A stretch of DNA of 64,000 nucleotides from Ehretia macrophylla (taxonomy: Eukaryota > Streptophyta > Magnoliopsida > Boraginales > Ehretiaceae). Made by a program: the position numbers and the translations under genes. Below the pieces are notes generated by a model that was not told the origin of the DNA, made no database searches, and worked only from the letters and a program-made list of their open reading frames with translations. The stretch covers positions 13,982,762-14,046,761 of the forward strand of contig CM075783.1 in assembly GCA_037974665.1 (NCBI GenBank), read 5' to 3'. Positions 1 to 64,000 of this stretch are shown piece by piece. The stretch's first letter is position 1. Every line of letters begins with the position of its first letter.

Positions 1-1793
1 TATTGATCATCATAGATCTTGCAAAGATACCCAACGCCATAAGCCTTTCATTTGGGTTCAATACCAAAAGTTATTGAGTTTAATATCTAAATTGTAAAGA
101 CTTGGACAAAAGCAAAATAATTCTTTATCATCAAGTTCTAAAACTTGAGGCAATAACAGAGAAACGTCAAAGACAGTAAGTGTTCATATTAAACACCATG
201 TATTCCTAATCAATTATGATAGTGAATGAGTTGCAGTATAAAATTACTCTGCAGATGCAATAAAGTATACAATATTGAAGAGTAATAAAAGTAAACGGAG
301 AAGTTACTTGACTTTCCTACCTTCCGTTTCTTTGCCCTTTTAATTACTGAATAATGGTAGAGTCTCGTGCTGATAACGTGTTATGAAACATAATAATAAT
401 GTAAACAAAATAACTGAGAGAATATTGTAAACATATCAAAGATTAAAATCTGATTGCTTTCTCGTTTTTCTTTCGCTTGCTCATATTTCATCTTCTGCAT
501 ACTACATATATATATACAATAAAGGTTGATATTATTACATAAAGTGGGTAAAGCATTAAGTTAGACTAATATAGAATAAGAGCACTAATATATATTTTAT
601 CTAAACTAATATACCATCATAGCAATCTTCAACAACAAATCTTCCACGTGGTTTTGCAATTCAAGATAGAATTGAATTGCTCTCTTCGTTCAGACGCCAG
701 CCGACAGTTAACGTATTTTTCTGACACAACGTTGTCAACAAATATCCATACTTTCACAACAATTATAAATAAGTAGCGAAAGAAAATCTTGCCTCAATCA
801 TTATAAAATCAGGCTTAGTGTTACACCACGTAGCATTTCACACCAATAATTCTCATTGGAATCAAAGCCAACTGATAAGCTATTAGAAACTTTTTTAAGT
901 GTGACTTTCCTAGCTAGTAAGATCAAGATTTTCCTTTTTGGGTCAGTATAATAAGTGGAAATACATTATTGATCACCTAAAGGGTCGATCACAATCTGAT
1001 CCGATACATTAAAATAATTAATTACTGATACAGATAAATATTTTATGACATAATACACATATATAATAATTAACAGGAAAAATCGGAAGAACCGGCATGT
1101 GAACCCAGCCCATATGCGGCCACATGTAGCCAACGCCTTGAAGATTCCATGGAACCATGTGGCTAGGAGAATAAAATAAAAGCAACAATGAGTACACTTG
1201 GAAGCCATTAATAGAAACCGAAATATAATATGTCAAAGTAATCAGATTTCATTCAGCTTTTTTAACGACATGAAACGTGAGAAAGAAAAAGTGTACCAAT
1301 CAAACGTGGTTTTAATTGGTTGTAGCACAGTTAGGCAAATAAAGTATATTGGAACGAGATAAACAAAGCTATAGAGAGAAAAAAAATAATCACTACCTGT
1401 AAGCAGGTAACATATGTAAAACCACAATAGAGAAGAATATATAGCAAGAAAATGATTAAGATGCAGTATCCTTATAATTATTGTGATAGCATCTGAAGAG
1501 GGAAAATCGCACTAACCAATCAGAAAAGACCGCGTAATCATCAATTGAATAGGTATAAATTAATCCAGATTAAACTTGACGATTCAAATGCCGGTTACTT
1601 GTTTTTTTAATTAAACCTCCGAGGGGTTTTTATATCCGAAGGTATGAAGCTTAATTTCCGTTTGGGGTTTGAGAATGTCTCTGACCACGAATTGCTTCTA
1701 TTGAATTTCGAATCTCTGAACTTGCAAGTAAAATCCGTTGACTAATAGTCTATTAATTACCATCCAGATCACAACCCTAAACACAACTCATGG
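1..1793. other. AT-rich stretch without a recognised gene
   Basis: No reading frame here exceeds about 80 codons, and none of the short ones shows a recognisable domain. The only suggestive landmark lies near 365-385, where the words TCGTGCTGATAACG and TGTTATGAAAC adjoin; similar junctions mark LTR/leader borders of some plant copia elements read on the minus strand. I could not find the matching second repeat, so the stretch could be the edge of an old element that extends left of the window. A 5-bp target duplication for the neighbouring copia element closes it at 1794-1798. Confidence 0.5.
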
Positions 1794-1798
1794 TTAAA

Positions 1799-2142
1799 TG
1801 TAAGCATAATTATTACGATCAACATAATGCAATTAAAATTATCAGAAGCATGTAATCATCATATAAAACAGTAAGGGCACAAGTTACCTACTTGATGCGA
1901 AAGACGACTTGATGCAGAAGACGAAACCATGACAATAATTAATTGATTTCTCCACCTGAACCCTATTCTTAATAGTGTAGATATGTGATAGGTTTCTACA
2001 ACTCTCTTCTGGGTAGGAAGAGGACCAATTAACATGTATTTATAGGAACATGTTACTTACATCAAGTAACCTAATGAGCTTGGACTTTAGTGAGCTACTT
2101 AATTAAGTGAGTCACCAATAACTTAATGGGTCACCACTTACA
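1799..2142 (-). repeat. copia 3' LTR
   Basis: This 344-bp repeat matches 7555-7895 and is the downstream LTR in element orientation. Its outer end abuts the TTAAA duplication at 1794-1798. Its inner end adjoins the purine tract of the element on the minus strand. Confidence 0.88.
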
Positions 2143-2559
2143 TTTTCCCACTTGACCCATTAACCTTTATGGACGATAGGATTCAACCATAAACATAAGG
2201 TGCGCATAAGAGATTAAATCCTTACATAATGTCCTTCATAATTGTCAAAGAATGACAAACTACTAAATGTGGGTTATAGCGGTTGTGCATCATTCACTCA
2301 ATGTACTCCCTTCTATATACCACGACACTAGTAACCAGTCACACTTGGTCATAATTGTAATGGTCCACAATAATGTCTTTCACAGACTTTCCTGTTTTCC
2401 TTAGTAAACATAATTCACGTGAATCCTTTTATGAAACAGGAAAAACAATTATGATTGTCAGAAACACATCATTGAGCTCAGAGTGTCAATATAAGAACAC
2501 TTACGTCTTTCATAATTACAACCAAGACCTATCATTACTTCATAATCCTTAAATGGCTT

Positions 2560-5500
2560 GGTTATAAACCTTAAGTCATAAGATAAGATCACTACTTATG
2601 TGTTCAATAGACACTCTTTGTTTATAAACCTCATCTTTAATGACTAATACTTTAACTCCATGTATTTGGCACTTAATGATTATTTGTCATTTTAGAGAAG
2701 AAAACTATTACAGAATTATCACAATAAATTTTCAGCGGCTTGGCAATTAGTGTCGACAAATCCAAGTCCTGAAATAAATTTTCTGCAACCATAATGCATG
2801 AGTTGTAGCTTCATAATATGCTACAAATTCTGCTTCCATAATGGATGACATAATGATAATTTATTTCACATTTTTTCATGAGGTCGCTTCCACTGCTTAA
2901 AGGAAGAGATGACCAAAAGTGGACCTTATGCTATCAACACATTCAATAAGATTTGAATCCGAATATCAAATCACTTTAAATGATTTGATCATTTATATGT
3001 CAGCAAGTAGTATTTGATCTTTTCACAAACCTTAAACTTTCATTTCAGCTATCTCGTATTTCAATTAAGAATTACTATAATACATTCTCACATTCCACAT
3101 CATTATTTGGACATTGCATGAGACCAAATTTATTCATATTGAATTCTCTCCTTTCATTTTGAGACAATCCTAACATTTCTTGTGATCCATCATGGAATAT
3201 TTCTATTCCTATCACAAAGGATGTCTCTCCTATAATTTTTATTTTCAAAATTCTATGAGAGAAAAATTTAGTTTCATGCGATATGTCAATACCATTAGTA
3301 GCAAGAAGAATATTATCAACATACAAGACTTAAAGGGAAAACATAAATTTGCTTCCACTGATCTTTCGATACTCACTGAATAACACTATATTCCTTAAAA
3401 CCGAAAGTTGTAATGGTATTATAGAACTTAATATATACCATTATGAAGCCTATTTAAACCCATATATTAGTTTACTAAGTTTATACACCATATGACCTTT
3501 TCCCTCCATTGAAAAAAAAACCTTCAAGTTGGTCCATAAGAACTTTCTCCTCAACATTGTCATTAAGGAACATAATTTTCATTTTATTTGGTATAACTCT
3601 AAACCATAATGAGTCACCAATGTCATGATTATCCTTAAAGAGTCTTTGAGACTAAGGAAAAGTCTCTTTATAATCAATGCCACCTTTTGCAACTAATCTA
3701 GTCCTACATTGCTTAAAATTGTCATTAGAGTTGCGTTTGGCTTAAGAAACATTTATAACCAACTCTTTTGAACTTAATGGCAATTGACTAGATCATTAAC
3801 TTTATTTAGTTGCACAGGCATTCATCTCAACTTCCTGGGCATCAATCTATTTATTAGACTCTGTACTTCATATGGCTGGTGAAAATGAAGCTAGATCTTT
3901 ATTTATTCAAATATTGAAGTTTGACTCATACAAACAAACCACATGATCTTCATGAATAATTTACTTCTTTTCTCTTTGAGATCTTAATATTATTCATTGC
4001 AAGTCATATGTGTCAACTTTTTGTGAGTTAGCATTTACAAGTGATGGTTCCTCCTTTACTTGCTATCCAATATTGTTAAAACGTTCAACAACACTTGAAC
4101 AACTTTTGATAAACAAAAAAAACAAAAAAAAACATTAATGGATAAGGAAAAATTCATCCCAATTTCTCTAATATCCACTTTATGAGGTTCATCACTTCCA
4201 CTAACTTCACCATTCTTTATGAATATAACATTACTAATTCCACAAAATTTCAACAAATAGACATAATCATAATGTGAAATCAACTGTAAAGTAATGAAAT
4301 ACTTTTTTCCATTAAAAGATGGTACATCAAAAGGTCTATAAATATTAGGGTGTTTAACTTCAAGAAGCATTCTTGTGGCACAATTCACACACATGCCAAG
4401 GTCAGTAAAAGTTAGATTCATAGTAACCTCATTCTATACCAAGCTTTCTAACCATTCACTAGTAATATAACTAAACCTTTATGCCACAAGTTAGCAGAAC
4501 TTTCACTTATCCTACACACTTAATTTTTAATATTGTGTTACTCAATAAGTAAGGATTCATAGAACATACCATCCAATTTTAGTTTATATAATCTATCATT
4601 AAGAATATCGAACTCAACAATTATAATATTCTCTAATAAACTAAAACATCTATGTTCAATCTTAATATTAAATCCAAAAACATTCAACTTGAATAAAGAA
4701 ACTAAGTTCCTAAAAAAATAATATAGGTACATAGAACGATAAAAATTAATGTGATGATTGCTAGCCTTAAGGATTAAATAAGAAGTCCTAAAACTTTCAA
4801 TTGTTCTCTTCACACAATTTTCTATGTACAAAAATTTATTTTGGATTTACGTTCTACATCATAAGAAATTCTTCTAATATATTGAAAAGATAAGTGGTAG
4901 CAACAGAATCAAGCCACTAGGTATTAAGAAAATTTTCACTTAAAATTGATTAGAAACATACAAAGAAATTATAATTACTTTCATTTTCCAACCACACTTC
5001 ATATTTTAGGTAGTCTTTAAAAGTGAACTTACTTTATTACACAAGTAGCACTTGCAAGCCTAAACTTTTATCTAATGAGTCTAAGAATCATTAGCAGACT
5101 CTTCTTTCTTCTTGATTCGGTTTATTTCAGCTTCTTGACCCATGAGATTAACAGTGTGACTTAATTTACTCTTCAATCTCATTTCTTCCTAAACAAACAT
5201 ACTAGCCAATTCACATAATTACTTATCCTTAATAGTTTTATAATTAATTTGAAAAGGCTCATATTCAGAAGGTAATGAGTTCAAGATAAAACGTACTAGG
5301 AAGCATGCATTCACTATCATTCCTTAGAACTTTAATCTTGCTGCAATATTAGTCATCTCTATTTTATGCTCTCACATAATTCTCGACCCATTATACTTCA
5401 TGGTCGTGAGCCTAATTATGAGTATATCAGTGAACCTTAAGTATTCTCTTATATAATTATATGCGGAATTAAAACTTTTATTCTGCAAACCTTAAGTATT

Positions 5501-5650
5501 CTTTAGCATCATCAGTTTGTGGAATGGTCATTCACATAAAATGAGGCTTAATCTATTAGACCATTTTCAAGCTTTATAATGAATATTCTCTTCCTCACTG
5601 CTTGAATCTTTAATGGCAGGAGATTCGTTATTCATAGTGCTAAGTCCAAA
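2560..5650 (-). pseudogene. copia gag-pol remnant
   Basis: On the minus strand, from high to low coordinates, I recognise four parts. A GAG-pre-integrase segment at about 4831-4538 contains RNLVSLFKLNVFG and LYKLKLD. An integrase piece at about 4421-4200 contains PFDVPSFNGKKYFIT; the usual HTD ahead of GPFDVPS reads HPN, so a catalytic Asp is lost. A reverse transcriptase piece at about 3326-3075 has MYVDNILLA in place of the canonical YVDDIL, followed by SFVIGIEIFHDGSQ and LGLSQ. An RNase H end at about 2870-2640 has MEAEFVAYYEATTHALWLQ and KIYCDNS with interrupting stops. The longest open piece is 121 codons, whereas an intact copia polyprotein has about 1300. Catalytic losses and many frame breaks make this non-functional. 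Confidence 0.85.
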
Positions 5651-6089
5651 TTCAAAAATATTTAAGTAAAATTAGATTTATTTATACCATTTTGAGAAGT
5701 CAAATCAATTATACGATCAAACACGAAGCATGGAATGAAGAGAAAAGCTGCAAATATTATATAAAGTAACATAATCATGGATGAATAACGACTACAAACT
5801 TAATGCTGACAACATCATGGATTCAAATAAAATTAATAAAACATTATAGTGTATTAAAGCTCTCCTATGGATAGAAACTAAAATACACAATCATAAAGTG
5901 AATGCCAATATAATAACGTAATTAGACAATTAAAATAATTTAATTTGTCTCAACATGTTAAATGATTCACCTTTGGGCAAATCCATAAGTCCAAAGAATA
6001 ATAAACATCAAATTATCCATCAATTCTTACAATATCAATAATAGGCATTCTAGAATTAAATGGATAATTGACAAAAGATAAAATCCATA

Positions 6090-6680
6090 ATCTTTCTAGT
6101 TTGGCCACTTTCATGACTAACAAACTAACGTAAGATGGATTTAACTTTAATAACAACTATAATCGAATAAAATTCATAACTTTCTTGGTTGGCCACTTTG
6201 GTGACTAACGAACCAACTTAATATGAATTTTAAGTTCAACAATAGTTAAGAATGAATAAAATCCAATGTTTCTGGTTTGACCACTTTAGTGACTAACAAA
6301 CCAACTTAATTGGACTAAATTCAATAATAATTGTCAACTATTAAAATTTAAAGACTTTCTAGTTTGGCCACTTTTGTGACTAACAAACTAACTTAATATG
6401 GATTTTAAATTCAAAAATAGTTGTTAACAAAATCCAAAACTTCCTAGTTTGGCCACTTTAGTGACAAACAAACCAACATAGTTAGATTAAATTCAATAGT
6501 AATTGTCAACAATAAAATCCAATAACTTTATATTTTGGCCACTTTGGTGACTAACAAACTAACTTAATTTGGATTTTAAATTTAATAATAACTGTCAATG
6601 AATAAAATTTATGAATCTTCTAGTTTGACCACTTTAATGACTAACAAATTATCTTAATATAAATTTTAAATTCAATGACA
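6090..6680 (-). repeat. tandem leader repeat, seven units of 85-91 bp
   Basis: Units share a core resembling 'tagtttggccacttt' then 'gtgactaacaaac', and begin near 6093, 6184, 6271, 6357, 6442, 6529 and 6617. The linkers between cores share variants of 'ttaatatggattttaaattcaa' with copy-specific changes. The block lies between the primer-binding site and the gag remnant, so it would be part of the untranslated leader of the element. Its copies are diverged, as expected of an old element. Confidence 0.85.
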
Positions 6681-7539
6681 AATAAAATTTTACTATAACA
6701 TAATGAGACAATTAATATCAAAACCAATTTATGTAATTTATATGATGATCAGCCAAGATTGGCTTAACAATAGTACTACCCACATTCATTTATGTACACA
6801 AAAAATGTCGCGTGCACCACTATCATAAATGGGTAAAAGGTGTTCTTTATGGATAACTATAAGCATGGCCAATGTTTCACCATGGTTAACTTTCTGCACG
6901 CGTGACTTTATAATACATCCAATTAATCCATAAAGACTACAACACAGGTCACGGGAAGACACATGTCAAATCTGCAGAATCCTTGCAGGCCTTATTGCGT
7001 ATTTTAACACAAACTTTAAATTTCCTTAACTGTAGTAACTTAATCTAGATTTTAGAAAACAAAAATAAATGTTTTCATAAAGAGAAATCAAACCCCATAA
7101 TTCTCTTTATCATAAAAATCAATTGAATCTTTATCATCAAAGTTATGATGATTTAAACATGTTGTCAAGTCATATACTGAGTAGTAAAAAAAACATTTAA
7201 AAGAGTAATTTATGTGCCACGCGTGCGCCGCATTCCATCGGCATGTACAACTACTTAACATAATGCCACGTATCAATTACTGCCAGTGCATGATTTGCTG
7301 TTAACATGTATGACAACACTTACTTACTTTTGTACGCGCAATAAAGACATAGATAGGTAAAATGCACGATGATCAGCGAATCAATTGATGAAGGATTAAA
7401 ATCAAATCCAGAATCACATATACATCAATAAAATTTAATCACCAATATAAATAACTTCATATGCTAATACAACATGAGATAGAGAAAAACATTAATCAAT
7501 AATTAGATTCATAAGAGAGATTACATATTCTGATATGTT

Positions 7540-7552
7540 GGCTCTGATACCA
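7540..7552 (-). other. primer-binding site (initiator Met tRNA)
   Basis: The minus strand reads TGGTATCAGAGCC, the complement of the 3' end of plant initiator methionine tRNA. It starts two bases after the 5' LTR, the normal spacing for copia elements, and it fixes the orientation of the element. Confidence 0.9.
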
Positions 7553-7554
7553 CA

Positions 7555-7895
7555 TGTAAGTATAATTATTGCGATGAACATAATACAATTAAAATTTTCA
7601 AAAGCATGTAATCATCATATAAAACAATAAGGGCACAAGTTACCGACTTGATGCGGAAGACGACTTAATACGGAAGACAAAACCATGACAGAGATAATTG
7701 ATTTCTCTACTTTAACCCTCTTCTTAATAGTGTAGATGTGATGGGATTCTACAACTCTCTTCAGGGTAGGAAGAGGACCAATTAACATGTATTTATAGGA
7801 ACATGTTACTTACATCAAGTAACCTAATGAGCTTGGACTTTAGTGAGCTACTTAATTAAGTGAATCACCAATAACTTAATGGGTTACCACTAACA
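7555..7895 (-). repeat. copia 5' LTR
   Basis: This 341-bp copy is the upstream LTR. On the minus strand it begins TGTTAGTGG and ends CTTACA, and its outer end meets the second TTAAA copy at 7896-7900. The promoter of the element would lie in here; I did not pin down a TATA box. Confidence 0.88.
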
Positions 7896-7900
7896 TTAAA

Positions 7901-8559
7901 TGCCAGTTACTTCCACCAAATAGTTGATCGATTCTCGACTCATATTGTATCTCTGATACTACAGACCTTTGAAAAGTTAGGATAGATATCCATCGGCTAT
8001 AAATGTGTGTTGGATACCAAGGAGAAGAAGTGACTCTCAATAGACTCTACAAAGAAAGTTTTTTTTTTTTAAAGGAGATCAACAATGGTTCCCCACTTAC
8101 CCCTTAATAACTCAAACTTGAGATCATTTAAGTCTCAAGTGAGGACTGCTCCCACTAAACTTAACCCTCTTTTCCTACGAATAAAGTTTTTGCTTATTCT
8201 CGACACATGTGATTCCAAATTAACAACTTAGCTTTCTTACATAAATCTCAATGTTGTCGCTAGACATCCACCCAGTTACACATACCAGTGTTTATGCCAG
8301 GTCCCCAAAAGCCTCTATCTCACTCAATCTAACTTTGAGAATCAGAGCTTTCTCCAATAAAGACTCAGAAAAAATTTGTACTTTTGTTTTGCAGGTCTCT
8401 CAAACTTTGTAAAAGTCGGGAATTAAATTGTCAAACTGAATTAATTGTGTGATACGTAAATTAGACCATTTTTTACATAGTCAGTATATTTAGAGTGATT
8501 AAATATATTGTTGGAGAATATGAATGTTGGATAGTACTTCTTTTTTTTATGTTGCATAA
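7901..8559. other. non-coding spacer between copia element and LINE
   Basis: I see no gene here. The stretch contains a poly(T) run near 8060 and a pyrimidine-rich part at 8090-8400. It could be the untranslated 5' part of the LINE that follows, but no motif proves this. Confidence 0.4.
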
Positions 8560-8639
8560 ATGGAAGCCAAGTATCGATTTGATCAATTTCAAAACCGATA
8601 AGTTTCCAAAATTGATAAAACTGAAAAATGCTACAAAGG

Positions 8640-9030
8640 AATTGTGGACGAGGGTGGTTTAGGCCTTCAAATTTGAAAAATCAGTTTGGAGCTCTTGATA
8701 CTATTGATGGAAATTTGAGTCATTGCATTGAACAATTGGTTTTCAAGGCCAATGAGGGGGCCAAAAGTAGGGGTAAGTCCCCTTTATTTGATACTTAATG
8801 ATCATTGTGTTAAGATAACTGGAGCTACATTCTAAAATCAATTGCTATCAAGTAGAGTCGCTCAGAATCTTATAAAGTGATTTTAGAGTTTTTAATTTTT
8901 TGATCTGGGACAAGTGTATATTCTAACATGTTGGTCTTTGGAATGTGCGGGGTTCAAAAAATCCCCACAAATAAGTAGAATTTAGTAATTTTGTAAATAA
9001 AAATAAAGCTAACATATTTTTGCTTAATTC
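8640..9030 (+). pseudogene. LINE ORF1/endonuclease start, remnant
   Basis: A frame around 8645-8800 reads RPSNLKNQFGALDTIDGN and then NLSHCIEQLVFKANEGAKSR before a stop, typical of the region ahead of the endonuclease in plant L1 polyproteins. At about 8937-8972 the sequence reads LWNVRGSKNPHK, which matches the conserved WNVRG-NP-K start of the apurinic-like endonuclease domain, followed at once by a stop. The remaining endonuclease is only partly legible. The piece is inactive. Confidence 0.65.
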
Positions 9031-9520
9031 AAATGAAGGTGTAGGAAGAGAAGGCAACTGCTATCCTTCACAAAAGGTTTCAACATTGGGAATATACTTA
9101 TGACTATGATTTGCTGCTAAGGGCTAGCTGAATGTGGTTTTATGAAAGAAGGATTTGTGCAATGTTGTTCGTATTTCCGCCACAGACCAAGTAGTTTTCT
9201 GTTAAGTAATTTTTGTTGATGGCAAGAGTTTTTTTCTTTTCTCCGAAGATTGAGGCTATCAAACTTATAATAGAAGATATGCAGAAGAAAATGTGTGATT
9301 CCAATTGTCTTGTGGAAATTGTTTTGGATGAGAGCATATTAGTGAAACTACTCGAGTTTAACATCAAGGCTGAGAATTAAGGGGCAGATCTCTCGCAACA
9401 ATATGCTGAGAATTTGTAGAAATGATGGTAGCTAGACTGATAATGAAGATGAGACTAGGGCTTTTGTTAGGTACTTTGAAGAGGTTTTGGGCAGTGGTAG
9501 GAGTCCAAGGGAGAGTTTTT

Positions 9521-9751
9521 TTTTTTTTTTTTGTTATGCAAGTAACTCATTTCATTCCACTCTAAAGAACAATTACAAAAAGTGTGAGATCAGCACATAT
9601 TGATACATCATTTTGTACAAATAATATTATCTTCTAGACTATTACTATATTGACGTTGAATACAAATTTTTCCTCTAACATCCAAAAAAAATTTCTCAAT
9701 AATTTGTTTCTCAGTATTTGCGGACGAATTATAGATTCTATTATTATATTC
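9521..9751 (-). mobile_element. short 5'-truncated LINE (or SINE) insertion with poly(A)
   Basis: A poly(T) run at 9516-9532 is the poly(A) tail of a minus-strand insertion. The insertion is flanked by a long direct duplication: GTCCAAGGGAGAGTTTTT at 9503-9520 and GTCCAAAGGAGAGTTTTT at 9752-9769, 17 of 18 bases alike. The minus-strand 3' end reads GAATGAAATGAGTTACTTGC before the tail, close to the 3' end of the host LINE, so a 5'-truncated LINE of the same broad family is likelier than a SINE. It is about 230 bp long and has no coding content. Confidence 0.75.
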
Positions 9752-9779
9752 GTCCAAAGGAGAGTTTTTATGCACAAGA

Positions 9780-10950
9780 TATTGCAAAAATTCTTGAATA
9801 GTCGGTTGTTTCTCATGATATGACTAATTTGATCGCCCCTATCTCAGACCATGAAATCAAGGAGACTTTTTTTCCTCAATAGTGAAAGAGTCCAGGCCCG
9901 AATCGTTATACTTCTCATTTTTAGAAGATGGCTTTGAGCATCATTGGGAATGATGTCATATGTGCAATCAAAGATTTTTTTAGATCTTGCAAACTTTTGG
10001 GTGAGGTTAATCCAACCAATAGTCTCTCTTGTTCCCAAAGTTGAGAATCTACAAGAATCCAAGACTACAAGTCTATTTCTTGTTATAACATAATTTTCAA
10101 GTATATATCTAAAATCCTAGCTAATAGGATCAAAACTTCGTTTCTTGATATCATTTTAAATAACCTAAATGCTTTTGTTCGAGGAAGACAAATCTCCGAC
10201 AACATTCTTCTTAGTCAAGAACTGATGAGAGGATATAGGTGGAAGAACATCCCTATCGTTGGATGATGAAAGTTGATTTACATAAGGCATATGATTCTAT
10301 GCCTTGGGATTTTGTGCTCAAAACTTTAGAGTCCTTGAACATCCTTTAAGATTTATCCATTGGGTCAAGCCTTGTACTACAACTACAAGGTTTTCCATTG
10401 ATATCAATGGATATTTGGATGGGTACTTTAAAGGGGCCAGAGGCTTGAGGCAATGAAATCCTTTGTCTCTATACTTATTAGTCTTTGTGATGGAAGTGTT
10501 TTCTTAACTCTTAAACAAAGTAGCACTGTGGAAAGATTTCTTTTTTCATCCTAGGTGTGCTAACGTGAAAATTAATCATTTTTGCTTTGCTCATGATATT
10601 CTGATCTTTGTTCGTGTTGATAAAAAATTTGTGTAAGCTATTAAACTAGCTCTTGACATTTTTTGCTCTTTTTCGGGTTTAAAAGATAATAATGCAACGA
10701 TTTGCATGTTTTTTGGGGCATGTGGTGCTGCTATAAAGAGTCACTTGCTTCATATTATGAAGTTTGAGATAGATAGCCTACCCATACGCTACCTAGGACT
10801 TCTTTTGTCGGTAAGGAGAATTACTAAGAATGATTGTTCGAGTTTGGTTCAGAAAATTACAAGCAGGATTGACAGCTAGGCTACAAAATGGTTGTCTTTC
10901 TCAAGTCGTTTGGTGCTTATTAAATCGATCTTGACCAACATCCAATCTTT
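9780..10950 (+). pseudogene. LINE reverse transcriptase remnant
   Basis: RT motifs are visible in order but in shifting frames. Around 9990-10080 is EVNPTIVSLVPKVEN, near the usual 'T-I-L-PK' motif. Around 10100-10230 is KILANRIKTSFLDII and then AFVRGRQISDNILLSQEL. Motif A near 10264 reads MMKVDLHKAYDSMPWDF. Motif B near 10430 reads GYFKGARGLRQ followed by a stop where GDPLSP is expected. Motif C near 10575 reads FCFAHDILIF, so the FADD catalytic pair has become FAHD. The following LPIRYLGLLLS is the conserved YLG segment. Loss of a catalytic Asp plus several stops makes it inactive. It ends abruptly at the LTR element inserted at 10951. Confidence 0.85.
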
Positions 10951-12117
10951 TTGGTCAAAATGTCTTTTAAAGAATTGTTCTTAAAAAGTCTAAATATTTT
11001 TATCTTCAAAAGATTGAATTTCAGGTGAAAATTAGTTTTAAATTCTTGGATTGCAAAAATCGATTTTAATATTACCTCGAAAGTTTTGAAAATATTTTGG
11101 GATGCTTAAAAAGTTGAAAAATCTTTTGAAAAAGTGTTCTTGAGGTATCAAAATATTTTACCTTCAAAAGATTGGATTCCAGGTGAATCTTTCACAAAAT
11201 GGGCTATTCTGGAAAAGGTGGAAGAGTAGGACAAGTACCTCATTCGGCTCCCTCATCTGACCTATTCTGGAAAAACTGGACAAGTAAAGCCGGGCGAGCT
11301 CTTTATCCGGCATCCTCGTCCGGCAGTGACTAAATTTGAAAAAATTACCGTTGAAATATTTTCTATAAATATCAAAACTCACCCATTTCATAAGAGACCT
11401 CTTCCACACATTCTTCCTTGATGCCAAACTTATATTGTTGATCCAAAATATCAAAATGCATCAAGCTTGAGCTTACATGTGCAAATATTAAGAGCATTCA
11501 AGAGAGCTTTGGATTGTATTATCTACACATTAAAGAGTTATGTATGGGCCTCATTATATTATATTTCAAACACTCAAGTTGTTTGTATTGTATACACTCA
11601 TGGGGCTCTAGATTAGGATCGAGAGAATCCTTGTAAAGAGATGAGTGCAGGAAATTCCTTTATGGACTCAAAAGGTATAGGTTGTATGTTTACGTCTCAC
11701 CTACATTTGAAGAGGCCTTGGTTGATCTCTTGTGGACTCAAGAGATTATTGTAAGTTAGTTTGTGTTTCACCAACATTTGAAGAACCATGGAAACTCTAG
11801 TGGAGTTTGTAGAAATCCTAAAGGGAGGAATCTTAGGTGGTAGGCATAGACTGGGTGCCGAACCACCTAAAAATATCATATTTGATTTCTTTTTCCCTAC
11901 TCTATTTACATTAATTGTCATACATATTGTTTAGAGTGATTATATTGTTCCTGTGTGTGAATTTATTATGTTTAATCTTTTTTATCAAGTTACCCACAAA
12001 AGGTGTTTAATAAATTGCCAAAGTGAGCATTGCAAATTGAATTCATATATTTTTTTAAAGTAGTGGTTTGCCTCCATAAGCCTAATTCACTTCCCCTCTT
12101 AGGCTAATTTGAGCTAA
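10951..12117 (+). repeat. 5' LTR of SIRE-like element
   Basis: This repeat matches 13852-14943 along its length with many substitutions and indels. It begins near TTGGTCAAAATG and ends just before the AAG that precedes the primer site. The usual terminal TG/CA is not clear at the 3' end, so the exact limits may be off by a few bases. Confidence 0.7.
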
Positions 12118-12121
12118 TAAG

Positions 12122-12134
12122 TGGTATCAGAGCC
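12122..12134 (+). other. primer-binding site (initiator Met tRNA)
   Basis: The plus strand reads TGGTATCAGAGCC four to five bases after the 5' LTR, complementary to the 3' end of initiator Met tRNA. Confidence 0.88.
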
Positions 12135-13851
12135 AGAGGCTCTACATATAGTTTAACAACTAGTAAAGAAAAGATCATGACAAATACTACTATATACTCC
12201 TTCAAACGCTATATGAATTGGTCTTATGTTGTGTGTTTGTTTGGAAATATGTGCTCCAAAATCAATTGGTCTTATGTTGAGTGTTTGTTGAGAAATATGT
12301 GCTTCATTGATTTTGATGAAGTTATGCTTGAAATGCTAGAAAAAAAAATGGTATTGAGAAGGCTAAAATGTTGTAATGCAATGCTTCCCCAAGGAGCCAA
12401 TTGAAGTTGGGTACCTAGATCTTGCCATAATTTGTTGTAGGAATGTCAAGTCATACCAAAGTTGAAGGTGATGCAACTCAAGTAAAAGGCAAGATCATAA
12501 GGAAAAGGAAGCACCGATAATAAAATATTTATTGTCATAATATGCTTCTTGAAAATTGTTTGAAATTTAACTTGCTTAGTGAAATGTGTAATATCATACA
12601 TGTGTGATTGAAAATGAAATTGATGATGCATTATTTGGTTATTGATTGAAAATGTTCATGGCAATGATTTTGACAAATATATGAATGCTTTTATTGATTG
12701 AGCATTATATGTCTAAAGGGTATAAAATATTGAAATTCTAAGCTTTTGGAGAATTCTTTGGTTGAATAACAAAGGGGGAAAGATATATATATATGTGAAT
12801 GACTTGAATGCATTTGAATGTTATGATATGTTCTTCATGTGATTGAGTTGAATGCTCGATTGGTCAATGCTTACATGCTCATGAATGAGTTGAAATGATT
12901 GAGATATGCATATAGTAAGGGGAAGTTTACTTAATAAGAGTTTATATATATGCTTGAAAAAGGGAAAAAAAATGCGTGATTTTGTGTCCCTTGGTATATA
13001 AAAGCCATGAAATACTAAAGGGGGAAAGACCTTGTGATTAAGTGGTTAATATTCCTAATTGGTCTTATGCATGATTGATACAAGAAAAAAGTTTATGGAT
13101 GTCAATGTAGAATTTTGTATTAAACTTGTTTATATGCACAATATGAAGAGGAGTTTTGCCTTGAAGACTCCATGTTTGTGCTATAATGTGTTTAACTTGA
13201 ATAGTATCTTCGTTATAGCATATTGCGATTTGTCATCAAAAAAAAAAAGGAAAGATTATTGGTCTTATATATGCCTAAAGGTATGATTTTGATAATAACA
13301 AATCAAGAAAAATGAGAATTATAAATTGTGTTTGTCTTAATGTGTTTATATACTTAGAAATACACTTGTTGGCTTTTGTGTCAAAATGTATGCATCATTA
13401 TAAGCCAATTGTAAATATATGTTTTGGCATGTGTGGATTATTTTGTACTAATGATATTTGTGAGTGCTCAGTCTTGATAGAGGTAGAGATCTTGTACAAA
13501 GACGATAATATGATTGATCAAAAAAAGAGATGCAAGATTAAGAAAATCCAAATTATGTCAGTAATTGAAGAATGCAATGATCAAACTCACCACAAGCATG
13601 AACCAATGAAGTGTTAAAGAATTAGAGAAGTGAAGATCTTGAAGAATTAAAGAAGTGAAGATCTTGAAGATCAAGACATTTGAATACGTGAAGATGTAGT
13701 GACATAAGACCAAGACATGGCAACATAAGAGGTAGCGGCATGAACTTGTCATTTGTCTTAGATTTGCATTTGTGTGGTAAAAGCTTTTGATAATCTTTCA
13801 ATTGATTTTTAATCTTTCCTCAAGAGTTTTTTAAAAAGGATTTGGGGTTAA

Positions 13852-14943
13852 TTGGTCAAAATATCTTATGAAGAATTGTTCATAAAAAGTTCAAATATTT
13901 TTATCTTCAAAAGATTGAATTTCTTGGTGAGATTAGTTTTAAACTCTTGGATTAAAAAAATTGGGTTTAATATCTTCTCAAGAGTTTAGAAAATGTTTTG
14001 GGATGTTTAAAATGTTGAAAAATCTTTTGAAGAAGTGTTCTTGAAGTGTCAAAATATTTTACCCTTAAAAGATTGGATTTCAGGTGAATCTTTCACAAAA
14101 ATGGCTATTCTAGAAAAGGTAGAAGAGTAGGACGAGTGCCTTATCCGGCTCCCTCATCATACCTATTCTAGAAAAGCCAAACGAGCAGAGCTGGGGGCGA
14201 GCTCTTCATCCGGCATCCTCATCCAACAGTGGTTGAATTTGAAAAAATAGCGGTTAAAGAGCCTTAGAAATATTTTTTATAAATACCAAAACTCACTCAT
14301 TTCATAAGAGACATCTTCCACACATTATTCCTTGATGCTAAGCTTATATTGTCGATCCAAAACATCAAAATGCATCAAGTTTCAGCTTACACGTGCAAAT
14401 CTTATGAGCATTCAAGAGAGCTTTGAATTATATTATCTATTCATTGAGGAGTTATGTATGGGCCTCATTGTATTATCTTTCAAACACTCAATTATTTGTG
14501 TTGTATATGGCGCTCTAAATTAGGATTGAGTGAATGCTTGTAAAGATATGAGTGTGGAAAAATCCTATCTGGACTCAAAGGGTAGAGGTTGTAGATTTGA
14601 AGTCTCACTTACATTTGAAAAGATCTTGGTTGATCTCTTGTGAACTCAAGAGATTGTTGTAAGTTAGTTTGTGTTTTAGAAGCATGGAAGCTGGAATGGA
14701 GTTTGTGGAAGTCCTAAGAGGAGGAACCCTAGGCGGTGGACGCAGGTTGGGTGCTGAACCACCTAAAAAATTTGTATTTGATTTTTCTCTCCCTACTACT
14801 CTATTTAAATTCATTGTTATGTAAATTGTTTAGAGTGATTATATCATTCTTGTGTGTGAATTTTTTATGTTTAATCTTTCTTATCAAGTTATCCACACAT
14901 GGTGTTAATAAATTACCCCTCTTAGACTAATTTGGCCTAATAG
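13852..14943 (+). repeat. 3' LTR of SIRE-like element
   Basis: This is the second copy of the repeat at 10951-12117. It starts at TTGGTCAAAATATC directly after the purine tract and ends near GGCCTAATA, where LINE sequence resumes. It is shorter because of internal deletions. Confidence 0.7.
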
Positions 14944-15594
14944 AGATAGTTATAGCATTCATGCGTCTGAGTGGTGGAATGATAAAGTTGCTAGATTCAT
15001 TAATGAAAGTGGATGGTGTTAGGATCCTAAAGATTTCATCTCAGACACCATTGCAGCCAACCTTAATGGCCTTCTTCTTGTGGCTAACAGAGAGGAAAAG
15101 TATATTTGGACTCCTGAGTCTAGTGGAAAGTTCACGGTTTCTTCAACCTGGGCAGTCATTAGAATCTCGAAACCAAAAGTTCCATGGTATTGCTTGGTCT
15201 GGGATAGTTTTAGAGTTCAAAAACATAGCTTTACAACTTGGCTTGCCATGCTAAGTGGAGAATTCTTGCGTGGGGTCTGAAATGTAATGGCTTATGCGAC
15301 CTTTGTCGCCAAGTGCTTGAGGATCAAGAACACCTTAAGAGAAACAATTGAATTCATGGTAGTGGTATCCTTACGGAGGAATAGTTGCAAGAGAAGATTT
15401 CACAATTTTGAAACAAAAAATTAGACTTCACCTTAGTTTCAAAACTTGTGACTTGAATAGGATTATTAGTAGAAACTAGAAGCTCGAGGAGCTATCTAGA
15501 TAGGTTTTTGGCTGGCTTTACTCGTAAATCCTTTGTTTTGGATTGTTGATATGAAATGAGATACTTGCTTACTTAGAAAGAAAAAAAAAAAAAA
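14944..15594 (+). pseudogene. LINE C-terminal domain and 3' tail
   Basis: After the LTR element the LINE continues. A frame at about 14975-15280 reads WTPESSGKFTVSSTW, then VWDSFRVQKHSFTTWLAML. This is the zinc-binding RT-associated domain found at the C terminus of plant L1 polyproteins (consensus W-G-F-V-S-W, then W--VPKH-FI-WLA). A CDLCRQ-like piece follows in a shifted frame near 15298. The sequence ends in a poly(A) run at 15580-15594. About 200 residues expected between motif C and this domain are missing. Confidence 0.8.
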
Positions 15595-17036
15595 GGAGAG
15601 AACGGAAGAGAAATCATCAAATGTCTAACTATGATCATCAGTCTTTAATAAGGTTCTCAAGTCAGATTTGGATTCTCTTTTAACATTATAATATTATCGA
15701 ATAGATTACCATCATTGAATCTCCTTCGAGGAGACCAAATCCTCTAAGCTTGTTGCTTGACAGGATTTGCAGAAGGTAGATCATGTCAGAAGTGGTGAAG
15801 AGATATACAACTCAAGGTTGTGCACTGAGTTGGAAATTCCTTTTTTTAGTGTTAATATTTATAAATAAGAATAAAAATAAAAAATGTTGAGTCTTTATCA
15901 GACGGATGATCGGATGGTGATTTTTTATCCGATTGAGATGAAATTTAGTCAACAAGTTTGCAACTCAAGTTTCTACAATTTGAACAATAAATATCGATTT
16001 TGAAGCTTTCTAAGGCCAGTAATCCATTTTTTGGTGATTCCCTTTATTATTTAATTAAGTTTATTCAAGTTAGTTTTTAATCTATAAATTATATTTATTT
16101 ATTTCAATTGTTAAATTTTGATTTGATATACAAAGAATATTCTTTGTTTGGTACAGTAGTTAATTTTAATATATGAATATGATAGATGTTTGTTATTTTT
16201 TTGTATGGTACATATTGAATTTCTATTTCTTCTTGAATTAATCAAGAGTCATCTCTTAAACACTCTATTTGTGCTACAAAGTGCTTAAATTAAGTATTGA
16301 TTTAATTATAACATATTGTACTTTTTCATCATCAAAAGCATAATTTTAAGCATAAAGACTATTTTTTATTTACAATTTATATAAAAACTTTATGCTTAAA
16401 TGAGGACTCCCGACACCCGGTTACTGACACTAACATTATAATACCCACCCTAACCCTCGATTTCTGGCTCCACCACTACATATTAACTGAAGGCAAACAA
16501 ATTGAACACAGATTTTTACTGTTGAAAATTATACCTTAACTTCACTATCAATGAGTGATTACTAATCCGGTCAATGTTTCGTAAACTGATTGAGTAAGAA
16601 TGTTTCTTCAAATTAACAACAAAAAAAAACTTGAACCTATATTTTGGGCGTAACACAGATTAAATGCTAGTCTGGTTTGCTGCTGTTAAAGGTGAAATAA
16701 AAACAAACCAACCAGTAAAAGGGATAAGAAAATTCTCAGCCAATTTCTTCCAAAAATTACAATGTACAGATCTGTACACTCCTTAAGAGGTTTACAAGAA
16801 AAATACAACACAATTTGTTGGACAGCTTGGTTACAGGCGTCCATCTTGTTGCCTATCCAGAGGCTGAAGCATATCGGCGACCGATCGTGCCATTAACAAA
16901 CTCAATTCCAGCTTCTCCTTGGCCTGAAAATGTTTGTGTAGGAAAACCAATTAAGAAAATCTACTTCCTAAAAGTACAAAACCTTCTCTCATCTCTTAGA
17001 GACTATTTTGAATTTAACTGATTGCTATCTAAAGAA
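15595..17036. other. intergenic, with probable 3' flank of the QSOX remnant
   Basis: I recognise no gene in 15595-16740, which is AT-rich and mostly below 60 codons in every frame. The last 300 bases before 17037 lie directly downstream of the QSOX stop codon on the minus strand and would be its 3' untranslated region. No polyadenylation site could be fixed. Confidence 0.45.
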
Positions 17037-18447
17037 TCATATACTTTTCAGAAGTTGGTGTTTATACTTTCGGCTCTTTTGCTGCGAACGCCAGAAACAT
17101 GCGAGGGCTCCAAACGCGCAGCTTGCTACAGCAATTGCCAGGGCAGCACCTACAGGAACAACAATTGCATTTGTTGAGGTTGTTATCAAATCTTCAGCGG
17201 CTTTGTCAGTTCCGCTATTCCCGAGAAGATCTTTATCTTTGTAGAGTGTTATTAGTGTCTCTCCATAGTAGCTAGTCACGAACTTGTACACCTCATCGCG
17301 ATCCCAATTAATCTTACGGGCCAAAACTATTTTAGTCTCCGAGGTTTGTTCTAAAAACCAAATTGATTCCTCAAATTTATAAAAAGACTAAAGACCTCCC
17401 TCCAGTTAATTTTTGTTAGCCAAATATTAATAATTAAAGGGTTGACTGAGTTAAAAGACCATTATATCCTTAGATAATATATATTATAAAAGAAAATTAC
17501 AATAAAAATCTAAATCAGTCTAAAAAAAATATAATTCACATCATTTGTGCAGGAAAAAAAAATCAAAAATTAAAAAATATCCGTTCAAACATAAACAAAT
17601 TAAAGTTAGTAATATATTGTTAAAAAATGAACAATCATCATCGACATAATTAGCAGCGAATGTACCGGCCAGAGAAGAGGATGAATCATGATTGTTCATT
17701 TTTTAACAATATATTACTGATTTTAATTTGTTTATGCTTGAACTGATATTTTTTAGTTTTTTTTTTCCTACACGAATTATGTGAATTATGTTTTTTTTAG
17801 ACTGATTTAAAGTTTTATTGTAATTTTCTATTTTAATATATGTTGCTTAAAGATATAATGGTCTTTTAACTCGGTCAACCCTTTGACTATTAACATTTGA
17901 CTAATAAAAGTTAACTGGAGGGACCTCTTTGGTCTTTTTACAAACTTGAGGGATTAATTTGGTCTTTAGAGCAAACTTGAGGGATCAAAATGGTTTTTAC
18001 CCTTAATCTTACTGATTTCCCTGCTTTTCGGTTTTTTTATCAAGATAGCAACATGAGCAAAGCTGCTTTGGAGGCCAAATAATTTTGGGAAATTTCGGAT
18101 CACCGGTTCCAAGAGATGCTTCTTCTTTCATTAGTCTCTCGTTGACTTTGTTATGTGCCTCCCACAACCAGAGGACGTAATCACGAGCTTTCTCAAATGG
18201 CTTGGGAACACTGTAAAATGAAGAGGACAAAATAATACATATTCACACGTATCGATGCTATGAATTCAGGAGTTATAAGAAAACCTTCACAAAATTTTAC
18301 CTTGAACACATTTCATAAAAATGTTGCCGACATTCCTCACAGACGAAAAAATCATGGATAAAGTCGCATGTAGATCTGAATGCCATTTGGCTTTCTCCAT
18401 CATCAATTCTCACAGACAGAGAATGCAATAGAACCCACAATCCGCAA
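17037..18447 (-). pseudogene. QSOX1: sulfhydryl oxidase (QSOX-type), 3' exons, disrupted
   Basis: QSOX enzymes form disulfides in secreted proteins, passing electrons to FAD and oxygen in the secretory pathway. Three pieces of coding sequence lie on the minus strand. Exon 18447-18301 encodes CGLWVLLHSLSVRI and then the Erv-domain active site CEECRQHF; it has a consensus acceptor (TTTTCCAG) and a GTAAAA donor. Exon 18210-18012 continues with PFEKARDYVLWLW, the FAD-contact motif HNKVNERL, GTGDPKFPK, and the C-terminal CSCC pair. 17324-17037 gives KINWDRDEVYKF, a membrane helix around VVPVGAALAIAVASCAFGAL, and a short basic tail ending in TGA. A MITE splits the last exon at 17317-18002, and a 1-base shift in an A7 run near 18039 puts the two halves out of frame. 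The thioredoxin-domain exons expected farther right were not found. The copy is almost certainly dead. Confidence 0.82.
17317..18002. mobile_element. Mutator-like MITE, near-complete hairpin, inside QSOX exon
   Basis: The element is 686 bp and folds back almost over its whole length: the left arm runs to about 17640 and the right arm starts at about 17690, with a loop of about 50 bp. The ends read GGGCCAAAAC on the left and, on the opposite strand, GGGTAAAAACC on the right. A perfect 9-bp duplication TTAATCTTA flanks it at 17308-17316 and 18003-18011, the length made by Mutator-family transposases. No transposase is encoded, so it was moved in trans. It lies where QSOX coding sequence would otherwise be continuous. 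Confidence 0.88.
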
Positions 18448-20100
18448 CTGGAAAAGGAACAACAATAGGATTAGTTCACTAAGTGCAAGCAATAGCTAAT
18501 CCACTCTGAAAAATAAAACACACAAGACACTTAGGATGGTGGAAAAAGTAACTCTTAAGCCGATAGAGATTAGAAATAAAAGAGAAAGCTATAGCTTATA
18601 TCATAGTAGTATTTTTCCTTTTGTTTGGAGGGTTGGGGTGGTCTGTTGGGGAGAGGTGTCCAAGCATAACAGAGATTAGAAAGAACGAAAAAAATCTACT
18701 GAAAAAAATAAATAAAACATTACAACCGAGAATTTTGACAGAGAAAAGATATACAATCAATGGTTACATAGCGCCAAAAACTACATGAAGAGGTAATCAG
18801 CAAACGAGGGCATTATGAGGAAGTGAATTCTTTAATACTTGAATTAATTTAATGGTGATTATTTTGTAAATGCATTAAATTATTCTGATTGAAATATTGT
18901 TTGGTCTTGTGTGACCAAAGAATACCCATTACAGTGAAAAGAGAAATATTTTGAGATAGCATATAGCCCATCCTTCCTTCTTAATGGGATATGACTTGGT
19001 TTGGTTTGGTTTGGTTTGGTAATTAAAAGTGTAGCTCTCGGGAATACAAAAGGGCTTATTAAGGAGTGATGCATGGTCAAAGTAGGGAGGCTGGTTTTGG
19101 GAGGTGGAAAGGCATGAGCCATTGGGGTGTTTAACTGGTGAAACTGGAGTAGAGGTGGAAAAGTTGCATTATACATAGTGATAAAAACATAAGGAGAATA
19201 GACAGATGAAGGTAAAACTCATCTTTCCCCCACCAAAATCCTATAAATACCTTGGCACGCAGCATATGTTTCAAACATCCATGTTCACGAGCAGCCAGGA
19301 ATAGAAATATGCTGCTTATTAAATGAATAAGCAAATCAATTCACTTATTACAATTTTATCTCACGGGGGCCAGAAGTGTTTAGAAGTTGGTGAAAAGATT
19401 CTAAGCCACCAAACAAATTACTAAGAAGAACCAATTTGGGTTAAAAGGAGCGATTTCTGAGCTTGTACGTGAGAGAAACCATGGTTTCCCAACAAAACAG
19501 AATGTCCATACTCCCCATGCACAATAAATTGTCATCAAGTGCTGGACACGAGTGAACCTATAATGCATATTATCAAGGGGGATGCAGCAGGATCGCCAAT
19601 AAATAGTTTCAACAGGTTCAGGTAATAGGTTTAATAATTTCAGAAAAGATAAATAAAGAAAATAAAAATTATGTTTTTTTCCTTTTTGCAAAACAAATCT
19701 GGAAGTAGCATAGGTTTAACAGAGTACAGGGCAGAAGAAAAATCCATCATATCTGAATGATGGGACTAATGGTGAAGAAGGATCCCATGGCTAGGATTAA
19801 AAACCTTGTACAGCAATCGCGGTGCTCAATTGGTGGGTAACAAATGAAATGACAACTTGCACACTATCTTGGGCAAACAATGAACTCAGACGTTAGGGAA
19901 AAAAATGGTCTGATGACAATAGTGACTAGTGAGAAAGATTGATGGGATTCTGAAAGGGGGAAAACGGAGCTGGCTCAAAGGTCTTGAGGATTAGCCATCA
20001 TGAAGAGGAGCTTTGACTGACTTATAAAGTCAGAGATTAACCATGGTTAACTCAAGAAGAGGCTGTTTATGGATGGAGGGAACCTGATGGCAAAGTCCTG
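18448..20100. other. non-coding stretch upstream of QSOX exons
   Basis: This should be intron or upstream exons of the QSOX gene, but I find no further QSOX coding motif on the minus strand. A (GGTTT)n microsatellite lies at about 18993-19020. Short ORFs on the minus strand near 18880-19691 show no domain and no consistent splice sites. Confidence 0.45.
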
Positions 20101-20315
20101 ACACACTGAGAGAACTTGGGTATTGCCAAGAATCTCCTGTCAGACGTGCAACGAAAGCGAAGGTTGCAAGAACTGACTAAGGAATCACCATCTACATTAC
20201 TTCCTATGAACAGATATTCCTTCAGCGTTCAGAAAGAGAGAGAGAGAGAGAGGAAGGGGGGCAAATCAGCCAAAAGTCAAGAACACCACCCAGTACTAAG
20301 GAAGTTGAAAGGATA

Positions 20316-20588
20316 TGAGGAGATTATGACGTGCAGTTTGACCAGTATCAGAGGAAACAGGGTTTCGCAGGAGATTATTACCTATCAGAAACTACCAGAA
20401 TGTTCAAGCACAAATGTGCAATTTATAGATTTTGTAACAAAGTGGTGGAATTCAATGAAAGTTCACATGCAGCAAAGTTCAATAAGTGGTTTGAAAAGAA
20501 GTCTCCTTCCGAACATCGAAAGAAAGTAGTATCGGAAACATACCAACAGATTAAAAGTGTATTGGTAGGGAAAAGCAAACAAGAATGA
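20316..20588 (+). other. possible coding exon, unrecognised
   Basis: A frame open from about 20319 to the TGA at 20586-20588 encodes about 90 residues, including DYDVQFDQYQRKQGFAGDYY, a central MFKHKCAIYRFCNKVVEFN and a lysine-rich C terminus (KKVVSETYQQIKSVLVGKS). The composition is protein-like rather than AT-noise, and a TATGAG site before it could serve as a splice acceptor. I recognise no family. A (GA)n microsatellite lies just upstream at about 20238-20260, and an alternative 137-codon frame overlaps it. It may be a gene fragment like its neighbours, or chance. Confidence 0.2.
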
Positions 20589-20599
20589 ATTAACCTTTT

Positions 20600-21310
20600 A
20601 AAAGGGAGAAGAAAGAAATCCACCTTATTCTTTCTCTTTTATTTCTCTTTCATATTTTCCATAAGTTACGACTGACAAAATATATTCAATTCAAAGAAGG
20701 AAACATGAAAGATGGTGAATCTTTTCCAACATCGAGTTGTATTTATGTTGATTTACGTCGTCAATAAGATTCAACCACACATTCAGCAGGTAGAATGAAA
20801 GGAACAAATCAAGGTGTCAAGTTTACTCAGGACTCTGAGGGCTTTTTTTGGAACAGATTTTAAAAACTGTTTTTTAATTTTTTTGTTTTTGAAAATTAAA
20901 AAATTTGTTTGGATGAAGGTTTTAGAAAATTGTTTTTAAGAAGTGTTTTCAAAATTTTATTCTCAAAAACTAAAAAAACAAAACACATAAAAGTTATTTT
21001 TGATAGTTTTTGTTCCCAAAACAACCAAAAACACGAAGAAGTCAATTTCATTAATGACAATTTTGTAAATAAAACCAACTTTAATACCAAACTTGAAAAA
21101 CAACTCAAACAAATATCTCTCACCAATTTTTCTCTCTTCTTTCTTCACACAATGCTCCTCCATTCTCTTCTTGTTCTTCCTCTTTTTTCTCTAAGAGCAG
21201 ATCTGATCTAATACCAAAAAAAAATCAGATATTGATCTTCATAGATCCTTAATATAGATCCACACGAAAAGGTTGGATTTTTCTAACTTCTTTTTGCATT
21301 ATTTTTTTTT
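20600..21310. other. AT-rich low-complexity stretch
   Basis: Long runs of A and T with words such as GTTTTTGAAAA and CTCAAAAACT dominate 20840-21130. The same words recur near 25870-25940, so this may be part of an AT-rich transposable element, but I found no defined ends or target duplication. No gene is recognised. Confidence 0.35.
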
Positions 21311-21898
21311 GGATAAATAGCGTCTCGGCCCCCTATAGTTTAACATAAGTGCAAATCGGGTCCTTATGGTTTCAAAATTAGCTTATAACCCCCTGTGGTT
21401 TCGAAAATTGAAGCACCTGTGCCCCTTTGGTTCAAGTCCATTTAAAATTTTAACAGAAGCATCAAAATGACACAAATGCCCTCAATTGAAATGGTTAACA
21501 AAGTAGTAAATATATTTAGAAAAGACCTTCACAAGTGAAAATAAAATAATTTTTTAGCACAACACACTCACTTAGATCAGATCTTGCACTTTGCACTAAG
21601 AGAAAATAACTTGACAAGTGGTAAACTTGCTTGAGAGCTAAGAGAGTTTTATAAATACAAGAGAGGGCATTTTAGTCAATCTATTAACTTATTTTATTGG
21701 CCAATCGTGTAAAAAATATAAACAATTGTGTTACTAGTGCGTGCATAACAAATTCTGTTAAAATAGACAGATTGTTTAGCGGAGAGGGCACGCGTGCTTC
21801 AATTTTGAAAAGCACAGGGGGTTATAATCTAATTTTGAAACCACAGAAACCCGATTTGTACTTATGGTAAATCACGGGGGTTGAGACGCTATTTACCC
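21311..21898. mobile_element. Mutator-like MITE with ~110-bp terminal inverted repeats
   Basis: The left end reads GGATAAATAGCGTCTC. The right end on the opposite strand reads GGGTAAATAGCGTCTC, and the match continues with indels for about 110 bp through GGTTTCAAAATTAG and TATAACCCCCTGTG. Both sides are flanked by a run of nine or more T, compatible with a 9-bp duplication of a T tract, although such a tract cannot prove duplication. There is no transposase frame. The middle is unique AT-rich sequence. Confidence 0.8.
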
Positions 21899-22305
21899 TT
21901 TTTTTTTTTCGACTATTGTCTAAACTGTTGGGTATTGATTTTTGAATTTTGGGAAAGTTGAGCTGTTGACAAGTATATATCTATTTATATTCTGATATGG
22001 TGAAATGCATTTTTTATTTACTTCTTAATTTTTTTTGTGAGATATAGGTATTGTGATTTGTGAATGGTAGGAAAACTGAGCAGTTAACGAGGTTGAAAAA
22101 GGCACAAGTGTTATTTCTGGAGATAATTTCTGATAGAGTTAATTTTGCTTCACTTCAGAAGGTATTATATAAGTAAATTAACTTTCTCGCACTTTTGTTT
22201 TGCTTCTGTATAATATTTCTTTCTGCTTTGTTGTATAAGATACGGTCATGTACATGCTCGCATCCATATTTGAAGGTGGGGCTCATTAGCGCTAACTAAG
22301 CTTAA
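21899..22305. other. non-coding spacer between MITE and TRIM
   Basis: No gene is recognised. A short stretch near 22095-22160 could be a degraded exon followed by GTATTA, but no family is visible. Confidence 0.35.
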
Positions 22306-22538
22306 TGAGACAGAGCACGCGCAGCAGACGCCCTGTCCGGCTCCCAACCACGGAGGTTAGGGCTGAGATACGCCTTTCCACAGAGTCGGCAAGTATAAGC
22401 ATCAAAACACAAGGTCTGGCAGCTGAATTACCTGAAACCAAAGGATATACCCGTTAGAATCCGTTCTTGTGCGACTCGTGGGGCTTGGCTCTAGGCACAG
22501 TACCCAGGGAGGGACCCCAAAACTCTGAGCACGTGACA
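22306..22538 (-). repeat. TRIM 3' LTR
   Basis: This repeat is nearly identical to 23094-23329 and is the downstream LTR in the minus-strand orientation of the element. It adjoins the purine tract at 22539-22552. Confidence 0.85.
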
Positions 22539-23078
22539 CACTCCCCCACCCAATCCGCAAACGCCCTCGTTGCGGACTTCACCCGTTGCCACGACGCGCA
22601 CATGGGCCAACGAGCAAGGCACCAGCCAACACCCCAACACCACAAACCGCGGCATCCAACTGCTGGACTTCCTCCACACAAACCACTTGCCAACAAACCA
22701 GAGATATGATCTTCGGAAGCGCAAGGCGATAGCCTACCAGGAAACCAGACGGTCACGAACAGACGGACGACGCACCATGGACGAAGGTTGTGCCCACTCA
22801 AACCTGTCGCCCACAAAACGAGGGAACACCGCATTGGGTCATGCCGCCACCAATGCACGACGAACCCCAAAACAAGGAGCATGGCGCTCCACAAAAAGGC
22901 AGGCCCACCTGGCTGCTGCCTGAAGGAGGGACGGTCCCTGACCCACAAACCGCCCTCAAAACTGGATGGAGAGACCCCTACACTCGAATCCATCCAGGGG
23001 GACCAGTGCACCCCACAAGCACTCGGAGTCCCCAACACACCACAAAATCGTCCTCTGTTCACGGAAGAATGACCGGCT

Positions 23079-23091
23079 GGCTCTGATACCA
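23079..23091 (-). other. primer-binding site (initiator Met tRNA)
   Basis: The minus strand reads TGGTATCAGAGCC two bases inside the 5' LTR of the TRIM. Confidence 0.9.
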
Positions 23092-23093
23092 AC

Positions 23094-23329
23094 TGAGACG
23101 GAGCGCGCGCAGCAGACGCCCTGTCCGGCTCCCAACCCCGGAGGTTAGGGCTGAGATACGCCTTTCCACAGAGTCGGAAAGTATAAGCATCAAAACACAA
23201 GGTCTGGCAGCTGAATTACCTGAAACCAAAGGATATACCCGTTAGAATCCGTTCTTGTGCGACTCGTGGGGCTTGGCTCTCGGCACAGTACCCAGGGGGG
23301 GGGGACCCCAAAACTCTGAGCACGTGACA
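23094..23329 (-). repeat. TRIM 5' LTR
   Basis: This is the upstream LTR in element orientation. It contains a longer G run (23295-23304) than its partner, which explains most of the 3-bp length difference. Confidence 0.85.
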
Positions 23330-23707
23330 TTAAGCTTGCTTATAATAGTTGTCCTCATGTTCTCCCTTTAATTCTTATGTTCTCTCGATAGATTGGTAAA
23401 TTGAATTGCATTGTTCCATCTATTACTTATAAATTCCCAAGAACATAGTATATTTAGACTTGTAGGGAAGAAAATTTTGTTATTTTTTTTGCACCGCCAG
23501 ATGTTTCCATATGAATTAGTTTGAATGGAACTCATAATTTATAGTGTTCTACATAATTTCAAACTCTAAATTAGTATAGTAATTGAGGTTAGACAAAATA
23601 AGAGCCAGAAAAGGAAATCATTTTTTAATATTTGGTTATTCTAAATCGTTTGGTGGCGCATCTTTCTACGTACATTACTAACCTTCTGTTGCAAACTTGT
23701 GAACACT

Positions 23708-23975
23708 AAAGGTGGTATGAAGTATCAGATAAAAGGTTGTGCTGGTCAAGGTGCATTTGCTCAAGTATTTAAAGAATATGTCTACAGGTCAAGTTGGAGC
23801 ACTTAAGGTAATTAATCATTTGAATTTTGTTCTCATTAATGATCGTTCAATATGAATAAGTTTATGATGGATTGCTTGTTGGATCGTGAACATTTCCATC
23901 AGATATAAAAGCCACATTTTCCTTGGAAATTCTACATATACCGTCAGCTTGATAAGCAAATTCCAGAATCAGAAG
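23708..23975 (+). pseudogene. BUB1: BUB1-like checkpoint kinase fragment (two exons)
   Basis: BUB1 kinases act at kinetochores in the spindle checkpoint. The first exon, up to 23817, encodes YQIKGCAGQGAFAQVFKEYV, a glycine-rich ATP loop of the plant BUB1 type. After a frameshift it continues into GALKV, which would hold the conserved ATP-binding lysine. A GTAATT donor follows. The second exon starts after a CATTTCCATCAG acceptor at 23903 and reads, after a stop in place of the usual Gln (ATA TAA AAG), KPHFPWKFYIYRQLDKQIPE, matching the QKP-FPWEFY-YRQLD segment that follows the lysine in BUB1. No other kinase subdomain is found on either side. The fragment has a frameshift and a nonsense codon and is a pseudogene. 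The family call rests on remembered motif order, not on a search. Confidence 0.7.
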
Positions 23976-26483
23976 TACGCCATTCTTGAATTCTTCTGGC
24001 GTTTGTTAAAAAATGCCTCTTCTCACCAGAGAGCATATAATAGCTCAGACCCAGCATATAGTATACAGTACATATTTGCATACATTAATATGTTACTTCA
24101 AAATTTTATTTATAATTATGTGAATAACTTAATTCAATTCATTCATTAATTGCACTATTTATTATATTTTTGAAATACATGCAATTAGAGTTTAACAAAA
24201 ATTAAATAAGATAACTATCTTAATTTTATAATTGTTGAAATTTATTCTTTTGTATTTAATCGCTAGATTCTATTATTTTCTATTAATTGCTTAAATAACT
24301 CAAACCCGGACATGAAAATTTTATGTTTCTTTTTTTTTTTGAATTACTTATTTTTCTTATATTCCATATCATTTATATAATCGTTCGATCATCGTGCTAT
24401 GTGCATAGCATATCGGGAGTGTCGAAAAATTAATTAACTTTAGTGTCCCCGAATGAATAGTAATATTTTAGTTGTTTTGGGCCTTTAGTTTTTTTAAATT
24501 AGATTTCTACCTTGTTGTTTAACCCAATTACATTTTATTTTAGCCCAACCCATTATCTAATATAACTATCTACCTATTATATATTTATAGATATACATAT
24601 TAGTTAGACAACACAAAAACAAAGAGGAAAAAAAATGTCTAGAAGCAGAGAGAGAGGGAGAGAGAAACGGTTGAGAGAAGAAAAGCTAGGGCATGTGATT
24701 TTCTTCAATTTTCAGCCATTTTAGCAAGAATTGGAGTGATCTTTAGCTAATTTTCATCCATTCCTAGCTTGTGCAAGGTGAGAGAAGCTTTTAATGTGCA
24801 TTTCTCTTGATTTCTAGTTGTAGAGAAATTTTGTAATTGTTGATATTTGATGATATAATGCTTCTAATACCTCAAATGCTAGCTAGAGATGGTGTAGAAC
24901 AACTTTTGAGCTTTGTTTACATGTGTAGTTGAAGATTAATTGGTAGTTGATAGGTTGAAGATGATGAATAGTAAAAAAATGTGAATAGTAAATCCTTATG
25001 TTCTAGCTTATTCTATTGCTTTATAAGTGTAATTTAGGAGTTGTTAAACCTAGATTAAAGCCTAAAACATTTTTATGGCGCTAAACTAATATGCAGTTTT
25101 AGTAGTTGTAGTTGAAGTGAATGTTTGTTAGTAATAGTTAATTATGTAGGCCAAGTGTTTGATAGATGTTCTAAGTGAGGTTGATGAGTGGCATATGCTA
25201 ACTATAAGTAATATAGCTAAAAGTAGAGTAGTGCAAAAGAGTAATTTTGAACTGTGCACTGCCGGTGACTTCTAGAGAACTTTTGACATAGTAAAACTGC
25301 TCAAAAATTAACAAAATTTGTACAGTAGCTAGATTAGGCAGTTTAGAGCAAATGTGGATTCTAGTGCTAAGCCTAATTCTAATGTTTTGACCCTCTGATT
25401 TTGCTATTTTCGAAATTTGTCTGGAAAAAATCGCTAGTGCAGAGCAGATTGCGTGATGATTTTGTGGAGGTCATATCTCAATGAATATAACTCCGAAATG
25501 AGATCTTTTTGAGGCTAAACCCATCTATATTCGATGAACTACATTTCTGTGGAGTTTCAGAGTTTTTGGAGAACAATTATGCTGGTAACAAAAGCCGCAA
25601 AGTCAAGCCAATGTAAACTAGAATTTCAACTTATCTTGCTATAGGTTTATGATGCCTTGATGGTTGTACTGTTCTTATTACATGTTAGTGTCTTGAAATT
25701 GGTCAACTAATAACTAACTACGCTTGTGTGTGTGAGTGAGAGAGAGTTTGTGTGTGTGTGAGTGAGAGAGAGTTTGTGTGTGTGTGAGTGTGTGTGTATG
25801 TACATATGGGTGTAATTCTATAGGTATTTTAATCTTAATAACTTGTTCAGATAACAGTTTTATTCAAACAAGTTTTTTGTTTTTAAAATTTATTTTTGAA
25901 AACTATTTTCTGAAATTGTTTTAGAAAACCAAAAAAAACCAATTCACACGTTTCTTCATGCCGGCTACCTTCTAACTCTGTCTACTCATAGATTAAGTAA
26001 ATTCACTCATCTTCTCACTCTCTATATCTACGTGTATTTATACGTAAATATGTATAGCAAGAGTTTCGTGTATGGGATCTTTTCATATTAGTTGGATTAA
26101 ACGTTATTTGGAATTTGGATGCATTTTAGTTACGAATTACTCTAACCGAAGTTATTTTTTTTTTCCTGTTTGAATTTGTTGAGGATAATATTTTCTTGCA
26201 AAAGATATTTTACCTGATTTGATGAAAATTTTCGTAAAATTTTGAGGTCTTGATTTCTATCACACATACATTGAAAGTTTGTATGTGTGATATAAGCGAA
26301 GAATTTTGATTTTACTTTTCCATGTGGACTATGAATTATGTGTGAGAATTTACAAAGTTTTAAAATAGTGTTCTGGACGCACAGACACACACACACTCTC
26401 TCATACATAGACACACACAAACTTTCACACGCATACAAAAACAAAAACAAAAACAAAAAATACAAGCAGCAATTTTTAGAAAT
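23976..26483. other. non-coding, with a possible old LTR fragment and microsatellites
   Basis: No gene is recognised. From about 24420 to 25640 the sequence resembles, in layout, the LTRs at 40144 and 51018. It has a CCCGAATGAATAGTAATATTTT-like start, a TATA-like AT tract near 24575, a CTTCAATTTTCAG-type leader, and the recurring words GATGAATAGTAAAA. It may be a degenerate LTR of the same chromovirus group, with low certainty. A (GT)n/(GA)n microsatellite lies at about 25727-25805, and an (AC)n tract followed by (CAAAAA)n lies at about 26384-26460. Confidence 0.35.
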
Positions 26484-26543
26484 TGCTAAAAAATTTCCCT
26501 AAACAGAGCACAAATATTGAAACTTCTTCTTCCCTATTCAATA

Positions 26544-26690
26544 ATGGCATCCACTTTCTTTCGAATCAAGTTAACCTATGCTGCTAGTGGGTTCAAAGGC
26601 TCCCTACACCAAACCTTGCACAAGAAGGTTTTTCGACAATTCCATCCCATGCCGATTCCAAATGAGATGCCCAAAATGGTTGGTAACTAG
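26544..26690 (+). other. first satellite copy: exon-like frame at the array edge
   Basis: The leftmost copy starts with ATGGCATCCACTTTC and stays open for 48 codons (MASTFFRIKLTYAASGFKGS and on through FRQFHPMPIPNEMPKMVGN) to TAG at 26688. A donor-like GGTAACT lies at 26682-26688. It is preceded by CTTCTTCTTCCCTATTCAATA, a leader-like pyrimidine-rich stretch that does not match the satellite linker found before every other monomer. So satellite homology begins at the start codon. I recognise no protein family. It may be the founder exon, or simply a truncated edge copy. Confidence 0.45.
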
Positions 26691-28377
26691 AATTTTCAAT
26701 TTTAATTTATTTTCACTTTTTGTGTATTAGCTACGGATAATACACAAAATCCATTCCCATTCAAATGGATTATGTAATGGTTTGCTAAATTCTGTGTTAA
26801 TTAGTAGATGAGTTAAATCCATCAGTTTATCCTAAAATCCCATTGGGTAAAATGGATTTATCTTATGAGTTATTGCTTATATTAATTCAATAAAATATAC
26901 TTGTATTATTGAATGGTAATGCAATCCACTTTCGTCCGAATCAAGTTAACCTATGCTACTAGTGGGTTCAAAGGCTCCCTACACCAAACCTTGCACAAGC
27001 AGGTTTTTCGACAATTCCATCCCATGCCGACCCCACCTAAGATGCCCAAAATGGTTGGTAACTATAAATTTTCAATTTTAAAATATTTTCACTTTTTGGG
27101 TATTAGCTACGGATAATACACAAAATCCATTCCGATTCAAATGCAATCTGTAAGGGTTTGCTAAATTCTGTGTTAATTAACTCATCTAAAATCCCATTGG
27201 GTAAAATGGATTTATCTTATGAGTTATTGCTTATATTAATTCAGTAAATTATACTTGTATTATTGAATGCTAATGTCATCCACTTTCTTCCGAATCAAGT
27301 TAACCCATGCTGCTAGTGGTTTCAAAGGCTCCATACACCAAACTTTGCACAAGCAAGTTTTTCGACAATTCCATCCCATGCCGATTCCAACTGAGATGCA
27401 CAAAATGGTTGGTAACTATAAATTTTCAATTTTAATATATTTTCATTTTTTGTGTATTAGCTACGGATAATACACAAAATCCATTCCGATTCAAATGGAT
27501 TCTGTAAGGGTTTGCTAAATTCTGTGCTAATTAGTAGATGAGTTAAATCCATCTGTTTATCCTAAAATCCCATTGGGTAAAATGGATTTATCTTATGAGT
27601 TATTGGAAATAATAATTTAGTAAATTATACTTGTATTATTGAATGCTAATGTCATCTACATTCTTCCGAATCAAGTTAACCCATGCTGCTAGTGGGTTCA
27701 TAGGCTCCCTGCACCAAACCTTGCACAAGCAGGTTTTTCGACAATTCGATCCCATGCCGATTCCAACTGAGATGCCACAAAATGGTTGGTAACTTTAAAT
27801 TTTCAATTTTAATATATTTTCACTTTTTGTGTATTAGCTACGGATAATACACAAAATCCATTCTGATTCAAATGGATTCTGTAAGGGTTTGCTAAATTAT
27901 GTGTTAATTAGTAGATGAGTTAAATCCATTAGTTTATCCTAAAATCCCATTAGGTAAAATGGATTTATCTTATGAGTTATTGCTTAAATTAATTCAGTAA
28001 ATTATACTTGTATTATTGAATGCTAATGTCATCCACTTTCTTCCGAATCAAGTTAACCCATGCTGCTAGTGGGATCAAAGGCTCCCTACACCAAACAATG
28101 CAAAACCAGGTTTTTTGTCAATTTCATCCCATGCCGATTCCAACTGAGACGCCCAAAATGGTTGGTAACTATAAATTTTCAATTTTAATATATTTTCACT
28201 TTTTGTGTATTAGCTACGGATAATACACAAAATCCATTTTGAATCAAATGGATTATGTAAGTTAATTAGTAGATGAGTTAAATCCATCAGTTTATCCTAA
28301 AATCCCATTGGGTAAAATGGATTTATCTTATGAGTTATTGCTTATATTAATTCAGTAAATTATACTTGCATGATTGA

Positions 28378-31300
28378 ATGCTAATGTCATCCACTTTCTT
28401 CCGAATCAAGTTAACCCATGCTGCTAGAGGGTTCAAAGGCTCCCTACACCAATCCTTGCACAAGCAGGTTTTTCGACAATTCCATCCCATGCCGATTCCA
28501 ACTGAGATGCACAAAATGGTATGGAACTATAAATTTTCAATTTTAATATATTTTAATTTTTTGTGTATTAGCTACGGATAATACACAAAATCCATTCCGA
28601 TTCAAATGGATTCTGTAAGGGTTTGCTAAATTTTGTATTAATTAGTAGATGAGTTAAATCCATCAGTTTATCCTAAAATCTCTTTGGGTAAAATGGATTT
28701 ATCTTATGAGTTATTGCTTATATTAATTCAGTAAATTATACTTGTATTATTGAATGTTAATGTCATCAACTTTCTTCCGAATCAAGTTAACCCATGCTGC
28801 TAGTGGGTTCAAAGGCTCCCTACACCAAACCTTGCACAAGCAGGTTTTTCGACAATTCCATCCCATGCCGATTCCAACTGAGATGCCCAAAATGGTTGGT
28901 AACTATAAATTTTTAATTTTAATATATTTTCAATTTTTGTGTATTAGCTACGGATAATACACAAAATCCATTCTGATTCAAATGGATTCTGTAAGGGTTT
29001 GCTAAATTCAGTGTTAATTAGTAGATATGTTAAATGCATTAGTTTATCCTAAAATCCCATTGGGTAACAAGGATTTATCTTATGAGTTATTGATTATATT
29101 AATTCAGTAAATTATACTTGTATTATTGAATGTTAATGTCATCCATTTTCTTTCGAATCAAGTTAACCCATGCTGCTAGTGGGTTCAAAGACTCCCTACA
29201 CCAAACCATGCACAACCAGGTTTTTCGACAATTCCGTCCCATGCCGATTCCAACTGAGATGCCCAAAATGGTTGGTAACTATAAATTTTCAATTTTAACA
29301 TATTTTCACTTTTTGTGTATTAGCTACGGATAATACAGAAAATCAATTCCGATTCAAATGGATTCTGTAAGGGTTTGCTAAATTCTGTGTTAATTATTAG
29401 ATGAGTTAAATGCATCAGTTTATCCAAAAATCCCATTGGGTAAAATGGATTTATCTTATAAGTTATTGCTTATATTAATTCAGTAAATTATACTTGTATT
29501 ATTGAATGCTAATGTCATCCACTTTCTTCCGAATCAAGTTAATCAATGCTGCTAGTGGGTTCAAAGGCTCCCTACACCAAACCTTGCAGAAGCAGGTTTT
29601 TCAACAATTTCATCCCATGCCGATTCCAACTGAGATGCACAAAATGGTTGGTAACTATAAATTTTCAATTTGAATATATTTTCATTTTTTGTGTATTAGC
29701 TACGGATAATACACAAAATCCATTTCGATTCAAATGGATTCTGTAAGGGTTTGCTAAATTCTGTGTTAATTAGTAGATGAGTTAAATCTATCAGTTTATC
29801 CTAAAATCCCATTGGGTAAAATGGATTTATCTTATGAGTTATTGCTTATATTAATTCAGTAAATTATACTTGTATTATTGAATGCTAATGTCATCCACTT
29901 TCTTCCGAATCAAGTTAACCCATGCTGCAAGTGGGTTCAAAGGCTCCCTATAGCAAACCTTGCACAAGCAGGTTTTTCAACAATTGCATTCCATGCCGAT
30001 AACAACTGAGATGCCCAAAATGGTTGGTAACTATAAATTTTCAATTTTAACGTATTTTCACTTTTTGTGTATTCGCTACGGATAATACACAAAATCCATT
30101 CCGATTTAAATGGATTCTGTAAGGGTTTGCTAAATTCTATGTTAATTAGTAGATAAGTTAAATGCATCAGTTTATCCTAAAATCCCATTGGGTAAAATGG
30201 ATTTATCTTATGAGTTATTGCTTATATTAATTCAGTAAATTATACTTGTATTATTGAATGCTAATGTCATCCACTTTCTTCCGAATCAAGTTAACCCATG
30301 CTGCTAGTGGGTTCAAAGGCTCCCTACACCAAACCTTGCACAAGCAAGTTTTTCGACAATTCCATCCCATGCCGAATCTAAATGAGATGCCCAAAATGGT
30401 TGGTAACTATAAATTTTCAATTTTAATATATTTTCACTTTTTGTGTATTAGCTATGGATAATACAAAAAATCCATTTCGATTCAAATGGATTCTGTAAGG
30501 GTTTGCTAAATTCTGTGTTAATTAGTAGATGAGTTAAATCTATCAGTTTATCCTAAAATCCCATTGGGTAAAATGGATTTATCTTATCAGTTATTGCTTA
30601 TATAAATTCAGTAAATTATACTTGTCTTATTGAATGCTAATGTCATCCACTTTCTTCCGAATCAAGTTAACCCATGCTGCTAGTGGGTTCAAAGGCTCCC
30701 TACACGAAACATTGCACAAGCAGGTTTTTCGAGAATTCCATCCCATGCCTATTCCAACTGAGATGCCCAAAATGGTTGGTAACTATAAATTTTTATTTTT
30801 AATATATTTTCAATTTTTGTGTATTAGCTACGGATAATAAACAAATCCATTCTGATTCAAATGGAGTCTGTAAGGGTTTGCTAAATTCAGTGTTAGTTAG
30901 TAGATATGTTAAATCCATCTGTTTATCCTAAAATCCCATTGGGTAACATGGATTTATCTTATGAGTTATTGATTATATTAATTCAGTAAATTATACTTGT
31001 ATTATTGAATGTTAATGTCATCCACTTTCTTTCGAATCAAGTTAACCCATGCTGCTAGTGGGTTCAAAGACTCCCTACACCAAACCATGCACAACCAGGT
31101 TTTTCGACAATTCCGTTCCATGCCGATTCCAACTGAGATGCCCAAAATGGTTGGTAACTATAAATTTTCAATTTTAACATATTTTCACTTTTTGTGTATT
31201 AGCTACGGATAATACACAAAATCCATTCCGATTCAAATGGATTCTGTAAGGGTTTGCTAAATTCTGTGTTAATTAGTAGATGATTTAAATCCATCAGTTT

Positions 31301-32136
31301 ATCCTAAAATCCCATTGGGTAAAATGGATTTATCTTATGAGTTATTGCTTATATTAATTCAGTAAATTATACTTGTATTATTGAATGCTAATGTCATCCA
31401 CTTTCTTCCGAATCAAGTTAACCAATGCTGCTAGTGGGTTCAAAGGCTTCCTACACCAAACCTTGCACAAGCAGGTTTTTCAACAATTTCATCCCATGCC
31501 GATTCCAACTGAGATGCACAAAATGGTTGGTAACTATAAATTTTCAATTTGAATATATTTTCATTTTTTGTGTATTAGCTACGGATAATACAAAAAATCC
31601 ATTTCGATTCAAATGGATTCTGTCAGGGTTTGCTAAATTCTGTGTTAATTAGTAGATGAGTTAAATCCATCAGTTTATCCTAAAATCCCATTGGGTAAAA
31701 TGGATTTATCTTATGAGTTATTGCTTATATTAATTCAGTAAATTATATTTGTATTATTGAATGCTAATGTCATCCACTTTCTTCCGAATCAAGTTAACCC
31801 ATGCTGCAAGTGGGTTCAAAGACTCCCTATAGTAAACCTTGTACAAGCAGGTTTTTCAACAATTGCATTCCATGCTGATACCAACTGAGATGCCCAAAAT
31901 GGTTGGTAACTATAAACTTTCAATTTTAACATATTTTCACTTTTTGTGTATTCGCTACGGATAATATACAAAATCCATTCCGATTCAAATGGATTCTGTA
32001 AGGGTTTGCTAAATTCTATGTTAATTAGTAGATAAGATAAATGCATCAGTTTATCCTAAAATCCAATTGGGTAAAATGGATTTATCTTATGAGTTATTGC
32101 TTATATTAATTCAGTAAATTGTACTTGTATTATTGA
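28378..32136. repeat. two successive five-monomer higher-order repeats (~1.88 kb each)
   Basis: Copy-specific variants recur at a distance of 1879-1880 bp. The KDSLHQTMHN variant is at 29130 and 31009, the frame-altered copy with FFNNFIPCRF is at 29546 and 31425, and the copy closed by an in-frame TAG is at 29882 and 31761. The A-type copies at 28754 and 30634 are also paired. The period is therefore five monomers, 28378-30257 and 30258-32136. Confidence 0.8.
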
Positions 32137-35100
32137 ATGCTAATGTCATCCACTTTCTTCCGAATCAAGTTAACCCATGCTGCTAGTAGGGTCAAAGGCT
32201 CCCTACACCAAACCTTGCACAAGCAGGTTTTTCGACAATTCCATCCCATGCCGATTCCAAATGAGATGCCCAAAATTGTTGGTAACTATAAATTTTCAAT
32301 TTTAATATATTTTCACTTTTTGTGTATTAGCTATGGATAATACACAAAATCCATTCCGATTCAAATGGATTCTGTAAGGGTTTGCTAAATTCTGTGTTAA
32401 TTAGTAGATGAGTTAAATCCATTAGTTTATCCTAAAATCCCATTGGGTAAAATGGATTTATCTTTTTGCTTATATTAATTCAGTAAATTATACTTGTATT
32501 ATAGAATGCTAATGTCATCCATTTTCTTCCGAATCAAGTTAACCCATGCTGCTAGTGGGTTCAAAGGCTCCCTGCACCAAACCTTGCACAAGCAGGATTT
32601 TCGACAATTCCATCCCATGCCGATTCCAAATGAGATGCCCAAAATGGTTGGTAACTATAAATTTTCAATTTTATTATATTTTCAATTTTTGTGTATTAGC
32701 TACGGATAATACACAAAATCCATTCTGATTCAAATGGATTTTGTAAGGGTTTGCTAAATTCTGTGTTAATTAGTAGATGAGTTAAATCCATCAGTTTATC
32801 CTAAAATCCCATTGGGTAAAATGGATTTATCTTATCAGTTATTGCTTATATAAATTCAGTAAATTATACTTGTCTTATTGAATGCTAATGTCATCCACTT
32901 TCTTCCGAATCAAGTTAACCCATGCTGCAAGTGGGTTCAAAGGCTCCCTATACCAAACCTTGCACAAGCAGGTTCATCGACAATTCCAACCTATGCCGAT
33001 TCCCAATGAGATGGCCAAAATGGTTTGTAACTAGAATTTTCAATTTTAATATATTTTCACTTTTTGGTTATTAGCTACGGATAATACACAAAATCAATTC
33101 CGATTGAAATGGATTCTGTAAGGGTTTGCTAAATTATGTGTTAATTAGTGGATGAGTTAAATCCATCAGTTTATCCTAAAATCCCATTAGGTAAAATGGA
33201 TTTATCTTATGATTTATAGCTTATATTAATTCAGTAAATTATACTTGTATTATTGAATGCTAATGTCATCCACTTTCTTCCGAATCAAGTTAACCAATGC
33301 TGCTAGTGGGTTCAAGGGCTCCTTACACCAAACCTTGCACAAGCAGGTTTTTCGTCAATTCCATCCCATGCCGATTCCAAGTGAGATGCCCAAAATGGTT
33401 GGTAACTATAAATTTTCCATTTTAATATATTCTCACTTTTGAGTATTAGCAACCGATAATACACAAAATCCATTCTGATTCAAATGGATTCTGTAAGGGT
33501 TTGCTAAATTCAGTGGTAATTAGTATATAAGTTAAATCCATCAGTTTATCCTAAAATCCCATTGGGTAAATTGGATTTATCTTATGAGTTATTGCTTATA
33601 TTAATTCAGTAAATTATACTTGTATTATTGAATGCTAATGTCATCAATTTTCTTCCGAATCAAGTTAACCCATGTTGCTAGTGGGTTCAAAGGCTCCCTA
33701 CACCAAACCATGCACAACCAGGTTTTTCGACAATTCCGTCTCATGCTGATTCCAACTGAGATGCCCAAAATGGTTAGTAACTTTAAATTTTCAATGTTAA
33801 TATATTTTCACTTTTAGTCTATTAGCTACGGATAATATACAAAATCCATTCCGAGTCAAATGTATTCTGTAAGGGTTTGCAAAATTCTGTGTTAATTAGT
33901 AGATGAGTTAAATCCATCAGTTTATCCTAAAATCCCATTGGGTAAAATGGATTTATCTTATCAGTTATTGCTTATATAAATTCAGTAAATTATACTTGTC
34001 TTATTGAATGCTAATGTCATCCACTTTCTTCCGAATCAAGTTAACCCATGCTGCAAGTGGGTTCAAAGGCTCCCTATACCAAACCATGCACAAGCAGGTT
34101 CATCGACAATTCCAACCTATCGCGATTCCCAATGAGATGCCCAAAATGGTTGGTAACTAGAATTTTCAATTTTAATATATTTTCACTCTTTGGGTATTAG
34201 CAACGGATAATACACAAAATCCATTCCGATTGAAATGGATTCTGTAAGGGTATGCTAAATTATGTGTTAATTAGTGGATGAGTTAAATCCATCAGTTTAT
34301 CCTAAAATCTCATTGGGTAAAATGGATTTATCTTATGAGTTATAGCTTATATTAATTCAGTAAATTATACTTGTATTATTGAATGCTTATGTCATCCACT
34401 TTCTTCCGAATCAAGTTAACCCATGTTGCTAGTAGGTTCAAGGGCTCCTTATACCAAACCTTGCACAAGCAGATTCATCGACAATTCCAACCTATGCCGA
34501 TTCCCAATGAGATGCCCAAAATGGTTGGTAACTAGAATTTTTAATTTTAATATATTTTCTCTCTTTGGGTATTAGCTACGGATAATACACAAAATCCATT
34601 CCGATTGAAATGGATTCTGTAAGTGTTTTCTAAATTATGTGTTAATTAGTAGATGAGTTAAATCCATCAGTTTATCCTAAAATCCCATTGGGTAAAATGG
34701 ATTTATCTTATCAGTTATTGCTTATATAAATTCAGTAAATTATACTTGTCTTATTGAATGCTAATGTCATCCACTTTATTCCGAATCAAGTTAACCCATG
34801 CTGCAAGTGGGTTCAAAGGCTCCCTATACCAAACCTTGCACAAGCAGGTTCATCGACAATTCCAACCTATGCCGATTCCCAATGAGATGCCCAAAATGGT
34901 TGGTAACTAGAATTTTTAATTTTAATATATTTTCACTTTTTGGGTATTAGCTACGGATAATAAACAAAATCCATTCCGATTGAAATGGATTCTGTAAGGG
35001 TTTGCTAAATTATGTGTTAATTAGTGGATGAGTTAAATCCATCTGTTTATCCTAAAATCCCATTGGGTAAAATGGATTTATCTTATGAGTTATTGCTTAT

Positions 35101-38100
35101 ATTAATTCAGTAAATTATACTTGTATTATTGAATGCTTATGTCATCCACTTTCCTCCGAATCAAGTTAACCCATGCTGCTAGTGGGTTCAAGGGCTCCTT
35201 ACACCAAACCTTGCAGAAGCAGGTTTTTCGACAATTCCATCCCATGCCGATTCCAACTGAGATGCCCAAAAAGGTTGGTAACTATATATTTTCAATTTTA
35301 ATATATTTTCACTTTTTGTGTATTAGCTATGGATAATACACAAAATCCATTCTGATTCAAATGGATTCTGTAAGGGTTTGCTAAATTCAGTGGTAATTAG
35401 TAGATAAGTTAAATCAATCAGTTTATCCTAAAATCCCATTGGGTAAAATGGATTTATCTTATGAGTTATTGCTTATATTAATTCAGTAAATTATACATGT
35501 ATTATTGAATGCTAATGTCATCAATTTTCTTCCGAATCAAGTTAACCCATGCTGCTAGTGGGTTCAAAGGCTCCCTACACCAAAACATGCACAACCAGGT
35601 TTTTCGACAATTCCGTCCCATGCCGATTCCAACTGAGATGCCCAAAATGGTTAGTAACTTTAAATATTCAATTTTAATATATTTTCACTTTTTGTGTATT
35701 AGCTACGGATAATACACAAAATCCATTCCGAGTCAAATGGATTATGTAAGGGTTTGCAAAATTATGTGTTAATTAGTAGTTAAGTTAAATCCATCAGTTT
35801 ATCCTAAAATCCCATTGGGTAAAATGGATTTATCTTATGAGTTATTGCTTATATTAATTCAGTAAATTATACTTGTATTATTGAAAGCTAATGTCATCCA
35901 CTCTCTTCCGAATCAAGTTAACCCATGCTGCTAGTGGGTTCAAAGGCTCCCTACACCAAACCTTGCACAAGCAGGTTCTTCGACAATCCCAACCTATGCC
36001 GATTCCAAATGAGATGCCCAAAATGGTTGGTAACTTGAATTTTCAATTTAATATATTTTCACTTTTTGGGTATTAGCTACGGATAATACACAAAATCCAT
36101 TCCGATTGAAGTGGATTCTGTAAAGGTTTGCTAAATTATGTGTTAATTAGTAGATGAGTTAAATCCATCAGTTTATCTTAAAATCCCATTGGGTAAAATG
36201 GATTTATCTTATGAGTTACTGCTTATATTAATTCAATAAAATATACTTGTATTATTGAATGCTAATGTCGTCCACTTTCTTCCGAATCAAGTTAACCAAT
36301 GCTGCTAGTAGGTTGAAAGGCTCCCTACACCAAACCTTGCACAAGCAGGTTTTTCGACAATTCCATCCCATACCGATTCCAACTGAGATGCCCAAAATGG
36401 TTCGTAACTATAAATTTTCAATTTTATTATACTTTCACTTTTTGTGTATTAGCTACGGATAATACACAAAATCCATTCTGATTCAAATTGATTCTGTAAG
36501 GGTTTGCTAAATTCAGTGTTAATTGGTAGATAAGTTAAATCCATCAGTTTATCCTAAAATCCCATTGGGTAAAATGGATTTATCTTATGAATTATTGCTT
36601 TTATTAATTCAGTAAATTATACTTGTATTATTGAATGCGAATGTCATCCACTTTCTTCCGAATCAAGTTAACCCATGCTGCGAGTGGGTTCAAAGGCTCC
36701 TTACACCAAACCATGCACAACCAGGTTTTTCGACAATTTCATCCTATGCCGATTCCTACTGAGATGCCCAAAATGGTTGGAAACTTTAAATTTTCAATTT
36801 TAATATATTTTCACTTTTTGTGTATTAGCTACGCATAATACACAAAATCCATTCCGAGTCACATGGATTCTGCAAGGGTTTGCAAAATTCTGTGTTAATT
36901 AGTAGATGAGTTAAATCCACCAGTTTATTCTAAAATCCCAGTGGGTAACATGGATTTATCTTATGAGTTATTGATTATATTAATTCAGTAAATTATACTT
37001 GTATTATTGAATGTTAATGTCATCCACTTTCTTTCGAATCAAGTTAACCCATGCTGCTAGTGGGTTCAAAGACTCCCTACACCAAACCATGCACAACCAA
37101 GCTTTTCGACAATTCCGTGCCATGCCGATTCCAACTGAGATGCCCAAAATGGTTGGTGACTATAAATTTTCAATTTTAACATATTTTCACTTTTTGTGTA
37201 TTAGCTACGGATAATACAAAATCCATTCCGATTGAAATGGATTCTGTAAGGGTTTGCAAAATTCTGTGTTAATTAGTAGATGAGTTAAATGCATCAATTT
37301 GTCCTAAAATCCCATTGGGTAAAATGGATTTATCTTATGAGTTATTGGTTATATTAATTCAGTAAATTATACTTGTATTATTGAAAGCTAATGTCATCCA
37401 CTTTCTTCCGAATCAAGTTAACCCATGCTGCAAGTGGGTTCAAAGGCTCCCTGCACCAAACCTTGCACAAGCAGGATTTTCGACAATTCCATCCCATGCC
37501 GATTCCAAATGAGACGCCCAAAATGGTTGGTAACTATAAATTTTCAATTTTAATATATTTTCAATTTTTGTGTATTAGCTACGGATAATACACAAAATCC
37601 ATTCCGATTCAAATGGATTTTGTAAGGGTTTGCTAAATTCTGTGTTAATTAGTAGATGAGTTAAATCCATTAGTTTATCCTAAAATCCCATTGGGTAAAA
37701 TGGATTTATCTTATCAGTTATTGCTTATATAAATTCAGTAAATTATACTTGTCTTATTGAATGCTAATGTCATCCACTTTCTTCCGAATCAAGTTAACCC
37801 ATGCTGCAAGTGGGTTCAAAGGCTCCCTATAACAAACCTTGCACAAGCAGGTTCATCGACAATACCAACCTATGCCGATTCCCAATGAGATGCCCAAAAT
37901 GGTTGGTAACTAGAATTTTCAATTTTAATATATTTTCACTCTTTGGGTATTAGCTACGGATAATACACAAAATCCATTCCGATTGAAATGGATTATGTAA
38001 GGGTTTGCTAAATCATGTGCTAATTAGTGGATGAGTTAAATCCATCAGTTTATCCTAAAATCCCATTGGGTAAAATGGATTTATATTATGAGTTATAGCT

Positions 38101-38511
38101 TATATTAATTCAGTAAATTATACTTGTGTTATTGAATGCTAATGTCATCCACTTTCTTCCGAATCAAGTTAACCCATGCTGCTAGTGGGTTCAAGGGCTC
38201 CTTACACCAAACCTTGCACAAGCAGGTTTTTCGACAATTCCATCCCTTGCCGATTCCAACTGAGATGCCCAAAATGGTTGGTAACTATAAATTTTCAATT
38301 TTAATATATTTTCACTTTTTGTGTATTAGCAACCGATAATACACAAAATCCATTCTGATTCAAATGGATTCTGTAAGGGTTTGCTAAATTTAGTGGTAAT
38401 TAGTATATAAGTTAAATCCATCAGTTTATCCTAAAATTCCATTGGGTAAAATGGATTTATCTTATGAGTTATTGCTTATCTTAATTCAGTAAATTATACT
38501 TGTATTATTGA

Positions 38512-40012
38512 ATGCTAATGTCATCAATTTTCTTCCGAATCAAGTTAACCCATGCTGCTAGTGGGTTCAAAGGCTCCCTACACCAAACCATGCACAACCA
38601 GGTTTTTCGACAATTCCGTCTCATGCCGATTCCAACTGAGATGCCCAAAATGGTTAGTAACTTTAAATTTTCAAATATAATATATTTTCACTTTTTGTCT
38701 ATTAGCTAAGGATAATACACAAAATCCATTCCGAGTCAAATGGATTCTGTAAGGGTTTGCAAAATTATGTGTTAATTAGTAGACGAGTTAAATCCAACAG
38801 TTTATCCTAAAATCCCATTGGGTAAAATGGATTTATCTTATGAGTTATTGCTTATATTAATTCAGTAAATTATACTTGTATTATTGAAAGCTAATGTCAT
38901 CCACTTTCTTCCGAATCAAGTTAACCCATGCTGCAAGTGGGTTCAAAGGCTCCCTACACCAAACCTTGCACAAGCAGGTTCTTCGACAATCCCAACCTAT
39001 GCCGATTCCAAATGAGATGCCCAAAATGGTTGGTAACTTGACTTTTCAATTTTAATATATTTTCACTTTTTGGGTATTAGCTACGGATAATACACAAAAT
39101 CCATTCCGATTGAAATGGATTCTGTAAGGGTTTGCTAAATTATGTGTTAATTAGTAGATGAGTTAAATCCATCAGTTTATCCTAAAATCTCATTGGGTAA
39201 AATGGATTTATCTTATCAGTTATTGCTTATATAAATTCAGTAAATTATACTTGTCTTATTGAATGCTAATGTCATCCACTTTTTTCCGAATCAAGTTAAC
39301 CCATGCTGCAAGTGTGTTCAAAGGCTCCCTATACCAAATCTTGCACAAGCAGGTTCATCGACAATTCCAACCTATGCCGATTCCCAATGAGATGCCCAAA
39401 ATGGTTGGTAACTAGAATTTTCAATTTTAATATATTTTCACTTTTTGGGTATTAGCTACGGATAATAAAAAAATCCATTCCGATTGAATTGGATTCTGTA
39501 AGGGTTTGCTAAATTATGTGTTAATTAGTGGATGAGTTAAATCCATCAGTTTATCCTAAAATCCCATTGGGTAAAATGGATTTATCTTATGAGTTATTGC
39601 TTATATTAATTCAGTAAATTATACTTGTATTATTGAATGCTTGTGTCATCCACTTTCTTCCGAATCAAGTTAACCCATGCTGCTAGTGGGTTCAAGGGCT
39701 CCTTACACCAAACCTTGCACAAGCAGGTTTTTCGACAATTCCATCCCATGCCGATTCCAACTGAGATGCCCAAAATGGTTGGTAACTATAAATTTTCAAT
39801 TTTAATATATTTTCACTTTTTGTGTATTAGCTACGGATAATACACAAAATCCATTCTGATTCAAATGGATTCTGTAAGGGTTTGCTAAATTCAGTGGTAA
39901 TTAGTAGATAAGTTAAATCCATCAGTTTATCCTAAAATCCCATTGGGTAAAATGTATTTATCTTATGAGTTATTGCTTATATTAATTCAGTAAATTATAC
40001 TTGTATTATTGA
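38512..40012. repeat. four-monomer higher-order repeat (types B-D-C-A), duplicated next door
   Basis: This 1501-bp block reappears almost unchanged starting at 40013, continuing after the LTR insertion from 45782 to about 47150. Shared private variants include TTTTCAAATATAATAT (38670 and 45806), GTAGACGAGTTAAATCCAACAG (38789 and 45919), and GATAATAAAAAAATCC (39461 and 46602). Subtracting the 5638-bp insertion puts the two copies exactly 1501 bp apart. Confidence 0.88.
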
Positions 40013-40143
40013 ATGCTAATGTCATCAATTTTTTTCCGAATCAAGTTAACCCATGCTGCTAGTGGGTTCAAAGGCTCCCTACACCAAACCATGCACAACC
40101 AGGTTTTTCGACAATTCCGTCTCATGCCGATTCCAACTGAGAT

Positions 40144-42665
40144 TGTGACACCCGAGAATTTCACCATAGAATTTATTATAATCGTTGCATACTTATGTGC
40201 GCATTTCTACGTGCATCATTTTTCTTGTTTAATTGTTTTTGTTGTGGGTTACTATTCATAATATTTTTGACTGTTTCAAAAGCTTGATTTTAAATTTTTC
40301 CTAGGTCATATGACATTTAAAAGGAACCAAGAAATTTTCGTTTTGAACTTTCGAGCTTAGGAGTATGCGTTTGAAAAATATTTTCCGTGAGCTTTGAATA
40401 GTGTTACGTAAGAATAGTAACATTTGCAACTAAAAATAATTGAAATTGCATTTTGGCCTAGTTTGACTAAGTTTTTAATGGAATTTGACCCCATTTAATA
40501 ACACATACACATACATAAAACAACTAACTCATCAATTAAAAGCCACATAACATATTAGCTCTCAAAACAATTGCAAAAATTCCCTCCATGTCCCCCCCAT
40601 TTGGCCGTCCACTTCAAGAGAGGAAAGGAGAGAATTTTGCTTCAACATCCATGCACTTGAGCTCCTAGATTGATCTTGAGAGGATTTTGGAGCAACTTAG
40701 GACCTTCAACAAAGCTTCTACATCTTCAAAATTGTGAGGGAGATGCATTTATTTGTTTTTAAAGTTTATGTGCATATATTGAATTTTATTGATTTGTTGA
40801 TATTAGCTATAAAGCTTGTTATGAATGCTTTCTATGAGTTATTTGATGCCTATAGAGTTAACTTTTGAGGTTTGATAGCAAAGTTAATGGTTGAAACTTG
40901 AAATTGATCAAAGAGGTGATGAATAGTGCAGTGAATAGTAAAATCTGAAAATTTAGGATTTTTTTTTAATTATATAATTTGTTAATTGGCTTGAATTGAT
41001 GCCTCATTTAGGTGCTCTAGACCCTAAGGAAGGTAATTGAAAAGCCACGTTATGTTGAATCACTCGAATTTGAACTTTAGTGCATAAATCGCTTACTTTA
41101 AAAAGGGGGTTTTGCACGTTAGGCAATCCGGGCAAATTTGGGCATCGATTTGGGTATCCTTGAGCTAAGGAAGCACCTTTGGTGCTTTCGTTTCGCGAAA
41201 TTGGGGTTCGGTTAGTATGGCTATAGTTCAAACCCGTTCGGGGCCTTCCCGAACTTTTGCTTCAAAAATGAGATTTAGTGACTTTAAAGGGTACCTTTAA
41301 GCTTAATTAGGAATATAGAAAGACTAGGGTAGGATTGAGAATCTCGAACTATGCTTAGGAGAAAGAAAGCTCGATTAAAGAAAGGGGAAATGTAGTGTTT
41401 AGCCTTTTTAGTTGCATTTGAAACTTGTTGTGTGTTAGTAATGACTTGCATTGAATATTTAGGATGTATTTAAGTTATTTGAGTAGATTATTGGAATTAA
41501 TTGTGTTGATTGCTACTTTTGGTATCTTAAAGTTAATATCGTGCTTATTTGAACTTTTATCGTGCATATATGTGAGGGCGGCCTACTTTGTCGTCCCTCT
41601 TACGTGTTATGTGATATATTGATTGTTTGTGACTTGTATTGGGTTGCGCAACCTAAATCGGACATGGTAGCGTCGAGAAACACGGGCGGCATCGGGCTTG
41701 CCGTGCTCCCTCGACTACCATGGTGCCTATTCCCTTCTCGCTGAGGCATACTCCACTACCCCAGAGGCGTGGTTCACCTGCTGGGCATGGACCTACCTCG
41801 GGAGAAAGGGTCGTAGGATCGGGATACATCCGGAGTATCCCAATTGTTGGTGTTTGGGGTTTTCCGGCATGTTCGTGATGCTCGTGGTTCGTGGCTCGTG
41901 ATTGAAGACTCGGAAGTGGAACCGTATCCTTTTTAAAAGTGGTTAATTGCTTGGTTTATTGTCTTGTTGGTTTATGTGGATTATATATGTTTTCTTGTGT
42001 TTGCATATCATATTGCACGTTGGCATGCTGCATCACCTCCCTCGCTGGGCAACTTTGTTGCTCATTCCTCATTTAACATGTTTCAGGTGAAGCTGAGGTG
42101 AATCCTCAGCTGATAGAAGAAGAGGAAGTTTACGTAGATCAGAATCCGTGACTTTGTGTGCTGAGGTGGATTTTATGTGCTTCTTGCGTGGAGTTCTTGT
42201 TAAAAATGTATTTTGAGGCTTTGGAGTCTTGTATATATATGTCTAGTAGATGTGTACTAGGATGTTAAAGAAAGTTGTTGGATTGTAATAATGAATTCTA
42301 GACTTTAATTTCCCTTGCATGCTTGGAGTGTTAGTTAATCTTCATATGGAACTTAGAATTTCATTGTATTTAATTACTTATGACTAAAACCAACTTATCT
42401 CGCATGCTTGTGTGCTTTAGTAGAATGTTGTTGCTCCAAGGCTCGGATGGCCTTGTGATTGTGTTTTAGCTTTGGAGACATTAGTAGATAAGTTGTTGTT
42501 ATAGTTCAAAAGACTTGAGTGGCTATTTGCAGGTAACAGTATTGTCCTATAAACAGGGGAGACTCCGTCCGTTTTCCCCTAAAATTTTGTGCCCGGGGTT
42601 TGGAATTGGTTGAGAATAGCATGGTTATTAGAGCCTCCGGTCTCGTGAGGGATCGGGGCGTTACA
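40144..42665 (+). repeat. 5' LTR of the LARD-like element
   Basis: The 2522-bp LTR includes a GC-rich part near 41560-41900 with a stem-loop at 41663-41722. ORFs of 60-75 codons on both strands recur in both LTR copies, simply because the LTRs are near identical, and have no domain. Confidence 0.92.
41663..41722. other. LTR stem-loop
   Basis: CATGGTAGCGTCGAG at 41663 pairs with CTCGACTACCATG ending at 41722. Inside it CACGG pairs with CCGTG. The same hairpin occurs at 44774-44833 in the other LTR and at 52514-52573 in the nested solo LTR, with no change in the stem. Confidence 0.7.
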
Positions 42666-43253
42666 GAAGTGGTATCAGAGCTTAGCTAGTTAGCTAGGCG
42701 CAAGTCGGGATAAGGTCTTCGGCTTGTGGGGTAGTGGCCTTAGTGTCAATGTGTTTAGAAAGTGTATGTGCATGTCTTATGTGATAAGAGAGTTAATGTG
42801 ATCAATGTGCTTATGTGATCAACATGTTTTATTTGTTGAGTGAACTAGTTGTGGTTTATGTGCTTGTGTGATAAGTGATATGGATGTGGTTAACATGCTT
42901 GATGTGTTTACATGTTCAATGTGTTTATTTGATTAATGCGAGCTATGTGATTAACGTGCCTTGTGTGAATTATGTGCTTTGAGTACTTGAGTGCTCGATA
43001 TGCTTTATATGACTAATGTGAATATGTGATTAACTTGTTTTATGTGAAATTGTTGTTTAAATGACTTAGTAGTTTATGATTTGTGTATGTGAACTTGTTG
43101 CTTATATGACTTTACTTGTTATAAATTGCTAACGTGATCAATATGTTTTATGTGTTAAGCATGCTTACGTGAAACAATGTGTTTTATCTATGAGGGTAAC
43201 TTGCTTGTATGTGTAAGAATTGCGAGGATGCAATTAGTTTAAGGGGGAGAGGG
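42666..43253 (+). other. 588-bp interior of the LARD-like element
   Basis: The interior holds TGGTATCAGAGC (42670-42681), then a leader in which words like TGTGATTAACGTGCTT recur irregularly, then the pol tail and purine tract. The same kind of TGTGAT-rich leader lies at 55260-55440 in the gypsy element. There is no coding frame. Confidence 0.85.
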
Positions 43254-45776
43254 TGTGACACCCGAGAATTTCACCATAGAATTTATTATAATCGTTGCAT
43301 ACTTATGTGCGCATTTCTACGTGCATCATTTTTCTTGTTTAATTGTTTTTGTTGTGGGTTACTATTCATAATATTTTTGACTGTTTCAAAAGCTTGATTT
43401 TAAATTTTTCCTAGGTCATATGACATTTAAAAGGAACCAAGAAATTTTCGTTTTGAACTTTCGAGCTTAGGAGTATGCGTTTGAAAAATATTTTCCGTGA
43501 GCTTTGAATAGTGTTACGTAATAATAGTAACATTTGCAACTAAAAATAATTGAAATTGCATTTTGGCCTAGTTTGACTAAGTTTTTAATGGAATTTGACC
43601 CCATTTAATAACACATACACATATATAAAACAACTAACTCATCAATTAAAAGCCACATAACATATTAGCTCTCAAAACAATTGCAAAAATTCCCTCCATG
43701 TCCCCCCCATTTGGCCGTCCACTTCAAGAGAGGAAAGGAGAGAATTTTGCTTCAACATCCATGCACTTGAGCTCCTAGATTGATCTTGAGAGGATTTTTG
43801 GAGCAACTTAGGACCTTCAACAAAGCTTCTATATCTTCAAAATTGTGAGGGAGATGCATTTATTTGTTTTTAAAGTTTATGTGCATATATTGAATTTTAT
43901 TGATTTGTTGATATTAGCTATAAAGCTTGTTATGAATGCTTTCTATGAGTTATTTGATGCCTATAGAGTTAACTTTTGAGGTTTGATAGCAAAGTTAATG
44001 GTTGAAACTTGAAATTGATCAAAGAGGTGATGAATAGTGCAGTGAATAGTAAAATCCGAAAATTTAGGGTTTTTTTTTAATTATATAATTTGTTAATTGG
44101 CTTGAATTGATGCCTCATTTAGGTGCTCTAGACCCTAAGGAAGGTAATTGAAAAGCCACGTTATGTTGAATCACTCGAATTTGAACTTTAGTGCATAAAT
44201 CGCTTACTTTAAAAAGGGGGTTTTGCACGTTAGGCAATCCGGGCAAATTTGGGCATCGATTTGGGTATCCTTGAGCTAAGGAAGCACCTTTGGTGCTTTC
44301 GTTTCGCGAAATTGGGGTTCGGTTAGTATGGCTATAGTTCAAACCCGTTCGGGGCCTTCCCGAACTTTTGCTTCAAAAATGAGATTTAGTGACTTTAAAG
44401 GGTACCTTTAAGCTTAATTAGGAATATAGAAAGACTAGGGTAGGATTGAGAATCTCGAACTATGCTTAGGAGAAAGAAAGCTCGATTAAAGAAAGGGGAA
44501 ATGTAGTGTTTAGCCTTTTTAGTTGCATTTGAAACTTGTTGTGTGTTAGTAATGACTTGCATTGAATATTTAGGATGTATTTAAGTTATTTGAGTAGATT
44601 ATTGGAATTAATTGTGTTGATTGCTACTTTTGGTATCTTAAAGTTAATATCGTGCTTATTTGAACTTTTATCGTGCATATATGTGAGGGCGGCCTACTTT
44701 GTCGTCCCTCTTACGTGTTATGTGATATATTGATTGTTTGTGACTTGTATTGGGTTGCGCAACCTAAATCGGACATGGTAGCGTCGAGAAACACGGGCGG
44801 CATCGGGCTTGCCGTGCTCCCTCGACTACCATGGTGCCTATTCCCTTCTCGCTGAGGCATACTCCACTACCCCAGAGGCGTGGTTCACCTGCTGGGCATG
44901 GACCTACCTCGGGAGAAAGGGTCGTAGGATCGGGATACATCCGGAGTATCCCAATTGTTGGTGTTTGGGGTTTGCCGGCATGTTCGTGATGCTCGTGGTT
45001 CGTGGCTCGTGATTGAAGACTCGGAAGTGGAACCGTATCCTTTTTAAAAGTGGTTAATTGCTTGGTTTATTGTCTTGTTGGTTTATGTGGATTATATATG
45101 TTTTCTTGTGTTTGCATATCATATTGCACGTTGGCATGCTGCATCACCTCCCTCGCTGGGCAACTTTGTTGCTCATTCCTCATTTAACATGTTTCAGGTG
45201 AAGCTGAGGTGAATCCTCAGCTGATAGAAGAAGAGGAAGTTTACGTAGATCAGAATCCGTGACTTTGTGTGCTGAGGTGGATTTTATGTGCTTCTTGCGT
45301 GGAGTTCTTGTTAAAAATGTATTTTGAGGCTTTGGAGTCTTGTATATATATGTCTAGTAGATGTGTACTAGGATGTTAAAGAAAGTTGTTGGATTGTAAT
45401 AATGAATTCTAGACTTTAATTTCCCTTGCATGCTTGGAGTGTTAGTTAATCTTCATATGGAACTTAGAATTTCATTGTATTTAATTACTTATGACTAAAA
45501 CCAACTTATCTCGCATGCTTGTGTGCTTTAGTAGAATGTTGTTGCTCCAAGGCTCGGATGGCCTTGTGATTGTGTTTTAGCTTTGGAGACATTAGTAGAT
45601 AAGTTGTTGTTATAGTTCAAAAGACTTGAGTGGCTATTTGCAGGTAACAGTATTGTCCTATAAACAGGGGAGACTCCGTCCGTTTTTCCCTAAAATTTTG
45701 TGCCCGGGGTTTGGAATTGGTTGAGAATAGCATGGTTATTAGAGCCTCCGGTCTCGTGAGGGATCGGGGCGTTACA
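43254..45776 (+). repeat. 3' LTR of the LARD-like element
   Basis: This is a 2523-bp copy of 40144-42665, with a few substitutions and one extra T near 43800. It starts straight after the purine tract AAGGGGGAGAGGG and ends at the second GAGAT. Confidence 0.92.
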
Positions 45777-48700
45777 GAGATGCCCAAAATGGTTAGTAAC
45801 TTTAAATTTTCAAATATAATATATTTTCACTTTTTGTCTATTAGCTAAGGATAATACACAAAATCCATTCCGAGTCAAATGGATTCTGTAAGGGTTTGCA
45901 AAATTATGTGTTAATTAGTAGACGAGTTAAATCCAACAGTTTATCCTAAAATCCCATTGGGTAAAATGGATTTATCTTATGAGTTATTGCTTATATTAAT
46001 TCAGTAAATTATACTTGTATTATTGAAAGCTAATGTCATCCACTTTCTTCCGAATCAAGTTACCCCATGCTGCAAGTGGGTTCAAAGGCTCCCTACACCA
46101 AACCTTGCACAAGCAGGTTCTTCGACAATCCCAACCTATGCCGATTCCAAATGAGATGCCCAAAATGGTTGGTAACTTGACTTTTCAATTTTAATATATT
46201 TTCACTTTTTGGGTATTAGCTACGGATAATACACAAAATCCATTCCGATTGAAATGGATTCTGTAAGGGTTTGCTAAATTATGTGTTAATTAGTAGATGA
46301 GTTAAATCCATCAGTTTATCCTAAAATCCCATTGGGTAAAATGGATTTATCTTATCAGTTATTGCTTATATAAATTCAGTAAATTATACTTGTCTTATTG
46401 AATGCTAATGTCATCCACTTTCTTCCGAATCAAGTTAACCCATGCTGCAAGTGTGTTCAAAGGCTCCCTATACCAAATCTTGCACAAGCAGGTTCATCGA
46501 CAATTCCAACCTATGCCGATTCCCAATGAGATGCCCAAAATGGTTGGTAACTAGAATTTTCAATTTTAATATATTTTCACTTTTTGGGTATTAGCTACGG
46601 ATAATAAAAAAATCCATTCCGATTGAATTGGATTCTGTAAGGGTTTGCTAAATTATGTGTTAATTAGTGGATGAGTTAAATCCATCAGTTTATCCTAAAA
46701 TCCCATTGGGTAAAATGGATTTATCTTATGAGTTATTGCTTATATTAATTCAGTAAATTATACTTGTGTTATTGAATGCTTGTGTCATCCACTTTCTTCC
46801 GAATCAAGTTAACCCATGCTGCTAGTGGGTTCAAGGGCTCCTTACACCAAACCTTGCACAAGCAGGTTTTTCGACAATTCCATCCCATGCCGATTCCAAC
46901 TGAGATGCCCAAAATGGTTGGTAACTATAAATTTTCAATTTTAATATATTTTCACTTTTTGGGTATTAGCTATGGATAATACACAAAATCCATTCCGATT
47001 GAAATGGATTCTGTAAGGGTTTGCTAAATTATGTGTTAATTAGTAGATGAGTTAAATCCATCAGTTTATCTTAAAATCGCATTGGGTAAAATGGATTTAT
47101 CTTATGAGTTATTGCTTATATTAATACAGTAAATTATACTTGTATTATTGAAAGCTAATGTCATCCACTTTCTTCCGAATCAAGTTAACCCATGCTGCAA
47201 GTGGGTTCAATGGCTCCCTACACCAAACCTTGCACAAGCAGGTTCTTCGCCAATCCCAACCTATGCCGATTCCAAATGAGATGCCCAAACTGGTTGGTAA
47301 CTTGAGTTTTCAATTTTAATATGTTTTCACTTTTTGGGTATTAGCTACGGATAATACAAAAAATCCATTCCGATTGAAATGGATTCTGTAAGGGTTTGCT
47401 AAATTATGTGTTAATTAGTAGATGAGTTAAATCCATCAATTTATCCTAAAATCCCATTGGGTAAAATGGATTTATCTTATGAGTTATTGCTTATATTAAT
47501 TCAATAAAATATACTTGTATTATTGAATGCTAATGTCATCCACTTTCTTCCGAATCAAGTTAACCCATGCTGCTAGTGGGTTGAAAGGCTCCCTACACCA
47601 AACCTTGCACAAGCAGGTTTTTCGACAATTCCGTCCCATGCCGATTCCAACTGAGATGCCCAAAATGTTTGGTAACTATAAATTTTCAAATTTAATATAT
47701 TTTCACTTTTTGTGTATTAGCTACGGATAATACACAAAATCCATTCTGATTCAAATGGATTCTGTAAGGGTTTGCTTAATTCAGTGGTAATTAATAGATA
47801 AGTTAAATCCATCAGTTTATCCTAAAATCCCATTGGGTAAAATGGATTTATCTTATTGCTTATATTAATTCAGTAAATTATACTTGTATTATTCACTGCT
47901 AATGCCATCCACTTTCTTCCGAATCAAGTTAACCCATGCTACTAGTGGGTTCAAAGGCTTCCTACACCAAACCTTGCACAAGCAGGATTTTCGACAATTC
48001 CATCCCATGCCGATTCCAAATGAGATGCCCAAAATGGTTGGTAACTATAAATTTTCAATTTTAATATATTTTCACTTTTTGTGAATTAGCTACGGATAAT
48101 ACACAAAATCCATTCCGATTCAAATGGATTTTGTAAGGGTTTTCTAAATTATGTGTTAATTAGTAGATGAGTTAAATCCATCAGTTTATCCTAAAATCCC
48201 ATTGGGTAAAGTGGATTTATCTTATCAGTTATTGTTTATTTAAATTCAGTAAATTATACTTGTCTTATTGAATGCTAATGTCATCCACTTTCTTCCGAAT
48301 CAAGTTAACCCATGCTGCAAGTGGGTTCAAAGGCTCCCTATACCAAACCTTGCACAAGCAGGTTCATCGACAATTCCAACCTATGCCGATTCCCAATGAG
48401 ATGCCCAAAATGGTTGGTAACTAGAATTTTCAATTTTAATATATTTTCACTTTTTGGGTATTAGCTACGGATAATACACAAAATCCATTCCGATTGAAAT
48501 GGATTCTGTAAGGGTTTGCTAAATTATGTGTTAATTAGTGGATGAATTAAATCCATCAGTTTATCCTAAAACCCCATTGGGTAAAATGGATTTATCTTAT
48601 GAGTTATTGCTTATATTAATTCAGTAAATTATACTTGTATTATTGAATGCTAATGTCATCCACTTTCTTCCGAATCAAGTTAACCCATGCTGCTAGTGGG

Positions 48701-50250
48701 TTCAAGGGCTCCTTACACCAAACCTTGCACAAGCAGGTTTTTCGACAATTCCATCCCATGCCGATTCCAACTGAGATGCCCAAAATGGTTGGTAACTATA
48801 AATTTTCAATTTTAATATATTTTCACTTTTTGTGTATTAGCTACGGATAATACACAAAATCCATTCTGATTCAAATGGATTCTGTAAGGGTTTGCTAAAT
48901 TCAATGTTAATTAGTAGATAAGTTAAATCCATCTGTTTATCCTAAAATCCCATTGGGTAAAATGGATTTATCTTATGAGTTATTGCTTATATTAATTCAG
49001 TAAATTATACTTGTATTATCGAATGCTAATGTCATCCACTTTATTCCGAATCAAGTTAACCCATGCTGCTAGTGGGTTCAAAGGCTCCCTACACCAAACC
49101 ATGCACAACCAGGTTTTTCGACAATTCCGTCCCATGCCGATTCCAACTGAGATGCCCAAAATGGTTAGTAACTTTAAATTTTCAATTTTAATATATTTTC
49201 ACTTTTTGTCTATTAGCTACGGATAATACACAAAATCCATTCCGAGTCAAATGGATTCTGTAAGGGTTTGCAAAATTCTGTGTTAATTAGTAGATGAGTT
49301 AAATCCATCAGTTTATCCTAAAATCTCATTGGGTAAAATGGATTTATCTTATGAGTTATTGCTTATATTAATTCAGTAAATTATACTTGTATTATTGAAA
49401 GCTAATGTCATCCACTTTCTTCCGAATCAAGTTAACCCATGCTGCAAGTGGGTTCAAAGGCTCCCTATACCAAACCTTGCACAAGCAGGTTCTTCGACAA
49501 TCCCAACCTATACCGATTCCAAATGAGATGTCCAAAATGGTTGGTAACTTGAATTTTCAATTTTAATATATTTTTACTTTTTGGGTATTAGCTACGGATA
49601 ATACACAAAATCCATTCCGATTGAAATGGATTCTGTAATGGTTTGCTAAATTATGTGTTAATTAGTAGATGAGTTAAATCCATCAGTTTATCCTAAAATC
49701 CCATTGGGTAAAATGGATTTATCTTATCATTTATTGCTTATATAAATTCAGTAAATTATACTTATCTTATTGAATGCTAATGTCATCCACTTTCTTCCGA
49801 ATCAAGTTAACCCATGCTGCAAGTGGGTTCAAAGGCTCCCTATACCAAACCTTGTACAAGCAAGTTCATCGACAATTCCAACCTATACCGATTCCCAATG
49901 AGATGCCCAAAATGGTTGGTAACTAGAATTTTCAATTTTAATATATTTTCACTTTTTGGGTATTAGCTACGGATAATACACAAAATCCATTCCGATTGAA
50001 ATGGATTCTGTAAGGGTTTGCTAAATTATGTGTTAATTAGTGGATGAGTTAAATCCATCAGTTTATCCTAAAATCCCATTGGGTAAAATGGATTTATCTT
50101 ATGAGTTATTGCTTATATTAATTCAGTAAATTATACTTGTATTATTGAATGCTAATGTCATCCACTTTCTTCCGAATCAAGTTAACCCATGCTGCTAGTG
50201 GGTTCAAGGGCTCCTTACACCAAACCTTGCACAAGTAGGTTTTTCGACAA
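45777..50250. repeat. ~375-bp satellite array, block 2 (12 monomer starts)
   Basis: The array resumes with the right half of the monomer split by the LARD-like element. Starts are near 46028, 46402, 46776, 47151, 47527, 47893, 48272, 48647, 49023, 49397, 49773 and 50147. Types run D-C-A-D-A-Q-C-A-B-D-C-A, where Q is a variant with HKQDFRQF. The block ends in the middle of the exon-like part of a monomer, at CGACAA, where the gypsy element is inserted. Confidence 0.95.
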
Positions 50251-53200
50251 TGTGAAACCCCACTTTCCTGCTTATCTCGTTTTACGTGCTATACCTCATT
50301 TTGCGTGCATATGATCTGTTTATGTGCTATAGGACCTAGAAAGTTATAATTTTGATGTCAATACTCCTAATACGTCCTAAACGTGCATTCATAAAATTTT
50401 CATCAAAAACGGAGTCGGAAATTTTATCGTCGATTTTCAATGAATAGTGTTTTCAAAACACGTCCGCTAAAATTTTGAAACTGGTCTTTTTAACCCTTCT
50501 AGACCTAGTCAATGGACTTTAATAGACCTGTGTTTGATGAAAACGGTTTTAAAATCGGCTTATGAATTTATTAGGGTTTTTACACCGACTTTTGCGAAAA
50601 TCGAGTTTTAAGCCGACTCGGGTGAAATTGTTGGATTGTAAAACTTCTTGTCACCTCAAAATAATTTACTTGAGCTAGCTTGGGTGTTGAATAAATGTTT
50701 TGAACTTTGGTGATCAAGAAAATGCAATTAAAGTCATTAAAACACAAAAATACCAATTTAAATTAACTTTGACTTTATTTAATTATTGACCATATAAGCT
50801 TATATCACCTACACACACTCACACAACACAAAAACACCATCACAAACACACACATTGCCGTGAGAAGGAGGCGAGAAAAAGAAAAGAGATTTCAAAGCTT
50901 TTCAATCCATTTTTTCAAAGAAAAACTTGGTTTTTGTCCGTAAAACTTCGCACCGACTTGGATTCTGCTTGTTGGGCACGCATAGCACGCATTCCTAGGC
51001 TTATATCGCATCAAAGGTGTAACACCCGAGAATTTCACCTTAAGTTTATTATAATCGTTTCATACTTATGTGCGCATTTCTACGTGCATCATTTTTTTTC
51101 TTGTTTAATTGTTTTTGTTGTGGGTTACTATTCATAATATTTTCGACTGTTTCGAAAGCTTGATTTTAAATTTTTCCTAGGTCACTCGACATTTAAAAGG
51201 AACCAAGAAATTTTCGTTTTGAACTTTCGAGCTTAGGAGTATGCGTTTGAAAAATATTTTCCGTGAGCTTTGAATAGTGTTACGTTAGAATAGTGCTAGT
51301 ATTAAATTAAAAGCATTTGGAATTTCAATTAACCATTAGTTGATCAAGATTAGAGACTAATTAGCTTAAATTATTTAGTCATGCACCACATATAATATTA
51401 GCCAACTTATTAAATTAAAACATAAGCTTATTCTTGTCAACAAAACATTTGCAAAAATGACCCCTATGTCCCCTAGCTTGGCCGTCCACTTCAAGGAGGA
51501 AAAAGGAGAAATTTTGCTTCTTCAATCTTGCACTTTAGGCTCTTAGATTGATCTTGGGAGGATTTTGAGCAACTTAGGACCTTCAACAACCTTCTTCATC
51601 TTCAAAAATTGTGAGGGAGTCTCATTTTCTTGATTTTAAAGTTTATGTGCATATGTTCAATTTTATTGATTTGTCAATTATAGCTATATAACTTGTTATG
51701 AATGCTTCCTATGAGTTATTTAATGTCTCTAGAGCTAACTTGTGAGGTTTGATAACATAGTTAATGGTTGAATATTGAGATTGATCAAAGAGGTGATGAA
51801 TAGTGCATAGAATTAGGGTTTTGAAGAATTTTGCTAATTGGCTTGAATTGATGCATCAATTAGGTGCTCTAGACCCTAAGGAAGTTAATTGAAAAGCCAC
51901 GTTAGGTTGAAGCACTCGAATTTGAACTTAATTGCATAATTAGCTTACTTTAGAAAGGGGGTTTTATACGTTGAGCAATCCGGGTAAGTTTGGGCATTGA
52001 TTTAGGTATCCTTGAGCTAAGGAAGCACCTTTGGTGCTTTCGTTTCGCGAAAGTGGGGTTCGGTTAGTATGACTATAGTTCAAACCCGTTCGGGGCCTTC
52101 CCGAACTTTTGCTTCAAAAATGAGTTTTAGTGACTTTAAAGGGTACCTTTGAGCTTAATTAGGAATATAGAAAGACTAGGGTATGATTGGGAATCTCGAA
52201 CCATGCTTAGGAGAAAGAAAGCTCGGTTAAAGAAAGGGGAAAAGTAGTTTTTAGCCTTTTTAGTTGCAATTGGAACTTGTTGTGTGTTGTAATGCCTTGC
52301 ATTGAATATTTAGGATGTATTTAAGTTATTTGAGTAGATTATTGGAATTAATTGTGTTGATTGCTTCTTTTGGCATCTATTAGTTAATATCGTGCTTATA
52401 TGAACTTTTATCGTGCATATATGTGAGGGCGGCCTACTTTGTCGTCCCTCTTACGTGTTATGTGTTATATTGATTGTTTGTGACATGTATTGGGTTGCGC
52501 AACCTATATCGGACATGGTAGCGTCGAGAAACACGGGCGGCATCGGGCTTGCCGTGCTCCCTCGACTACCATGGTGCCTATTCCCTTTCTCGCTGAGGCA
52601 TACTCCACTACCCCAGAGGCGTGGTTCACCTGCTGGGCATGGACCTACCTCGGGAGAAAGGGTCGTAGGATCGGGATACATCCGGAGTATCTCAATTGTG
52701 GTGTTTGGGGTTTGCCGGCATATTCGTGATGCTCGTGGATCGTGGCTCGTGGATGAAGTCTTGGAAGTGGAACCGTATCCTTTTTAAAGTGATTAATCGT
52801 TCGACTTATTGTTTTGATAGTTTATGTGGCTTGTATATGTTTACTTGTGTTGCATATCATATTGCACGTTGGCATGCTGCATCACCTCCCTCGCTGGGCA
52901 ACTTTGTTGCTCACTCCTCATTTGAAATGTTTCAAGAGAAGCTGAGGTGAATCCCCAGCTGTTAGAAGTAGGAGAAGAAGAAGAAGTTCAAGTAGATCAG
53001 AATCCGTGATCTTGTGTACTGAGGTGGATTTTATGTGCTTCTTGCGTGGAGTTCATGTTATTAATGTATTTTGAGACTTTGGAGTCTTGTATATATATGT
53101 CTAGTAGATGTGTACTAGGATGTTAAAGAAAGTTGTTGGTTTGTAATAATGAATTCTAGACTTTAATTTCCCTTGCATGCTTGGAGTGTTTGTTAATCTT

Positions 53201-55171
53201 CATATGGAACTTAGAATTTTATTGTATTTAATCACTTATGACTAAAACCAACTTATCTCGCATGCTTGTGTGCTTTAGTAGAATATTGTTGCTCCAAGGC
53301 TCGGATGGCCTTGTGATTGTGTTTTGGCTTTGGAGTTATTGTTGATAAGTTGTTGCTTTTAGTTCAGATGTCTTGAATGAACGTTTACAGGTAATAGTTT
53401 TGTCCTTGGTACAGAGGAGACTCTGTCCGAGTGACGGGTCCGAGCCTGACTATTAGCGTGGGTTTGGGTTCGGGGCGTTACAAAAGGTGAGAGAAAAATT
53501 CTAGATCTCAAAATGTCATTTTTATACTTTTGCTCATAAATGAAAATTTAACCGTTAGAATTGAAATCTGATGATAGATTATTGCTCCTTGCATACTAGG
53601 GATCATTTTGATGCAATACTACGAATTTCTGTCGGATGTAGCATAATTTTTATTTTCCGGGTATTTAATTTTGATTAAAATGTTCAAAGTTGAATTAAAT
53701 GAGTTGTGTTGATCGAAATCGATTGCCGTCGATTTCTAAATACTTGATAATTACGTGTTAGCGCTGTTGTAATGCCGAATTTTCAATTACATTGTTCGTG
53801 TGAAAATCCGGAAAATCCAGCCAAGACATCCTAGGGTTTTAGGGTTATCGGGCATGATTTGGAGGTGTTATGATGGATTTCCGAGAGGGCTAATGTAGTA
53901 GGTTGAATGGGTGAGTGTTAGAAACTGATTTGGCAATGTTTGGATTAATAGATTGTAAGTTATGAATTTTAGAAATTTAGGTTGTCATTCTTTAATTTCT
54001 TGAACGATGCCTTTAGATGATTGGGTTGTATTTGAGTGTTGAATGATGAGTTGTTGATAAGTAATTTAGAGTTTAATTGTGTATATAATGCATGTCCGGT
54101 TAGATGGCCTACTTTGTCATCTAACTAAGTTATTGATTGATTATTATTGAGTTCGGGAATCGGGCACTTTTGTTGCTGATCTCCCAGATTATTGATTGAT
54201 TATTATTGAGTTCGGGAATCGGGCACTTTCGTTGATGATCTCCCAATTGATTGATTGATTGATGATTGATGATGAATATGGAATCTTGGTATGTGTGTGC
54301 CACTTCTCGGGTAGCGTTGGGCTGTCGGGTTGATAACGGCATGACTGCCATAGGCTACCCCCAGCTCGCATGACGGAGGTGTCATGGAGGGAGGGGCTAG
54401 TGAGGTACCTCGGGTGCGTGAGTAATGGGGAGTTATAAGAAGAACGGTTGAGATCGTGATGACGTTTGGAGCTACACCAAATAGAGTATCCTTTATTGAT
54501 TGGTTATATAGCTATGTGATGATAGAATTATTTGTGTTATTGTGTGTTTACTGACTCAAAGGATTATTCCAAGGAGTTTAGTAGACCTTGCTCGAGATCT
54601 ATCGGATCCTCACTGGGCTTATGTATATAAGCTCACTCTCTATTATTGCATGCTTACAGGTGTTGCAGAGCCGGATTACGGGTACGTGCCTCCTGAGGAG
54701 GAAAATGTGCCTTACGTGGACGAGTCATATGTTCCTGAGTCTTATCCATGATTTTATGTTGTTTAATGTCTTGTACATTAGCTTAGTAGACTTTTATATG
54801 CTTTATGGTTCTTATTGTAATAGATGTTGAAAAGATGATGATCCAAATGATGCTAACTTATTGGCTTTCTTTTGTCTATGGTTAAGTTGTAGATGTGTCT
54901 CTACTTATTTTTGAAATGTATGATAAGGTTGAGGTATTGTATGTTATGTTGGAACGGAGGCAGATAACGAAGACTGATTATTGTATATTACGGTTATGTT
55001 ATGTGTTGTTATACTGTTGAGGAGTTGTTGTTTGTATGGTTATAGAATTGGATGTTTAATGTTATTAATGAGGTTGGTTTAGAACCTCGGTAATCTATTT
55101 ACTGTCGTTATGCTGCCAAAATTCCGTTGCGTCCTGACTGATTGTAGGTGGGGTCGAGTTGGGGCATGACA
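50251..55171 (+). repeat. 5' LTR of the gypsy element, split by a solo LTR
   Basis: Without the nested 2454-bp solo LTR and its 5-bp duplication the LTR is 2462 bp, against 2450 bp for the 3' LTR. It contains a ~56-bp direct duplication at about 54133-54245 and a GGGTAGC...GCTACCC stem-loop at 54309-54360. Confidence 0.93.
51018..53471 (+). mobile_element. solo LTR related to the LARD-like element
   Basis: This 2454-bp LTR begins TGTAACACCCGAGAATTTCACC-like and ends GGGGCGTTACA, and is flanked by AAAGG at 51013-51017 and 53472-53476. It aligns along its length to 40144-42665 with moderate divergence, including the stem-loop. The 3' LTR of the host element shows the empty site (single AAAGG near 60950), which proves that it inserted after the gypsy element and then lost its interior and second LTR by recombination. 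Confidence 0.93.
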
Positions 55172-55177
55172 TTTAAG

Positions 55178-55190
55178 TGGTATCAGAGCG
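55178..55190 (+). other. primer-binding site (initiator Met tRNA)
   Basis: TGGTATCAGAGCG starts six bases after the 5' LTR and is complementary to the 3' end of initiator Met tRNA, except for its last base. Confidence 0.9.
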
Positions 55191-55464
55191 CATGTTAGTT
55201 GTCAGCCGGGGTATTCTCGGAATATGGGTAATGGTCTTAGCATGAAATATGTATGAAAAGAAAGAAAAGTGAAATATGTATTGATATGATTAAATGATAA
55301 ATGATTATGTGATTTAAGTGCTTATGTGATTTTGTGATCAATTTGCTTGTGTGATTGAAACTTATGTGATCTATGTGCTTTATATGAGTTTGTTGTTTAT
55401 GTGTTAAAAGTTGTATATAACGTGTTTACGTGCTATAACCTGTGCTAACTCTTTGATTAGTACG

Positions 55465-57207
55465 ATGGCCGGTAGACCGAGGACTCGTGGTAGGCCCGAG
55501 ATTGTAGATGAGGTCCCTGGTAATGTGGCACAGGGCAGTGATAGGGGTGATGTCAGGTTAGGGGCAGCAATGGATCGGATTGCAGATTTGATGGCTGGAC
55601 AAGCCCAGTTGTTAGCAGGTCAGGCTGTTCAGACTCAGGCGTTACAGGCTCAGATACAGAGTGTACAGGGTGGTAATCACGGTCGAGGTACTATGAAGGA
55701 GTTTCTGGGGTACTATCCTCCTAGATTTCAGGGAGAGCCTGATGATAGGAAGGCCGAGTCGTGGATTAGTAAGTTAGAGAAAATTTTTGATTCTCTCGGG
55801 TACACTGATGAGAGGAAGGTGACTTGTGCTGTCTATTTGCTTGATGATGAGGCAGAGGAATGGTGGCGCACTGTGAGAGCCAGTTGGGAGACCCGGGGTG
55901 TTCCGTATGTTTGGGATACCTTTCTGACTGCTTTTAGGGATAAGTATGTCCCGATGGTTGCACGGGAGAGGAGAAAGGCTGAGTTCTTGTCTTTGGTACA
56001 GGGGGATTCTACTGTGGCTCAGTATGAGTCTACATTCACTAGGTTGTCCCGGTATGCACCGGAGTTTGTAGCTGTGGAGGAGAGGAAGACCCGTAGATTT
56101 ATGTTGGGATTGAGGCCCGAGATTCAGGATGCAATGGCTCTGAATCGCTATGATATCTTTACTGAGGCTTTTGATGCAGCTTCTAGGTTAGAGAAGAGGA
56201 AAGGGGATCAGATTGTCTCCAGTCAGCCTAGTAAGAGGCCGTATCAGCCACAGGGCCAGCAGGTTATATATAGGCCTCCAGTACAGCAGGTTGTCTACAG
56301 GCCACCAGCCCAGCAGGGTTCTTATAGGCCACAGGGTCAGCAGAGTTACTATCGGCCTCAGTTTCAGCAGAGGCCATATCAGGTTCAGACTCAGTATAGG
56401 CTAGCCCAGTCTCAAGGTCAGTACAGGCCTAGTGTGGTGAGACCTCAGCAGCAGGCTGTATTAGCTGCTTCTTCAGCTTCTGGTTCTTCTAGGGGCAGTG
56501 TTAGTGCCACATCATCGCAGTGTAATTACTGCAAGCGCCCAGGGCATGTGGAGTCCGACTGCAGGGTAAAGGCAGGGACATGTTTGGGTTGTGGTAGCAT
56601 CGAGCATAGGGCGAAGGATTGCCCTAGATATGCGAGGACTGAGGGTCGGGCAGCGACTCAGGGTTACCAGGGTAGACCTACGGGCAGTGTACCACAGCAG
56701 CAGCGGGTTCAGGCTCGGGCTTATGCAGTTGATATGGAGGAGATGCCTGAGGAGACTGCAGTGGTGGAAGGTAACTTCCTTATACTTGATCAACTTGTTA
56801 AAGTGTTGATTGATTCTGGTGCTACGCATTCTTTCATTACTCCTGCTTGTGTGCAACGTGTTAAATTGCAACCTGAAAGATTGCCTTATGTGGTTGAGAT
56901 TAGTACCTCTTTGACTGATAAGTATGTTACTGGCTTAGTATGTAAGGATTGTATAATACATGTTAAGGGGCATAATTTTCCTTTGGACCTTATTTTATTT
57001 CATATCCGGGGGTATGATGTTATTCTGGGTATGGATTGGCTTTCTAAGTATGATGCCCAGTTGAACTGTAGAACCAAGGTAGTACAGTTTCGCTTGCCGG
57101 ATCAGCCAGTAGTAGAGGTAGCGGGTAACCGGGGTGCTAAGACGAGTTTTGTTATCTCAGCAACTAAAGCCGTTAAGTTGGTGAGTAAGGGTGTTCGGGT
57201 TATCTAG
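55465..57207 (+). CDS. gypsy Gag and aspartic protease, open frame
   Basis: I start at 55465 ([12 protein letters not shown]); an upstream in-frame ATG at 55411 lies in leader-like sequence. The 580-codon frame has a Ty3-type capsid segment ([39 protein letters not shown]). Next comes a Gln/Tyr/Pro-rich linker of repeated YRP-x-QQ units at about residues 270-330, probably disordered. Two CCHC knuckles follow ([14 protein letters not shown] and [14 protein letters not shown]), then the protease site [12 protein letters not shown] and a VILGMDWL motif. Gag would assemble particles and bind the RNA; the protease would cut the polyprotein. In this family gag and pol are normally one frame. Here the frame ends at TAG 57205-57207 because of a one-base shift just upstream. 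Confidence 0.88.
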
Positions 57208-58772
57208 CTTATTTGATCAACAAGCTATCTGATAAACTACAGCTAGAGGAAGTCCCTATTATCCGGGAATATCCTAATGTATTTCCCGAGGAGTTGCCAG
57301 GGTTGCCGCCAGAGAGGGATATAGAGTTTGTGATTAATCTTGTTCCCGGTACTCAACCTATTTCTAAATCGGCGTACCGGATGGCACCAGCTGAGTTGAA
57401 GGAGTTGAAAACTCAGTTACAGGAGTTATTGAAGAAAGGATTCATTCAGCAGAGTTCTTCACCTTGGGGAGCTCCTGTTTTATTTGTGAAGAAGAAGGAT
57501 GGTACTTTGAGATTGTGTATTGATTACCGTGGTTTGAATCATGTGACCATCAAGAATAAATATCCTTTGCCACTGATTGATGAGTTGTTTGATCAACTTC
57601 AGGGAGCCAAAGTCTATTCTAAATTTGATTTGAGGCAGGGGTATTATCAGCTTCGGATTCGTACGAAGGATGTTCCGAAGTCTGCCTTCAGGACTCGGTA
57701 CGGGCATTATGAGTTTATTGTTATGCCCTTTGGTTTGACTAATGCACCGGCAGCATTCATGGATTTGATGCATCGAGTCTTTCAGCCGTACTTGGACCAG
57801 TTCATGGTGATTTTTATTGATGATATCTTGGTCTATTCTAAATCTGAATCGGAGCACGAGCAACATCTACGGCTTGTATTAGAGAAGTTGCAGGAGCATC
57901 AGTTGTTTCCCAAGTTCAGCAAATGTGAATTTTGGCTGCAACGGATTTCTTTTCTTGGCCATGTTATTACACAGAGCGGTATTTCTGTAGATCCCACTAA
58001 GATTGAATCGGTGATGTCTTGGAAGCGGCCAGAGAGTGTTTCTGATGTCCGTAGCTTTCTTGGCTTGGCGGGTTATTACCGTAGGTTTGTCAAGGACTTC
58101 TCGAAGATTGCGGGGCCACTATCTAAGTTGACTCAGAAACGGACTTTCTTTAATTGGGATGAGAAGTGTGAGAGTGGATTTCAGGAGTTGAAAAAGAGGT
58201 TAACTACCGCTCCAGTACTTGCTCTACCAGAGGGGACCGATAATATGGTCATTTACAGTGATGCATCCAAGGAGGGCTTGGGATGTGTTCTTATGCAGGA
58301 TGGCCGAGTTATTGCCTATGCTTCTCGAAAGTTGAAGCCTTATGAAGAAAATTATCCGACTCATGATCTTAAGTTGGCAGCAGTTGTCTTTGCACTCAAG
58401 AAGTGGCGTCATTATCTGTGGGGAAGTAAGTTTGAAATTTTCACTGATCATAAGAGTATGAAGTACTTGTTTTCACAGAAGGAGTTGAATATGCGCCAGC
58501 GGAGGTGGATGGAGCTTCTTGGAGATTATAATTGTTCTATCAATTATCTGCCTGGAAAGGCAAATGTTGTAGCAGATGCTCTCAGCCGGAAGGCTAGTAT
58601 TTCTTGTTTGGCTGTCAAGAAGTGGGAGGTTCTTGAGGAGTTTAGTTATTGGAGACCAGAGTTGACTCAGGTTGGAGTGATGTGTTCACATCTCCGTATT
58701 CAGCCTTTATTATTGTCTCAGATCAGGGAAGCTCAGCAACTTGATGTTAAACTTCAGAAGATCAAGGATTAG
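57192..58772 (+). pseudogene. gypsy reverse transcriptase and RNase H, frame-broken
   Basis: The frame continues from [17 protein letters not shown] without its own ATG and ends at TAG 58770-58772, about 525 codons. RT motifs are complete: [50 protein letters not shown], the catalytic FIDDILVYS, and FLGHVI. RNase H follows with [22 protein letters not shown] and VADALSRK. The conserved Glu of [12 protein letters not shown] is Lys here ([12 protein letters not shown]), removing one of the four metal-binding acidic residues. The frame is offset by one base from gag-protease, and the closing TAG is followed in the same frame by more pol sequence, so it is a point nonsense mutation. Confidence 0.9.
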
Positions 58773-60287
58773 ATTACGGGTGATCAGTCTGACTTCAAAG
58801 TACATGAGGATGGGATTCTTCAGTTTCGGAACAGGGTTTGTGTTCCCGATGAACCAGGCTTGAGGCGAGGTATTTTGGAGGAAGCTCATAATTCTAAATA
58901 TACTATTCATCCCGGTGGAACCAAGATGTATCGGGATTTGAAGCAACATTACTGGTTGAACAACATGAAGAGAGAGGTTGCTCAGTTTGTGTCTAGATGT
59001 TTGACTTGTCAGAGAGTGAAAGCCGAGCATCAACGACCTGCAGGTTTGCTTCAGCCGTTGGCTATACCAGAGTGGAAATGGGAGCATATTACGATGGACT
59101 TCGTCACAGGGTTGCCTAGATCACCGAGGGGTAATGATGCAGTTTGGGTTGTCGTGGATCGTTTGACGAAGACAGCTCATTTTATTGCAATGAGGATGGG
59201 AGATGAGGTTACAAAGCTGACGGATCTCTATCTGGATCAGATTGTTAGACTTCACAGTATTCCGTCTAGTATTATCTCCGATCGAGATCCTCGATTTACT
59301 TCTCGTTTGTGGGAGAAACTTCAGGAGACTTTGGGTACTCAGTTGAACTTCAGTACTGCGTATCATCCACAGACCGATGGTCAGTCTGAGCGGACTATTC
59401 AGATTCTGGAAGATATGCTTAGGGCTTGTGTTCTGGACTTCGGGAAGAACTGGGAGAAATATCTACCACTTGCCGAGTTTGCCTATAACAATAGTTATCA
59501 AGCTACTATTGGGATGGCGCCTTTCGCAGCTCTTTACGGTCGTAAGTGCCGTTCACCTTTATATTGGGACGAGGTAGGAGAGATGAAGACTATTGATCCG
59601 ACTATTATGCCAGAACTTCTTGAGAAGATTGAGAATGTTCAGTTGATCAGGCAGAGAATGCTTATGGCGCAGAGTAGATTCAAGAGTTATGCTGATAAGC
59701 GTCGTCGGGACTTGGAATTTGCAGTTGGAGATCGGGTTTTCTTGAGATTGTCTCCTCGAAAGGGGTTTGCTCGTTATGGTAAAGGTGGAAAGCTGAGTCC
59801 GAGATTTGTTGGGCTGTTTGAGATTACTGGCAGGGTTGGTAAGTTGGCATATCGGTTGGCTTTACCGGAGAACTTCTCTAATGTCCACGATATATTTCAC
59901 GTGTCTAATTTGCGGAAATATAATCCGGATCCTTCTAATATTCTTAAGCCAGAGCCGTTACAGCTTCGAGAGAATTTGACTTATGACGAGCGTCCGATTC
60001 GTATTCTAGATCAGATGGACCGAGAGTTGAGGTCGAAGAAGATTCCGATGGTTAAGGTGTTGTGGAAGCATCACGGCATTGAGGAAGCTACGTGGGAGAG
60101 ACGAGATCAGATGCAGCAGCAATACCCAGATCTTTTCCGTACATCAAGAAAGAATTTCGAGGATGAAATTTCTATAAGGGGTGGAGAATGTGAAACCCCA
60201 CTTTCCTGCTTATCTCGTTTTACGTGCTATACCTCGTTTTGCGTGCATATGATTTGTTTATGTGCTATAGGACCTAGAAAGTTATAA
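58773..60287 (+). pseudogene. gypsy integrase and chromodomain, after a nonsense codon
   Basis: This is in the same frame as the RT piece and separated from it only by TAG 58770-58772. An HHCC zinc-binding segment (AHNSKYTIHPGGTKMYRDLK and SRCLTCQRVK) precedes the DDE core: ITMDFVTGLPRS, SDRDPRFTSRLW and HPQTDGQSERT. Then comes the GPY-like stretch (KLSPRFVGLFEITGRVGKLA, ALPENFSNVHDIFHVSNLRK). Near the C terminus RPIRILDQMDRELRSKKIP and VKVLWKHHGIEEATWE form the chromodomain that in this group helps target chromatin. The frame runs through the purine tract into the 3' LTR and stops at 60287, so the last ~33 codons are LTR-encoded. There is no separate start codon. Confidence 0.9.
60172..60188 (+). 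other. polypurine tract of the gypsy element
   Basis: ATAAGGGGTGGAGAA directly precedes the 3' LTR start at 60189, where plus-strand DNA synthesis would be primed. It also encodes part of the pol C terminus. Confidence 0.8.
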
Positions 60288-62638
60288 TTTTGATGTCAAT
60301 ACTCCTAATACGTGCTAAATGTGCATTCATGAAAATTTCATAAAAAACGGAGTCAGAAATTTTATCATCGATTTTTAGTGAATAGTATTTTCAAAACACG
60401 TCCGCTAAAATTTTGAAACTGGTCTTTTTAACCCTTCTAGACCTAGTCAACGGACTTTAATAGACCTGTGTTTGATGAAAACGGTTTTAAAATCGGCTTA
60501 AGAATTTATTAGTGTTTTTACACCAATTTTTGCGAAAATCGAGTTTTAAGCCGACTCGGGTGAAATTGTTGGATTGTAAAACTTCTTGTCACCTCAAAAT
60601 AATTTACTTGAGCTAGCTTGGGTGTTGAATAAATGTTTTGAACTTTGGTGATCAAGAAAATGGAATTAAAGTCATTAAAACACAAAAATACCAATTTAAA
60701 TTAACTTTGACTTTATTTAATTATTGACCATATAAGCTTATATCACCTACACACACTCACACAACACAAAAACACCATCACAAACACACACATTGCCATG
60801 AGAAGGAGGAGAGAAAAAGAAAAGAGATTTCAAAGCTTTTCAATCCATTTTTTCAAAGAAAAACTTGGTTTTTGTCCGTAAAACTTCGCACCGACTTGGA
60901 TTCCGCTTGTTGGGCACGCATAGCACGCATTCCTAGGCTTATATCGCATCAAAGGTGAGAGAAAAATTCTAGATCTCAAAATGTCATTTTTATACTTTTG
61001 CTCATAAATGAAAATTTAACCGTTAGAATTGAAATCTGATGATAGATTATTGCTCCTTGCATGCTAGGGATCATTTTGATGCAATACTACGAATTTCTGT
61101 CGGATGTAGCATAATTTTTATTTTCCGGGTATTTAATTTTGATTAAAATGTTCAAAGTTGAATTAAATGAGTTGTGTTGATCGAAATCGATTGCCGTCGA
61201 TTTCTAAATACTTGATAATTACATGTTAGCGCTGTTGTAATGCCGAATTTTCAATTACATTGTTCGTGTGAAAATCCAGAAAATCCGGCAAGACATCCTA
61301 GGGTTTTAGGGTTATCGGGCATTATTTGGAGGTGTTATGATGGATTTCCGAGAGGGCTAATGTAGTAGGTTGAATGGGTGAGTGTTAGAAACTGATTTGG
61401 CAATGTTTGGATTAATAGATTGTAAGTTATGAATTTTAGAAATTTAGGTTGTCATTCTTTAATTTCTTGAACGATGCCTTTAGATGATTGGGTTGTGTTT
61501 GAGTGTTGAATGGTGAGTTGTTGATGAGTAATTTAGAGTTTAATTGTGTATATAATGCATGTCCGGTTAGATGGCCTACTTTGTCATCTAACTAAGTTAT
61601 TGATTGATTATTATTGAGTTCGGGAATCGGGCACTTTTGTTGCTGATCTCCCAGATTATTAATTGATTATTATTGAGTTTGGGAATCGGGCACTTTCGTT
61701 GCTGATCTCCCAATTGATTGATTGATTGATGATTGATGATGAATATGGAGTCTTGGTATGTGTGTGCTACCTCTCGGGCAGCGTTGGGCTATCGGGTTGA
61801 TAACGGCATGACTGCCGTAGGCTACCCCCAGCTCGCATGACGGAGGTGTCATGGAGGGAGGGGCTAGTGAGGTACCTCGGGTGCGTGAGTAATGGGGAGT
61901 TATAAGAAGAACGGTTGAGATCGTGATGGCGTTTGGAGCTACACCAAATAGAGTATCCTTTATTGATTGGTTATATAGCTATGTGATGATAGAATTATTT
62001 GTGTTATTGTGTGTTTACTGACTCAAAGGATTATTCCAAGGAGTTTAGTAGACCTTGCTCGAGATCTATCGAATCCTCACTGGGCTTGTGTATATAAGCT
62101 CACTCTCTATTATTGCATGCTTATAGGTGTTGCAGAGCCGGATTACGGGTACGTGCCTCCTGAGGAGGAAAATGTGCCTTACGTGGATGAGTCATATGTT
62201 CCTGAGTCTTATCCATTATTTTATGTTGTTTAATGTCTTGTACATTAGCTTAGTAGACTTTTATATGCTTTATGGTTCTTATTATAATAGATGTTGAAAA
62301 GATGATGATCCAAATGATGTTAACTTATTGGCTTTCTTTTGTCTATGGTTAAGTTGTAGATGTGTCTCAACTTATTTTTGAAATGTATGATAAGGTTGAG
62401 GTATTGTATGTTATGTTGGAATTGAGGCAGATAACGAAGACTGATTATTGTATATTACGGTTATGTTATTTGTTGTTATGCTGTTGAGGAGTTGTTGTTT
62501 GTATGGTTATAGAATTGGATGTTTAATGTTATTAATGAGGTTGGTTTAGAACCTCGGTAATCTATTTACTGTCGTTATGCTGCCGAAATTTCGTTGCGTC
62601 CTGACTGATTGTAGGTGGGGTTGAGTTGGGGCGTGACA
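60189..62638 (+). repeat. 3' LTR of the gypsy element
   Basis: The intact 2450-bp copy carries the empty site for the nested solo LTR near 60950. It holds the same ~56-bp duplication (about 61605-61715) and the counterpart stem-loop at 61776-61827, where one stem base differs. It is very similar to the 5' LTR, so the insertion is fairly recent. Confidence 0.93.
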
Positions 62639-64000
62639 GACATTTCCATCCCATGCCGATTCCAACTGAGATGCCCAAAATGGTTGGTAACTATAAATTT
62701 TCAATTTTAATATATTTTCACTTTTTGTGTATTAGCTACGGATAATACACAAATTCCATTCTGATTCAAATGGATTCTGTAAGGGTTTGCTAAATTCAGT
62801 GGTAATTAGTAGATAAGTTAAATCCATCAGTTTATCCTAAAATCCCGTTGGGTAAAATGGATTTATCTTATGAGTTATTGCTTATATTAATTCAGTAAAT
62901 TATAATTGTATTATTGAATGCTAATGTCATCAATTTTCTTCCGAATCAAGTTAACCCATGCTGCTAGTGGGTTCAAAGGCTCCTTACACCAAACCATGCA
63001 CAACCAGGTTTTTCGACAATTCCGTCCCATGCCGATTCCAACTGAGATGCCCAAAATGGTTAGTAACTTTAAATTTTCAATTTTAATATATTTTCACTTT
63101 TTGTCTATTAGCTACGGATAATACACAAAATCCATTCCGAGTCAAATGGATTCTGTAAGGGTTTGCAAAATTCTGTGTTAATTAGTAGATGAGTTAAATC
63201 CATCAGTTTATCCTAAAATCCCATTGGGTAAAATGGATTTATCATATGAGTTATTGCTTATATTAATTCAGTAAATTATACTTGTATTATTGAAAGCTAA
63301 TGTCATCCACTTTCTTCCGAATCAAGTTAACCCATGCTGCAAGTGGGTTCAAAGGCTCCCTACACAAAACCTTGCACAAGCAGGTTCTTCGACAATCCCA
63401 ACCTATGCCGATTCCAAATGAGATGCCCAAAATGGTTGGTAACTTGAATTTTCAATTTTAATATATTTTCACTTGTTGGGTATTAGCTACGGATAATACA
63501 CAAAATCCATTCCGATTGAAATGGATTCTGTAAGGGTTTGCTAAATTATGTGTTAATTAGTAGATGAGTTAAATCCATCAGTTTATCCTAAAATCCCATT
63601 GGGTAAAATGGATTTATCTTATGAGTTATTGCTTATATTAATTCAATAAAATATACATGTATTATTGAATGCTAATGTCATCCACTTTCTTCCGAATCAA
63701 GTTAACCCATGCTGCTAGTGGGTTCAAAGGCTCCCTACACCAAACCTTGCACAAGCAGATTTTTCGACAATTCCATCCCATGCCGATTCCAACTGAGATG
63801 CCCAAAATGGTTGGTAACTATTAATTTTCAATTTTAATATATTTTCACTTTTTGTGTATTAGCTACGGATAATACACAAAATCCATTCTGATTCAAATAG
63901 ATTCTGTAAGGGTTTGCTAAATTCAGTGTTAATTGGTAGATAAGTTAAATCCATCAGTTTATCCTAAAATCCCATTGGGTAAAATGGATTTATCTTAGGA
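62639..64000. repeat. ~375-bp satellite array, block 3 (to window end)
   Basis: The monomer split by the gypsy element resumes with GACATTTCCATCCCATGCC. Further starts lie at 62918 (type B), 63294 (type D) and 63671 (type A). The array continues beyond the window, so its full length is unknown. Confidence 0.95.

Follow-up and report, generated by a model that had tools for sequence, protein, structure and literature searches.

Organization of the satellite array

The window analyzed here, a stretch of 64,000 nucleotides of the Ehretia macrophylla genome (C20:13982762-14046761), contains a satellite array built of a 376-bp unit arranged head to tail, the first copy of which starts exactly at the ATG at position 26544. 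The initial annotation had recognized the array correctly and had drawn its extent too short, as the array resumes twice in the window (Table 1) and runs on along the contig. There are 50 complete copies in the window, 36 of them in 26544-40143, and the second stretch ends in a cut copy (50155) that carries a TAG at 50236, in codon 28.

Each of the 50 copies is 0.935 to 0.995 identical to its nearest copy. In the left part of the array the closest copies are often five units apart, and the six leftmost copies all fall within the eight lowest nearest-copy identities of the 50, with a cut that was picked post hoc. Low identity of the leftmost copies is expected for an old array edge, and the five-unit spacing, together with the divergence on the left, is what unequal exchange predicts. 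A search of the genome (1.58 Gb, 20 contigs) with a 28-base query from the start of the exon, allowing up to three mismatches, returned 1047 forward and 0 reverse matches, a count that leaves out more diverged copies; among the matches listed, the first 100 of the 1047 places all lie on C20. A short unit in a long, homogenized, head-to-tail array with high copy number, as seen here, is what defines satellite DNA. An Rfam search of the window at gathering scores yielded 0 matches.

Table 1. Features of the window and their coordinates
Feature	Position	Strand	Details
Upstream flank recurring with heads	24592..26543	+	Start set by the length fetched at other heads
Head copy, exon 1	26544..26682	+	MASTFFRIKLTYAASGFKGSLHQTLHKKVFRQFHPMPIPNEMPKMV, then G/GT (slash, exon end); ATGGCATCC at five of five heads
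Intron 1 start, inside the amplified unit	26683..26918	+	Composition
First array stretch	26919..40143	+	Exon 1 and intron start in tandem, period about 376
One-base insertion	27776..27777	+	Shifts the frame of copy 27649
TAG	29951..29953	+	Codon 22 of copy 29888
TAG	31830..31832	+	Copy 31767
TAA	37830..37832	+	Copy 37767
LTR element in monomer	40144..45778	+	Pair of 2.5-kb LTRs with 99.7% identity and an internal part of about 0.6 kb; GAGAT as target duplication
Second array stretch	45774..50251	+	
Ty3/gypsy element in monomer	50247..62638	+	Target duplication GACAA/GACAT
Third array stretch	62639..64000	+	Runs past the window end; next exon 2 at C20:14597563

The larger of the two retroelements inserted in monomers gives matches to the gag, protease, reverse transcriptase, RNase H and integrase domains of Ty3/gypsy elements, with a chromodomain match below its cut-off, and its own LTR pieces are 97 to 98% identical. 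The smaller element is short, young and nonautonomous looking; a solo LTR of its family (51018-53482, 88% identical) is nested in the 5' LTR of the Ty3/gypsy element. Upstream of the array (22306-23329) lies what we take to be a TRIM-like element: a direct repeat of about 235 bp in two copies that are 96% identical and about 0.55 kb apart, accompanied on the minus strand by a TGGTATCAGAGCC-like site. The pieces at 23717-23986 may derive from a broken plant BUB1 kinase, by the way that they read; Pfam and PDB searches with them gave nothing convincing.

Array heads and the upstream flank

The DNA immediately preceding the array is not unique to the window. The segment 26100-26545 is found at five places on C20, the other four being 93 to 95% identical to it, and these leader copies end at 14009306 (the window), 14649826, 14665058, 15039474 and 15606595. 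At all five, the leader is followed by a head copy that begins with ATGGCA and has ATGGCATCC, in place of which most inner units have ATGTCATCC. Four complete heads are open to the donor, and the fifth is interrupted by an insertion after 12 codons. Between heads, 1.9 kb of 5' flank is 96 to 99% identical and free of gaps, which suggests that the loci are fairly young. At the head at 15.039 Mb, homology extends still farther upstream in pieces (L021-L023 against window positions 4501-27070, 93 to 99% identical).

The leader resembles a 5' untranslated region. Positions 26380-26543 contain 6% G and 47% A, and no ATG occurs for 206 nucleotides before the start codon, a length reached by 30 of the 1037 gaps between ATGs in the upstream 26.5 kb. 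Homology to the array starts at the ATG itself: the 60 bases upstream are unlike the end of the linker (0.964 of shuffles score as high) and unlike the linker end of the first copy itself (0.919). We therefore rejected the flank as a linker piece, as it shows no resemblance beyond that of shuffles; comparison of the flank with the LTRs of the window's elements gave no match at the cut-off used.

A part of the flank (25943-26182) has a partial, promoter-like match, 87% identical, at C18:23.925 Mb. In that region (C18:23.923-23.930 Mb; L046 and L050), about 240 bp of flank precede what frame reading suggests is a gene for a long coiled-coil-like protein. This gene was discarded as a source of exon 1, only promoter-like DNA being common to both; a tblastn search of L046, L048, L049 and L050 with exon 1 returned nothing at E values up to 100. 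On C4 and C10, the leader search additionally retrieved two short matches, both falling on a CA-rich stretch of the leader. Two segments of the flank, a TG/AG-rich one (25724-25791) and a CA/CT-rich one (26377-26444) that falls within the leader, are inverted relative to each other and 75% complementary over 68 nucleotides, at a distance of 585 nucleotides.

Right-hand junctions and exon 2

At the other end of the arrays we found a junction that is identical at four of four array ends, where a truncated last copy passes into an intron 3' end (TTTATTTCAG) and then into exon 2. The order is satellite, then TATACTTAATTA...TTTATTTCAG, then ACACCTACG. At C20:15774396, the satellite stops at unit position 129; next come TATACTTAATTAATTTTATTTTTATTTCAG and a frame of 107 codons that starts with TPTYIGKEFKKYASK. 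The same junction DNA, read in all three cases, recurs at C20 14597533 (98%), 14744596 (92%) and 15317061 (94%), which places the four copies of exon 2 at 14597563, 14744627, 15317092 and 15774427; a further right-end-like piece, 69% identical, lies at C20 16514908 on the minus strand.

Past exon 2, in the last locus, the one that was read fully, there is a match to the RNase H-like family RVT_3 (PF13456; E value 4.8e-8, 33.4 bits against a cut-off of 21.6), which covers only positions 88-122 of the 123 in the profile and is in a frame different from that of the first 107 codons of exon 2. These 107 codons match nothing in Pfam, and a PDB search with the RVT_3-like frame gave 0 matches. A protein search with the 107 codons retrieved 14 matches, nine of which lie outside the four loci; five of the nine have internal stops and four are open, including one on C20 at 9.819 Mb and two on C12, at 42.379 and 42.215 Mb, whose frames measure 295 and 300 aa. 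The existence of open relatives elsewhere suggests a small family around exon 2, some members of which look intact.

The heads and copies of exon 2 alternate along C20, all on the plus strand, in the order head (14.009 Mb), exon 2 (14.598), two heads (14.650 and 14.665), exon 2 (14.745), head (15.039), exon 2 (15.317), head (15.607) and exon 2 (15.774), so that the four duplicated loci span 1.77 Mb and the distances from head to exon 2 are 588, 80-95, 278 and 168 kb. Among the matches listed, read by eye, every satellite position falls in an interval that opens with a head and closes with the following exon 2, and six 10-kb blocks outside these intervals (two before the third locus and four after the last) contain no satellite. 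This distribution suggests that, in each of the four duplicated loci, "intron 1" is occupied by the satellite.

Proposed origin of the satellite by amplification of a first exon

On the basis of these observations, we propose that the satellite very probably arose when exon 1 and the beginning of intron 1 were amplified in tandem at their original location, and that exon 2, beyond the array, would lead into the RVT_3-like sequence. The repeat unit is contiguous with unrepeated gene parts on both sides, with the leader and head on the left and the acceptor and exon 2 on the right. Derivation from the 5' end of a gene, a first exon with the beginning of an intron, had already been put forward in the initial annotation; it is borne out by the leader and ATGGCA at five loci and by the way in which all four right ends join the same end of the intron and exon 2. 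What could not be seen from the window alone is that the array would lie inside the source gene itself.

We infer that exon 1 and exon 2 form one gene and, from the shared junctions, that events took the following order. Exon 1 and the start of the intron would have been duplicated in tandem, after which the last copy was presumably cut at about unit position 129 and fused to the intron 3' end. The locus would then have been duplicated along one contig to give four loci, one with two heads, taking along 22 kb or more of upstream DNA in the single case that was read. Finally, the arrays may have expanded separately by unequal exchange and gained LTR retrotransposons. That a truncated last unit is common to all four right ends suggests that the unit was repeated before the locus was duplicated. 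Against the proposal we count the position of the best compositional split of the unit, the phase of the donor, the deficits of stops and exon indels in the window, and the lack of a protein match for exon 1, each of which is taken up below.

State of the host loci

If the arrays were working giant introns, the loci would still be transcribed and spliced from head to exon 2. In keeping with such activity, the four complete heads retain the ATG, the open frame and the donor; all four acceptors are intact; and in loci C and D the first 107 codons of exon 2 are open and encode an identical protein over 107 residues. We nevertheless consider this unlikely, as the decay of exon 2 and the geometry of the loci argue against it. 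All four copies of exon 2 share a TGA after codon 107, with no indel between them in the 178 to 193 bases compared around it. The RVT_3 match lies beyond this TGA in another frame in the one fully read locus; exon 2 is frameshifted in locus A, and in locus B the match covers residues 1-82 only. Moreover, 80 to 588 kb separate head from exon 2, and the main donor is out of phase: the strong site GTAACT would yield a product that stops after nine codons. A weaker donor, GTTGGT, four bases upstream, would preserve the frame into exon 2.

An intact coding frame downstream was thus not found, and we hold with moderate confidence that the four loci are probably pseudogenes that have lost their function. 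Two of the loci could still specify a short product of exon 2, of 107 codons.

An exon-like frame in the repeat unit

In agreement with the initial description of the frame, most copies are open from the ATG through 46 codons to GTTG/GTAAC. An intact frame, with an ATG, no stop and no indel, is present in 44 of the 50 complete copies in the window and in 31 of the 36 in 26544-40143. The remaining defects are a stop at codon 22 in three copies (two TAG and one TAA), a one-base insertion in one and a GTG start in two. Both TAGs (29951 and 31830), like the insertion at 27776, had been noted before and are real; the impression that few copies are closed did not hold, as the TAA at 37830 and the change of ATG to GTG at 39643 had been missed and as many as 62 of 190 copies sampled outside the window are closed, against 4 of 49 within it, a count that leaves out copy 26919. 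The GT of the donor is kept in 48 of the 50 copies, and the exact GTTGGTAAC is kept in 39.

Beyond the donor, the frame loses its generality. The 67-residue reading offered previously is open through codon 65 in only 24 of the 50 copies; one T is missing after the donor in 16 copies, the first included, the frames of which close at codons 49 to 62, except for one that closes at codon 22. Similarly, the acceptor-like TTTTTGTGTATTAG proposed within the unit ends 49 nucleotides past the GT of the donor, which makes for a short intron in a plant, where introns are usually longer than this.

We regard as very unlikely the alternative that the satellite is ordinary nongenic DNA, in which the frame, the compositional step and the donor arose by chance and which acquired its gene-like flanks through rearrangement, even though several features of the unit would accommodate it. 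Frames of at least 65 aa occur in 347, and of at least 48 aa in 921, of 2000 dinucleotide shuffles of the monomer, so that frame length alone is unsurprising, and the open frame that the copies share is shared by descent. Likewise, GGTAA is present in 380 of 1000 shuffled monomers. Searches with the exon 1 peptide against PDB sequences, Pfam, viral contigs and prokaryote contigs found nothing above chance, and uL29m, considered as a relative, was dismissed as a chance-level match (E value 0.81). Chance would still have to explain why the array starts exactly at an ATG behind the leader at five loci and why four of four right ends run into an acceptor and exon 2. Composition points in the same direction. 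Although the best two-segment GC split of the unit is at 32-129 (log likelihood ratio [LLR] 9.55, a best value reached by 0.02 of 200 shuffles), a nearly equal split at 3-140 (LLR 9.49) spans the ATG to the donor, within two bases of the ATG and one base of the exon end, with 45% GC in the exon and 25% in the start of the intron. These boundaries, namely, the start of the array at the ATG, the GC split and the leader, are supporting signs rather than proof of the origin of the unit from an exon.

Fate of the frame during amplification

Whether the frame is maintained can be read from the changes among copies. In the window, the distinct substitutions in the frame comprise 77 nonsynonymous, 26 synonymous and 4 stop changes, where 85.2, 28.9 and 6.2 are expected from the linker. 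A larger set of 239 complete copies was drawn from 212,433 merged bases of C20 and three head loci, as complete exons in this sample rather than genome-wide (276 pieces, minus 8 short and 29 incomplete ones, the window copy at 26919 being among those dropped). It gave 199 nonsynonymous, 69 synonymous and 9 stop changes against a scaled neutral expectation of 201.9, 63.3 and 11.8. Nonsynonymous and stop changes agree with the neutral expectation in both sets, consistent with the earlier remark that there is no clear sign of selection. The 239 copies include 48 with stops, 23 with frameshifts and 3 without an ATG, leaving 172 intact, and 12 of 40 indel events fall in the exon, near the 37% expected from its length. 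Outside the window, closed frames number 36 of 110, 1 of 12, 8 of 19 and 17 of 49 by locus, and first stops at codons 7, 28 and 31 recur in 10, 9 and 14 copies, respectively.

The part of the array in the window is unusually open. Only 3 of its 50 copies bear stops, against about 10 in simulations along trees; matching the number of variants gives a probability of 0.05 to 0.11 for three or fewer, unscaled trees give 0.016 and 0.006, and a run with another root gives 0.01, with a range of 0.006 to 0.115 over all settings. One of 10 indel events in the window is in the exon (P = 0.07). These weak signs of selection disappear with 239 copies. Helical moment is unremarkable in the peptide of the first copy (0.19).

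It is most improbable that translation and selection of the frame continue, for instance in the form of many small mitochondrial-targeting-like peptides, a reading favored by the few stops in the window and by the six basic and no acidic residues among the first 40 of the first copy (equaled by 0.0235 of 2000 open shuffles, in a test picked post hoc) and opposed by substitution classes that fit neutrality in both sets, by the stops and frameshifts, including the multiplied stops at codons 7, 28 and 31, and by exon indels in proportion to length. Continued coding use, which the initial annotation had allowed for, is therefore unsupported by the comparison of rates that it had itself suggested; the neutral rate of stops and nonsynonymous changes speaks against such use and not against origin from a gene. 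The copies have inherited an open frame that is not being maintained, and closed ones were multiplied as well.

Comparison with known systems

We found no report of a satellite grown from the first exon of a gene in the literature searched, which included few subscription journals. The "376 bp" of a jujube study (PMC12596083) is the length of a probe from an LTR and is unrelated. Spacers of rDNA and transposable elements are named as satellite seeds in one review (PMC5615363), and in another article, retrotransposon origin of satellites is described as frequent (PMC7004042). As in those cases, a unit taken from an existing element would have been amplified in tandem, thereafter evolving as a satellite. 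The seed differs: here it would be exon 1 and the start of an intron, amplified in place and with both borders of the gene still attached. The beginnings of satellites are usually lost because the seed is erased; in the present case the seed survives together with both borders and four daughter loci whose arrays differ in length, so that the initial duplication, its spread and the way in which coding constraint was lost may be read on one chromosome. The case also serves as a warning: passive inheritance can account for open frames in satellites and for the gene models drawn to them.

With respect to location, the closest parallel that we can draw is with the Y-linked genes kl-3 and kl-5 of Drosophila, which have satellite between their exons and very long introns (PMC6508621). 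In both, satellite lies between the exons of a gene. The fly satellites are simple and megabases long, and the genes are expressed; in Ehretia, the repeat would consist of exon and intron of the very gene that houses it, at four duplicated, decayed-looking loci. Transcription of at least one of these loci from its head promoter, with splicing over a satellite that measures tens to hundreds of kilobases and is built from its own exon 1, strikes us as quite unlikely. If true, each unit would offer another first exon and donor, and the locus would parallel, in a plant, the giant satellite introns of genes on the fly Y chromosome, with the difference of having grown from the gene's own sequence. 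The surprise lies in the location, with a satellite that appears to fill the intron of its own source gene in four duplicated loci.
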